Assembly: GCA_030272585.1 (NCBI GenBank)
Contig: BSYQ01000013.1
Coordinates: 2,914,001-2,978,000, forward strand
DNA: 64,000 nucleotides
Direction of reading: 5' to 3'
Source: Bryopsis sp. KO-2023
Lineage: Eukaryota > Chlorophyta > Ulvophyceae > Bryopsidales > Bryopsidaceae
Below are positions 1 to 64,000 of this stretch, one piece after another (the first letter of the stretch is position 1; each line of letters starts with the position of its first letter). Position numbers and translations under genes: made by a program. Under the pieces are notes generated by a model. It worked only from the letters and a program-made list of their open reading frames with translations, did no database searches and was not told where the DNA came from.

Positions 1-540
1 GTGGGGTAACCATAATTGGGCAAATGTTATGCAAATTCGATTCTTTTGGTGTTATTTATGTCCAAAAGAATAAATCTATGTATTATATCAAATAGAGTAA
101 TGAATTGATGGTGAAAAGTTTGCATGGGCAATGGAAAGTCGTTATTTTTATTTTATTTTTTATTTTGTTATTTTTGTGGGGGGGAAGGGGGGCCAAAATG
201 ATCGACTGAACTGCGAGAAGTATCCTCAGAAAAAAAAAACGGGGGTTTTCTTTGCTGATCATGAATACTATGAATCCCATTGTGGATAGAAAATTAAAAA
301 AATCTGTCCTCAAAAAGATATTGGTTTTAGTTTTTCAGTTTCGATCTCTAGAAAATATTCTGGTGTCGGCCTTGTTTTCCTTCTCTTTTTCTTTCAAAAC
401 ATATGTGTATTATTTCATGCGTTTTTTTAACACCAGAGCATTGATATTGACATCCTTGTGGGGCACCTATGCGAATGCCCAGAAAATTTAACATCGGATA
501 TTTTTAAAAGAATAAAAAATTTGTGCCTTTCTTTCTCTAG
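1..540. other. AT-rich non-coding sequence, probably intron
   Basis: No convincing coding exon is seen. The stretch is rich in T and A runs and ends in a pyrimidine tract plus AG at 539-540, which is the splice acceptor of the exon starting at 541. Earlier exons of that gene probably lie outside the window or are too short to recognise. Confidence 0.5.
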
Positions 541-2423
541 GAGAAGATACCTCCCCCCCATTGCCAGCCCCCGAAACCTCTCGTGCCCCCATGTCAGACA
601 CCCCACCCCCCACAGAAACCCCATCGAACCCCTCCCCGCCTGCAAGCTTCCAGCAATCGAGACCCAGCCAACCCAGAAACGAATCCTCGCCAGTCAGACA
701 TGAAAGCCCATCGCCTTCCCCAGAGGTCCTCATGAAATCCAAGTTAAAAAACCTCGTAATCGGCTCCCCCAATGCTGGGGGGAGAGAGGGGGGGCTCGCT
801 ATACCAGCAGCCGCCAGTTTCAGGGCGGTGGGCTTGGTGTTTGATTTCACTAGAGTGTTTCAAATTTTGACGGCTGTGATTTTGGGGATAGCGGCGGCGG
901 TGGGTGTGGATTATGGGATGTCGCCCCTGCTGGGATTGCTCATGGCAGAGGTATGTGTGTTTTTTTGGGGGGGATGTTTGTATAGGGTTCTTTTTACACG
1001 AAAAAGAAAAACAAAGAGGTGAAGAAAATCCACCCTCCCCCCCCCAAAAAATTGAGACTTTGTGATTTTGAAGTGATTGAAAAACGATTTTTTTTTTGGA
1101 AAATAGGACCTGATAGTGCTTGAAAAAAAAACAAGATATTGAACATAACAAAAAATAAAAAATAGGATGATTAGATTGAGGATATGTCTATATAGATGTA
1201 AGCGTGGTAGAAACAAGACAAAATGTTTTCAAAGTGCCTTTTATTTTTATTTTTAGCGAGAATGGTCGAATCTCGAGGCATTAATTCGAGTGGAAAAGCT
1301 ATTGCGCGTTTTTTTTCCCCAGTATTAATTACTCTTCAGATTTTAAGAATTATTTTCTGTTGTTTTATAATTTTTTTCCTTCTAACAGGCGATGGTGATT
1401 GGGGGCGGATGGTGTGTAATGGCAATGAACCCCTATTATATGGAAGATTTGGTAAGGGTTTTCAATTTTCCAAACTGACGAAACCTTTTCGAGCTTTTTT
1501 TGTTTTGTTTTTTTTTTGGGGGGGGGCATTTCTTTTCAATTAAGCAAAAGTCTGACCATTGTGATGAGCAACAGTTCTTTTTTTCTTTTCAAAATCCAAT
1601 AGTGAGAACCCTATGCAACCCATCCACTATGCAAATTAAGATGATATGGGTTCACCATTCCAGCAATAACCAGTCAACCCCTCCTGCCAAACCAGGGTTT
1701 TTCTCTGAAGGCCATTATTACTTTGTTACCTTTCGTATTTTTTATAATTCAAACTCCTTTACCCAAGAATGCCCATCCTCGTAATATCCACCCCCCTCCC
1801 CCCCCCCAAAAAAAAAAGTTTCAAAATAAATAAGAATAAGAAAAGAGGGATCCCCTTTGTTTTACTCAAATAATAATTTAAACTGCCCCTCCGCTCTATT
1901 TTAAAATTTTCTGTCTTCCACTCCATTTTGTATTTCCTCTCCACTCAACATGCATATATATTTTTTTCATTTTTTTCCCCTTCATACACAGGCCACACAA
2001 AAAAAAATTAAAATTAAAACAGATCTGAATATATATGTATCCATACCCCCCCCCCCCTATTTTACATGATTAGTCATACAAACACCAGATATGTTTTCCT
2101 CATCATCCTACCACTATATCAAGGTCTTTTTTTTGTAGGTTTTTCTGTAATTCTTTTTTATTCTTATTTTTTAAAAGTTTTTTTAAAGGTTTTTTTATAT
2201 TTTTTTTTCAAATCTGTAGGTGCGGCGTCGTAGAGCCCTGAATCAAATTGCCATGAAGGAGGGAGGCGGAATCATACCCAGCGTGTTTTATTCAATTCCC
2301 ACCCTCCGCGAAATTCTGACCACAGCTTCCGATCTGGGGGGGGTGGCCAAAGGCATTTCCGAGGATGTTTCAATTTTCGTGGTGGTGGCAGGGGTCGTCG
2401 CAGAGTTTCATGGGGTCGGATAA
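541..2423 (+). CDS. 3' part of an unknown membrane-protein gene (three exons)
   Basis: Exons are 541-950, 1389-1451 and 2220-2423, with TAA at 2421-2423. All junctions are GT-AG in phase 0. The visible product starts with a Pro/Ser-rich, probably disordered segment of about 75 residues (many PPP and SPSPS stretches). Two hydrophobic helices follow: one around FQILTAVILGIAAAVGVDYG, and a second spanning the junction of exons 1 and 2 (LLMAEV/AMVIGGGWCVMAMNP). A basic RRRR patch comes next, then a soluble tail that ends in a Val-rich stretch. I do not recognise the family. The 21-residue middle exon sits in the second membrane helix, and its in-frame fit supports the model. The start codon is not visible, so the gene is partial at its 5' end. 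Function unknown. Confidence 0.6.
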
Positions 2424-3880
2424 TAAGGAAGCCAATGGGAAGGTGGTTTTAATTCATATACGCTGGATTATAAAACAGAAACAGCGTAATGCATGTTGGA
2501 GGGGTGTTTTGCCTCTGTGGCCGGTACTGTTTGTTTTTTTTTTAATGTGTTTTTTTCTACTCCTCTTTTCCTTTTCCCGAGATTTTCTCGAGGAGTGCCC
2601 GAGTGTCGAGATAAGATGCTTTTTTTTTATCTTTCTTTTTTTGTTTACCCTTTTCTGTAAGGTTTCTTTTCTTTCATCATTTTTTTTTTAAATCCATTTA
2701 CAGATGTAGATAGATGTGGTTTTTCTATACATTCTAGGTTGAGAAGAAAAATTAGAAGGAAAAAAAAGGTAGAGGAAGACCATGTTCGAACCTTTGCAGC
2801 CGCCGGATTGGCGAAAAGCAGCGAGACTGTAATTTTCGGAAGGCAAATGTGGGTTTTTTTTGTGGTTTTTTTGTGTGTGTGTGTTTTTTGTCTTGGGTTG
2901 GTTTCCTTGTTCATGTAGAAACTTCTTCCACAACAAATGCATTCTAGAGGGGTTCCGTTCATGGATTTAGTTTTCTCTGGAAAGGAAGGGTGCAGCTTGC
3001 ACTATGTCTGTCCACCAGCTATTTTCAAAAGAAGTCGACAGAAAAACAGATGAGAAGTAAAATTAAAGAAACAAAATAACAAAAAACCCATCCACATGAA
3101 GGAAGAACACCCCCCTTAAAAAAGAAACTTTCACGAAAAAAAAAAAAACACTCCTGATTTCATAGAAAAGATCACCACACCCAGGTGAAGCTAATTAATC
3201 GTTTTCTGCGTGCAATGACTTCAATTCATGTTTTTTTTTTCCAATTCTGTAGAAAATGGAGTTGAGATATGTTTCATCTCTGTGCAAAAGTTGCTTTGGA
3301 GGTTATTCTTGAACTGAAGTGAATTGCAGTAAGATTTTCACAATGAAAAAAAAAATACGTTGGAGGTTAGGTTAACTTCACCCCACATCAATTCCTTTGT
3401 TGTGTCAGACCCAATTGAATGAGATTATATATAGTACAGATCGGATCTTGGCAGCAAGGATATAGTCTTCTTCTTGGTTGTATCTAGGTCTTTCTGTAAG
3501 CTTCGATATGCTGTTTGTTGTATGGCCGAAGTAGCACCTTAAAAAAAAAAATCACTGCAAACAAGCTTAAATAAAATAGAATGCTAAACGAACAAGTAAA
3601 ATCTTTTCATTAAAAATTGAAAAGAATAACGGCTCCGAGTTCCGAGTAACGGTTTTCGAGTAACGGCTGCACGCAGATTTGCATTTTGCACGTAAATGTA
3701 AATAAAATATATGTTTTCGGATGACGTGTCCACTAGAGAAAGAAAAAAACCGATCTAAAACAGGAGTCCGCACATACCAAAGGGCTTCAGGAAAGCAGCA
3801 ACAGTTCAAAAAAAAAGTTGAATAAGAATGGTAGGGGCAGGAAACTGGCTCTACGGGTTTAGCTGTCTGTTTGCTGCTCG
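2424..3880. other. intergenic region upstream of CAP
   Basis: No gene is seen. The stretch holds homopolymer-rich DNA and, at about 3,395-3,537, a segment that recurs inverted near 60.6 kb. The CAP promoter should lie in its last few hundred bases; I see no clear TATA box. Confidence 0.5.
3395..3537 (+). repeat. dispersed repeat, inverted copy at 60.56-60.71 kb
   Basis: About 140 bp (key words: TTGTGTCAGAC, CAATTGAATGAGATTAT, CAGATCGGATCTTGGCAGC, TTCTTCTTGGTTGTATCTAG, CTTTCTGTAAGCTTC) reappears as the reverse complement at about 60,560-60,710 with only scattered differences. No coding potential or terminal repeats are seen, so it may be a short interspersed or MITE-type element. Confidence 0.75.
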
Positions 3881-6800
3881 TTGTCAAGCGGGATTTTCTC
3901 GGTGCTGAAAGTTGCGGGTGTTCAGGATCAACTGCAAAGTATCGTGGAGCGACTGGAGAAGGTCGCAGTCAAGTTCGAGGGAATCAAGGTGAACCTCGCA
4001 ACACCAGATCGCACCACGTGTGGGATCTATTCCGCGGGTCGTCTGTTTCCGCGTTGCCTGTGCGGATCTTTAACGCTGGGGCCTTACCCCTCGACACTCT
4101 GGGATAGATCGACGGCACAGCGCTGCCTGATCGTCGCTGGCTGTCATCCTGTTTTTTTTATCGCTGCAGCACTTGTTGAAACCCCACGATCGTTTTTTCC
4201 TGGTTTTTTCGGGGGCGATCAAGCACGTGTCCTTATTTTCTCCCCTTAACTGGCGACTCGATTGTCATTCTCGCAGACGTCGATTTGGGAAGAAAAAAAA
4301 TGAATTCCCGCTGCCCCGAAAATCGAATCAACCAAATCCGCCAAATCGAACTCGTCAGAATGGGCGGATCGTCAGCTCAAGAACCCCCCCACCAAAAAAA
4401 AAAAAAAAATCAAATTTGGTTTTGCTGGGATTTTGTGAAATGAATCGACCCCCCTGATTTGTTTGATTAATTTGATTTACTCCAGGTCGGACAGGCAAGC
4501 ATTATTGCTGTAGGAGTCCCTGGAGGAGCATCCACCAATGAAACCTCTGCAGCAGGGGCACCCACAGGTTGAATTTCTACACAATCAATTATTTCTTTTT
4601 TCTTTTTTTTTTAAATTGTTTTTTTTTTTCCACACCGACATAACTAACCACCATACGTCCATCGGCGACCCACAAATCTGTCGAGCAAATTCTTCGTCAT
4701 TTCATCATTTTTTCTCCTGAAAAAAGCTGTATTGCTTTCTGATATTCATTCCTCCCCAAACCATTTTCATGTATTATTGAAAAAATAAGTGTTTCTTGTG
4801 TTGTGAAGAAGCTGTGAGTGCAGGGGAGTCCTCCAGCGCTTTTCAAAAAGTGTTGGATGATCACATGACTAAGATTTTGCATGCCGCCGGGAAAATGGGA
4901 CGGCAGGGTGCAGTATGGACTTCAGAAAATCAAAACAAGGTGTTTTTCTGGATTTCATATGGCGCTGCCTTAGTCATCAATTTTGTTTTACCGAGCTTTC
5001 GTCTTTCCCATCCCTGATTGCTGGTCAGACTGAATTTCTGATTTCAGAATTCACCCAACAAAAGAAGTGAAGGATATTAGATTTTTTTAAGTGTAGAAAA
5101 AAGTTTGAGAAAATTGGTGAATGGATTATCATTTGTTCGTGTGATGGAAAGTTTTTCCATTCGTGGAAAGATGGGCTCACCAGTTTATTTTTTTGCTTTT
5201 TTTTATTTTTTTTCAGATTGTGGAAGCAACGGACCTTTTCAAATCTGCCTTCGAGGTAAGGGTCGCATTGTTCTTTTAAAATCTCTTTTTAAAAAAAATT
5301 CTGAATCTTTGTGGAGCCCTGGCCGGTTTTTCCATTTTACCAAGAAAAAATTTTACAAAAATTATGATGAAATTAAACATGTATAATTAAATCAAGTGTT
5401 ACGATTACGATAGGTTATATTTAAGACACTTTGGGATTGTAAATCGAATTCAATTTCAGTAGCTTGTGTTTCAAATTCTCCAAAGATTCCCTGCACTGCG
5501 GTTTGGTCAGTGTGGTGTTGTATTTTATTTTATTTTCCCCCTTTTCCTAACGCTTTTTTTTCTCTTTTTCCTAATGCAGGCTGAAAAAAATGTCGTCGAT
5601 GCTTTATCACAATGCAGAGTGAGTTCCCTTGTCCTTGATTGATTCCTAAGTTTTTTTTGTCAGAAAATTCTGTATAGTGTGACTTGATTTATAAGTCAAG
5701 TTATTAGTTGGTTATAATATAGTTGAAAAAAAACACAATACACAATACATTGCAATGACACCTTGTGGTTTTTTTTGGTTTTTTTTTTGTTACAGAAACC
5801 GTCACAGCCAGAAATGCAAAAACTTGTGCAACCTGTCGTTAATTGCATGACGGCGGCTGCCGAAAAAACTCAGGGGCGAAGGACTGAGTTGTTCAATCAT
5901 TTCAGTTTCGTAAGCGAGTGTCTGAATTCTTTGACTTGGGTGGTACTGGAAGGAGAAGGTGCCGGTGAGTTTTATTTTTTATTTTATCTATATATATTTA
6001 TATATTGATTAGTTATCTAGATAATTCTTAATTAATATATTAATATCGTTTCGTTTTGGTTTTTTTTGTCCAGTATCTTGTATGTGAAGAGCATGTCATA
6101 TTTCTTTCATATTTGGTTTTTTTTATCGACGCACCAATTCCATCTTGTAGTTGATCGAAGGTCAATATTTTTCTGTTCTGCTTTTCTTGTTGGGAAATTT
6201 TCTCTTTTCGACCCAAAAATAAATAAATATTTTGGAATGTTTTCAGAGAAGCCCCCCCTTCACATCAAACAATGCGTCCAGTCCGCCGAATTTTATTCCA
6301 ACAAAATCTTGAAGGAATTTCGGGTGACGGATGTCAGTCATGTGGAATGGGTGAATGGCATCAAGAGCATGATTTTGGCGATGTCCACCTATTGCTCGAC
6401 ATATCATATGAAAGCCCCCACATGGAATCCAGATGGAATCTCAGTTTCAGAGTTCCTTGGCTCAGGTAAAGTTTCTTATTTTCTTGATTGCTGTTTTTTT
6501 TTTTTGGAGAAGTTTTGGTTTTCTTTCAGAATAAAATAAATTAATACATACAAGGAACGAATAAGGGTTTTTTTTCCCTTCCTTTCTAAAATTTCATATT
6601 CTTGATAGTTTTCTCCTTTGCACTTTCCATGGGTAGGGGAAAAAAGAAATATAAATAAATAAATAAAAAGAAATAAGATGTTTGTGGTGTGTTGGGGAAT
6701 GTTGTTGTTGAAAATATTCAATGGAACAGTTTTCGAATATTTGAAGGGAAAAAAAGAAAATAAAAATCTTTTTGGAAAATAGAGCGATGGTGCTGAGTGG

Positions 6801-8744
6801 CAGGTCGCGTTTCTGTTCATGCTTATGATCATTGTTTTTTTGTCACATTTATTTTCTTTTTTTTTTGTTGCGTTTTGAAATGTTGACTTTATCGATTACT
6901 AATCGTTTGAGAGAGATTGTTTTTCAATCTATTAATCTTTTTTTCTTTTTTTTCCACAAAAGACCCCCCAGTGGAAAGTGCTGCGCCGCCTGCAGCCGAG
7001 CCGAAAAAAACACCGGCACCCAAAGTCAAGAAACCTGAATTTCCTGAAAGCAAACCAATGGGGCCACCTCAGGTGGGTGGAAATTTATATACAAGACAAG
7101 ATATGTGTTTTTAAAAACCTTATGGGAACAATAATAGAAATTCTTATCATAAAAATTGTAACGCAAGGCAGTTTACAGGAGATTATGAGCTATCTTCCAT
7201 TTCTGTGTTCTTTCCAACACGTTTTCAATACGCTTGCATTAGAACTGTAAGCAATGCGATTTTTTTAGAAAAAAGAGTGATGTGATTCTGAAAAAGAGTG
7301 ATGTGATGTGACAGGTGCATCCCACAAGATCCTGGCAGCCACAGGTTGATAAACCAAACCCTGCTCATCTGGTTGCTGATGTTTTTGATGCCAAAAAGAA
7401 GGTAAAAATAAATAAATATGAAGACACCCTTTTTTTGTCTATCCTTTTGATCAAAAAGATTGGTATGTAAAGGACGAGCCCACCACTCCCTATGCAAACA
7501 AAAAAAATGAAAAAGAAATATCCTAGTGTTGTTTTTTTTTCTTCTTTTTAACATCATTCGTGGGAAAATCCTGGATATGATCAAATCATGAAACATTCGA
7601 TCATATGCATGTGTGTTTTATCTTTTTCTTATCTTTTTTTTTTCCAGGGGGGGGGGGGGAGGGGAGAGATTGGCAAAGTATCATTATGGTAAAAAAATCT
7701 TACATTCTTTCTGAACACAACTGACAGGGATTGAAGAAAGTAACAGATGCAGAAAAGGCTAAAAACATTCCAGGCAGGTCTGGCTTGGTTCCTGTGAAAT
7801 TACGGTCGACTGGGGCACCCACGGTGAAAGCTGGAAAAACGGAGCTGGTAATGGAGAGGAAATGGACCGTGGAAAATCACAAGGGCAACAAGGAAATCGT
7901 CCTCGAAAACACCAACCCCCGACAAACGGTGTATATCTACAAGTGTGAAGATTCTGTTGTGAAGGTGCGACTGGTCAGAGATGCTTTTTTTCCATTTTTT
8001 ATTTATTTTAATCTTTTTTTTTTTGGGGGGGGGGGGGGGGGTTGCCAGAATGGTAATTCCCTCCCGGGAGGACTAGCTGGGTCTGGATGTAGTTGACAAA
8101 ACTTCATAAGCTTTTGTTTGAGTGATTTCCCACATGTTTGCTGGATCGAGAGTGTGTTTGTTCTTTATGTTGGGTGTTTTTTTTGTTTTTGTTTTTTTAA
8201 TTTGAAAGGTCGATGGAAAAGTGAATGCCATCACCGTGGATTCCTGCAAAAAGCTGGGGCTTCTTTTCGAAACAGTCATGGCCTCGGTGGAGGTCGTGAA
8301 CTCTTCTGCAGTCGATGTTCAGGCAACTGGTCACATCGGGACGTTGGCTGTCGATAAATGCGATGGAGTCAAGGTGAGAACCTCTCGACCCAAATAAGCA
8401 GATAATAGAAAAAGGAGTGGATGTTCATGGACCACTCATTTCTTTTTGTTTTGGTCTCTTTTCACCTCACTTTGTTTTTTAATCAAGAGTGTTACATTCT
8501 CTTATCTTCATGTTAGTTTTTTTGGAATCCATTCAACTTTTTTTCCTTTCTTTCTCTTTTTTTCCAGGTGTATATTCCTGATTCGTCGACCGATGTGGCC
8601 ATTTCGACTGCAAAATCAGCTGGGGTCTTGGTTATTGTCACCGGTGGGGAGGAGCCAGCGGAGTCGGCCGTTCCAGACCAATTTGTCAGTGTGTTTGAAG
8701 AGGGAAAACTGATTACTAGGCCAGCAGAACATGCTGGGGCTTAA
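3881..8744 (+). CDS. CAP: cyclase-associated protein (CAP), actin regulator
   Basis: Twelve exons: 3881-3988, 4486-4567, 4824-4939, 5217-5255, 5580-5618, 5796-5964, 6247-6465, 6963-7072, 7315-7401, 7728-7964, 8209-8373, 8568-8744. They join in frame to about 515 residues, the usual CAP length. In order: an N-terminal coiled coil (DQLQSIVERLEKV); the helical folded domain (exons 3-7, including FNHFSFVSECLNSLTWV and WVNGIKSMILAM); a short Pro-rich linker with KKPEFPESKP; and the C-terminal CARP beta-helix (MERKWTVENHKGN, TVYIYKCEDS, TAKSAGVLVIVTGG). CAP family proteins recycle actin monomers from cofilin and promote nucleotide exchange on G-actin in the cytoplasm. The exact start is unresolved: the first frame is open back to a stop at 3860 and has no ATG, so the start codon may lie in a small upstream exon. 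Exons 10 and 12 were copied into the CACTA element at 26.9-29.3 kb. Confidence 0.92.
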
Positions 8745-11185
8745 GTTTCCAGAAAAAACAAAAACAAAAAAGGTTTCTTATCTTTTATGGGGGTGAACGT
8801 GGGAACAATGCTTTCGTTTTTTTGATTTTATTTTTTTTTTGGGGGGGGGAGGGTGGCTTTGTTCGATATGGAGGTCTGGAGGTCGAGTAGTGTGGAAAGT
8901 GTTTTTTTCTGTGTGTGTGGTGAAGATGGTTTAGTCGCTGGTTTGTTGTTGAGAAGCAAAGTGGATGTTTTATCTCTTTTAAAGGGGTGGTTTTTGGCAG
9001 AGGGTGGGGAGGGGGCATAGAGTTTTTTCGACTTTTTCCTAGGCAGGGTTGGTTTGGGCTGGGGTGTTCTTTTTGTAGTCCTTTTTCCATGTACAACTGC
9101 GCAAACGTGCACTTCCGATTCCGCGAACGCTTTCGCGAAGACTCCTTTGTCCGTCGACCAAACCCAACAAGAAAAAACAAACGACGATAAGAAAGCAATC
9201 AAAAACAGAAACAGCGGGTGCAAATGCAACGGTCGATCACTCTCTCGCGTGCATCAAAAGTCGCCACCAGAATTGGTGACTCATAATCCACACACCGAAA
9301 ACTGGAAAAATGTTGTATCAATCGACGAAACACAAAAAGTTTTGAAGCGACCCGTTTGAGATCGTATACTGGTCAACCACAGTGATCGAGCGAGTCAAAA
9401 CTCGAGAGTGGTACACATATAATGGGATTAGAAAGATTCCAAATCAAAGAAGTCGTGAATGATGAATCCGAGCCAAAAGAGATCTGAAGTAGATCCGAAG
9501 GCGGGTACCCCCGGACTCTGACACGACAATTTTTTCACCAGAATCGGTGACTCATAATCCACACTCCCCTAATAATCTAGCGGCTGGATTGATGGGTTTT
9601 TTTGGTGTTACAATAGAAGCCTAGGCTTGGTGTTATTGATTGGTTCATTAGAGGTTGGAAACACAATGAATTTTTTGTAAACTCTCTTCATCCCTTCTTT
9701 TTCTACTTTTTTATTTTTGGTTGATGAATTAAAATTTGACAAAACACACACAAAAAAAAGAAATTATTCCTCCAAGAAAGAAGCTTTTTTTTAAACAGTC
9801 CAAAGAAATCCAACAGAAATGGTCAATGATGTTTGCATGAACTCTCCAGGTTTTGAAATTTCACAGCTCCGCAGCAAATATGGACAACAAATATGCAGTC
9901 CAGCAAAAGTTTAGGTATTACATTAGCCACTGAGGAGCTGCTGACTAAGACTCCTCCAACAATATAATAATCCAAACAATTTATCCAAAAAGAACAAAAG
10001 AGTTGGGGTCCCAAAATACATTATGTTGAATACACTCGTTCGCAACAGCGATACCGAGTGGTGAAACGGCCGCCAAAGAACGCTTTACAGAATGTAAGCA
10101 AAATAAACGACCATACACCCAACCACCTTCTTCCTTAAATCTCATCCTTTCTCTTTGAGTCTTCCCGACTAAACCCCATGACCGACTCAGTTCTGATCCC
10201 GTTTACTGTATTCCACAATTAAAAAAAATACAAATAATACAAAATACCACAGAAATAGAAGTACCAAATACAAAAAGTAGATTGATTGATCATAACCTAC
10301 AATTAATTGTGCCACAGAGCAGACCTCACTGCTGAAACCTCATTATATATATTGGACTCCAAAACTTCCCAACTTCCTCATTTTAAAAAAATATACAGCC
10401 CGGTGCTCAGTCGAAAGGAGTACGATTCTCTTTCATGAGAAATTCAGTTGCTTGTAGTCAAAGCCCTGTGCCAGTACTTGCCCCCCCCCCCAACTATCAA
10501 CTGCCCCCACGTGGGGCACCGCCACCACCACCTCCTCCTCCTCCACCGCCTCCAGCACCGCTGGCGCCGCCACCTCCAAGGCAGAGGATTTGTCCTTCTC
10601 CTCCACTGTGGTGACCACGTCCATGATTTGATTTGATTTTTTATTTTTTACTCTTTTCACTCTTGCTGAAATTTTTAGCGGGGAAATTGGAAAAATCTGG
10701 AATCTTTCTGACATTCGACAAGAAGAAGCATCGAACAGAGCAGACTGCGAACATGAAAGAAAATTGCATTAGAGGGAATGAGGGTTTTTTTTTGGGCGTG
10801 TTATATATGGTGGGCAGTTGTGGGGAAATTCAAGGATCAAACTTTCTTAGGAGAGATGCTTTTATAAGAAAATTTTCTTCGCTGGGAATGGGGGGAAACT
10901 GAAACAATAGAGAGTGGGTTTCTGTATTTTCTTTTACTTTTAATCCTTACTGTGTTTTAATTGAACAGGTGGTACAAAAAAACTTCTCTTCAGCTGTTGT
11001 ACTCACTAAAGACTCTGAAAAGATACCAACCAAATTTTATATTATTCAGCCAGCAATTTTGCTGCGGGGGTTTGTAAGATGGGCTGTGTAACCTTGGTTC
11101 TTCCAACATCAACTCCTTTTCCACACTCCTTTTGTGGTGAAAGCATTCAGCATCTGAGAAAGGAGGAAACTCCATTGTCTTGCAA
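8745..11185. other. intergenic region between CAP and the first retrotransposon
   Basis: No gene could be supported. A 29-bp direct repeat (core GGTGACTCATAATCCACAC) occurs at about 9,262-9,293 and 9,538-9,568. A T-run/G-run tract lies near 8,829-8,848. Possible small open frames near 9,054-9,359 (+) and 10,433-10,621 (-) lack a good start or supporting context. Confidence 0.5.
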
Positions 11186-11354
11186 GAAATTTACGGTTCC
11201 GCAGGAAGCGCGGTTCCTTTTGCGGAGTTTTAGGGTGGGACGATTGAAAGGACTGATTGCTGAGGTGGTCTGTAGGGGTATCTTTTGGAGTTTTGGATCT
11301 CAGTAGTTTGGGTTCTTAAGCTCACTCAGTTGGTCTTTCTTTACTCGGTTTTTC
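11186..11354 (+). repeat. split direct repeat A1 (left end)
   Basis: This 169-bp segment, starting GAAATTTACGGTTCCGCAGG, is repeated at 15533-15701. It contains a small palindrome, CCGCAGGAAGCGCGG, and forms the left boundary of the element. Confidence 0.9.
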
Positions 11355-11456
11355 TGCTTTATCTTTACCCTCACGGGCACCTGAAGTGCACCGTTTCGAA
11401 CCATTCCTGGCTCAGCCAGCGTGGGGCTTGTCCCTGGATTGTTAGTCCTTTTTTTG

Positions 11457-12269
11457 ATGCCGACTGTCGAGGAAAAGATTGCTGCGTTACAAGCACAGCT
11501 GGATTTGTTGAGAGCGTCAGGAGAGCAGAGTTCCCCGCAATCTCGTTTGGACGGGATTTTGAAGAAATTTGCTGGGTCGGCGGAGATCGCTGAAAGTTTG
11601 GAGGAGCTGTGTCTTGCTCCAGGCAGTGACCCGCCACGGGCGGCGCTAAATCCAGTAGAGGTACCAGCAGCGGCCATTTTTGGCCATTATTTCGACGTGT
11701 TGGACACAGCAGCGGGTGCTCGCGTGGGTGCTGCTCTTGGTGTGCGTTCTGGGTTCTTTGCTGAGTTTAGTTCGTGGGCGCCTGTAGTGGCGTTTGCTTT
11801 TGATTGGTTTGTCCTGTTTGCTCAATTTGCGGCGCACTCGGATCAAGGGACTGCAGTAAAGAAGGCTTTGGAACCTTTTGTATCTTCGTTCGCGCCAATT
11901 TTGGAGTTGGCAGCCAATACGTTGGAAGTACACCGTTTGCACGCAGCACACGTGAACACGCCTTTGTCGGAGGCTTTTCGGGCGGTGTCCACGTCGGTTA
12001 AATTAGCAGCGTCGTCAGGGCGTTTTGTCGGAGACACTGCGCAGGCTACGTTGAAGTCCCTGAGGGACCAACAGCAGAAGGCAGTTTTTAAAAGACAAGC
12101 AGAGGGCTCGTCGCGGAGCGGCGGGTTCAGAGGAGATTCCTCAGGAGGTTTTTCTGGCGGTCGTTTTGGTGGTCGTCAGTTTTCGCAGCGAGGCAGAGGT
12201 CGAGCGAACCCCAACCTTCAGCCTTTGGGTAATAGAGGTGGAGCTCATGGGCAGAACCAAGGCTTCTAA
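11457..12269 (+). CDS. Gag-like ORF1 of the first YR retrotransposon
   Basis: About 270 residues from the first ATG at 11457; an in-frame TTG-initiated extension upstream is less likely. The N-terminus is a predicted coiled coil (VEEKIAALQAQLDLLRAS). The middle is a hydrophobic helical region with the motif FFAEFSSWAPVVAFAFD. The last 50 residues are rich in RGG/GGF repeats, typical of RNA binding. The motif F-x-x-E-x3-W-x-P-V-V-x3-F-D is shared with ORF1 of the second element at 51.5 kb, so this is a conserved structural-protein domain of this element family. The likely role is packaging element RNA. ORF2 starts 60 bp downstream in another frame. Confidence 0.8.
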   Translation: MPTVEEKIAALQAQLDLLRASGEQSSPQSRLDGILKKFAGSAEIAESLEELCLAPGSDPPRAALNPVEVPAAAIFGHYFDVLDTAAGARVGAALGVRSGFFAEFSSWAPVVAFAFDWFVLFAQFAAHSDQGTAVKKALEPFVSSFAPILELAANTLEVHRLHAAHVNTPLSEAFRAVSTSVKLAASSGRFVGDTAQATLKSLRDQQQKAVFKRQAEGSSRSGGFRGDSSGGFSGGRFGGRQFSQRGRGRANPNLQPLGNRGGAHGQNQGF

Positions 12270-12331
12270 GGCAGCGCTGGAGATTGCTCAGGAATTGAGA
12301 AAGTTGCGCGTGCAGGAGGATAAGCCAGGAG

Positions 12332-14446
12332 ATGATGGTGCAGGGGACACCCACTCGGAAAGTGCACTCTCGGAATTTTCAGTTCAACCGGATTCGGGGA
12401 GCTCTCAAGGCGTGGCGCGAGATAGGAGCCAATCCGACGGTACTATCGTGGCTCAATCAGGGAGTGGTTCCCAATTGGATTTCGTCCGAGCCGCCGAAGT
12501 TCCATCATGGCAACTCGCGTATTCCAGTAGCCTTGAAAGGCGCTTGGAACGAGTTGAAGGAGCGGTATTTACGGTGCGGGGCGATGAGGGAAGCGCGTTG
12601 CAAGGATTACGTGTCCCGCGCTTTCTTGGTCGAAAAGAAGGTAGACGACGTCGTGGTCGGCCACAGGTTGTGCGTCGATCTTCGGTTTGTGAACTCCTTT
12701 TGCCGCAAATTATCGGTAAAATACGAGACCCTCCGTTCTTTTCTCCCTCGTCTGCAACCGCAGGATTGGATCGTGGCCTGGGATTTGGAGGACGCTTACT
12801 TCAACATCAGGTTTCGGGAGTCGGAGGTCCGCTTCTTTTGTGCGACCATCGAGGGCGTGACTTACGAGTTCCCAGCTCTGATGTTCGGGTTCGTGAATGC
12901 CCCAGCGATTTTCACGAAGGTGATGAGGGCAGTGGTTTCCTTTCTCAGAGCGCCAAGGATGTCGAGGTGGAGATGTCCGACCTCCCCAGGATTGAGGAGG
13001 TATTGGATGAGCAACCCAGCGCCAACGATATCTCCCTATTTGGACGACTTTGCGGGAGCAATGAGCAGCGAGCGGGCAGCGAACGAGTTGGGGGAGTTGA
13101 TTCGAGGCCTACTGATGGATTTACAGTTGCGCTGGAAGGAGAAAAAGTGCCAATGGAAGGCGGTGCAACAATTTCGGCATTTGGGCATGCTAATCGATAC
13201 GGCGCAGGGCCTGGTGATTGCGCCGCCGGAGAAGGTTGCTCGGATCCACAGGGAGGCGCGATTACTAAAGGAAATGAGGAAGGTTCCCAAGCGCAGGTTG
13301 GCGAGGTTTGCGGGTTGGTGTCAGAGCCTGGGCCTGGCTATTCCGTTGGCGAGATACCATCTCAGGAGTCTATTCTGGGATATGACCCTGGGGGCTACTT
13401 GGGCGTCGTTGATCGAGCTATCGTCGGAGACGAAGGAGGATCTGGCGGTGTGGAGTGTGATGAACGAGCGTCACACATCGTCGGTTTATTGGAAGGTCCC
13501 AGCGACGATCAGTCTCTTTACAGATGCGTCGATGAGTGGTTGGGGGTCCCACCTGGTGGATCCATTGGCAAAGGAAAGCGTTCCTGTCCTGGCCAGGGGC
13601 ATTTGGTCAAGCGACGAGAAAAGCGAGCATATAAATATGCTCGAGTTGAGGGCTGTGGAGGCAGCGATTCGCGCATTCCATGGGACCTTGGAGAACCGGA
13701 CTGTGCGCTTGGTAACCGATTCTCAGGTGGTGTTATCGATCTTGTTGAAGATGACGACGAGGAGCCCGAGGTTGATGGGTCCATTACGGTTGTTGTACCG
13801 CATTCTGGAGTCGCGAAAGATTGCGTTGCAGCCAGAGTGGATCCCCTCGAAGGAGAATGTGTGGGCGGACAAACTGTCGAGAGCGAATCTTTCGGAGGAG
13901 GATTATTTGGTAAATCGGAAGTGGTTGGATCAGTTCAGCCGATGGTGGGGACCGTTCGATCTCGACAGGTTTGCGTCTCAATGGAGCAGAGTGGTGTTCC
14001 GTTACAATGCGGAATGGGGCGATCCGATGGCGGAGAGCGAGGCGTTCAGTGCCGTGGATTGGAGTCAGGGACATGCGTGGTGCCATCCACCGATTCGTCT
14101 GCTTTCGCAGTTGGGGGACCTGCTGCGCTCCTTACCTCAAGCAACTGCCACCGTTTTGATGCCCCTGTGGCCGTCGGCACCTTGGTTTCGTCCGATGTTC
14201 GAGTGCTTTCAGGAGTATGTGGTGGTTCCAGCGTGGGCGAATCCGCTGTTGCCTCCATTGGGCAGAGAGGGCGAACCATTTCCCCAGGGCCGTTGGAATG
14301 TCATGGTGGGCGTGATTCGCAAGACGAAGTCTGGCTTCAGGAGCTATGGGGTGAATTGGAGGGATGCGTCGATTGGACCGACGAGACGCTACCTCAATTT
14401 GGTGAATTGTCGAACGTCGAACGAAGAGAGCTGTTTGGCGACTTAG
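12332..14446 (+). CDS. reverse transcriptase-RNase H ORF2 of the first YR retrotransposon
   Basis: 704 residues. The reverse transcriptase part shows RLCVDLRFVN (motif 2), VAWDLEDAYFNI (catalytic Asp in motif A), LMFGFVNAPAIF (motif B), SPYLDDF (YxDD-type catalytic motif) and FRHLGMLID. RNase H follows, with catalytic acidic residues in LFTDASMSGWG, INMLELRAVE, VTDSQVV and WADKLSR. The C-terminal extension (DRFAS..., WCHPPIRLL) is typical of DIRS-order proteins. It copies element RNA into DNA and degrades the RNA strand. A second long frame stays open over most of this ORF and leads into the recombinase. Confidence 0.93.
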   Translation: MMVQGTPTRKVHSRNFQFNRIRGALKAWREIGANPTVLSWLNQGVVPNWISSEPPKFHHGNSRIPVALKGAWNELKERYLRCGAMREARCKDYVSRAFLVEKKVDDVVVGHRLCVDLRFVNSFCRKLSVKYETLRSFLPRLQPQDWIVAWDLEDAYFNIRFRESEVRFFCATIEGVTYEFPALMFGFVNAPAIFTKVMRAVVSFLRAPRMSRWRCPTSPGLRRYWMSNPAPTISPYLDDFAGAMSSERAANELGELIRGLLMDLQLRWKEKKCQWKAVQQFRHLGMLIDTAQGLVIAPPEKVARIHREARLLKEMRKVPKRRLARFAGWCQSLGLAIPLARYHLRSLFWDMTLGATWASLIELSSETKEDLAVWSVMNERHTSSVYWKVPATISLFTDASMSGWGSHLVDPLAKESVPVLARGIWSSDEKSEHINMLELRAVEAAIRAFHGTLENRTVRLVTDSQVVLSILLKMTTRSPRLMGPLRLLYRILESRKIALQPEWIPSKENVWADKLSRANLSEEDYLVNRKWLDQFSRWWGPFDLDRFASQWSRVVFRYNAEWGDPMAESEAFSAVDWSQGHAWCHPPIRLLSQLGDLLRSLPQATATVLMPLWPSAPWFRPMFECFQEYVVVPAWANPLLPPLGREGEPFPQGRWNVMVGVIRKTKSGFRSYGVNWRDASIGPTRRYLNLVNCRTSNEESCLAT

Positions 14447-15405
14447 CATTATCGAATAGCCCAGGAGGTCGGAGATCTATTTGGATGCGTTTTCGTAAAT
14501 GGCTCGGTTTCGCTAGGTCGAGGGGTTGGTGCTGTGTGCCGGCTCGCTCTGTTCGCATTTACGCCTATATCCTTTTTCTTCGAAATGAAGGGAGAGTGGC
14601 GCCGAGGTCCATGAGCAACTACCTTTCTGCAATTAGTACGGTTCACCGTTGGCTCGGATCCGCATTCTCTGCACATGACTCCTTGACGGCTCGGCTCAAG
14701 CAAGCTTGGCTTATTAAGGTCCCTTCGGAAGCTAAGGAACCACAGCCCAGGGACTTTCCCATGGACTGGTTGTGGTCGTGGGCCAAGAAGGGTTTGGTTG
14801 GGAGCGATGCAGAAAGCATTCGTCCCTATTTGATTTGTATTTTGGATGTGATATTCTTTTCGCGCGCTGATTCAAGTTTTGATACTCGGGTCGGCGACTA
14901 TCAGTGGGATTCTTCGTCAGTAACTTTTACAGAACGGCGTTTCAAGGCGAAGGGACAGACCTCGGCCACTTTGAGGGTTCGGAGATTCGACTGTCGTGGT
15001 TTTGTCGAACTGGTCGCAGTGTTGGATCGCTATGAAGGATTTCGAGTGCGTGACTGGGACGGCCATGACGACAAATCGGAGCAGTTTTGGTTTTTACCTG
15101 GTGATCCGAGTGTTCCAACAGCGGGCAGCGTAGCGCGTTGGTTTGCACGGGTGATGAAGGATCATGGTTCTGACCATACTCATCACTCAGTTCGTCGCAC
15201 TGGGGTTTCCAGCGCCTTCAATTTACTTGTGCCGTTACCGAAGCTCTGTGATTGGGGAGGTTGGTCGCCTTCTTCTCAGGCAATCTTTCAGTATATCAAT
15301 CGGCAGCGCCAGCCTTCCCCCTGGGATTTTCGTGTTTTTGGATGGATGGTGCTTCCTGCGGAACAGCTTCGGCGTGAGTTGGGGGCGGTGTTTTCGCCAG
15401 TTTAA
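14320..15405 (+). CDS. tyrosine recombinase ORF3 of the first YR retrotransposon
   Basis: The recombinase is in the frame that stays open from 12166 to the TAA ending at 15405, and its domain occupies roughly the last 350 codons. The N-terminal core-binding region is around RSIWMRFRKWLGFARSRG. The catalytic part shows the first Arg in FFSRADS, the HxxR box as HHSVRR, a Trp (WGGW) in the position that is often His/Trp, and the Tyr nucleophile in QYINRQ. Such enzymes insert circular cDNA by site-specific recombination. The first in-frame ATG near the domain start is at 14485, but the conserved region begins a little upstream, so the start, and possible expression by overlap with ORF2, is unresolved. 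Confidence 0.88.
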   Translation, partial: QDEVWLQELWGELEGCVDWTDETLPQFGELSNVERRELFGDLALSNSPGGRRSIWMRFRKWLGFARSRGWCCVPARSVRIYAYILFLRNEGRVAPRSMSNYLSAISTVHRWLGSAFSAHDSLTARLKQAWLIKVPSEAKEPQPRDFPMDWLWSWAKKGLVGSDAESIRPYLICILDVIFFSRADSSFDTRVGDYQWDSSSVTFTERRFKAKGQTSATLRVRRFDCRGFVELVAVLDRYEGFRVRDWDGHDDKSEQFWFLPGDPSVPTAGSVARWFARVMKDHGSDHTHHSVRRTGVSSAFNLLVPLPKLCDWGGWSPSSQAIFQYINRQRQPSPWDFRVFGWMVLPAEQLRRELGAVFSPV

Positions 15406-15440
15406 CGAACGAACGTTCTATTTTTAGGTGCTTTGTTTTT

Positions 15441-15535
15441 TTGGCACTATTTGTTTGAAGGGTTAAACGAGGGTTACATTTCTGTAAAGGTTTTTCGATC
15501 TCTGGGTGTGGAAGAAAACGTAGCAGTCGAAGGAA
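15441..15535 (+). repeat. split direct repeat B1 (internal)
   Basis: A 95-bp segment starting TTGGCACTATTTGTTTGAAG, repeated at 15839-15933. It abuts A2, forming the internal B1-A2 junction expected of a circular intermediate. Confidence 0.9.
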
Positions 15536-15701
15536 ATTTACGGTTCCGCAGGAAGCGCGGTTCCTTTTGCGGAGTTTTAGGGTGGGACGATTGAAAGGAC
15601 TGATTGCTGAGGTGGTCTGTAGGGGTATCTTTTGGAGTTTTGGATCTCAGTAGTTTGGGTTCTTAAGCTCACTCAGTTGGTCTTTCTTTACTCGGTTTTT
15701 C
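15533..15701 (+). repeat. split direct repeat A2 (internal)
   Basis: Copy of A1 (11186-11354), 169 bp, ending CTTTACTCGGTTTTTC. It overlaps the last 3 bases of B1. About 137 bp of unique sequence separates it from B2. Confidence 0.9.
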
Positions 15702-15838
15702 ACCCATCCCGGAACTGTGTTCTTCCCTCCCTTTTTGGAGATTATTTTTTGGTGGGATTTGGGAGTTTTTTTATATAGAGCTAATAGGGATATTTTGATT
15801 TACTTTTGTGGTGCTTGGGATGCACAATTTGGCAGAAA

Positions 15839-15933
15839 TTGGCACTATTTGTTTGAAGGGTTAAACGAGGGTTACATTTCTGTAAAGGTTTTTCGATCTC
15901 TGGGTGTGGAAGAAAACGTAGCAGTCGAAGGAA
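15839..15933 (+). repeat. split direct repeat B2 (right end)
   Basis: Copy of B1. Its last shared bases GAAGGAA end at 15933, which I take as the right boundary of the retrotransposon. Confidence 0.88.
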
Positions 15934-18540
15934 GCATCATCGAAACAGTTCACTCGTTTGCACATCAAACCAGCTCTTCCCTTTCATACAATGCAGCATT
16001 CCGATCCATTCATTTCATTCATGTAGAGAGCAAGGAAACGGAAAAGCAGAAACATGATTAGTAATCCTTGACGACTCCAGAAACTGGCGAAGGTACAAAA
16101 GCACTTGCTTGGCGCGCGCGAGGTCACCTGCGAACAAACACACTGTCTTGCGGCGGAGAGCAAACCACTGCCACTGCAATCAGACAGTTCCTCGACAAGC
16201 ACACCGACACAAATTGTGTCACACAATGCTGAAGCTGTGCACCGTTGCGAGTGCCGTCATCGCGCTGGGGGTTTGCCTCCAGCAACTGGACCAAGGCCGG
16301 CGTCGACGAAGGAGAGAAAGAGAGGCCGAGGCTCAGGAATGTGCCGAGCGCGACTCTAGAGTCGGTTCAGAAGAGGCAGGGAGCGAGGAAAACGACCGTC
16401 CCGGCGAGGACAAGGAAATTCAAGAGCTTCCTGCGCCAAACACCCCCACCACCAGCACCATCCTCGCCCACCGTTCCGCACCCCACTTTTTTCTCAATCA
16501 CTTCCGGATACCTGTGGAGGTGAGGCGCGCAAAACAGGAAGCTTTCGTTCGTACCTAACGACCCAACACTGTCTCGCCGACGACTCATGCATTGAAATTC
16601 GTCTGTTTGTTTTTTAGACGTTCCTTTATCTCGTCCCGGGCAGATGGTCGTGGCTGGCGACGAGCGGTGAGGTGAGAGTCGTCACGTGTCCAGACACGGG
16701 AACCCACTTCTACGAGAAGAAGGTGTTCTACGACGAGCGATTTCCGACGATGGTGGCGAGGTTGAAGCTCGAGCTCTTCGTGTCCCTTGTGGTGTCGGTG
16801 TCCTCCCCATTCCTGCTTCCTTGCTGTGCCTTTCGGGACTTCTCATACGTGTACCTGATCTCGGTAAGTTTCTAAGCATTTTTTTTCGCTTGCAGCCACC
16901 ATCGCTTGGGTTGTCTTTTCTCAGAGATTTACCATATCGTTTCGTCCACAGGAGTTCTGCCCAGGTGGTCCTTTGGACACCTACTTCCCAGAAGCCCAGA
17001 ACACAACCATCGAGACCTGCAGGTAGGGAGTCAAACATCTCAACAGTAGAGTAGATGTTCTTATTCAGCTGAAAAAAGAGTTTGACTGGCCCAAACTCTT
17101 TTTTTTTTGGGGGGGGGGGGAACCAGAAAATCTGATTCAATTTTGTTCTTGTATTTGCATGTGTCATGGGGCAGATGAGTTGAACAGTCCTCTTGTTTGT
17201 TGTCTTTCCACAGATTCTTTGCAGCCGAGTTGTTGCTGGCCTTGTGCACCCTGCACGAGCGCCATCTGGCCCTCCGAAACTTGAGTTTTGGCAGCACTCT
17301 TGTTTCAGAGGGAGGACATGTCCTGATCTGGGACTTTTCGCGCATTGTGGATACCCGCACCTGGGAGGGGCCCAACTCTAGCCACCCTGGCTACCTTGCT
17401 CACCCCAATGCCTCCTTGTTCTTGGTAAGTCCGATTGCTTTTTCTGAACATTTTTTTTTTTTAGAAGAGTGCTGGTGGTTGGCATTGATAACCATCCTTC
17501 ATTTACAAGAGAAGAGTTTGAATCGATAATGGTATATGGAGTTCAACAGCTAGAGCTCCCACCAGTTGCTGTCGGCCCCAAACCAAATGTAGCTGCATTC
17601 TCAGCTCTTGCAACCTCAATTCCAACTGCACATCGGAGTACCAGAAAGTTCTGTGAATGGATCTAATATGCTGACAATGTCCCCAGGCCCCCGAAGTGGC
17701 ACACAACCATGCTGCTGCAGGTCTGGCTGGGGATGTCTGGAGCTACGGGGTTGTGGTCTACAGGATGTTGGTGGGCCAGTTCCCCTTCCCAAACCTTGGG
17801 GAGGACACCAGGTGTTTCGACCCTTGGTTTGTGGATTCCGTGTGGAGGGTGTCGGGTGTGCTTGATACCAGCCCTCACTATGGGAGATTCACTATTAACC
17901 ATGTAATTTGATTTTCACGCCAACCGGATCGAAACGTGAAACACGTCGAAAAATGCCGGAACACACACAAAGACGTGCGGAAACACCTAGGTTCGACCCC
18001 TAGGCGTCTTCCGCCAAGATACAACTGCTTTCGACGCGTTTCGCAAGTGACGGCCTTTTGGCCTGATCAGCCGACAACGCAGACATCCACATCAACAACG
18101 TAGTTTTGAAAGAAACACAAAATACATCACATATATCTTGAAAAAGTATTCGGGGGTCGCCACCGTCGACTAATACGTCGTTAAAAAGCAGTTTCAGGTG
18201 TCAGAAAGGGCGCCCTGGAAACAACGTTGTTAAACTACAACGTGCAGTTGGTCATATACACGGTTGCTTTTCCAGACGTCAACTTCGGGTTCATCTGGAA
18301 ATATCGTTGCAGCTGTGTTGTGGTTGGACTGTTCTTGTACATGGTTGTCATTCTGGATATCATGTGTGGGAATTGTCGTTTCGATCACAGCATGGTTCAG
18401 GCAGATTTATGCATGGTTGTTTTTCTGGATATTAAAACAAATGTGGAGTACCCATTGTGTTTGCAACGCTCGTCCAACCATTACATGGTTGGCAGTGCCA
18501 TTCCTCAAATACACAACGTGGACCAAGACCTTTACAACGT

Positions 18541-21500
18541 TCACATTCCATTGTACATGCAATAGCGTGAATTCCCCCTTTCATCCACCATCCTCATCAT
18601 TTTTGTCGGAACCGTCTCCAACAAAACCGGGTAATTTTTTTCACCAACGCCCACGATCTTAAACACGTTGTTCAAGTCCACCGGACCTTGCCTAGGCTCG
18701 TTCCTAACCTTGGGGAACGTTGCAACGCTGTAGGCAAGCTTGTGGAGGTCCAACATGAGCACCACCTGGGTTGGAGCGGCACCGTGCTCAAAATCGTCAA
18801 TGATAAAGATGTCCAACACATGGCCGAGGTACATTTGGTATGGTCCACCATCGGATTGAAACGCAACGTAGACCATGGTATTGTGTGCGGCCTTTGGACC
18901 TCCTCTCCATCTCTTCGAAAAAAACGTTTCAGTGCATCCCCACATTTGCCTCTCCACCTTGTTCGTTCTGTAGATGCCGGCATATCTTGGGTTCCTCCCC
19001 TCCCATCCCGGCAAAGAGAATCCAAAATTCCTAAAAGGCAATCCACACCGCTTTTACCACAGTCCACAACGCGTAACACACGCAACACAACGCTCACAAA
19101 CAGACGCTCAATGCGTTCAGCCATTTTAACAGTGCCATACATAAGATGTGCATGGTTGTTTGCGTCACACGACCTCACCTTGTGGCAGTCTCCAACGCCT
19201 CCATGAAGGCACGGACATCGTTCTCTTCAGCATGGTTGGCCTTGAACGTCGCCTTACCTCCATCCCACGTGAGGATCATCTTGTTAGGCGACGTTTTGGG
19301 CTCGAACAACGCACGTAGATCATCAACCGTGCTCGGGGGGAGGGTGTTGAAATGAGCGGCAAGTGTCCTACACACAACAACATTGTCAGCATCCTTCGCC
19401 ACCATGCAGAACAAAACAAAACAACACAACCATGCAAGCAAAGACATACACCATGTGAAAGACCCTTTATTCATTGTCACAGCCACACACAAATTCAACT
19501 TACAATTGGCAGAGCACATCGTTGGCATACATGGCACTTGGAGCCCTCTTTACCCTCCCCGCCATAGTTCGTTTCTGTCGCCCAAGAGCCCGTTCGATCC
19601 AAAACTCCGAGACCCCCGCCGCCGGACCTCTCAGAGCTTCTTGGCGAAAGCCCGCACACACAAGTTTATGCATGTTAAACTTGCAAATGGTCTTCCCAAA
19701 CAATTCCTCGGCACGCCTAAAACACAAAAGAAAAAACACAACATCCGTGTCCCTCAACTCCAATTTTTTTGCAGCGATGTAAAAAACCTCAGTAACACTG
19801 TGCCTACCACTCAACACGTTGTAACCCAGATCAATGTTTACCTGCAGTAGCGCATGGTTCTTGACTGAATCTTCCTCGCCGTCGTCTCGAAGTCCTTGTC
19901 GTGGATGTGGGCTTGCACACACACATAGTGTGTGGCCACAGCAACCAGGTCGGTCCAGGCACGGAGCTCTTCTCTCGTCAAGCAGGCCTCCATCACGAAA
20001 CCTTCGTAGGACCTACATTGACAAGGTTAATGCAACACTCAACAACGCTGGGAAAGGCAATAACATGGCACAAAAAAAACGATGGAAATAAGGCTGGTGA
20101 CAACGACATAACAATCATTCACAACGAAAGAAAGGCGGACAACAAGGAACAAGAACTCACCGGATAAAAACCATGATGTCATGCATGTTCGAGTACACAC
20201 GCTCCGCCGTCAAGTCAACGATGCAAGCACCGAAGTCCGTTGGTACCTTCAGACCTTGCAAGCGTTGTTTGTAGGCGGCGGCGTGGTGTCTTCTTTCCCG
20301 TGAGGTCACGCGTTGTTTGATCTACAAACACACCGCCACTGGACGTAAACACATGGCATTGCAGCACTACAACAAGGTTGTTGAGGGACACACTCGCACG
20401 AGTGTTTTCAGCATATTCGCGTTGCTAAATCCTTACCTCGCTCAGGAAATCCTTGACCAAGCCCATCAAAATCAGGTGTGCAACACCCATGACCTTGAGC
20501 TCGGGCGTATAATAAGTAAGGTCAGCAAGGGCGGTGGAGCCGTGAGTATGTGCTTGTGTTGGGGTCAACAAGCCTTGATCCACCAGCTCAGCTGCCCTCA
20601 TGTGCTCCTCCCTTGTTTTCACCATGTCTATCATGTCCGGTTGCCATTGTCGCTTCAACTAAAACAAAAAACAGGTCGCAACGTTAATAGGCACAAACAC
20701 AGCGTTTGTGTGCTTCTGCACAAGGCAAGCACGGCCAAGCACAACGCATGAATGTAAATCACAATTGTTCAAGCCCCCTCGCACACCGTGTATCACATAC
20801 TCCACACCGACCTTTCCACGCCTGCCGACCATTCTCATCAATTCCACATCGCCGTCGTCTAGTGGGACGGGGGAAGTGTAGCCCAAGTAACGTTGTGTTT
20901 TGGTCGATGTGCCTTGCACACTTTGGGTGGGACCAAAACAATCCGGGCAAGCGTTTCGAGCGGTCATGCCAAGGTCATTCATGACCTTGGCCATCCATGG
21001 AGAATCCCCCGCCACAGAGGAAATTATTGCCGAGTGTTCTACCCTCTCTCGGGCGGGGGATCCTCCGCGAAACGTCCACGAATCCGTGTGAAGGAAACCG
21101 TTTCCCGGCATTAGAGCCTTGAAGTCCCTCACTATCAGCCCAAGTATGGCTTGCAAGGTTTTGGGCTCCTTGGGGCCGGATATAATCAGCAATGGGTAGT
21201 GCAAGGAGGTTTTCATGGAATCCTCCTTGCACACATCATCTGCCATGCAAACAAGTCATAACACCGTGTCAAAGCGTTGAAAAGCATTGTGACACTTTGT
21301 AAAAGCATTGTGGAATGTCCAGAACACACTGTAAAAACACAATGTGGAACTGGAACAACGGGATTACAATGCACCTGCCCCAGTTTGCAGCGATGTAACA
21401 CCGTACCACAACGTAGAAAGAATGTCCCGAGTGAATAATTCCCACGCCTTCCCGTTGTGCAACCGAAATAGTCCCCTCCTAAGTGGTAGAGACCGGTCTT

Positions 21501-23124
21501 TCGAAGCGAGTCTCCAACGAGAGCCGCCAGCCGTTTGAACATCGGAGTCGTTCGAATTCCATCGTTTGCCCCTCTGTGCCGTGATTGGCAAAAGGAAAGG
21601 CTCCCGGTCATCACACGGAGGAGGCTCTTGACTCCAAAGTAGAAGATTTTCAAGCAAGGTTCCAGCGCGGTTGAAACCCCTTTTTGCACCGTGAATATAG
21701 GCTTTTTGCAATGCTCGCAAAGAAGGTCCAGCGATGGCCGCAGAAACCGACTGTTGGAAAAGAAAACGAACCATGCTTTGGTATCACTCGACCTTGTGTT
21801 ATGTTGTGTGAACGTTGTGATATATATCACAACGCAGAGCATATATGCGACAATGGTGGATACTGTTACAACAACGACAATACACACCCACCGGTCTTTC
21901 ACGTGATAAAACTTGCATCCTCTTTCGCAAGAGAAATATGTGACATCTTCAAGACATGGGACCCCCAACAGCCTCTTGATTCGAAGCAGTGATGTGGGAA
22001 GAACATGGTTGGAGGGCAGAATTGCACTGATCAGTTTCAAATTGGCCTCAAAGGCCTCCCTCGTTGTGCCGTGGTCGGCCTTTTGTTGTAGAAGGAGCAT
22101 AATCACATGAAGCAAGGTGAACAAGCATCCCGGGTACAACGGCGTTTTTAGTTCCTCGTTGTGGTGAACGTCTCCAAAGAAGTCGGGGCCATCATTCTGA
22201 ACGCTGCCAGAGTCAGTGTCCTCGTTGTGGACAGAGCTATCATCGTTGTTGATCGTGGTTTCAGAGCTATTTTCTTCTTCATCATCTTCCTCGACTTCGG
22301 TTTCTTCCTCCGTGTCCATCCCAGGGGATCCATCTGACTCGCTTCCATCAACGGCAGGGAGTCCCCCATCGCCTCGGAGGTCGCCATCGTTGTCATCCCC
22401 ACCATCGCCGTTGTGAATGTCAAGAACATCGTTGTAAACCTCTCCACCACCGTCATTGTGAATGTCCAGGCCATCGTTGTTCGCGTCCAGACCATCGTTG
22501 TTCTCGTCCCTGAAACCGCTGGCATCTTGGACATCATCGTTGGGGATGCTGCTCGCACCCACATCACCTCCATCGCGTGGTTGTTGAAGGGGTGGTGCCA
22601 AACGCCTTTCTTCGCGTGATGCCTCGTTCTCGTCTGTCAGCCATGTAAAACATGCTAAAAAGTGGTGCAAACCTAGGGTATATACGTTGTCACAGCTTAT
22701 AGTTGTAATATTCTATAACTGAAACCTCAACACAATTTGAATCCCTTGTATCTCATCACCAGAGCATCAGATGTCTTTCAAATTTTGATGGTGTGACAAA
22801 TGTGTTAAAACACATTACTTGTCAAAATTTCAAAGACATCCGATGCTCCAGTGATGAGATACAAGGGATTCAAATTGTGTTGAGGTTTCAGTTTTATTAT
22901 TAAGGTAACTTATAAGTTAATTAAAAAGGATTTTCTGGTTGCACACTTAAAAAAAACCCACCTTCCCATGCCTTCACCTCCACCAAAAGCTCCTCCAGCC
23001 TGGGGCACCTCCTCTTGTGTCCCACCCAATGATTCCTAGACCTAATAAGCTCCCTACAGCAAGGGCACCTATTTCCCCCCGTTTTTTTAAAGAGTGTTTT
23101 ATACCCACTACTATAATTCGGCAT
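18541..23124 (-). CDS. tnp2-type (CACTA/EnSpm) transposase, multi-exon
   Basis: The first exon (about 23124-22962) encodes a zinc-finger-like N-terminus (CPCCRELIRSRNHWVGHKRRC). A long exon (about 22640-21900) has an Asp/Asn-rich linker, then the LYPGC...LLHVIMLLLQQ segment and CERGCKFYHV, which matches the region before the catalytic core of tnp2 proteins. An exon near 21246-20800 has the core: PLLIISGPKEPKTLQAILG, then HSAIISSVAGDSPWMAKV and ACPDCFG (the NDFPAY...CP.C position). Near 19720-19530, FGKTICKFNMHKLV and GVSEFWIERALGR match the C-terminal His/ER region. The last exon ends near 18541. The role is cut-and-paste transposition. Exact introns are uncertain, and around 21,300-21,780 two frames look partly coding, so a frameshift or short intron may be present. 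Confidence 0.72.
22719..22891. repeat. 173-bp foldback (inverted-repeat) element in transposase intron 1
   Basis: Two arms of about 70 bp are reverse complements with few mismatches. The left arm starts CTGAAACCTCAACACAATTT and the right arm ends with its complement at 22891. The short loop contains a smaller AATGTGTT/AACACATT palindrome. It looks like a foldback MITE or a strong cruciform between the zinc-finger exon and the main transposase exons. Confidence 0.85.
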
Positions 23125-23315
23125 GGCGGCGGATTACACGGTTCCGTCGAAATCGCGAAAGGAAATTCGGCTGCTGCATGAGTGAAACCTGCGTTGTGGA
23201 TGTCATGACGTAACTGCAACGTGAACCTTGACGTCCACATCGGTGGACGTCACGGTGCGCGCGAACGTCAGTAAAAACCGGCCGGCCGCCACGAGCGCAC
23301 TTCACGTTTTCCAAT

Positions 23316-25683
23316 ATGCCGACTGCCACCCACGCGTTTGTTTTGAGACCGAAGGGCCCCGAGGAGGGCGAGGCCGCCGCCGGCTTCATGCTTGGAGATC
23401 CGCGGGAGAGTGACCGCGAGGTCGTTAAGAAGCTCCAGGGTTGGGGCCGGATCTCCAACGTGGCGCTGGCGGCGGTCACCACCGCCTTCCTCGGGGCGGT
23501 CACCACCGTCGCGGTTTTGACGACGGGCCTGCTTCCACTCACCCTCCCTCTCCCAGACGACGAGCAGCCGCTGGACAGGTTCCTGGAGGGGGTGGAGGAT
23601 CTGCTGGTGCTTGGGAAGGCGGCGGTAATCGTTGTGCCTTGGGAGGAGGGGGGGGGAGGATCCGAAGGGAGGAAAGAGGGGGGGGGGTCGCCGTCTCGCT
23701 CGGACGCGTCGCCGGACCCTCCTGAAAAGGGGGTGCACCCCACAACGTTGGAGGGCGCTGTGGGCTGGCGGGATGCAGCCTTTTGCACGGTGCGGAGGAG
23801 GGGGCAGGGAAGGGGAACGTACGCGACGTTCACATCGGAGGGTTTCGAATGGTTAACAAAGGTGGGTGCACGGTCGGCGGAAAAAAAAAGGGGGGGAGGG
23901 GGGTTGGCTAAGCTTCAGGGTTTCTTTCTATTTCTGAAGCCAAAGAAAACAACAGAGTTTTCTTTGTTTCTCTATGTTTTTCTGGTTGTTTTGTTGTTGC
24001 TGTTGCTGAACCATGTTCTGTCCCTGTATAGCCATGTTGTATTTGCTAAAAACCGTGCAAATGTGTGTGCAGTCCATCCGCCAGTGGTGGCCGAGGTGCA
24101 AGGACCAATCCTACCACGACCACCGACGCGCCCACATCCAGTGCGGGAACCTGGCCGGGTATGTGGCGGGCGCGGGGGACCCATACGGAGGCTGTAAACT
24201 GCGGCTCGCCCGTCACATACCCGCGACTTTGACGCCGAACTTGGATGAAAACGAGGTAACCATGCAAAGAAAGCACTGTTCGTTGTTGTCAGAATAAAGA
24301 ACCATGCAAAATTAATCATGTTCGTTGCAGTTTGTTTGTATAACCATGCAAAAACAACCGTGTTCGCTGTGCAGGTGGGAGGGGTCGATGTCACGAACGC
24401 GGACGGCGCGAAGCGAATGCGGGAGTTTATGAGTCTCGTGGAGAAGAGACTCATGCTCCAGAGGAGCAACAGGGGGGCAATTGTCGACGGAGCTCAAACC
24501 TTCAAGCTATCACTGAAGGTGATCCGAGGTTATGTTTCGAAGAGGTATGGTGTTTGCGTTGGTATTTCGTTGGGTGTCGTTGTGTTTCTCCGGTTTAACC
24601 ATGTTAAGTTGTTGAGTGTCGTTGTGTTTCTCTGTTTTAACCATGTTAAGTTGTTGAGTGTCGTTGTGTTTCTCTGTTTTAACCATGTTACGTTGTTGAG
24701 TGTCGTTGTGTTTCTCTGGTTCAACCATGTTGAGTTTTCTAACCATGTTATTGTTGTGTTTAGAATCGCTGACGAGAGCCGGGTACGCTTCACCAAGACC
24801 CACACGGGGAACTTCGTGGAGTCGAACCTTCGTCACCCACTCAACGACAACCGTGAACTTTTCACGGAGGACGCCGAGTGGGTGACGACGGTTCGCCTCC
24901 AAGAGGCGCGCTTCGCGGAGCATGGCGACGTCTACGTCACCACATCCACGAAGCTCGACGACGAGGGCGCCGAGACCCCCCCGGACGTCGGCTCGGAGTC
25001 TTCCGACTCCCCCCCCGTCGCTGACGCCGGTGACGACCGCGATGACGACCGAGACGTCGGGAAGCAGAAGTCGCCCACCACACCCCGCCGTGGTCTCCAC
25101 TTGGCCCGTCGTGGGAAGAGCCCGAAGAAGTCCAAGAACCTCCCCCGTGGTGTGCGCGTCCCCGACGCACTGAGGACCCCCTTCTCCGCACGCCGTTCCA
25201 CCCGACTCGCGGCACAGCGAGGTAACCTTGCAGCTGTCTTGGATTTCGTTGCAGTCGTGTTGTTTTTTGTTCTGTGTACCTTGTGCTGAACTTGTATAAC
25301 GTTGTGTTGCAGATTCTTCCTGGAAGAATGTCGACGAAGGGTTCGACACGGAGCGCGACCTCGTGGAGGTGAGCGACACGCCGGCGGAGGGCCAGAGGGG
25401 GTCGGAGGTGCTGCCTCCAGCGGTGGGCGAAGCACTCACAACGGCGACGGCCCCAGGTGCAACGGCGGAGGAGGGGGGGGTGCCTTCTGAGACGCCCACC
25501 AGAAGCGCTTCCACCAGGGACTCAGCTGAGAGGCGGAGGAAGAAGAGGAAGGGAAGGAAAAGGAAGGGGGGGGAGGCTGAAGAAGACACAACGTCGGCAC
25601 CTTCCGGTGCAACGGCGGAGGAGGGAATGACAACGGCGGAGTCGGGGGGGAGAAAGAAATCCAAGAAAACCAAAAAAAAGTAG
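23316..25683 (+). CDS. second CACTA gene: basic, probably nuclear protein (TNPA-like position)
   Basis: At least five GC-rich exons starting at the ATG at 23316: 23316 to about 23860; about 24074-24258; about 24376-24545; about 24762-25221; and about 25313-25683. They end at TAG 25681-25683. The second exon carries SIRQWWPRCKDQSYHDHRRA, and the third VDVTNADGAKRMREFMSLVE. The C-terminal third is highly charged, with nuclear-localisation-like stretches (RRRKKRKGRKRKGG, KKSKKTKKK). I do not recognise a domain. Its place beside and divergent from the transposase, and its basic tail, suggest the DNA-binding partner protein that CACTA elements usually encode. GC content and codon use differ sharply from the host genes around it. 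Intron limits are approximate. Confidence 0.55.
24577..24740 (+). repeat. 42-bp tandem repeat in an intron
   Basis: About 3.5-4 copies of a 42-bp unit containing TGTCGTTGTGTTTCTCTG and AACCATGTTAAGTTG. It lies between two exons of the second CACTA gene. The AACCATG word is frequent all through the transposon. Confidence 0.8.
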
Positions 25684-25685
25684 AA

Positions 25686-26196
25686 GGCAACTGAGTTTGG
25701 GGATGATGGGTGTGGACTTTGATTTGTCTTGTTGTTTTTTTTCTGGCTGTTTTGGGGGGCAACTGAGTTTGGGGATGATGGGTGTGGACTTTGATTTGTC
25801 TTGTTGTTTTTTTTCTGGCTGTTTTGGGGGGCAACTGAGCTTGGGGATGATGGGTGTGGACTTTGATTTGTCTTGTTGTTTTTTTCTGGCTGTTTTGGGG
25901 GGCAACTGAGTTTGGGGATGATGGGTGTGGACTTTGATTTGTCTTGTTGTTTTTTTCTGGCTGTTTTGGGGGGCAACTGAGTTTGGGGATGATGGGTGTG
26001 GACTTTGATTTGTCTTGTTGTTTTTTTCTGGCTGTTTTGGGGGGCAACTGAGTTTGGGGATGATGGGTGTGGACTTTGATTTGTCTTGTTGTTTTTTTCT
26101 GGCTGTTTTGGGGGGCAACTGAGTTTGGGGATGATGGGTGTGGACTTTGATTTGTCTTGTTGTTTTTTTTCTGGCTGTTTTGGGGGGCAACTGAGC
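25686..26196 (+). repeat. 71/72-bp tandem repeat, about 7 copies
   Basis: The unit starts GGCAACTGAGTTTGGGGATG, and the copies differ mainly in the length of one T run (71 or 72 bp). The array begins 3 bp after the stop codon of the second CACTA gene and forms its 3' flank. The long open frames across it on the minus strand are repeat artefacts. Confidence 0.92.
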
Positions 26197-26313
26197 TGGG
26201 GGATTTGTAATTAACGTTGCAGAGTGGTCTGTCGTCGCTGTAAACGACATCGTTGCAAATGAACCACTCAACCATGTGAAAACTTAGTGTCTCCAGAATT
26301 AGGTAAACGGAGT

Positions 26314-26405
26314 GACATCGTCGAATCGACATTGTAAGAACAATTTTAATCTTTCGTTTAAGTGAAATATTGACCTTGATCTTACAATGTCGATTCGACG
26401 ATGTC
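26314..26405. repeat. perfect 26-bp inverted repeat with 40-bp loop
   Basis: 26314-26339 (starting GACATCGTCGAATCGACATT) is the exact reverse complement of 26380-26405. It lies at the border between the CACTA coding half and the captured-sequence half, so it could be an internal element end or a regulatory hairpin. Confidence 0.88.
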
Positions 26406-26883
26406 GTTCTTTGCCGGCGTGCTTTTGCGGTCGCCTCAAGGGAAAAAGCTGTGAGCTTCCGTGGACCATCGACGCTTCTTTCTGGTTTGAGCCTGAGCGT
26501 TGGAAGGGTTGTTCTCGGACGGCTTATGATTTGGGGGCCCCTCGCGCCAATGGTGGTTTCGTAGGTGAACGAACGTTTTGGCTCCAAGATCTGCTGCCGA
26601 AAAAAGTGGGTCCCGCTGGAACCAAAGGAGATGGTTCACAACCTCTGGTGCGTATGTCCTCCGGCTTGCCCACCTCACAGAACACCATGCGAACCACCAC
26701 AGAGGTCGCAACCTGGAACCGGTGTTGGGTGGGAGGTGGCTGGTGGGAGTGATCTATTGTTTAATTTTGTTATATGTTTTTTTTTTCAGTACACCAGTTC
26801 TGTTCTCGAACTCCCCTCTGAATAGGCAAGAAACAGGGCTGCTGGTTGGGTTTTTTTGTGGGGTGAGGTTTTTGGATTTTTTC

Positions 26884-27235
26884 TTTCAAGGTCAGGTCTG
26901 GTGCTTGTGAAATTACGATGGACTGTAGGCTGGAAAAACGGGGTTGGTAATGGATAGGAAATGGACCGTGGAAAATCATAAAGGCAACAGGAAGTCGTCC
27001 TCAAGAACGCCAACCCCCGACAAACGGTGTGCATCTACAAGTGCGAAGATTCTGTTGTGAAGGTACCAGTTGGCAGGGCTGCTCTTTCTCTATCCCTTCT
27101 TTTTTTTTTGGGGGGGGGGGGGGAAGGGGCGTCAGAATAGTAATTCCCTATGAGGATGTGGCAGGGTCTGGATGCAGTTCACGAAACTTCAGAACCATGC
27201 GTTCGAGTGATTTCCCACATGTATGCTGGATTGTG
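26884..27235 (+). pseudogene. captured CAP gene fragment (exon 10, following intron)
   Basis: This segment matches the CAP gene at about 7,776-8,150: most of exon 10 (MDRKWTVENHKGN, then frame-breaking small deletions), its splice donor, the intron T-run/G-run tract, and unique intron words such as GAGTGATTTCCCACATG. Because intron sequence is included, it was copied as DNA and not as a retrocopy. Frame breaks make it non-coding as CAP. Confidence 0.88.
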
Positions 27236-28516
27236 ACCCTCGCCTGTCCGGACATCCCAAGTCAACTACGTGAGTGAAAGTGTCAACTCCATCATCAGTC
27301 AGTCTGTACAAGGATGATAACGTTCTTGGTCACAGAAAATCCTTTGCACTTGGTGGGAAGAATGCTGCTCAATTCCCTGTTTATGTATGTCGGCTATGTC
27401 CAGGTATTCCAACGTGTTGCAAATCTTGCTGCCCATAATTTCCAACCCCCATCGCTGGTTTGTCGTTCACATCTTCAGGTCGCATGTCTGAAACTGGCAT
27501 TTTTCTTGAAGCCAACAGCAATGTCCCTCCCAGTATTTCTTCAGCTGCTGGGGTCAGTTTCTAATTCTCAGGGGATTTTTGTGTGTAGATTCGTCGCATC
27601 ATAGCTCTGTGGCCTTTGGGCCAGCAGCATAGGGAGATACGTGACGGCCACGACAATAATTGGCTCCTGCTGGAGTTTGCGTTATCGATCCCCTTCGCAG
27701 CCGGGTACAAGACAGAGGTAGGATTAGCCGGATGTCTGCCAGAGATCGGCTTCCCCCCTGGAGGTCTGACTTCCAATTAATGGCCTGCAGGCATCAAGAT
27801 GCTATGTTTAGCCTCCCTGGTGTTGTGAGGTATCTGCACATCAATTTTTGAAACCCACTTGCTGCACAGAAGTATGATATTATGAATCAGGGTGTTTCTG
27901 AGAAAAAGAATTGAAAAAACTCTACCAGGGAAAGGACATGACTTCAGTGTGCTTTTTCTCAAAAAGAAAGTAAAAAGAGAAAGCAGAGTAGGAATGGCAA
28001 AGATTTGATTTAAGTTTGTTAAACTAATGGGGAAATTGCTGTGCATTTGTAGTAGGTGGACCTTCGATGCCAGCTGTAGGAAGAATCTGACAAGACAGGC
28101 CAGGCCGAAGGCAGTTTGGGTGCCGAGGAGAACGAAGTAAAGAAGCCAAGGTGTGGATACAGAAAAATATGACACATAATAAACCTATCGGTTGTCTAGC
28201 GCTCAAAGCACTACCTCTTCTTCTTTCTATGAGCTGTAGGAAATCGGAAAAAAAAAAAATGTAAAGTTTTGAAAGTGGCAAAAGTGCCTTTCAAACAGCG
28301 GTGACTGTGACCAGGTGCATCTAGGGGAGAAGTGAAAAAACTGACGGAAGCGAAAAACTCTTTCAATTCCACCTGTAACGCATGGTCAGCCGGATTCCAC
28401 CGATGAGGGATAGATAGAGAGAATCCACATCAGCACCGGAGACATGATCCGAAGCCACAGGGCCAGCACCTACTCCGGGATGCTGTAATTCCCGAGTGGT
28501 ACAACAGTGGTAATTG

Positions 28517-28873
28517 ATGAGCCTAAACCTGCCCCACCTCCTCCCCCTCCTGCTCCTTTACCTCCAGCACCAGTTTCTGCAAGGCCACAGGCAAAGGTGT
28601 CAGGTGCCCAAGCTAAGTCAACTGGAGCCTATGCCCCAGCAAAGGCCACTGGTTCATTTGTTCCTGCAAGCCCTGTGGAGAAACCTGCAGAACCAGCTCC
28701 AGTTAAGAATCTGGAGAAGCCTGCTGAGGTTCCAGAAGAGAAGCCTGAGGCTCCAGTTCAGCAACCAGAGGAAACTCCAGAGAAACCAGTACGACAACTA
28801 GGCACTCTGTTCTGTCCTTCATATGATAGATCCCTTGATGTGTATGCATGGAAGATCATTAACCAATGCCTTT
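28517..28873 (+). pseudogene. captured Pro/Ala/Glu-rich coding fragment of unknown origin
   Basis: An open stretch of about 120 codons encodes a proline-rich run (KPAPPPPPPAPLPPAP), an Ala/Ser/Lys segment and repeated KPAE/KPEAP blocks. It ends in a stop at 28873. It is clearly biased like a linker region of a cytoskeletal or scaffold protein, but no domain is recognised. It does not match the CAP linker. Its position between two CAP fragments inside the transposon suggests a piece of another host gene. Confidence 0.4.
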
Positions 28874-29099
28874 GATTTTTGCAGGCATTTGAAAAGTCGC
28901 AAGAAGCAGATGTTATTTGAAATTGTGGGGGTTATCCTGAACTGCGATGTTCTATTGAGACTATCCTTTCTTTATGGTTTTGTAGCGCTTGCCACTGTAA
29001 CAGGTTTGGTCTGGTTCCACCACACTTGTTAAATTAAAACTAAAAGTAAAACTAATTAAAACTATTACACTCTTCCGTGTTCATTTTTAAATTTATTTC

Positions 29100-29255
29100 A
29101 GGTTTTTCTTTCTTTATCATTTCCCCAGGTGTATATGCCTGACTTGTTGACCGATATGGCCATTTCGGCAGCAAAATCAGCTGGGGTCTTGGTTATTGTA
29201 ATTGGTGGGGAGGAGCCAGTGGAGTCGACCGTTTCAGACCAATTTGTCACGTTCG
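29100..29255 (+). pseudogene. captured CAP gene fragment (last exon)
   Basis: Pyrimidine-rich intron end plus exon, matching CAP 8,540-8,695. The encoded peptide VYMPDLLTDMAIS, then AKSAGVLVIVIGGEEP and DQFVT, differs from CAP at a few residues. After DQFVT the sequence stops matching CAP and continues in frame into an unrelated Ala/Ser/Cys-rich stretch. Confidence 0.88.
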
Positions 29256-29572
29256 CATCCACAACTGCTTCTGCATACACAAAGGAGGGCACAGTTGCAG
29301 CTGAAAGCTTTTGTGCGGGGGATTCTTCATCAGTGACAGAAGGTGCAACCACTGTCGTTGGAAATGCTTGTGGTGGAGTGAAGCAGTTGGAGGCTTGCCG
29401 TGGTGTTGGTGCTTCTTGCTGTGCGAGAAGCTTCAAGAGGAGGCTCTGTAACTATTCAAAAGACGGTTGCAAGAATGGTCCATGGATCAGAAATAATGAC
29501 TACAGTTATGAGAAGAATACAAAAAGGTCTTTTCAAGATGGGAAGAAAAACCAGTGCTTCTGCCTCCAGTAG
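29256..29572 (+). pseudogene. Ala/Ser-rich, Cys-rich open stretch fused to the CAP fragment
   Basis: It continues the CAP frame for about 105 codons to a TAG at 29570-29572. It is rich in Ala, Thr, Ser and Gly, then has clustered cysteines (GASCCARSFKRRLCNYS, KDGCKNG, QCFCLQ). In style it resembles the C-terminus of the secreted Ala-rich gene at 47.2-49.4 kb (VARCCKKGK, CTCGLG), so it may be a captured relative of that family. The sequence similarity is weak. Confidence 0.35.
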
Positions 29573-29735
29573 AGAGCTGGAGGAGATTCTTATCTGTTAA
29601 TCCAGAATTAACATGCAGTTCGATATTTCGTCTTTTCATGTTTTCATTTGTGAGTTGGGATGGCAGGGAGTGACCCTTATTTCATTTTTAGTCTGCTAGC
29701 AATATGATGTTTTATTGATATGATGTTTTGTAAAG

Positions 29736-31222
29736 AACGTTGCAAAACCCAAAACCAACAGTGTGACAAAGCCTTTCATCGATGTTATAATCAACGTTGC
29801 AAAGTGCAAAACCAACAGTGTGACAAAGCCTTTCCCCGTTGTAACAACCAACGTTGCAAAGTGCACAACCAACAGTGTGACAAAGCCTCTCCCCGTTGTA
29901 ACAATCGACGTTGCAAAATCAGCAACCAACAGTGTGATAAAGCCTTTCATCGTTGTTATAATCAACGTTGCAAAGTGCTGACAAATCATCGTGAAAAGGC
30001 CTGTCCGCGTTGTAACATGCATCGTTGTGGAGTGCACATTCTTCCGTGCTCAGAGACCTGTCTCCGTTGTAACATGCATCGTTGTGGAGTGCACATTCTT
30101 CCGTGCTCAGAGGCCTGTCTACGTTGTAACATGCATCGTTGTGGAGTGCACATTCTTCCGTGCTCAGAGGCCTGATTACGTTGTAACATGCATCGTTGTG
30201 GAGTGCACATTCTTCCGTGCTCAGAGGCCTGATTACGTTGTAACATGCATCGTTGTGGAGTGCACATTCTTCCGTGCTCAGAGGCCTGTCTCCGTTGTAA
30301 CATGCATCGTTGTGGAGTGCACATTCTTCCGTGCTCAGAGGCCTGTCTACGTTGTAACATGCATCGTTGTGGAGTGCACATTCTTCCGTGCTCAGAGGCC
30401 TGTCTCCGTTGTAACATGCATCGTTGTGGAGTGCACATTCTTCCGTGCTCAGAGGCCTGTCTACGTTGTAACATGCATCGTTGTGGAGTGCACATTCTTC
30501 CGTGCTCAGAGGCCTGTCTACGTTACACGCATCGTTGTGGAGTGCACATTCTTCCGTGCTCAGAGGCCTGTCTACATTGTAACACGCATCGTTGTGGAGT
30601 GCACATTCTTCCGTGCTCAGAGGCCTGTCTCCGTTGTAACATGCATCGTTGTGGAGTGCACATTCTTCCGTGCTCAGAGGCCTGTCTACGTTGTAACATG
30701 CATCGTTGTGGAGTGCACATTCTTCCGTGCTCAGAGGCCTGTCTACGTTACACGCATCGTTGTGGAGTGCACATTCTTCCGTGCTCAGAGGCCTGTCTAC
30801 ATTGTAACACGCATCGTTGTGGAGTGCACATTCTTCCGTGCTCAGAGGCCTGATTACATTGTAACACGCATCGTTGTGGAGTGCACATTCTTCCGTGCTC
30901 AGAGGCTTGTCTACGTTGTAACATGCATCGTTGTGGAGTGCACATTCTTCCGTGCTCAGAGGCCTGTCTACGTAACATGCATCGTTGTGGAGTGCACATT
31001 CTTCCGTGCTCAGAGGCCTGATTACGTTGTAACATGCATCGTTGTGGAGTGCACATTCTTCCGTGCTCAGAGGCCTGATTACGTTGTGACATGCATCGTT
31101 GTGGAGTGCACATTCTTCCGTGCTCAGAGGCCTGATTACGTTGTGAACTGCATCGTTGTGGAGTGCACATTCTTCCGTGCTCAGAGGCCTGTCTACGTTG
31201 TAACATGCATCGTTGCAAATGA
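29736..31222. repeat. 57-bp satellite array, about 26 units in two subfamilies
   Basis: Five units of an early variant (AACGTTGCAAAGTGCA...) at 29736-30015 are followed by about 21 units of a second variant (CGTTGTAACATGCATCGTTG then TGGAGTGCACATTCTTCCGT). Most units are 57 bp; several are 54 bp. No stop arises in one frame of each strand across the whole second variant, giving apparent ORFs of more than 400 codons both ways. It lies just inside the right end of the CACTA element, where subterminal repeats that bind transposition proteins are usual. Confidence 0.92.
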
Positions 31223-31803
31223 AGCACTCAGCCATGTCATTTCGAAAAGACGTCAACCATGCTAACCGGGCCTTCTGCGTGATTCGCCGGCTGGATGTGG
31301 GTGCTAAAAAAACCAGCATTGTTAAATGTGCACTCCACAACGATGAAAAACAACCATGCAAAAGGGGTGTAGAACAACGTTAATGATGTCATTAACCATG
31401 CGATTGTTTACAACGTATTCAGCGAATTTCCTATAGTGCCTGCTGCTTGCAGGTTTTTCGCGAGCATCTTCCAGGTGAGTTGGGAAAACTTGACTTGTTT
31501 ATCATCATTTGAGTTCCAAGTCTGACTGCTAACAATGGAAGCAGATTTTCTCCATAGTAATCTTCGGAATTGAGTGTTGTGGTGGCCACAGACTTCAACA
31601 GTTGATTTGAAAGATATGGATCATGTGTGGAAGGAACAAAATATGGCGGAAGTTCACCGGGTTCCATAATTGAGACGGCTGTGTTTCCTTCATGAGAAGC
31701 TTTTTTTGATCCGTAACAGAAATCCCCTAGAAACACCACACTTGATTCCTTAATTCTTGCATCCACCGAACTGAGACTGAAGTCCCCCCTGTTGATGTGA
31801 TAG

Positions 31804-32025
31804 ATTGCACCCGAGTTCCGCTGCACAGCCCAAGAGCTGCGCAGCCATTCATTTTTCGAGGGGGTGGACTGGGATGCCCTTTCCCAGAGGTCTCTACAGA
31901 GTCCAATTCTGGGCAGGATCGACGACCACAGGATCGTCCCCACCCCCCTGGAGGAGCTCGGGATGCGCTACCGGACCTTCTTGTCCAGGGTGGAGGAGTT
32001 CTCAGTGGGGTCTGAGGAGCACTAG
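31804..32025 (+). CDS. last exon of the first pseudokinase
   Basis: Acceptor TAG at 31801-31803; open to TAG at 32023-32025 (74 codons). It encodes EFRCTAQELRSHSFFEGVDW, then SLQSPILGRI, the end of an AGC-type kinase domain and its tail. It aligns along its length with the last exon of the paralog at 36362-36547 (EFRPTVAELKQHAFFRGVDW). It is placed in this gene because it lies downstream of the CACTA insertion and is preceded by the short FFASIFQ remainder of the interrupted exon. Confidence 0.85.
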   Translation: MAPEFRCTAQELRSHSFFEGVDWDALSQRSLQSPILGRIDDHRIVPTPLEELGMRYRTFLSRVEEFSVGSEEH

Positions 32026-32062
32026 CTCCTCAGCCCTACTGAGAAGGACTTAGGGGGGGGAA

Positions 32063-32178
32063 TGGGACTGGTGGAGGGTTTTTTTTCCTTTTTTTTTTAC
32101 CCTCTGCTGGTCCCGGGAGGGGGGAGGCATTTCGTTAGGAGGTCTCCACAGCACCCCGCGTTGGCTGGAGCGGGGTGC
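32063..32178 (+). promoter_or_regulatory. paired 3'-UTR hairpins of the first pseudokinase
   Basis: Stem 1 is 32063-32078 with 32099-32114 around a T-rich loop: 16 pairs, four of them G-U. Stem 2 is GCACCCCGC (32151-32159) with GCGGGGTGC (32170-32178). The same two hairpins follow the stop codon of the paralog. Confidence 0.7.
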
Positions 32179-34945
32179 ATTCCCCGGGGTCCCCTTTGTC
32201 CACTCCTGAAATCCAGGAATGGAGAGGTGAGCATTCAGCATTCCATGTTTTTGTTGATCCTTTTTGATTTTTAATTGTGTGCATGACCTGTGAAGTGATC
32301 TCCACTCATTTGGATTCAGGTAGTGTGCTTTTTGGTTGCGCTTGATCTGGATTGGGCTGGACTGGTTTGGAGCTGGGATTTGCTGTCAATGGGAGGGGAG
32401 GATTGTTTGCCACACTGGAGCAAAAGGTCATTGTCGGAGTGCTGCTTGTTCTTCAAATCACGGGGAATGAATGCAGAAGGATGCGTGGGGTTACTGAATA
32501 AAAAGATGGAAAATGGAAGCAACACACATCAAAGAGGAAGAAATGCATTACATTTTGTTTTGGCGTTGGAACCAGGGAGGGTGAAAGCATTGGAGAACGA
32601 AAAAGGAAAGATAAAGTTGGTCAGAACAATGGGTGGGTTTGAATGTGCATGGAGATTATTATTGGGTGGTAAAATGCTGGGAAGCAAACTTGGATGGTTT
32701 TGATTTCTGGATTGACATCATGAGGAGGGGAAAACAATGGACAGCCGTGTCCGATTCGTTGAAATAGTTTTGGGGTGAAGGGTGAAAAACAATAGAAATA
32801 TTTCTATTATCGTTGGGCAAAAGATTTGAATGTATCGTTTTCAGCGAAGAGGGAGACGAATAAGTACAACAGTTACCATGCCATCACCTCAATTGGAGGG
32901 TTGGATAGAAGTTTTTGAAAACTGGGATGGACAAAGAGTATTGCTAAAATAAAGTGAAGACTTTGAGAGTCTATTCCATGGGGCTACCAATTTATGGCGA
33001 AAAAAAATAGATGGGGAGAAAAAATAGATGGGGCATTTGTTTTTCATCAAAAAAAAGTTATTTGGCATCCCTGCGAATCAGGTAAACGATGCCATGTTAG
33101 AATTTCACTGGATGGGGAAAGAACATGGGAAGTGGGATTCGGGAGACAAGATCCTGGGGAAGAGTCTTAGGGTTCAACCGGAAAAAGTTTTGCTTTTTGT
33201 ACTTTATACTTTGTACTTTGTATTTTAGATAGATTTGAAATCACAAGGGGTCTATGGGTGGACCTGTATGAAGATTATTAAGTGTTTTGTAACAATATAT
33301 GGAACCTTACGTCTGTATTGTTTGGCCTGTAAAATCAGATATTATGATGTCTGTCTGGGGAGTTTCCCCCCAACCGAATGTTTTAATGTTTTTCAAGTTT
33401 TTTTCTGGAGATGTTATTCACCATAATAATGGGATGAATAGTGTTTGCTAAAAATTCCAGTGGAGTTCAACCCAGTTCATTTCGTACGATTGCCAGGAAA
33501 GAAACCAAGAATAAGGAGGAAAATGTCAACGGATGGCGGCAAATTTATGTATTTTTTGTTTATTCATATTTTTAGTAGATGTTCCCCTAGCTTTTTTTGG
33601 CTCCCCGCGTTTTCCAGATTTACTCTGTGGTTGAGCTGGAAACACCGCCGACACAGTAGACCTTGACCAAAATAAGCTGGAGGATGCGATGGAAAAGTCG
33701 TCAGATACCTGGATGAAAAGGCAGTACGTAAAAAAAAAACTGCATGTCGAAAGTTGCATGTCTCCTCAAATCCGATATTTTGACGATCCTCCTTTTAATT
33801 TACTTTCTCGACCTCTGCTTGGATCGGCTCGTTTTTTCTTGTGTTTTGATTTAATTTCCGATTTTTGAGACAGTTCAAACAGCAACAATGGACAGACTTG
33901 ATCCTGCCGGAGACTCTTTTCATTAAAAAAAAATGAAACAAATAATTTACGAGATTGTTCTTCTTCTTATTATTTTTTGGAGAGAAAAAAAAAGAAACAG
34001 AAGAAAACATAACTAGGAATCCAACTTTTTCTTTTTTTTCCAGATTTACGGAGGGAAGAACCTGAATCATGAATGATGGAAGCAAAGCAAAGCAATATTC
34101 TTGTTTTCAATTTAAAAAAAACTAGGAAAAAAGATTTAAACAAAAAGCCTACAAAAAGACAGGTTTGAGCCACAGCGATGCAAAACAAAAACGTTGGTCA
34201 TTGTTATAGCGCTGGCATTTTTTGCAATATCCTTGCTGATTGCTTTCAACTTGGGGCAGTTCCAACCCAATGTAATCAAAACAAATTCTAATTCCAAGTT
34301 TGAAAAATTCACACAGCAGCATAGCACTCAATGTGTTTTTTCGACTCCATGATATCACAATTTATACTTCAATCAGAAACATGTTATTAATTTTGCGATA
34401 CACGATTTTCCAACAGGGTTGCACACAATCGTTCAGTGGCCTACTGAACGATAAAAGTAGCAATCGCGGACAAAAGTATGAGAAACCGCGACAGCGCCTC
34501 GGGAACCCACTTCTGAGATCAAAGGAACCACCTCCAAATGATCCCGATCAACCGTTCGACTGCGAACAGATCGATCGTGAGTGGCGTCCGCGACCAAATT
34601 AACGCCACTCGCAAGTGTTTGGTGCCTTCGTCGAGAGACTTTCCCTATGCACTGGAGGTCGACTCCATCGCGATACAGCGTTTCTCGCTTTCAGCTTGGG
34701 TATTCTTCGAAGAACAAAATGCAATATGCTTGCAGAATTCTGCAACAATTATGCCATCAGCCGACTCTACCATCACAAATTGTGAACTGACTCAGATCTC
34801 ACTCAAACTCAAGTAATTGTCCAGAAATGACTAAGAGCTCTGCAGCAAGGAAAACAGAGCTCTCTGGCAAGCAAACTCACCTGCGAACGCAAGCCTGCCT
34901 GATACGCTTTGCCGAGTATTGATCTTGAGACGGAGAAACTTCACA
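32179..34945. other. intergenic region between the two pseudokinase genes
   Basis: No gene could be supported. The sequence is AT-rich with scattered homopolymers. The last 100 bp (34,840-34,945) resemble the leader of the first pseudokinase (CACCTGCGAAC word), so the promoter and 5' UTR of the second pseudokinase lie here. Confidence 0.5.
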
Positions 34946-36547
34946 ATGCGCGCGTTCACCATCGCCACAGTCGCCACAATAGGGGGAATTTTGCACCTCT
35001 ACAGCAGATGGCGTGGACAGCGCAATCTCCGCCAACATGACGAGGTGGAGGGCGCTGAAAACAGCGAGCAGGAGCACAACCGGGCCGACCGCAGCACACC
35101 AGAGAAAGAGGGGGGAGACCTCGGCGGCAACTCTGGTGTACCTGCTAGCCCAACAATCACCACAGCCGTCTCGCGTCCCTGCTCAGTTCTCCCCTTGGCA
35201 GAGGTAGGAGGAGCACCTTGTCGATTCTTCTTGCTCTTTCATGCCCCGCGAAACTTCGAAGTTTTACACCGACGTAACTCGCTCGAACCTCGGCATTCCT
35301 TCTTCGCGGTGGTCCTATGCAATGGAAACCACTGTAACCTCATAGGCGTGAGCTCAGAAGCCGATTTGAGTTCGCTGCGGTGTGACTTGCCTGGTTTCTT
35401 TCCCGTGACGCTCATTGAATTCACATGCTGTGACGGCAGGACTTGTTTTCTGGATGGCAGCTGGCGAGGTACTTCGCTGCGGGGCAGTCGCGCTCCATAG
35501 GCTTGTGCCGGTACGTAAAAGCGCCTGCCTTTGAACGTGCATGCTTACGACACGAGACGTCACCTGGAAAACTGTTGTTGGGATGAGAGACGTCGGAAAA
35601 GACGTCATATGGGTGGAAATCTATTTGGTGTGGGACAATAACACAGGATAGAATGTGGGTTTCTCCCAGGTTCATTGCTGCCAATGTGCTGGTACAGCTG
35701 GAGGCATTGCATTACCGCGGGGTAATGCACAGAGACATCAACATGGACTCTGTCCATGTTGATGTCTCTGGTCGGGGGTTCCTGTTTTTCGGGAACCTCA
35801 GGCATGCCACCAGGACCCGCAACACCCCCCGAGCCTCGCTGCCTGACCCTCACTTCACGGTATGATCGAGTCACCTACTGTTTCGTTGCTCCCAGATTTA
35901 TCAATCAGAGTTGCAGTTGGATAGTCTCCCTGCTGAACAATGTGGGGGCTTTTACTGGTGGGGGTAATTCTGGCTATAACCGTTGACACCCAGTGAACTT
36001 TTTGGCATAAACAGGCTCCTGAAATCGCCTACGGGTGGGGTGAGGGAACGGAGGCGGATATTTGGGCGTTCGGGGTATTGGTCTATCGAATCTTGATAGG
36101 CCGATTCCCCTTCCCCAATTTCCAGCAGGAAGACCGAGGTCGGGACCAGGGTTACATTAACTCCGCTTGGCGGGTTTGCAGCCTGTTGGATGGAAGGCCT
36201 GGCCTCACCAGCTTTTTTGCCTCGATCTTCCAGGTAATCGATCCTTTTAAACTGGACAGAACTGCAAAAATTGAGTGGCTTCAATTGGATCAATGGAAAT
36301 ATATGGACAGCTGTGACCAACTCTGATGGAAGGGGCTCAGAAATAATGGATTGGTGTGTAGGTGAAGAAGGAGTTCAGGCCAACTGTTGCAGAATTGAAG
36401 CAACATGCATTCTTCAGGGGAGTCGACTGGTACGGGCTTGCCCAGAGGACAGTCGAAAGTCCACTTCTGGGTGAGGTCGTTCCAGTCCCCATCGAGGATC
36501 AGCAAGTGGTGGAACTCTTTGCAGGGTCGGAGCCCTGCATTGAGTGA
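34946..36547 (+). CDS. AGC-like pseudokinase, paralog of the interrupted gene
   Basis: Exon 1 (34946-35203) has a hydrophobic N-terminus (MRAFTIATVATIGGILHL) and an acidic linker. A second exon (about 35,218-35,468) carries a poorly conserved N-lobe (GFFPVTLIEFTCCDGRTCFL fits strands beta4-beta5). The hinge exon was not found. Exon 35670-35859 has the catalytic loop MHRDINMDSV (HRD kept, Asn replaced by Ser) and FFGN in place of DFG. Exon 36015-36233 has APEIAYG and ADIWAFGVLVYRILIGRFPF, ending TSFFASIFQ. Exon 36362-36547 closes the domain (EFRPTVAELKQHAFF). Intron phases match the first gene. Loss of the metal-binding Asp predicts no catalysis; a scaffold or receptor-like role is possible. 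If no hinge exon exists, this copy is itself a pseudogene. Confidence 0.72.
35731..35769 (+). repeat. perfect palindrome inside the HRD exon
   Basis: 18-bp arms (35731-35748 and 35752-35769; left arm AGAGACATCAACATGGAC) flank a 3-base loop. It encodes the catalytic-loop residues RDINMDSVHVDVS. Confidence 0.95.
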
Positions 36548-36576
36548 GGGGCATTGGGAGGGGGGGGGGAATAAAT

Positions 36577-36687
36577 GGCTGGCAGAGGGTTTTTTTTTTT
36601 TTTTTTTTCCCTCTGCCGGCCCAGGATGGGGGAGGCAGTTAGATTCACGGGCCTTCACAGCACCCCGCGCTGGCTGGAGCGGGGTGC
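36577..36687 (+). promoter_or_regulatory. paired 3'-UTR hairpins of the second pseudokinase
   Basis: GGCTGGCAGAGGG (36577-36589) pairs with CCCTCTGCCGGCC (36609-36621) across a T19 loop. GCACCCCGC (36660-36668) pairs with GCGGGGTGC (36679-36687). The first stem lies about 30 bases after the stop codon. Confidence 0.75.
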
Positions 36688-38747
36688 AACCCCCCCTCTC
36701 CTCCCTTTGTTTTCTTCTTTTTTGGAGCTTCGATGGTTGGGATCAACTTGACCGAAAGGTAAGATTTTGTTTTTCTGTTTTTCGAGTCCAGTTTATTGAC
36801 AGAAATTGCAGAAAAAGGAAGAAAAGCAGATATATATATGGCTTTTTCGCATGGTTTTGCAGGTGGATTGGAAAGCTTTTCTTTTATCTGGCATGCTTTG
36901 GCTGGGATTTGGAATGAATTTTTTGGGTTTTTTTTTTTTTTTCTACGGATTCATGATGGAGAAGCTACATTGCAACGGATTGACAAATGGGCATGCCAGG
37001 TTCATTTTTGATGCAAGGTGCCGGAATGTCACCGGTTGGTAAAATTTCTGCTGATAACTGAGATCCAACTTTCCATGGAATTGGAGATGAACCCAGGGTA
37101 CATTTACCTAAGAACTGACAGGAATCTTTAAATCGCCCCGCAGCGATATTTCTGATCGGTGTCTATTGGTGGGAAGAAATTGACGGGAACAAATTTTATC
37201 AGAATCGCACGAAATCGTGTGAGCGTTCGTTTTTTCTAACAATAGCGGACGTATACTAATGGTTGGGAGAGTGATGGGGGGGGGGGGGGGGGTCACCTTA
37301 GGGGGCCAGGCTTCCAGGAAAATTGAAAAAGAAAGAAAAAACGAGGGATCGAATTTACTGGAAAACAGAAACACATTCTTTTGTTTGTGGCACTTTTTGG
37401 AGTATCGATCGTGGAAGAGGAATTTTGAGAATTTTCTTAGATGGCTGGTGGAGGTTTTCATGACTCATCGAAACGACAATAGAGGAAGAAAGTTAGATAG
37501 CTGTCACCTAGGCTAAAATACTCAGTGTGAAAATCAATGAAAACACTTTTGGGGCATGAGAGGAGACATGGAGGATTTTTTTTTTCCGGTCGGCTGGGAA
37601 AAAAAAAGAAACTTAGCGTTGTTCAGCAGCAAAAGTGCAAAATAGAATTGAAGTCTTTGGCAGAATGTTGAGTAGTCGATCAACATTGGGGGAAAACTTT
37701 CGAAAAGACTTTTTTTTTTTGGGAGGGGGGGAGAGATCTTGTACAGTATGATGAATAGTAATGGCGCAACCTGGGAAAACAATAGGAGTTTAAATTCCTG
37801 AGATCGCCAGGTTGTGGTGGGGTTACGGATATTGAGAACTGGATTTCTCTTTTAGAGGCTTTTTTTCCCTCCAGAAAGAGAAGTCTCAAAAATATTTGTG
37901 CTAAAATTTTGGAGTTGGTGGGGAGGCTTCAAACATCGGTAATGGGTTGGTTTCATTCGATGGAGGTTCGTGATTGACGATTGCTTTATGTCAGACTGTA
38001 TTTGGTGGGCTGAATTTGGTTTTAGGGGTCATGACTTAACAACAATCAACCCTCCTCATGAGGATTGATAAATCTTGTACTCTTATTTGTAACAACACTT
38101 TCTCGATTGAAAGAAAACTGATGCTGAGCTGGCAGCATGATTTGTCAGTCACCATCACAGATTTTGCAGCTGCATTGGCCAGGCGTGTGTAACATAAAAA
38201 GGTATAAAAAATATATGCAAGAATAATTTAATATCAACATTATTATATATCCATTCAATGTGAATTAAGATTCTTGATAAGATGGGAAAATACATTGAAG
38301 GTAGACTAATAATCAAGCACTAAAACTAAATTTTGGAATTGTTGAATTCACATTTTTCAGTAAAAAGTACGACTCCTGTTCCAACCAAAATCCCTTCAAA
38401 TACCAGATCCCAGAGTCCTAACTGTACAAACTGTACAGCAACTACACAATTCAATTACATTACATTTTCACACACACACATCCAAGATGAAAAATGATTG
38501 CTCCCCAGCCGAGCGTCAAGTGTCGTCAGCGCCGCCCCTCATCAAAAAGATTTCGGGGAAAGCAAAACTCGATGTCCCTCTCATACCCTCAGCGTCTCCT
38601 CCTCGTATTCATTACTCCGATGGTCGCTGTCGAATATAACAAATTTGTTAATTCGTTTTAAAACGACCGCGAGGTTTCGATTTAAAAAAAAAATCGCGAG
38701 CCCCTTTTGTGTTTTTTTTTGGTTTGAACCAAGGTCAACCTCCTGGA
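36688..38747. other. intergenic region
   Basis: No gene is seen. It contains a G-run tract near 37,275-37,293 and a T-run/G-run tract near 37,708-37,728. A strong promoter signal is not evident. Confidence 0.5.
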
Positions 38748-40233
38748 ATGATGATAATTTTTTCCCGAAGCCCATTGCTTTTCAGCGTTTGGCTGTGCTT
38801 CCTGGCGGCTGCGGTGAATTCGCCAGCGAAGTGCACTGCAGCAAAAAGCGATCTAATAAAGGGTATGCACCTGCTTTGGAAATGTATACGGTTTGATTCA
38901 GAAACTGCCAGAACAATGGGGGCCCATTGTGGCCCTTTCTCCCCCCCCCCCCCCCAAAAAAAAGTACCTTGCAATATTTTTGGGCCACGTCCAAGAAAAC
39001 CAATCGATGATTCCACAGAACACACAACCAACAGAGATAAATCAATTTTGTGTTCCAAACCTTGTGTTTTAAAGTAGAAATCACATGGTAGTTTTTTTCT
39101 TCGATAAATTTTCTTAAAAAATTAAGAGAAAGTTTGATATTGAGGTCAGATTTTCATATTTTTTTTCCAAATTTTCCAAATTTGGGCAATCAAAGGGCCA
39201 CAACAAGATGAAGTAACCACATTTAGGGCCGCTTTTGGGCCAGCGAAAATAAAATAAAAAAACACTGGTAAGCGCATGAATGAATGGCGGAAGGAGTGAA
39301 TGAATGAATAAATGAATGGATAGATGGTTGAACGAACGAATGAATGAAGCCTTTTCCTTATCACTGCCCAGATCTGTATTTCAGTTGCATACAAAGCCTG
39401 ACTGCCAAAATAGAAACCATAATCGAAAAGGACAATATTTTTCGTTTTTAATATTCTCCTGGATTTGAAGGTGGCTTCAAAAGGGGCCAAATTCCAGATT
39501 ACCCTGCACCCAGTGAAGAGGTGGTCGACCCAGAAACACCACCGGTATCAGAGCTCGACCAAGAAAAAGAGGATGATGCAATCAAAGAAGTTGTAAAACT
39601 GGTGGAATCCTACGTGGATGAAAAGGTCAGTTGTCAAACAAAAACTGCAGGGAGTGCCACTGTGATTCGTCACTGACAATCCTCCTCCTCCCCCTCCTCC
39701 TCCTTTTGGTGCATTCACAGAAAGAAAGGTTCTTGGAAGAGTGGTCGAAACTGGTTCCTTTGATGGTGGTGCTGCTGGCAGCATCCGGAGTGCTGTACCT
39801 CCTGTTCGCCAGCCTTCTGATGGCTTCATGCATGGGGTGTGCACTCATGGGCTGCAAGCAGGATCCTCTGATTTTCTCAACTTCTGCTTGCGTGACGGCA
39901 TTGGGGCTAGTCGTCATTGCGACAGCTTCCCTTTACTTTCAGCCCGAAGCCAACAGGAGCCAGTCAGACGCAGACTCCATGCACCGCGGCATACAAGCCA
40001 TCGGTCCTGTGGCTGCAGTGGTGGATACTGCTGTTGTGCTGATGTCAGTCGGTGTGCTGTTGGATGCCCGCAAAGAGAGGTGTCAGTTTCTGGCAGCAGC
40101 TTCCCTTGCCGTTGTGCTGTCTTCCATCATCCAGGTGGCCTCCCTGTTCATTTTGGAAGCCAAATTGAAGGTGCTGGCTGAAATGGGGGCCGAATATTCG
40201 AAGCCCTGCATCCTTGGGTGGAAATGCTCTTGA
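38748..40233 (+). CDS. four-helix membrane protein with signal peptide, unknown family
   Basis: Exons 38748-38862, 39471-39625 and 39721-40233; 260 residues in frame, TGA at 40231-40233. The N-terminus is a good signal peptide (MMIIFSRSPLLFSVWLCFLA, cleavage probably near AAAVNSPA). An acidic lumenal or extracellular segment (EEVVDPETPP, QEKEDDAIKEVV) follows. Four hydrophobic helices come next: LVPLMVVLLAASGVLYLLFA; STSACVTALGLVVIATASLY; IGPVAAVVDTAVVLMSVGVL; and FLAAASLAVVLSSIIQVASL. Cysteines cluster after helix 1 (CMGCALMGC) and at the C-terminus (CILGWKC). The layout is tetraspan-like but lacks the CCG motif of tetraspanins. Function unknown. Two adjacent ATGs (38748, 38751) are possible starts. 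Confidence 0.72.
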
Positions 40234-41875
40234 GAATTCGCTCCAAACTGTGGGGCAGGTTTTTAAAAAACATTTGGATCAGAAAATAATTTTTCTTTCA
40301 CTTACTCGTGTACGTTCATATCGTTTTTTTTGGGGGGGGGGTCAGGGATGAAAAAGGCGAATTCATCCAAAAAGCCTTTCAGACTGACTGACGAGAGTGC
40401 TGCCGAAACTGAGGTGTATAATATTTGAGAGCAGGTCATCCCCAGGAGGAGTCGAGCATCCAACCACAACCGTTTTTTTTTCCTTGAACGATTGTTGAAG
40501 CGGGTGAGAATTGATCTTTGATTCTTTTGGGGATGAACTGTTGTGAAACGTAATATATCTGATGAACTGTCTTGTTTATATTTAATGGAAGTCGGCTGCA
40601 GCGTGCAATATATTGGGTTTTGATGTTCCAACAGTTGGAGGGAATGCCAACCCTTGTTTCTTGTGGCAAATATATCTCATTCGTATGCCTTGGAATTGAT
40701 TGATGCTGTTCGTTGTGTTGCGGTGTCTTTTACTCTGGTGCTGTAAGCATCATTTTTTTTCGGGGGGGGGGAGGAATTTCTAGTCTAGGAATGAATTTCG
40801 TTCACTGCACTGGGGCTTTCACAACATTAAGGAATCTGGAATCTGTTACACTTGAGATTAACAAGTGTAACACCTTGTTACACCTTGTTAGGTTGTGTTG
40901 CACCTTTGGTTACCCGAGTCCTTATTTTTTCCCACAATCAATCAAACCAATGCGCAACCCATGTCTATCCTCGATCAAAAGAAATAGAATCAAAACGACA
41001 AAGAAGATAGCTCTAAGAAAGCATTAGCATTTGGCTGTACACCTTATGTTACCGCAACTGCTCTTCTTTTATATGGCGAGGAAATTCAGCAGGAAAGATG
41101 TGGAATCGTGCAAATATGCAACAACAACAATAATAATTACAATTTATTATTAATAATATTATTATATAATTATAATTACGTGCAAATATGCACGTGCACA
41201 CATGCAACCTTTTGACCCCATGAATCATCAAGAGACACTCGATGCAGCAAATAACGGCCTCTCCTCTGATGTATCGTGCAATTGTTTGCAAAGAGGATTC
41301 CAGTCTGTGTAATTATGTTATGTTATGTTATGTTTTTTTTGGTCCAAGGTACTGAAGATTGCAAGCAATGGGCAAAAAAAAACATAATGAAGCCTAATAT
41401 TCGTTTAAAAAAAGAAAAGAAAAGAAGAAAAAAAGCCTGCCCAGGGACCACCTAGTGGTTAAATTAGCTATCAAACATGCAAACTAAAAAATGAACAGGG
41501 GGACCAATCATAGTTTCGAAGCCGCCAGTGTCTCGAGAACGAACTCCAGCTTCACATCTAAATCCTGCATCGTTTGTTTTTCAATTATTAGTAATAAGCA
41601 AGGCCAACCACCCTTCCTTAAAAAAAGCACGTGTGGAGACCAGGGAAACCATAAATCTCCAATATAGAAAAAAAACAGAGGATAAAACACATAAAAATTG
41701 TGCAAGGAGCACCCCAGCTGGGTGGCAAAGTTTTAATGAAGAAACCAAAGATTTCACAAAAGAAGAACCCAAAGGTAGACAAGGAGCGCAAACAGGTCCT
41801 GTGTATAGGATTGTGAATTTTCAATTTTGGGAGTTAGCAATTAAGAATTGGGAGTGAAGATTTAGAGTTCAGGAG
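40234..41875. other. intergenic region between convergent genes
   Basis: No gene is seen. It holds the 3' ends of the plus-strand membrane-protein gene and the minus-strand channel gene, AT-rich short repeats at about 41,125-41,180 and a TATGT microsatellite near 41,315-41,335. Confidence 0.55.
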
Positions 41876-44800
41876 TTAGGAGTCAAAAGGTAGGTGCCAG
41901 GAATTTGTAATATAAATATAGAAGTCGCTGTTAAGAAAAATCACCTCCATTTCTCCAAGGAATTGTTTGTTGTACACTTCCGTTCGGCGATTCGATTCAT
42001 CGTTCACCAAGTAGCTTTCCTCCGATGCGTCAGTTGTGGTTCTTGGGATAGAAATTTCTGTGTTTTCGGTGCTCTCTCTTTCAATTGCAGGTCTCGACGG
42101 TATGAACATACCCTCATCATCCTCGTCGTTATTGCTGGCAAACAACCCGTCGTTCATATCAGGTGCCGCAGCGCCGCCCTTCCGATTCGTCGCCACCATA
42201 CTGACCCTAACTTCCTTGCAGGCGTTCAGCGATTGACTCAAGGTTCTATGAATCTTTTGCTCGTTTTCGCTGTGGTGTTTCCCCCACAGCGATTTAGCCC
42301 GCTCTCTTATCAGTTTTGTAATATTTGGATAAGGCCCCAACGCTTCTTCGACGTCTTTCCTTTGCAGGGAACAAATCTGGAGCAAGGCGTTTGGAAACTT
42401 TTCAGTCCGCCGTACAGGCAAGGTCACCCGGAAAAGGCGTTAACTTGGTTAACTTCTTGTCCTCTCCCAGTGTCATATACGGTGGATGGGTCAATTCTTT
42501 TCACTAGCGCTCTGAATCATGAATGCTTGGTTCAAGTGCGGCGGCTTACCTCGCAGTACGTTAGAGTCTCCACCGTAGCTGTTCGTCTGCCTTTGTTGTG
42601 ATACAATGCCACTTCACCAAAAAAGTTTCCACTTTTTAACGTCGCTACAGTGCATCCATGGACGCTGACCTGAAAGTTTCAGCAAGAATTGCAACCAGCC
42701 GCCAATCGAACAAAATAGCAGAAAAAAAAAGCCCACGACAGATCTCCACTGGGGGGAATACCTGTAGCAAACCCTTGTTGATGAAGTACATTCGCGTTCC
42801 AACCTCCCCTTCCATGACGACCGTCTCTCCAGGAGGGTAGGGCGTATACTTCATCCTGACCATGATGCTATCCATAAACCTCTCCTCCAAATCTGCGAAG
42901 AGTGGTATTTTTGCGACCTTTTTTGAAATGTCGTCGCTGATATGCATGACCACCTCTGCTCTCAAGCTGTGCGGAAGATCTTTGAGGATCTCCCGCTCGT
43001 TGAAAAACACCCCCGAGTGGTGTCTTTTGAAATCGTAAAACTCCAGAATTCGATGGTTCAGTGATTTTGGGAGGCCACGACGCTCGATGTATTCGTGAAG
43101 ATTGTCGACTTGGGCGTGGTAAAACACGTCGGCCATGTTTAGATTCGACACAATTGTCACGATCTGGGTGATACCATAGGCATAGCAACACGAGCCTGGA
43201 CGAACAAAGAAAACAATGAGAATATCCCGTGCAAAAAAAAATATGTTGAGCGTCTGGACCTCCCGTATTATGGAGTGTTAGTTTTCACCAGGCGTTGCGA
43301 AATGCTGACCCAGGAACATACACTTGCATACCAACTCACCAGTGCACATCACCAGCAAAGTAAGCACCTTCTCTGGATCTGTAACCGGACGGATATCGCC
43401 ATAACCTATGGTGGTCATTGTCGTGATGGCCCAGTAGAAGCAGATAAGGTAGAGCTTCGGCCAGGGTATCGCTTCAATGTTTATCTGAGCTACCCCTGCC
43501 CACGTGTCTTCTGCGTTCCCCCATCTCGACATAAGACACCAAAGGCAAGTGTTCCAGTGCGCGACCATCTGCGTCAAAAACGATGTGTTAATGCCTGGTG
43601 ACTCCAGTCAGTCTGGGGGAACCGAGAAAGAAGCAATCGGCCTTGCTTACCAGGATGATGAGCAAAAACTTGATGATCGACCTCACGCTGAAGCGAATCA
43701 TGACCCACCACTTTAATCTGTTCATAAGTCGGGCAACTTTGAGCATTCTGAACAGACGAATGACTCTCAGGAGCTTGAGGGTTAAGATGAATTGATTCTG
43801 AGGAAGGATTCCAAGTTTCATCATTTGGCTCACAGGCAGAGTCGAGGCAATGTCCGCCCAGAACCAAAACCTCAAATACTGTTGGGCTACCTACAAAACG
43901 TAGAAGATGAGGATTATGGAATTTGTGAAAGCATCCCTTCAGGTTTAGACCTGAAAGCTTTCCTTCTCTTTCCTTGAATTCAGCGCAAAAGCCGAGTCAA
44001 AGGATACGCATGAATTTTTTCCCCATGCTCACCAGATAAAATCTTCACACCTTTCGGATCTCAAGATGTGTTTCGTTCTTGTCGACGAAGCCTGTGAAGA
44101 AGTTCAGGAGTATATCCAGCGTCAATAAGAGGTCGCAGGTCAAGTCGAATACATCCAGAATGGGGCTTGATCGAATATCGAAGCCGATTCGAAAAGGCGC
44201 AACCACGCACAACACCAAAATCAGGCCCAACATCAGAACATCCCAGCTTGTGCGCAGCGCGCTCATGGGGTGTATCGCCTCGCCACTCTCATGTTCCTGG
44301 AGGTAAATAACCATATGGATCAGTTGTTTGGGAAGAACCTTGCCTCAACGGTGATACAGCACTAGTCGAGTTCGACTGTTACTCGAAGGTATGCGATAGT
44401 GCAAACAGAATGAATATATTTCTTCCAACAGAATGAAAGGTTGCGAAATCATAGTGGAGAAAGTGATTAAAGATCAAGGTTCCTCAGCTCGTGGCGTTGC
44501 TGAAGTGAGCTCACGTACCCTCGTTTTTCCTGCAACATGCACAACGACTATGAAATATCTACCAACGCCAGGATTTGTCAAGGAAGGAGTGAGGCTAAAA
44601 AATGCTCAGCAATCCGAGTGGAGGAAGCATTCTGCAAAGGTAAAAAGTACAGGCCATGGTGGCGTGTGAAGAGCTCTGCACACGAACATACCTGGCACTC
44701 ACCCGTGAAGATATCCTTGTACACCAAGATCCTTCGAATGTATTCCCTGATACGCTCCATGAAAGGAGTTGATCGGTCCATACCTTGAACAAAGAAGGCA

Positions 44801-45704
44801 ATTTTTTTTTAATCTAGCTCGTGATACACTGGATATCGACAAATACGACATTTATCCCTGGAACACCAACTTCTTTCAACAAAGAAAACGGTCCCCTTGG
44901 AGTGCATTTGCGAGCTTGTTAAGAATTTCAGCATGGAATGCAATGGTCGATTGATTTTTTTTCCAGCTAAGGGTTGTGCCATCTGCTTACTGCGTTCGTC
45001 GAAGCGAAACTTTTTCTTTGTTCCATCGTATAACACCTGGACACCAACTCTTGCGTGTCGCGCAACATCCGACCCCGTGGTTTGTATCCCAGTTTGGAAC
45101 AGAGTTGAATTGACCCTTTCGCTCTTTCGACAAACCGTTTGCGAAGGACCCTCTGAAGCTACACAGGAAAACAGGGTTTAGCAACCCCCCCCCTCCTGTT
45201 TTCATTTTCTTGCAGCAATGTTGAATGCCTTTCAAACCTGGAACATTTGATATCACGGGTCCAAGCACATTGAAACATTGTGTAAGGGTGGAACCATTCA
45301 CCTTGAACAGCATTATCGCCAGTAGAATCTAAGCTTTCACGACTTGGAGCGGAAGACAGAATATTTGGTGTCGTGGCGGTGGTGCTGGCTGGCGTCTGGG
45401 GTCCTGGAAATAGTCGCTTGCGTCCGTGGTGCCAGGCTATAATACAAACAACAAAAAAAATCGATTTCATGGAGTGCTCCAATGACCAGCCGACAAAAAA
45501 CGAAGAAAAACAGGAGTCGATGCTATCAGATTCCCAAACGATAGATCTGTCAGCCTCCAAAATCATGGTCAGAGCTGGGGCGGCCAGTTACAGAGAATGG
45601 TTCGCAAAAGCTACCAGCTCCATACCAGCATCGAGGAATCGTATCGACCAGCGCTGGCGGTATTGATTGGTTAGCCACTGGCTTGCCCCTACTATACCAG
45701 CCAT
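41876..45704 (-). CDS. voltage-gated K+ channel with cyclic-nucleotide-binding domain
   Basis: Ten exons, transcribed leftwards: 45704-45626, 45436-45302, 44783-44703, 44529-44519, 44296-44051, 43890-43651, 43568-43340, 43195-42762, 42669-42550, 42376-41876. All phases agree and give 691 residues. S1-S2: SALRTSWDVLMLGLILVL, DLLLTLDILLNFFTGFVD. S4 has regularly spaced Arg (LKLLRVIRLFRMLKVARLM). The pore is FYWAITTMTTIGYGDI, a K+ selectivity filter. The C-linker (NLHEYIERRGLPKSL) leads to the CNBD (PLFADLEERFMDSI; FINKGLLQ; NFFGEVALYHNKGRRTATV). A polar Glu/Asp/Arg tail follows. Family knowledge: HCN/CNG/plant-Shaker-type channels gate K+ or cation flow across membranes by voltage and cyclic nucleotides. 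The first two exons and the 11-nt exon are weaker, supported mainly by frame. Confidence 0.88.
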
Positions 45705-47228
45705 GTCGAGTCACATGCTCTGTCGACGAGCAGCCAGACTTTCGACTTGTGCTGCGGAGTTCAACGTGGCAGACCTGGTAGCATGATCCATACAAGAGAA
45801 ACTTGGACCCCGGAACACCATCCAGCGACACTCTCAACATCGCGCGCGTTGCAACAATCAGCTGCCACGCGCTGAATGAGAAGGATGCTCGATCAACACA
45901 CAATTCATAGACTACAGAAGCTATCTCAGGATGAATTAGTTGCAACCCTCGTGTTGCGCCTGCTGAACCTTACACGCGCGCACAAGGAGCAGTTCAGCCG
46001 CCACGCGACGAGCTTGTGGAACTTCGGGTCAACGCAGTCAAAAAGGGACCAACTGACGGCCAAGTTACGCTGACGAGAAATATCAATACTCCGTAACAGG
46101 AGTGGAAAACGAGACTATCAACGCCTCGATGATGGAGTGCTTTTGGACTCGTATGCATTGTGGCGGCGGGCATAGCTGCTCAACAATGACGCATTCTAAA
46201 CAAAGAATCGGGTCTCCCTCTCTCGGGAAAGCTAAGCAACTGCCAAAGCCACCACGAATGTCCTCATGAGGCTCAGGGAGGGAGAACCGGCCTGCGCGCG
46301 TGTCCAAGCCCGACATATCAACCGCAGGATGTCACAGCGTTCTAACGCTCTAGCTGTAGTCGTTGGGTTGATCCCCACCACCGCAACGCGAGCGATGAGT
46401 GTTAGTTTTTAAGTCACACTGGAAAACCAGGCCTTGCCCAGATTGAGAAGAAAAGAGTGGCAGTGATGAGCGATATGGTCCACAAGATTTCTGGAGCAAA
46501 AGTGGAGTCTAGCATCAGAAGGGAGTTCACCGCTTCTTCGCGCGTGTCATCATGTTATGACGATCGAGAAATTACTGCAAGACTAAGCGCAAAAAAAGCG
46601 AGCTCCCAGTTTGTCAAAAAAACTGCCGACACGTGCATGCACAGTGAAGTACGGTCGCGGTCAAAAATCACCAATTCGACAAAGGAGAGGCTCCCTGCGA
46701 TTTTTCAAGTGAAAGACGAACGTTTCTTCGGACGCCATGACGGTCGTGGGTGTGCTGGTGGCAAAACGACTTCTGTTTCAAGAGTCGGGGACATCCTCCC
46801 GGTCGGAGTTCCGTGAGGAAAGAATGTGTTTGTCGACAGTACCATCTCTGAAGTGTGAATTGGGCGTCAGGGGTTCGGTGGAACCGATTACGCAGCCCGA
46901 CTCACACCTTCGCTTGCGAGAAATCCTGTCGGAAGCGCTCCGAGAAATCCATCAGGAGCTTTTACTGACGTCACGCTTTGAGACCCCATGCCGGAGCATA
47001 AATTCTCTTTGAAACCTAGCTGCGGCACAAACAACACTCTGGTGCAAATTCAAATATCTCACCCACAGTTACCCCGTGTGCGACGTTATAGCGAGCATAT
47101 TGACGGGATACGTTAGAATCAACAGGTTGGTGAGCGGACGCAGAGTTATATATTTTCCGTTTCTCAACGTGCTGAGCACCCCTCGTCGACTGGATCCTAA
47201 GGTTTCCGTGTTGTTCCAGGACGCGAAT
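45705..47228. other. divergent intergenic region between channel and Ala-rich gene
   Basis: About 1.5 kb with fewer homopolymers and more CG than other spacers. It should hold both promoters. Open frames on the plus strand at 46,457-46,816 and 46,737-47,012 have no recognisable domain or splice context, so I leave them uncalled. Confidence 0.45.
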
Positions 47229-49436
47229 ATGATGTCTTCTAGGATTATTGCCGCTATTCTGCTAGCAGTAAGTTTGGTGAAATGCCCTTGGATGGTCTTT
47301 CCGTTCTGTTCCCCATATTCTACACACACGCCGATGTCTAAGAGGCTCTGCTTCTGCATGGATACAGGTTTTTTGCGCAAGCGAAGCTCGCTCTGTCAGC
47401 GGTGAGAATCGGCGCTGCAGTGGCGTACCGCGCCTTTTTCTGTGGTTGAGGGTTGAACTCAGCGCGATTGAAAGTGTCTGATGTGTGGTTCGTTGACATT
47501 CGTAGAGCGATTGCTGTTGGCTTCTTTGAACACCAGTACCAAGGCGGTGAGCACCGATAAGAAAGGAAAAGCTTCAGTTAAGACCACCACCAAGGCCACC
47601 GATGGAGAGGTCAATTTAGAGGCCGAAGCAGTCGCCGAGGTATGATTCACATCCCCCAGCCGGCTAGGTATTCAGACTTTGCGCGCGATAATTACCGCGC
47701 ACATTGAAAGTTTAGTTACTATCTGTGGCGGTTACCTCTCGACCACTCCAACAAAGTCTCGGTTACTCCTGGAGAAAAACCTGACCGATGTTTCTCCTTC
47801 ATCTGTGCAGAGCCTGGAGGTGGTCAGGAACGAGATCATAGAGATCAAGGTCGTAGTGGAGAAGGAGGTTGCGGATGGCAGGCCAGTGAAGGCCGCTGCC
47901 GAAGTCGCTGCCAGGGCTGTCGGAAAGGCTATTGCCAAAACCTTGACCACTGTGTTTATCATCGCTGACTCCACCGGCGAAAACAACGAGCTGTGTGCTG
48001 AAGCGGGGGCAGACGCGGAAGCGAGGGCTGTCGCTGCAGCAAGGGCTTTTGTTGAGGTAGAGACAAATTCCACGATATCTACATGGAACCTACATCTATC
48101 TCAAGAAACATCACTCCAACTATCATTTGTCATGATGGCAGATGAAATTTTCGACTGACTTCAGGCAATGAAAGGAAGGGGGTGATAGAGGGATGTGGCC
48201 AGGGTACAACAAGTGGGATCACACAGCTGTATGTAGACTGAGGAAGATTTACTGTGGAAATCCACAGGTCTTCACCAAAGCTGAGAATGCCAACGATATT
48301 GCGGAGGCTGAGGGGGTTGCTGAAGCCACCGCTACTGCTGTAGCAGAGGTACACATGACCCTTTCGATCCAAGAAAAAAATTACAAAATCGCTCCTGAGC
48401 ACACTCACTTATTGCAACTGGGCACCAGGGATGCAGGGAATGCCCCTCCGCACGAAAATCTAACTTGTGATTGTTAAGCCATCTTGACTCATTTTCTCTG
48501 ATCCCATTATCAGGCCAATTCTTCCGCCTCTGCAAGCGCATGCTTGTCCGGAAAGGGAGAAGTTCTTGCTTACCAAGAGTCTTTTGCCAATGCTGTGTCC
48601 ACTGCCTACGCGAAAGTGATTGTGGATGCATTCGGTGAGGTCGGTGAGGATGGCGCCAGCGCTTCTGTGCTTAACAGGGCTAACTCTGGTGTTGAGGAAA
48701 ATGTGGAGGTTGGAGCCGTTGCCGAAAACGAAACTGACGGAAAAGGTATGGTGGTTAGAACCTGGGTAGAGCTGTATTTTTCTGCTTTGAAAACCCTCAG
48801 ACAAGAAGTATACATGGAGAATGTCTGGGCGTGTAACTGCTGGTTAGGATTAGAACAAGGGAGCCCCATCCTGGAAGAAACCCTTTCACCGATAATTTCT
48901 GGAGAAGAGAAGTTTTCGGAAACGATGTGGTTTTTTCTTACCTGCTGAGAAGCACACGAAAACTATGTAGTTATGCAAGTCCTGGATTTAGTAATTCCAC
49001 ACCAGTAGAATTCTTCCAACCAAAATAAGCCTTGTTTCACAGTTTTGACCCAAGTGCCAATCCCCAGAAAAGTGTTCCACCACAGAAATTTAAATGATGG
49101 CAGCAAACCCAGCGAACATAAATAAACAAATTTAAAGACATAACTCCTCACGATTGAAAAAGATCCATTTCACCCTATTCCCCCCCCCCCCCCCCCCCCC
49201 CCCCCCCTCATTCTCATCGCCGCAATGTCTTGCTGTCCGATTTGAGAGTTAAAACCGCTCCGTTTTAAAATTGATGTGTGTGGTGCTGCTGTGAAACAGG
49301 AAGCTCCACCAGTAATGCCACTGCGAACGCCAACGCTGGCAAGCTCCCCAAATGCGTCGAGAATGACTCTGTCGCCAGGTGCTGCAAAAAGGGAAAGCCA
49401 AGGGGTGACAGAGTGTGCACATGCGGACTCGGGTAA
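47229..49436 (+). CDS. secreted Ala-rich protein with Cys-rich C-terminus
   Basis: Seven exons: 47229-47267, 47368-47401, 47506-47639, 47811-48056, 48268-48348, 48514-48745, 49300-49436; exactly 300 residues in frame. The signal peptide is split over exons 1 and 2 (MMSSRIIAAILLA / VFCASEARS). The body is Ala-rich with alternating blocks (AEVAARAVGKAIAKT, EAGADAEARAVAAARAF, EAEGVAEATATAVAE, ANSSASASA), then a short Cys cluster (KLPKCVEN, ARCCKKGK, VCTCGLG). I recognise no named family. The composition suggests a structural extracellular or cell-covering protein, but that is inference. The TAA stop (49434-49436) lies inside GTAAGT, a perfect donor, so splicing here would extend the protein. Exon boundaries fall between repeat blocks. 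Confidence 0.8.
49180..49207 (+). repeat. uninterrupted C28 tract
   Basis: About 28 consecutive C in the last intron of the Ala-rich gene (G run on the other strand). It is a candidate for i-motif or G-quadruplex formation and for sequencing-length error. Confidence 0.9.
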
Positions 49437-51514
49437 GTGTGATTTGATGTGACTTGGTGTGATGTTTGGAACGGGTGGTCAGCGGACATACATATATGTC
49501 CGCTATGTTTTAATTCTCAAAAAATATAAGAAGAAAATGGTTGTTTTTGTTATTCTTTTGTGGAGTTAGGTGGCCAAGATGATTGAAACTATTTTTCAGC
49601 CGAAGTATTCTCGAAAACGATTTGAAAAAAAAAACCAGAGTTGCAGAGAACTGTGGATGACTTTATGGTGATTGGATTGTGAATGGAGTATGACGGTTGG
49701 CATTTTTTTGTTCGCTGTTCAGTTGCAAAATGGACCACAGGCCACATCCCACCGAGGTTGATCAGTACATTTTCACTCTCAAAAAATCCCTTGTCAAAGA
49801 CGATGTTGTCGTTTTGGGCAAAGGCTTCGAATGCAGTTGCGAGTTCTAAATTTCCATGGAGAAAAAAAGGAGCAAGAAGGAAATAGAAAAAAAACAAGTG
49901 AAAAAAATCACACACAGAGTTGGCGGGTTGGTTGTCTTGTCGTTTTTACTTCGGCCATGAACTTGGCAATAAAAGAAGTTGAAGTCAAGAAAAAAAACAA
50001 GTAATTAGGGACATTCATTTTTCTAGGAAAACGTCCTCGTGTTTTTGCGTTCGTTATGATTTGTGAGGGGTAAAAAAACAAGTACGGCAAATGAAAAAAA
50101 AACCATTGGTTTTTTTAAAAAAAGTGAAAAAGATCGACATATATAGATCTGTTGTTTTGCACGAACAAAAAAAAAACACATGAAAGAAAAGAAACAAAAT
50201 ACAAGCTTTTCACAAAAAAAATGCGTGCAGCGTTTGTCAGATATTCTAAGACATGTTTCTTTTTTTTTTTGTCCATGCTTCTTTGCGATGTTTTGTGAAT
50301 TGGGGCGGGGGTTGGGAGAAAAAAAAAGGAACATAGTTTGCGTTATGTATTGTTTGGGAGTGTTTGTGGAAGGTTTTTAGGTTTTGTAAGAGACAGAAAA
50401 AAAAACCTAAGAAAGAAATATTCTCCCAGAAATTCGGGTTGTGTAAAAAATAACCTATTTTTGAAAGGTCGTTTTATGCTTGTCTTTTACTTCCATGCCA
50501 ACAATCAATCGGTGAATACTTTTTGATATATCTGCCCAATCGCCAGTTTTTCTTGTTCGAATCGTTATGATGGATTATTTATGTCCATTTTCGTCAAGAC
50601 AACATAACCACATAACCTTTTTACCTTTCCTAGCATTCTAAATAATATTTTCACTATCCATTCCACTCGCAAGGATACTTTTCCTTGCTTCAGTTTGCAG
50701 TCCTAACAAAATACAGCATCCACAAATTGATTTGGCATGCCTCCAAATTGTTTTGTGAGATTAAGATTATGACCGAATATTTGGAAAATCTGTCATTCAA
50801 TCCTCCCCTGTCACTTCCGAAAAAAAGCTCCTGCATCCTGCAAATTTTTTGGACTTGTGGTTATCAACCCCCCCTTCCTTGTCCTGGTTGCACAATTCTA
50901 AAAATGCATCGATTGCAGAATTCTCCCCATTTTGAGGGAACCTGATGGGAGTTTGGATTTCAGCACAGATCTTTCTCCTGGCTATGACCGCCACTGGTCA
51001 AAATCCTGAGGCGAAAGCAAAAGCTGGAAATTTCCATGCATTTCTTGTGCCACGTGGGACGTCACGAAAATAGAATCGATTGAATTTAACTCAACAATGT
51101 GCGTAGTTCGATTTGTTGCATCCTTGGTTGTTTTCTTTCCTTTTTTTGAGGGGAGGGGGGAGGACCCAACGATAAAACCCCCCTCAATAATCCAAAAAAC
51201 GAACAAAGGGTGGGCGGTTCCTGCCCCTGACCTTTGGATTTCGTGGGGCCAATCAAAAATTCATGTTATTAACTTCCAGTTCATGAGTTTATGGGCTGGG
51301 TCGGTACTGGGCGGGTTTTGCTGGCACAGTCAGCCGCGGCTGACGCATTTGTGGCAGCGCTTGCGTTTTGTGTTTGGGGCAGCGTGCGCCTTGTTCTAGT
51401 TTGTGGCTTTAAAAGGCGTTGTCCTTATGTTCTCGCCACCTTTTTGCTTTTTGCAAAAACCGACCTTCACTCTCGTGAACGGCTCGGCTCCTTGAAGGAG
51501 ATCTTTACCCCCGA
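49437..51514. other. intergenic region and 5' flank of the second retrotransposon
   Basis: No host gene is seen. AT-rich with many A and T runs to about 51,200; composition then becomes GC-richer, so the retrotransposon leader probably starts around 51,200-51,300. No terminal repeat matching its 3' flank was found by eye. Confidence 0.45.
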
Positions 51515-52198
51515 ATGGAAAACGCTTTGCTAGAAGCTTTGCGACATATTCTAGGCCAGGACCTAGGAAACTTTGACGAAGCCTACGTAAGGCAGTCTTT
51601 TGTTACCGCGCTCGAGAAAGTCCCCCACGTTACGACTAACCCAGTCGACCGTCCGAGTGGAACTACGATCGGAGATTACTTCCCTATCGAAGGGACCGTG
51701 CAAGGCTATCGTTTGTTGGAAAAACTCGGACCTGGGGGCTTTGGGAGCGAGCTTCGCACTTGGTCGCCGGTTGTCTCGGCTCTATTTGATCTCACCAGCG
51801 GTTTTTTGACGATCCTGTGCAGTCCGCATACGCCGCCTGCAGTGCGCCAAGTTCTAGGGCCTTACGCCCAAGGTTTTTACAGAACTCTCGTTCTCTCAGT
51901 TGAAAGTCTAGAAGTGTTGAGATTGAAAGCCGATAGTGGTGACAGTCACCCTGGGGCGTGGAAACTACTTCAGGAAAAAATACGCCTTTCTTTTGCGGCG
52001 AAACAGTTTAGCGGAACTAGGACCGTCAGTACGCTCGAGAGTTTGAGCGAAGATTACCTGAAGTCCCTTTCTAAGTCACTAGGCCAACAACGCGCTCAGG
52101 GATCGCGACCTCAGGGAAGAAAACGAAACGAAAGTGGATCGGGAAGCAGTGGAGGCTTTCGCGACCGAGGAAAGGAAAAAACTACTAAAACGGAATAA
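51515..52198 (+). CDS. Gag-like ORF1 of the second YR retrotransposon
   Basis: 227 residues from ATG 51515. The motif FGSELRTWSPVVSALFDL corresponds to FFAEFSSWAPVVAFAFDW of the first element. The C-terminus is basic and Gly/Ser/Arg-rich (RPQGRKRNESGSGSSGGFRD), probably RNA-binding. Its TAA overlaps the ATG of ORF2 by one base (TAATG), an arrangement that fits termination-reinitiation. Confidence 0.78.
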   Translation: MENALLEALRHILGQDLGNFDEAYVRQSFVTALEKVPHVTTNPVDRPSGTTIGDYFPIEGTVQGYRLLEKLGPGGFGSELRTWSPVVSALFDLTSGFLTILCSPHTPPAVRQVLGPYAQGFYRTLVLSVESLEVLRLKADSGDSHPGAWKLLQEKIRLSFAAKQFSGTRTVSTLESLSEDYLKSLSKSLGQQRAQGSRPQGRKRNESGSGSSGGFRDRGKEKTTKTE

Positions 52199-54216
52199 TG
52201 GATCCGTACCAGGCGTGGACTTCGCTCCAGGTACGCGCTCGTTATCAGGAATGGGTCAGAGTGGGGACGAGCCAAAGGGTTCTCAACCGTATCAGAAACG
52301 GAATACAGGCCAGGTTTGTCGGCGTGCCCGACCCAGTTCGTCCGAAAAAAAGAGTGAGACCTGTCGAAAAGAACGCAGAATGGGAAAAAATAAAAGAGGA
52401 TTATCTCAGAAAAGGGGCGATTCAGCAAATCGCAGCGCCTAGCGCAAGTGGGATTTGCAGTCATGCTTTTTTAGTAGATAAACGAAACGAGAACGGAGAG
52501 GTTAGCGGTAAGCGGTTGATTATAGATTTGCGACCGTTGAATCGCCAGGTCGAACCTCATCCAGTGCAATATGAGGATCTTAGGTCGCTTTCTACACATC
52601 TCCGACCTAATGATTACATGATCAAATGGGATTTAAAAGATGCATTTTTTCATTTGGGTATAGACCCCATGCATCAACAATTTTTTGAGTTTGAGATGGA
52701 AGGGGAGTTTTTTCGTTGTACTTCCCTTCCTTTCGGTTATCGGGGCTCTCCCCTCCTTTTTTGCGAACTAATTCAACAGTTCGTTCGTTTTTTACGGAAC
52801 CCCGGAGGAGTAGCCCATCTTGAATCACAAGGGGATCATGATTTTATTTTTCAGTTTTGGGATCGATATCGGAATTCGATCGATCCAGTTCGAATCACAT
52901 GGTATCTCGACGATTTTATGGGGATGCATGGGGACCCCGCTGAATTAGAGATTTTTGGTTCGTTAGTCAAGGGAATGATGAGTCAGTTGGGATTACAGTG
53001 GAAGGAAGAAAAATCTTCCTGGAATCCCCAGCGACGACTTCAGCACCTCGGTTTTCTTGTCGATACCGAGTCGTGCTTATTTATTTTGCCTCCTCACAGG
53101 CTGGCGAAGCTCAAGAAGCTCGCTCGCCGCGTTCGAGTTACAGCGCTGCAGAAGGGACGTCGTTTGCCCGCTCGGGATCTCGCGCAGTTCACAGGGTATG
53201 CGCAATCCTGTCGCCTCGCCATTCCAGGGACGCGCTACTGGCTCCACCACCTCTATCGATGTCTACAGGGCCTGCGTTCTTGGAGCAGTCGAGTTCAGGT
53301 GTCGCGGCCAGCTTTGGCGGAGCTCCGCCATTGGCAGAAGCTGGATCCCGACACAGTATCCATGGCGCTTTGGCCACCACTTCCGACGCACACTTTGAGC
53401 GTCGACGCCAGTACAACGGGGTGGGGAGCGAAGTTGGAAACCCCTGGACAGAGAGTTCCAGCACTCGCCGCGGGTTTCTGGCAACACACGGAGAAGGAGC
53501 ACATCAACGGCCTGGAGATTACGGCGGTGCGCAAAGCCGTCGATTATTTCAAATCGGAGCTGCGCAATCAACGCATCACTCTGGTGACAGACAGTTTGGT
53601 CACCCGCTGGGTACTGAGTCGGCAGAATTCCCGTTCCAGCGCGTTACATCGCACGTACAGTCACGTGTATCGCCTGCTGGATTCATTGGGGATCGACATG
53701 GAGCTCAAGTGGATACCGTCCAAGGACAACCATATGCCCGACATACTGTCCCGACTCACGTCAGCCGAGGAGTACAGACTACACCCGTCATTATTCACGA
53801 CTATCCAACGTCAGTACCACTGCACGTGCGACCGGTACGCATCCTTGGGGACTCGTCAACTCGGACGGTACCACTCATTACAGGAGGAGTCGGGCACAGA
53901 GGGGGGAGACTGCTTACGTCATCCCATTGCGAGCTGGCGGACGGAACGCAACTGGGTGTTCCCCCCGCTTTCGGAGTTACCGACGACTATCGAGTTTCTA
54001 CTCCGACATCGCCTGCCAGCCTTGTGCCTAGTTCCCCATTGGGGACACCGCGCGTGGTTCCAACGGATAGCAGCGTCGGCCAAGAGGATAGTGACTTTTC
54101 CTCCGAGCGCGAGCACGATCATTCCAGGACGTTTCGGAGGGACCGTACCGCCGAACGCCTCAAGTTGGCGCTGGAGTGTTTATCAGACGGAGAGTGGATC
54201 ACCCGTCTGGTGCTGA
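52198..54216 (+). CDS. reverse transcriptase-RNase H ORF2 of the second YR retrotransposon
   Basis: 672 residues. RT motifs: KRLIIDLRPLN, IKWDLKDAFFHLGI (catalytic Asp), SLPFGYRGSPLLF, ITWYLDDFMG (YLDD), LQHLGFLVD. RNase H: LSVDASTTGWGA, INGLEITAVR, VTDSLVTRW and MPDILSR give the four acidic positions. A DIRS-type C-terminal extension (CDRYASL, VPHWGHRAWFQ) follows. Starts at the ATG overlapping the ORF1 stop. Confidence 0.93.
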   Translation: MDPYQAWTSLQVRARYQEWVRVGTSQRVLNRIRNGIQARFVGVPDPVRPKKRVRPVEKNAEWEKIKEDYLRKGAIQQIAAPSASGICSHAFLVDKRNENGEVSGKRLIIDLRPLNRQVEPHPVQYEDLRSLSTHLRPNDYMIKWDLKDAFFHLGIDPMHQQFFEFEMEGEFFRCTSLPFGYRGSPLLFCELIQQFVRFLRNPGGVAHLESQGDHDFIFQFWDRYRNSIDPVRITWYLDDFMGMHGDPAELEIFGSLVKGMMSQLGLQWKEEKSSWNPQRRLQHLGFLVDTESCLFILPPHRLAKLKKLARRVRVTALQKGRRLPARDLAQFTGYAQSCRLAIPGTRYWLHHLYRCLQGLRSWSSRVQVSRPALAELRHWQKLDPDTVSMALWPPLPTHTLSVDASTTGWGAKLETPGQRVPALAAGFWQHTEKEHINGLEITAVRKAVDYFKSELRNQRITLVTDSLVTRWVLSRQNSRSSALHRTYSHVYRLLDSLGIDMELKWIPSKDNHMPDILSRLTSAEEYRLHPSLFTTIQRQYHCTCDRYASLGTRQLGRYHSLQEESGTEGGDCLRHPIASWRTERNWVFPPLSELPTTIEFLLRHRLPALCLVPHWGHRAWFQRIAASAKRIVTFPPSASTIIPGRFGGTVPPNASSWRWSVYQTESGSPVWC

Positions 54217-55256
54217 ACGACTATTCGGAGTTTTGGTCACAACAGTTGGCTACGCTGGGCGAGGAGAGAGGTTTGGCTTTGTTGCAGCAACGGTTGAATG
54301 CGTTAGCGCCAAGCACACAGAAAGGGTTGCGACCCCAGTTTTCTCGGTTTTTATTGTTTTGTCTTGGCGAACTATTCGAAGCTTTTCCTCCCGATGAGTC
54401 TACCTTGCTGGCTTACGTCCATGCCATGAAGGCCTCCGGCTCAGTGGTTGTGACGACCGCCACCACTTACCTTTCTGGAATTGCAAGTGTGATGAAACTT
54501 CTCGGTTGGGAGCTTTTGACTTTTACCAGCATGATCAACGGCGTGCTAAGTGGTTGGGGCAAGGAGAGGCCACGAGACGACGCCATTCAGGCGTTTTCGC
54601 CTCGCGTTTTGGAACGCATTTTGGCGACTGTGACGCCCGAGCTGGCATTGGCGCCTTTTCGTGACGTCTTACTCGTGACCACCCTCTACTTGTTTTTCTC
54701 TCGATCCTGCAGCGGCGCCGGGGTTTTGGAAGGAGACCTGGAGGTTCTGCTGGCCGACAACGCACTCTTTTTTCGAGAGCGCTATACCAAGGGCGTCGGC
54801 TCCCAAAGTTCGCAGCGGTTGCGCCTGCGCACCCTCAGGGATCTCCCCTCCTTTCTCTTGGACCTATACCTGCTCTATTTTTCCCGGCGTCGCGAAGCCT
54901 GGATCGCTGCTGGCACGGAGTCTTCCTACATTTGGCAGTTACCTGATGACCCTCCCCCCACCACCGGTGCCTCCATTCGCACCCGGTTTCAAGCCTTCTG
55001 TGAGTTCTACCAACCTATGCTGCCCCCAGGCGACTGGACTTCGCACTCTCTGCGTCGTGGTGGCGCTACAGCGGCTCTCCATTCCGGCGTTCCCGTTTGG
55101 AAGCTGCGCATTTGGGGTGGATGGTCTGCCCGCTCTAACGCAATCTGGCGTTATTTGGACTTGGCAGCTTCGGCAGCACCCTTTGGCGCTACCCTGTTCG
55201 CGGGCTTGTCTGCGCCTCCTGCGTCTTTTCTCGACGATACTTCTGTCTTCGAGTGA
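54090..55256 (+). CDS. tyrosine recombinase ORF3 of the second YR retrotransposon
   Basis: It occupies the frame open from 52998 to TGA at 55254-55256, and overlaps the end of ORF2. The N-terminal core-binding part is around LRPQFSRFLLFCLGELFEAF. Catalytic residues: Arg in FFSRSCSG, HSLRRGG (HxxR), Trp in IWGGWSARS, Tyr nucleophile in WRYLDL. No clear ATG start near the domain, so expression probably depends on overlap or re-initiation. Confidence 0.88.
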   Translation, partial: SDFSSEREHDHSRTFRRDRTAERLKLALECLSDGEWITRLVLNDYSEFWSQQLATLGEERGLALLQQRLNALAPSTQKGLRPQFSRFLLFCLGELFEAFPPDESTLLAYVHAMKASGSVVVTTATTYLSGIASVMKLLGWELLTFTSMINGVLSGWGKERPRDDAIQAFSPRVLERILATVTPELALAPFRDVLLVTTLYLFFSRSCSGAGVLEGDLEVLLADNALFFRERYTKGVGSQSSQRLRLRTLRDLPSFLLDLYLLYFSRRREAWIAAGTESSYIWQLPDDPPPTTGASIRTRFQAFCEFYQPMLPPGDWTSHSLRRGGATAALHSGVPVWKLRIWGGWSARSNAIWRYLDLAASAAPFGATLFAGLSAPPASFLDDTSVFE

Positions 55257-55826
55257 CGCAGTGGCGGTTCGGTGGGCATATTTGATTTTCGAACATATGG
55301 GACAGTTTTTTAAAGGTTGAATGAATGATTTCTTGGAGTGTCTGTGTGGTTGTGTTGGGGTGGGTACTTCGAGCCAGTTTTTTCCATAAATGCACCGACT
55401 GTACAGATTCGCTTCCACAGTCCAAACACATGACGACCCCAGCAACTCTCTTTCCGACATTCAGTACACTACCCCCTGTCAATTTCTCACCTTGAATACC
55501 TTTCCTTCCTTTTTTTTTTTCTTTGCGCCTTGGGGCGAAACAGACGAACGCATCGCGCACCAGTGTGGATTCCCCCCCCTCCTCTCCCCCCCTTTTTTTT
55601 CCGTGTACTTTTCAAAGATCAACGCATTCCTAAAGCCCCACGTTCTTCGCGTAAACAGTTTAATATATTTCCTTCTAAGATATTGCGGGGTTGTTTCTGT
55701 CGAGCCCCCCGTGGCCAACCCCTGACTAAGCAAAAAGGTTCGCTGCTGGGCGAGCGCGTGGTTTGCGATCCCCCCCACCGGGTAATTTCGGCAAGAGCGT
55801 CGCCTGCGAGGGCTTTCGGGAGCGAC
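55257..55826. other. spacer and promoter region of the hydrolase gene
   Basis: No separate gene is seen. It includes pyrimidine-rich DNA with a C/T tract near 55,565-55,605 and becomes CG-rich towards the start codon. Confidence 0.5.
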
Positions 55827-58685
55827 ATGGGGCTTTGGTCGAGATTCGTGGAAAGCATTTCCTCCAAGTTGGCGTTCTTCCCGCCAACGCCCCCTTCTTA
55901 CGACGTTTCCAAACACGCCGACCGAACTGGGGAATTGTACATAAGGCCATTATCGTTGTGAGTGTGTGTGGGGGGTGATTGGATCGAAAAAAGGGACCTG
56001 GGGGCAACAATAATTCATATTTCCTTTTTTTTTGGTCTGGTCTGGAAGTGTTGAGAAACTAGAATGAAAAAGATTGTTCTTTTTCCCTTTCTATTAATAG
56101 GCTGTTTATATCCCAGTCAGAATGTGTGTAGTGTAGGGTGGTGACTGCCAAATTTTTATTTTATTTTATTTTTATTGTTTTTATTATAATGCTGAGAACT
56201 GTTTTGAAAAAATCCTGAGGGCAAAGAATTTCAGGTGTTTATGGGAAAAAGAAAGAATGTTTATATTTTTATTCATTTATTTTTTTTATTTATTTTTCCC
56301 TGAATAAACTCTATATGTAGAAGCGCAATTGCAAAAAAGTTATAAAAAAAAGTGCAGACCCAATCAAGTCTCGCCAAAAACATTGCTGCACACCACCAGG
56401 ATATAATGAAAAAAAGTGAATAAAAAAAAACGAAACTGCAGTCTGAAGAGCTACACATTGGCCAAAACATTTTTTCTTTCTTTCAAATTTCCGCTCGTTT
56501 TTTCATTAATTTGCTACGGTTTTTTTTCGATATCCTCACTTGTTTCTTTCTTCTCTTTTTATTTCTTTTTTTTTCTTTTCAAAATTTCAGAGTGCATAAG
56601 GTATTAGGGTGCAGCGTGGAGCTGATTAAGACTCCAAGAAGGAAAGGCGGCGGCGGAGATACTCTGATTGTTTTCGCCAGAATTCCATTCAGACCCCCGG
56701 GCGGTGTCCTCAAAGGGAAAATCTTGACTGTGCTGTACAGTCATGGAAATGCAGTGGATTTGGGGCAAATGATGCCCTTTTACAAGTAAATTGAATTTAG
56801 AAGGCCAGCCACAGGATGGCTTGGAATGTGAATACCAATAAAAGAAAAAAAAAGAAAAAAAATTGGGAGAGGATTGAAACGGTCACGTTTATTTTTATTT
56901 TTTAATTTATTTATTTGTGTGCAATTCCTAGAAGGTTTTTTTTCTTCTTTATGGTGGTTTATCTTTTTTGAACTCAGATAAATTTTTGTCCAAGAATGAT
57001 ACGTGGAAGAATTATTTCATGCTATTCTTGCACAATCATGTTTTGTTCCCCCCCCCCAAAAAAATAAGAATAATAATAATAATAACAAAATAGAAAATTT
57101 TACAAATAAATAAAACACGAGAAACAATACACCCACTGCTTTTCTTAAAGCGTTCAAAAAAAAAGTTCAGGCCTAGATGTGGGGCGATATTTTTTGCATC
57201 TCTTTTCTTTTTCCGCGAAAAAATCCTTTTTCTTTTTTTTTTTTAATCGATATTTCCATTCAGAAAATATCAAGGCTCCCTCCCTCCCTCTCCTTTTTTT
57301 TTCAAAAAATAGCACTCAGTTTTTTTATTCCTTCAATTTTTTTGCTTCAGGGAGCTTTCCGTCAGACTGGGATGTCACATCGTGGGGTATGACTACTCGG
57401 GTTATGGATGCAGTTCCGGGAGCCCTTCTGCGAGAAACACTCTGGCAGACATAGAAGCATGTCTGAAACATTTGGAAGACGCATACAATACACCGCCGGA
57501 AGAAGTTATTGCCTATGGACAGTCCGTTGGCAGTGGCCCCACGGTACAAAACAAAAAAAAGAATGATTTTTCCCTAAATTCCATACACACCTAATCACCC
57601 CGTGTCTTCAGGTAGTGCAGGGGGGAAAAAACCCTTTTGAAAAAAATGCACTCCATCCGCCCCCTCATGTTGGGGTCCCCATGCTAGCATGTGGAGTAAT
57701 TTCACATAAAATTACATAATTTCATAGTAATTTCTGGAAATTACCATGTGTGTGGTGTTTCTGTTTTTTTTCTCTGCTTTTATGCATGTATCAGTGCAAA
57801 CGTTTCTGATATATATGGAACCACAAGAAAAAAAAATCAAATCTGCAAAGTTTTTGACAATCAACCACCAGCAACTTCTCCCCCCTCCCCCACCCAAAAA
57901 AAATAATAATATAAATAAAAACAACAAAAATGTATCAAGAAAAAAGAAAATCTACCTGTAACTGAAAATCCATGAAGTTACAATTGGTGTTTTTTTGATG
58001 TGTGTGTGTGTGTGCTCAGGTGTATATCGGTGCAAAAGTCCCAAATTTGGCAGGGGTCGTTCTGCATGCCCCCTTGATGTCTGGCATGCGGGTTTTGAAT
58101 CCGAATTTGAAATGGTGGCCATCTTGGGCGGACGTATACCCAAATTACCTTCTGATTTCGAAAGTCAAATGTCCGACGCTCATCATGCATGTGGGTGCCC
58201 CCACTTTCATCCATCCACCAATTCCACGAATTATTTTTTCCTGTGTATATGCATCCTTTTTTTCTTTTTTTGCATGTTTCGTTTTCTTTTTACAAACTTC
58301 AAGAAAAGAAAAAAAGGTTGTGGACAGGAACCTTATTTTTTCAAAATCGAATTCTGTTTGGAAGCCTTTTTTTAAAAAAAATTGCGCTGGCAATCGATAG
58401 GTGAAATCAAATATTTTTGAACTGAAAATTTTTCAAGCAAACCTGGTTTCGGATCGATGATTTTTTTTATTTTTTGTTTTTTATTACTTTTTACAGGGAG
58501 AAGAAGATGAGGTGATTGATGTTTCACATGGTAAAATCCTGCATAAGCTGTCAAAAAATGCTGTGGATCCCATTTGGCCCGAACATTACAACCATCAAAA
58601 TTTGGAGTCTTGCCCCGAATACTTCCCCACACTCAAAAAATTCATCGCATTCGTTCAGCAAAAGTTGAACAAAAACATGCCATAA
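55827..58685 (+). CDS. ABHD17-like alpha/beta hydrolase (probable protein depalmitoylase)
   Basis: Exons 55827-55957, 56591-56785, 57351-57543, 58020-58190, 58497-58685; 292 residues, close to the family length. The fold signatures are TVLYSHGNAVDLGQMMPFYK (oxyanion region), HIVGYDYSGYGCSSGSPSA, the nucleophile elbow AYGQSVGSGPT with catalytic Ser, VLHAPLMSGMRV, and GEEDEVIDVSHG with the catalytic Asp. The catalytic His is expected at EHYNHQNLE, where ABHD17 proteins have GHND, so it is slightly altered. ABHD17 family serine hydrolases remove palmitate from membrane-bound proteins such as Ras at the plasma membrane. The N-terminal Cys cluster that anchors animal ABHD17 is absent; the N-terminus is MGLWSRFVES. 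Substrate in an alga is unknown. Confidence 0.88.
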
Positions 58686-60379
58686 AATAGGATAGGGTAG
58701 ATGTCCGGGTGGGGGGGACGAAAAGAAAAGGAAGAAAAAAATGGTTAAGTTTGGCAAAAAAAAAAAGAGGATAACGGGTGGGTTGTGTTTTTCTTTTTTT
58801 TTTTTTTGGTGTGTGTGTTGGAAGTGGAGGTGGGGGGGGGGGACGATGTTATGGAGAGGAAAAAAAAAGAAAAAAAACAGGGAGGGAAGGGGAGGGGGGA
58901 GCGAATTTACAAATGCAATTACTAATATTGGGTTTGTATGAAGTGAGGCAGAGTTTGTTCAGGTGTATTTTTTTTCGTTTTTCTTTTTTTTTCTGTTTTT
59001 TTTTTTTTTTTTGGTGGGCAGATAAAGAAAAAAAGGGTCTATTATGGACACCCAAATACGGTGTGATCGAAAAAAGAAAAGAAAATCAAAAAAGAAACGC
59101 AGTGATATTTTAATTTTTTTTTTGGGGGGGGGGGGAGAAAGAGGGAAGTAAACAAAAGAGGGATAAAAAAGAAAAGAAAAGGAAAAAAAAAAAAAAAAAA
59201 ACAGGCCTAAGGAGACGGAGAATTTCTCGATAATCCTCCTGAAAGAACTCATAAAAAAAAAGTTTCGGCTCTTTTGTATGAATATGTATATATTGACACA
59301 CGCACGTTATCCCAAAAAAAAAAAGAAAAAAAAAGAAATACATATATATATATGTATACACGCGTATCCATTTATTGTTAGATAATTTTCATCCAGCAAT
59401 AACAGGGATAGAGAGGGAGGTCGACACTGAAAAAAAAGATGATTGAAACAAAAAAAAAAGAGAATTTTGAATTCTAAAAGTATCGAGGAAAAGAAGGGGC
59501 AGGGAAAGGGGGGGGGGGGGCGCTGTGGGGGAAAAACTTTGATGGAGGGTGTAAGATTTTCCCCCTGCTATTTACAATATATATATATTTTTGTTTTTCT
59601 CCTGGCGTTTGTTATTTTCCCCCTCCCCCTCATCCGCACAAAAAAAGAATTATTTATAACGACATGTACGAATATATAACGATAAAAACACACATAATTA
59701 TCTATATTTTCTCGAATTATTTTCCTATGTTTTTTTTTTCTTCTTCGGTCGAGTGTTTTTGATGCTCCTTTCTTTTTTTGTGGGTTTTCTGTTTGTTTTT
59801 TTTCCAAACAAGAAGGCTTTGTTTGACGGCAAAATAATTTTGGATCGGTATAAAAAGGGATTATTTTCTCGAATCGGAGGGTTGGAGGGGTGCAATCCTC
59901 AGGAGAGAAGAAGTTTGCAAAAAAAGAAAAGAAGAAAAAAGAAAAAAAGAAATTCCGTGCTTTGGGTCAACATATGTGTTCCTTTGCAGAAGTCGATGCC
60001 ATTGATTTTTTAATGGAGTTTTCACATCACCCAACCAACCTCCTCACCCTTGGTGGAAATTTCACATAGAAAAGCAAACAATCTACACATATCTGTATAT
60101 AATTCAACTGTCAGACATCGGATATCTCTGAAGTATTGCTAAAAATCTGAGAACTGTACAAGCAAACAAACAATTGCACATTAAAAGAGCTAGGAAAGCT
60201 CCTGTCCAAGAAACTCTGGAGGGACTTATCAGGGACTTATCGTAGAAATTTCACTTCCATATGTAGGAGTCAAGAAGGCAACGGGGAACGAAGTCACCTG
60301 TCTGACTGGCACTATAGAAACTCGCGGGGAAAATATCAAAAAACCCCTAAAAACGTAACAAAAAAACCCTAAATCTCAG

Positions 60380-60515
60380 GGTTAAATCCCTAACGCTGCC
60401 AAACTCGCGCGGAGGTACGAAAACACTTGCTTGGGAAGCCCGAAATCACATGCGAAAGTCGCGTAGAAATTCTGCCATCGTTGCGCTCGGAGTTCGTCTC
60501 CAGCGCAAATTTTAA
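60380..60515 (+). pseudogene. relic of a pseudokinase 5' end
   Basis: It matches the leader and signal-peptide region of the first pseudokinase (16,085-16,280): GAGGTACGAAAACACTTGCTT, with one change from GGTACAAAAGCACTTGCTT, and a peptide AIVALGVRLQ against VIALGVCLQQ. The match stops abruptly and no kinase exons follow. Confidence 0.55.
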
Positions 60516-60559
60516 ATTATTCCCCTTCGAAAAGAAAAAAAGTTTGAACAAAATTTGGC

Positions 60560-60710
60560 TTTGTTACTTCGACCATACAACGAACAGCCTATAGAAGCTT
60601 ACAGAAAGACCTAGATACAACCAAGAAGAAGACTACAGTATATCCTTGCTGCCAAGATCCGATCTGTATTATAAATAATCTCATTCAATTGAGTCTGACA
60701 CAACAGCTTT
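60560..60710 (-). repeat. inverted copy of the dispersed repeat at 3.4 kb
   Basis: Reverse complement of about 3,395-3,537 with scattered mismatches; one end falls just after the kinase relic. Confidence 0.75.
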
Positions 60711-61711
60711 CTATAAAAAAAAAACTTGCCAGACACAATATTCAAAAAGACCTGCCGAGGGTCATAACCAAATGAGCCACCTGCCGCCAGCGAAAACAAG
60801 CTAATTTTGCTGGTTGGGTGTCGGGGGGGGGGGGTTGGGTTGCACGTGCAGGAAAGCACACAGAAGTTTTAGGTTGATTTGACTTGTTGATTGCACGCAA
60901 TGAGTTCGGCGTTTATCCGTCGAAAAGAGGAGTCCTGTTGGAGAATATGGAGCTGGAGGCTGGACAGGGATGGGCTTGGATCCACTTCCAAATCACAAGT
61001 CGAAAAGTCAATAACCAGTCGACTGGAATGGAGAAATTTTATAGTTATTATGCATTAACACAGTGTTTCTCTCCATCCAGACTTTCCTTTTCAGCTCAAC
61101 AGCACAAGAACCATTGCCTGAAAAGGTCAGAGAAACACCAGTACACATGCACATGCAAAACTCATGGTTGCCACCCCTTTTCCTCATATAAAATGTGTTT
61201 TTACTCAAATTTGAGTAAATTGACAGAATGCATACATTCCTCATTGAGGAACCCTCACTATGAATATTTCTCAACACCACCCAACTCCTCTCTCTCTGCC
61301 AACCAGAGAGGAGCTGGTAGCATTCCACCATCTCATCCACGAGGTGGCAAGCAGCCGAGTGTATCAACATAAAAATTTCACAAGCAGCTCTGAGACCCCA
61401 CCACTTTCAACTCCAGCAATTTATTTCCACCCCCCCCAAAAAAAACAAACAAACAAGCACATTACTCAGCCCAGGGGAAAAAGGAAGAACTCATTCGAAG
61501 GACACAATGCAGGTGCAAGAATCGCTCTTCTCTTTTTTTACACTACATTACGAAATTAACAATCCAATTATCCTCTCGATTGGTTCATAACCCCCAAAGG
61601 CATGATATTCCTCGCTGGCGCACCCTCTTCCGAAGAAGAGGAAAACAACACACCACACAAAAATGTCCAATAGAAACCGAAAGCCTCTATACACTCAACT
61701 CAAACAACAAC

Positions 61712-63527
61712 TTAGAACTGGTATTTGGTGGCATACACAAATCCATTGTTGGAGAAAGGATCGGCGATGTGCTCGGCCCAGCAGGCGACTGGTCCCTTTC
61801 CAGTCTGGATGGACTGGACGAAGAATCCGAACATGGCGAACATAGCCAATCGTCCATTTTTGATCTCCTTGACCTTGAGCTCAGCGAAGGTGTCTGGGTC
61901 GTCAGCCATGCCCATTGGGTCGAAAGCTTCACCGGGGTAGAGCTTGTCCAAACCCTCACCCAAAGGACCGCCAGAGACACGGAAAGCCTCGGCACCTCCC
62001 ATCAAGGCGACCTATGGGGGGACAAAAAAAAAGAAATCATGTTTAGTATAGATGTTTATATATTTTTGGTGCATAAATACATTGTGCCAGGTGTTTCGGA
62101 GGCTGGCCAGCTCGTTCTGATCGTGCAATAGAGAAATGATGGAGTCGATATTCACTTGCTGTTTACTCCAGTGAAAAACAAACAAACAAATCTTGCATTC
62201 CATCTCTGGACCTCTGGGGTTGCAAAATTTGCTGATATGTAGCAGCCGTTACTAAAAATTTGCTCATATAGTAAAATAAACCCAACTCAAAAAAACACCC
62301 CCCCCTCCCCCCCCAAAAAAATCTCACAAAGAATTTTTCTGTTTACCTGGATGAAGACGATAGCAAGGATGGACTGGGCATGAACCAAGTTGGGGTTTCC
62401 GAGGTAGTCAAGACCTCCATCAGCAAAGATCTGGGAGCCAGCCTTGAACCAGACGGCCTCTCCGAACTCAAGTCCGGCATACCTCTCGAGGGCCTCTGGG
62501 GTGAGGCACCCAACGACTCCCAACATAGCCCATCGAGCGTGGATCAATTCCAACTCGCGGTTCCTGGCGAAAGTCTCGGGGTCGGATGACAGACCGGCGG
62601 TGTCCCAACCGTAGTCACCTGGGAACTCTCCAGTCAAGTAATCGGGGGTGTCTCCATCGGAGAAAGGTCCTGAAAGAAAGAAAAAAACAGGAAAAACAGT
62701 TGGTTTTTATCCTATCCAATCAGGTTCATTCACCAAAATTGAGAGTAAAAAAAATAAAAAAATGTGTTTTGCTGTGGAAAAAACACTCAAATTTAAACAT
62801 CCACTGCCGAGGGAAATTGGGAGAGGGGCACAAGCAGCTGAGCAAAAATGCAGTAACAATTTGCAAAATTAATACAAAATCGAAAAGAATCACTGGGGGG
62901 TGTAGTTGGAAATCAGATCTCTTGGAAATCGAAATCCAGATATCACGTGATGGGAGATGTGATTTCGTCACGGGCTCCACACCAAAAGGAGCTTGTCACT
63001 CACCCAACCACTTGGCGCGGTTTGGTCCGTACCACTCAACGGCGGCACGGGAAACCTGGCGGGTTCCCTGCAAAATAAGCAGAGCCGGCAGAGTTTTTGA
63101 CCAGAAAAACTCCCAAGCAAACGTGTTTTCACTCGAAAAAAACCGAGCGGGTTGAAAAAAGCGAGCGACAGAGAAACGACTACCAAAGAGGATTAAAGAA
63201 AACACGCACACAAGAAAAAACGAGACGAAAACATGTGAGAAACAGTTGCGACTGCCCATCGACAAACGTCTCCACCAACGAAGCGAATCGAACAAGCAAC
63301 TGTTTCTCGCGCAGAAACGAAAGACAGATAAAGGGTTTTCGATGCCCATGACCCCCCTCTCTCAGAAGCAAGACGTTTTCCACAGATCTTCGAAACCGTC
63401 GCTGCTGTTTTTGATCGGGCGTCGGACCCTTTCGTTCACAGAAAAAAAACAAAACAACAAAACATACCCTCACGGAAACTCCAGCCTTCTGGAGTCCGAC
63501 GAAAGTCTTGGACATAGCGGTGGCCAT
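61712..63527 (-). CDS. LHCII-type chlorophyll a/b-binding protein
   Basis: Exons 63527-63468, 63067-63004, 62669-62347, 62011-61712; 248 residues. A short plastid transit peptide ([20 protein letters not shown]...) ends before [14 protein letters not shown], which includes the trimerisation motif. Helix B has [18 protein letters not shown] with Glu/Arg and His ligands; helix C is around [21 protein letters not shown]; helix A is [24 protein letters not shown]. It binds chlorophylls a/b and carotenoids in the thylakoid membrane and feeds energy to photosystem II. The absence of a secretory leader points to a primary green plastid. Codon use is much more C/G-ending than in neighbouring genes, as expected for a highly expressed gene. 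Confidence 0.96.
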
Positions 63528-64000
63528 GGTGGTTGGTTGATCGGACGAGACAAAAGCGAGGAACAGGCGACAATGCGGTAGAGAATGCGAGTTGCAATGC
63601 TCAAGGGTTCCGATCTTTTTGTACACCCAGCTGTTTCAAGCCCAGATCTGCGCTTTCAGAGATACCTTTTGATGATTCGCTAATGATCATTTTCACGAGT
63701 GCAGAAATTTGGCTTTCGAAAACGACAGGGAGAGAGAAAGGGGGGATTGCGAAATCCAGCGAGCGAATCCTTTGGGGGGAAAAAGTCAACCTCCAGATAC
63801 TGCTCTGAAACTCATATCTTTTCGAGGCAGTTTCAGCATTTCCCTTCTTTTTTCCACGGTGTTTGTTTTCGTACTTTGGTGTATGTATTGCTGTAGAACG
63901 CAAATGATTGGGAAAAATCGAGGGATGAGCGGCGGCGGCCGAAGAAGGAACGGGAATTCTCTCTCGTGTGTTTTTGGTTTGAACGAATGTGACGAATTTT
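63528..64000 (-). promoter_or_regulatory. 5' flank of the LHC gene
   Basis: Non-coding sequence upstream of the LHC start codon, expected to hold its promoter. I see no clear TATA box or recognisable light-response element. Confidence 0.4.

Follow-up and report, generated by a model that had tools for sequence, protein, structure and literature searches.

The window analysed here (the whole stretch of 64,000 nucleotides) very probably holds a complete, possibly autonomous transposon of the CACTA superfamily, which would have entered an exon of a kinase-like gene by cut-and-paste, duplicating the trinucleotide CCT, and which carries a transposase-like gene and a cargo built up stepwise (Table 1). 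On this reading the interruption of the kinase exon is a clean transposition, neither a rearranged nor an exonised relic. Related copies allow the successive stages of CACTA gene capture to be traced in a photosynthetic host, probably an alga, and a permuted arrangement of pieces of a CAP (cyclase-associated protein) gene puts the capture mechanism within reach of testing.

The host exon belongs to the kinase family, and repetitive DNA of about 13.5 kb interrupts it. As stated in the preliminary description, its two parts add up to 222 bp (74 codons), with the frame restored and the shared end FFASIFQ; the use of a paralog as a guide to the uninterrupted exon was likewise sound. The Pkinase profile matches the left part with an E value of 4.4e-7 (30.0 bits), just below the Pfam cut-off of 31.7. 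In the exon at 17218-17427, for which Pfam gave no match, the HRD aspartate is absent and DFS is found instead of DFG (read by eye); a pseudokinase identity for the split gene is plausible. The insertion is predicted to add a stop after 11 codons of reading into the element. The light-harvesting family PF00504 has 107 matches in the genome, which indicates a photosynthetic eukaryote, and Rfam gave no match in the window at gathering scores.

Table 1. Features of the element, its insertion site and related sequences in the window.
Feature	Position	Strand	Basis and remarks
Complete CACTA-type element	17876..31438		13,563 bp; ends common to genomic copies, 3-bp duplication, missing from two paralogs
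Target-site duplication CCT, left copy	17873..17875		Flank comparison
Target-site duplication CCT, right copy	31439..31441		Flank comparison
Left terminal inverted repeat CACTATGGGAGATTCAC	17876..17892	+	17/17 left ends examined
Right terminal inverted repeat, CACTATAGGAAATTCGC on minus strand	31422..31438	-	Right-end comparison
71-bp tandem repeat	25686..26204		7.3 copies; internal-deletion copies rejoin within or near it
57-bp subterminal tandem repeats	29736..31215		4-5 plus 21.5 copies; rich in AACSATG/CATSGTT
Transposase-like gene, nine exons	18541..22712	-	Exons placed by hand; model runs from 22712, true 5' end may lie further
Exons of transposase-like gene	22712-21892, 21750-21407, 21239-20812, 20658-20437, 20321-20161, 20012-19842, 19716-19504, 19367-19179, 19030-18541	-	
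Split kinase exon, left part	17687..17875	+	189 bp; Pkinase match and paralog alignment
Split kinase exon, right part	31442..31474	+	33 bp, GCTGCTTGCAG included; paralog alignment; 189+33 = 222 bp
Intact paralogous exon (used in the preliminary description)	36015..36233	+	Pkinase E 6.1e-6, below Pfam cut-off
CAP piece: exon and beginning of next intron	26869..27231	+	26889-27231 76.6% to host CAP 7776-8146; 26869-27231 88.7% to L079
C1:3095875-3096683-like piece	27303..28059	+	82%
C3:2517025-2517336-like piece, inverted	28060..28372	-	89%
C9:1442361-1443104-like piece	28503..28986	+	86-93%, three stretches
CAP piece: last exon and its splice acceptor	29054..29249	+	29103-29249 87% to host CAP 8541-8688; L079 match from 29054
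Alanine/cysteine-rich open frame piece, C3:6607490-6607943-like	29250..29693	+	86% overall; 91% across 161 bases read
Host CAP gene (part in view)	6201..8744	+	Related to the element's CAP pieces

The termini of the element read CACTATGGGAG...CCTATAGTG. Two paralogs without the insert, L002 (93%) and L003 (90%), run continuously through ACCAGCCCTGYTGCTTGCAGGTTYTTCGC; these two make up the empty-site alignment, and L004 (83%) is a third, more diverged place. Their junction is CCCT-GYTGCTTGCAG-GTT, with a single CCT at the empty site, and in this alignment the 11 bases GCTGCTTGCAG (31442-31452) are host exon. The 11 bases CACTATGGGAG (17876-17886), which lie ahead of the left-end query, open all 17 complete left ends examined (loci were given for 20 of the 33 left-end matches). 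A TAGTG-type right end was present in 25 of 25 right ends examined (29 of 29 matches with loci); the right-end query was deliberately stopped at this terminus, and its support comes from the flanks, which differ beyond it. The uninterrupted host exon would read CCCTGCTGCTTGCAG / CCCTGCTGCTTGCAGGTTTTT, with one CCT only.

The shared ends, the 3-bp duplication and the two paralogs bear out the earlier claim of a CACTA-type insertion within the kinase-like exon. The borders proposed at that time, 17886 and 31453, were 11 and 14 bases off when set against the genomic copies and the paralogs; the exon sum stayed at 222 bp because CACTATGGGAG, which is element, and GCTGCTTGCAG, which is exon, had been swapped, 11 bases each. 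The junction expected of an empty-site allele, GGGAG-GTTTTT, is not that of L002 and L003, so that a different junction was found, in paralogs rather than in an allele.

CCT is present at both ends of the element, where no clear target duplication had been reported. Identical 3-bp flanks occur in 13 of 15 left/right end pairs (about 0.2 expected at 1/64 each), some of which span 27-94 kb, where nested insertions are possible. The two pairs without matching flanks are L027/L053 (aaa-ata) and L030/L051 (taa-ttt), and two of the 17 left ends have no partner. Since 13 of 15 paired ends show matching flanks, the eroded termini or later rearrangement proposed previously are unneeded, and they are rejected on the shared ends together with these flanks. 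With regard to the CACTAT/ATAGTG motifs pointed out in the preliminary description, ATAGTG is the true right end, and the CACTAT at 17890 lies within the left end as a second instance of that motif. The terminal inverted repeats are 17 bp long with 14 of 17 bases matching (by eye). The putative subterminal motif AACSATG/CATSGTT, which was picked after inspecting the element ends, occurs 62 times in the 13.6-kb element (23 of them within the 57-bp arrays) versus 10 times in the other 50.4 kb.

The corrected borders also bear upon two readings in which the element is removed by splicing. According to the first, that of the preliminary description, an insert with eroded or rearranged termini and borders at 17886/31453 is an intron using TTGCAG as an element-supplied acceptor, as the 222-bp exon sum and restored frame might suggest. 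The true borders yield the same sum, and we consider this reading scarcely credible: CACTATGGGAG begins every complete left end examined, both GCTGCTTGCAG and TTGCAG are host exon in two paralogs, and the proposed intron begins with ATTCAC, not GT. The second reading, partial splicing, treats the element as a new long intron running from a left-end donor to TGCTTGCAG, with some near-normal product. TGCTTGCAG is acceptor-like, and the fragments in soybean Tgm-Express1 are described as being processed as exons and introns (PMC1947982), but joining the nearest donor in the left end, AT/GTAATT (by eye, position 17903), to GTTTTTCGCG would alter the length by +16, out of frame, and the intron would be 13.5 kb long versus approximately 85-260 bp for those introns of the split gene that were seen by eye. 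Partial splicing is very improbable.

The element carries a transposase-like gene whose eight introns are all GT-AG and whose frame is open over 1012 codons of the gene model, the donor of exon 2 having been selected among several so that the frames join. Compared with a copy diverged by 10%, the gene has a pN/pS of 0.20 and no stops in 922 codons, and intron divergence exceeds that of the next exon in eight of eight cases. The protein is under purifying selection between two subfamilies, which supports a functional protein. Its earlier designation as a tnp2 transposase is unconfirmed because it matches no Pfam family: a search with 828 residues of the spliced protein gave no Pfam match at E values up to 10, and the open reading frames of the element gave MSP1a alone, at chance level (E 0.16). 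The sole match of the PF02992 profile across the genome is another locus, on C12, with none in the element. Aligned with the C12 protein, the transposase-like protein falls in the expected register, but 10 of 200 shuffles score equally high and the alignment is not significant.

The cargo of the element is related to five other loci, intron-bearing CAP gene pieces among them, and is found at 98-100% in 13 places, the window included. The host CAP gene matches CAP_N (E 1.4e-13) and, in three exons, CAP_C (E 1.5e-10, 1.6e-16 and 2.9e-7). The C9 locus has a longer proline-rich open frame than the corresponding element piece. The C1, C3 and C9 loci, which were read as stretches of 0.6-1.1 kb, as were the element copies in stretches, are probably donors and not decayed element copies. 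The transposase gene is almost wholly missing in at least four of the copies listed (L020, L023, L024, L032), in which 18689 is joined to 25.7-26.0 kb; one of them (L020/L044) is 8.9 kb long with the duplication TCT. The cargo is present in such copies as well. From its arrangement we infer an order and direction of acquisition, in which the element would have taken up the alanine/cysteine-rich piece, a CAP gene piece would then have replaced about 300 bp of it, and the C1-, C3- and C9-like pieces would lastly have replaced the middle of the CAP piece.

Related element copies carry the CAP piece in circularly permuted form. The order in L079 is 8687-8841 followed by 7776-8688, a 1,066-bp unit the start and end of which agree within 2 bases. 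As a single junction is common to the permuted copies, two of which agree at 98%, they are ascribed to one event. A present-day host CAP locus was rejected as the source of the permutation, since no tail-before-head order was seen outside elements among the matches listed (at least 49, from a scan that scored 40 of 64 candidates).

The permuted order suggests capture by way of a DNA circle. We tentatively propose, while leaning somewhat against it, that the CAP fragment came from an excised 1,066-bp host circle (7776-8841) that opened at 8687/8688, where 2 bases overlap, and replaced about 300 bp of earlier cargo. If true, a cut-and-paste transposon would have captured a gene fragment through a circle and then been patched repeatedly from other loci. 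We give an even chance to capture without a circle, for which the routes would be linear gap repair involving template switches, derivation from a tandem duplicate, or capture between elements in tandem (the Pack-CACTA model). For Pack-TYPE gene capture the proposed mechanism is tandem insertion followed by re-mobilisation (PMC13317346, PMC8903248), and the C1, C3 and C9 pieces resemble patchwork repair; however, independent switches would rarely yield the 2-base coincidence of unit ends in L079, and the permuted order is seen in no host CAP locus among the matches listed. A literature search found no paper joining CACTA, circular DNA, gene fragments and capture; the related papers listed, judged by title and start of abstract, did not deal with capture by CACTA elements, and nothing useful was found on CAP together with pseudokinase expansion.

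The element shares with CACTA (En/Spm, EnSpm) transposons the CACTA/TAGTG termini, short terminal inverted repeats, subterminal repeats, a spliced transposase-like gene and a 3-bp target duplication, here CCT (as stated for CACTA in PMC4158355). It differs in that its protein is matched by neither PF02992 nor any Pfam model, and in the nine exons modelled versus two to six in most of the plant set described in PMC4158355. As with the plant Pack-CACTA or Pack-TYPE elements described in PMC8903248, gene fragments lie inside CACTA termini, many copies exist, and copies without most of the transposase gene occur (at least four among the matches listed). In contrast to these, the window copy retains an open nine-exon transposase-like gene, so that it does not qualify as non-autonomous, and the CAP piece is permuted in related copies. 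Among the copies of the element, strict Pack-CACTA status is possible only for the four listed, because nearly all of their transposase gene is missing. Soybean Tgm-Express1 is likewise CACTA-type, lies inside a gene and carries five unrelated host gene fragments, but it is described as 5.7 kb long and located in an intron (PMC1947982), whereas the element reported here, known from its sequence, is 13.6 kb long, lies in an exon and has a transposase-like gene. By these comparisons the element is a CACTA insertion of Pack-CACTA-like type.

The window lies in a 91-Mb, 28-contig genome (G000:C13:2914001-2978000) whose 107 matches to PF00504, the chlorophyll a/b-binding family, identify the host as a photosynthetic eukaryote. 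Genome searches with the left end (query 17887–18700) and right end (query 31200–31438) of the insertion gave 33 and 29 matches, respectively. Of the 33 left loci, 20 were returned; the left end is complete in 17, each starting with CACTATGGGAGATTCACTATTAAC, whose first 11 bases lay outside the query. All 25 right ends inspected terminate in CCTATAGTG, the point at which the query also stopped, and further out the copies have different flanks. The element therefore occupies 17876–31438, starting 11 and ending 14 bases earlier than in the preliminary description, which had divided the exon into 17687–17886 and 31453–31474. No target duplication had been recognized there, but CCT is found at both borders. 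Each left end was matched to the closest right end located no more than 100 kb away on the same strand of its contig. This gave 15 pairs for the 17 left ends; in 13 of the pairs the 3-bp flanks are identical (the exceptions are L027/L053 and L030/L051). A 3-bp target duplication is a hallmark of CACTA elements according to PMC4158355. The terminal inverted repeats, compared by eye, agree at 14 of 17 bp. Five of the element pairs whose 3-bp flanks match span 29–94 kb (e.g. G000:C8:3850671-3944357), perhaps owing to nested insertions.

Two close paralogs, L002 (93%) and L003 (90%), lack the insert and, aligned to the window flanks joined at a single CCT, are continuous through ACCAGCCCTGYTGCTTGCAGGTTYTTCGC; a third place, L004 (83%), was left out of this alignment. 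Together with the shared termini and the 3-bp duplication, these paralogs bear out the original proposal that a CACTA-like element splits an exon of the kinase-like gene. Since both run through ACCAGCCCTGYTGCTTGCAGGTTYTTCGC, GCTGCTTGCAG is exon, and the earlier view that the right border of the element supplies a splice acceptor has to be abandoned. The uninterrupted exon is 189 + 33 = 222 bp, reading ...GVLDTSPAACRFFASIFQ. The 222 bp reported previously stands as a total but not in its composition: that join would read ...DTSPHYGRFFASIFQ, and the lengths agree because an 11-base transposon stretch had replaced an 11-base exon stretch. A GT-AG intron at 17887–31452 was rejected, as it would begin ATTCAC. 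Read into the element, the exon gives HYGRFTINHVI and then a stop at 17909, so that, splicing aside, the kinase C-lobe past the insertion is lost.

The left exon part and the intact paralogous exon (36015–36233) match Pkinase with E values of 4.4e-7 and 6.1e-6, both slightly below the Pfam cut-off. Exon 17218–17427, which had no Pfam match, has LHERHLALRN and DFS by eye at the expected HRD and DFG positions, and the split gene would fit a pseudokinase. Each kinase gene is followed, past its stop codon, by a conserved block (32053–32197 and 36562–36694) in which a 9-bp hairpin can be made out by eye, GCACCCCGC...GCGGGGTGC; of the block's 13 occurrences, whole or partial, 12 are on C13 and one on C14, and it had no match in Rfam.

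Within the element, nine exons on the minus strand (22712 to 18541) were delimited manually, guided by the sequence and by the phase of substitutions within codons, in a model that may be incomplete at its 5' end. The eight introns (115–167 bp) are all GT-AG, and the frame is open over 1012 codons up to the stop. Against a copy diverged by about 10% at C4:2370750 (L025 and L078), pN/pS over 922 codons is 0.20, with no stop; the first, second and third codon positions carry 60, 39 and 134 substitutions, and divergence in every intron exceeds that of the exon it precedes. The protein is thus functional, or was until recently. A Pfam search at E up to 10 with 828 residues of the spliced protein matched no family. 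PF02992 (Transposase_21) has two listed matches in the genome, both at G000:C12:548569-549374, one with internal stops, and the alignment of the nine-exon protein to the C12 protein was equalled by 10 of 200 shuffles. The C12 locus is a different CACTA-like lineage, and our view of the nine-exon product as a CACTA transposase is based on its position, the selection on it and an apparent similarity in motifs rather than on a profile match. Two long plus-strand frames at 23232–25286 (321 and 346 codons, one with 42-bp repeats), without a Pfam match when taken from the first start codon, are possibly a second element gene.

The right half of the element carries foreign pieces on its plus strand, two of them similar, intron sequence included, to the host gene for cyclase-associated protein (CAP; 6201–8744, plus strand), itself confirmed through matches to CAP_N and CAP_C (E from 1.6e-16 to 2.9e-7).

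Coordinates of foreign pieces and of the target-site duplication
Feature	Position	Strand	Match	Identity
CAP piece	26889-27231	+	host CAP 7776-8146	77%
CAP piece	29103-29249	+	host CAP 8541-8688	87%
Alanine/cysteine-rich piece	29250-29693		open frame C3:6607490-6607943	86%
Target-site duplication CCT, left copy	17873-17875		flanking bases	
Target-site duplication CCT, right copy	31439-31441		flanking bases	

Between the CAP pieces lie sequences resembling contigs C1 (82%), C3 (89%, inverted) and C9 (86–93%); the C3-like piece abuts the C1-like piece, with the C9-like piece some 130 bp beyond. Each has one listed place outside the element copies (40 of 74 candidates scored). The C3 open frame matching the alanine/cysteine-rich piece, which we infer to be a host gene, is 91% identical across the 161 bases read, and none of the element ends listed lies near it. 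The cargo region is present at no fewer than 13 places including the window, at 2.9–3.5 kb and 98–100% (40 of 74 candidates scored); among the loci compared L065 is closest, with 7 base differences and one gap in 3,527. In four copies (L020, L023, L024, L032) 18689 is joined to 25.7–26.0 kb, which removes almost the whole transposase gene; one of them is 8.9 kb long with the duplication TCT. Among the loci compared, the left 2.3 kb of the window copy is nearest C6:3447571 (99.2%) and its cargo nearest C6:3036583 (99.8%), hinting that element copies may have recombined.

CAP is usually a low-copy gene. By our grouping of the matches listed, at least about 18 CAP-like loci, the window gene among them, lie at about 1.66–2.92 Mb of C13, mostly at 2.5–2.92 Mb. 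Two retroelements in the window (11421–15405 and 51515–55256) contain reverse transcriptase, RNase H and a further frame that, judging by a motif, may encode a tyrosine recombinase, a combination suggesting that they may be DIRS-like.

The CAP piece of the C8 copy (L079) forms a single 941-column match to 7776–8688 (77%), immediately preceded by 8687–8841 (83%). The C2 copy at 7.55 Mb (L083, 98% to L079) has the same order by sequence and coordinates, and that at 0.77 Mb has the tail start in L051 and, across 84 unread bases, the head and end in L054, an arrangement that fits this order. These copies have one junction in common and are counted as a single event. At L082 (C3) the alanine/cysteine-rich frame continues for about 300 bp where the permuted copies have the CAP piece, and L055 and L056, without CAP there, keep part of this stretch (94% over 123 bases). 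This suggests an order of capture in which the element would have gained the alanine/cysteine-rich piece, a CAP piece would then have replaced some 300 bp of it, and in window-type copies the C1, C3 and C9 pieces would have replaced the middle of CAP. In window-type copies the 8687–8841 tail is also absent, with a single 19-base chance match among 12 loci. The tail-before-head order was not seen outside elements among the 49 matches listed (40 of 64 candidates scored). A former tandem duplication is a possible source of the permutation; the opening of a circle at 8687/8688 would account for the coincidence of start and end within 2 bases, which two independent points in a 1,066-bp piece would show in about 0.5% of cases by our estimate.

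By its termini, target duplication and subterminal repeats the element is a CACTA transposon. Such elements are reported from algae in PMC4158355, and, judged by title and abstract opening, the open-licence papers listed include none on captured host genes in algal CACTA elements. The insertion itself is ordinary; its interest lies in the layered, partly permuted capture. The cargo works like that of Pack-CACTA elements, but the window copy retains its transposase-like gene and so falls outside the strict sense of that term in PMC8903248. The closest described case we have encountered of multi-gene CACTA cargo within a gene is soybean Tgm-Express1 (PMC1947982).
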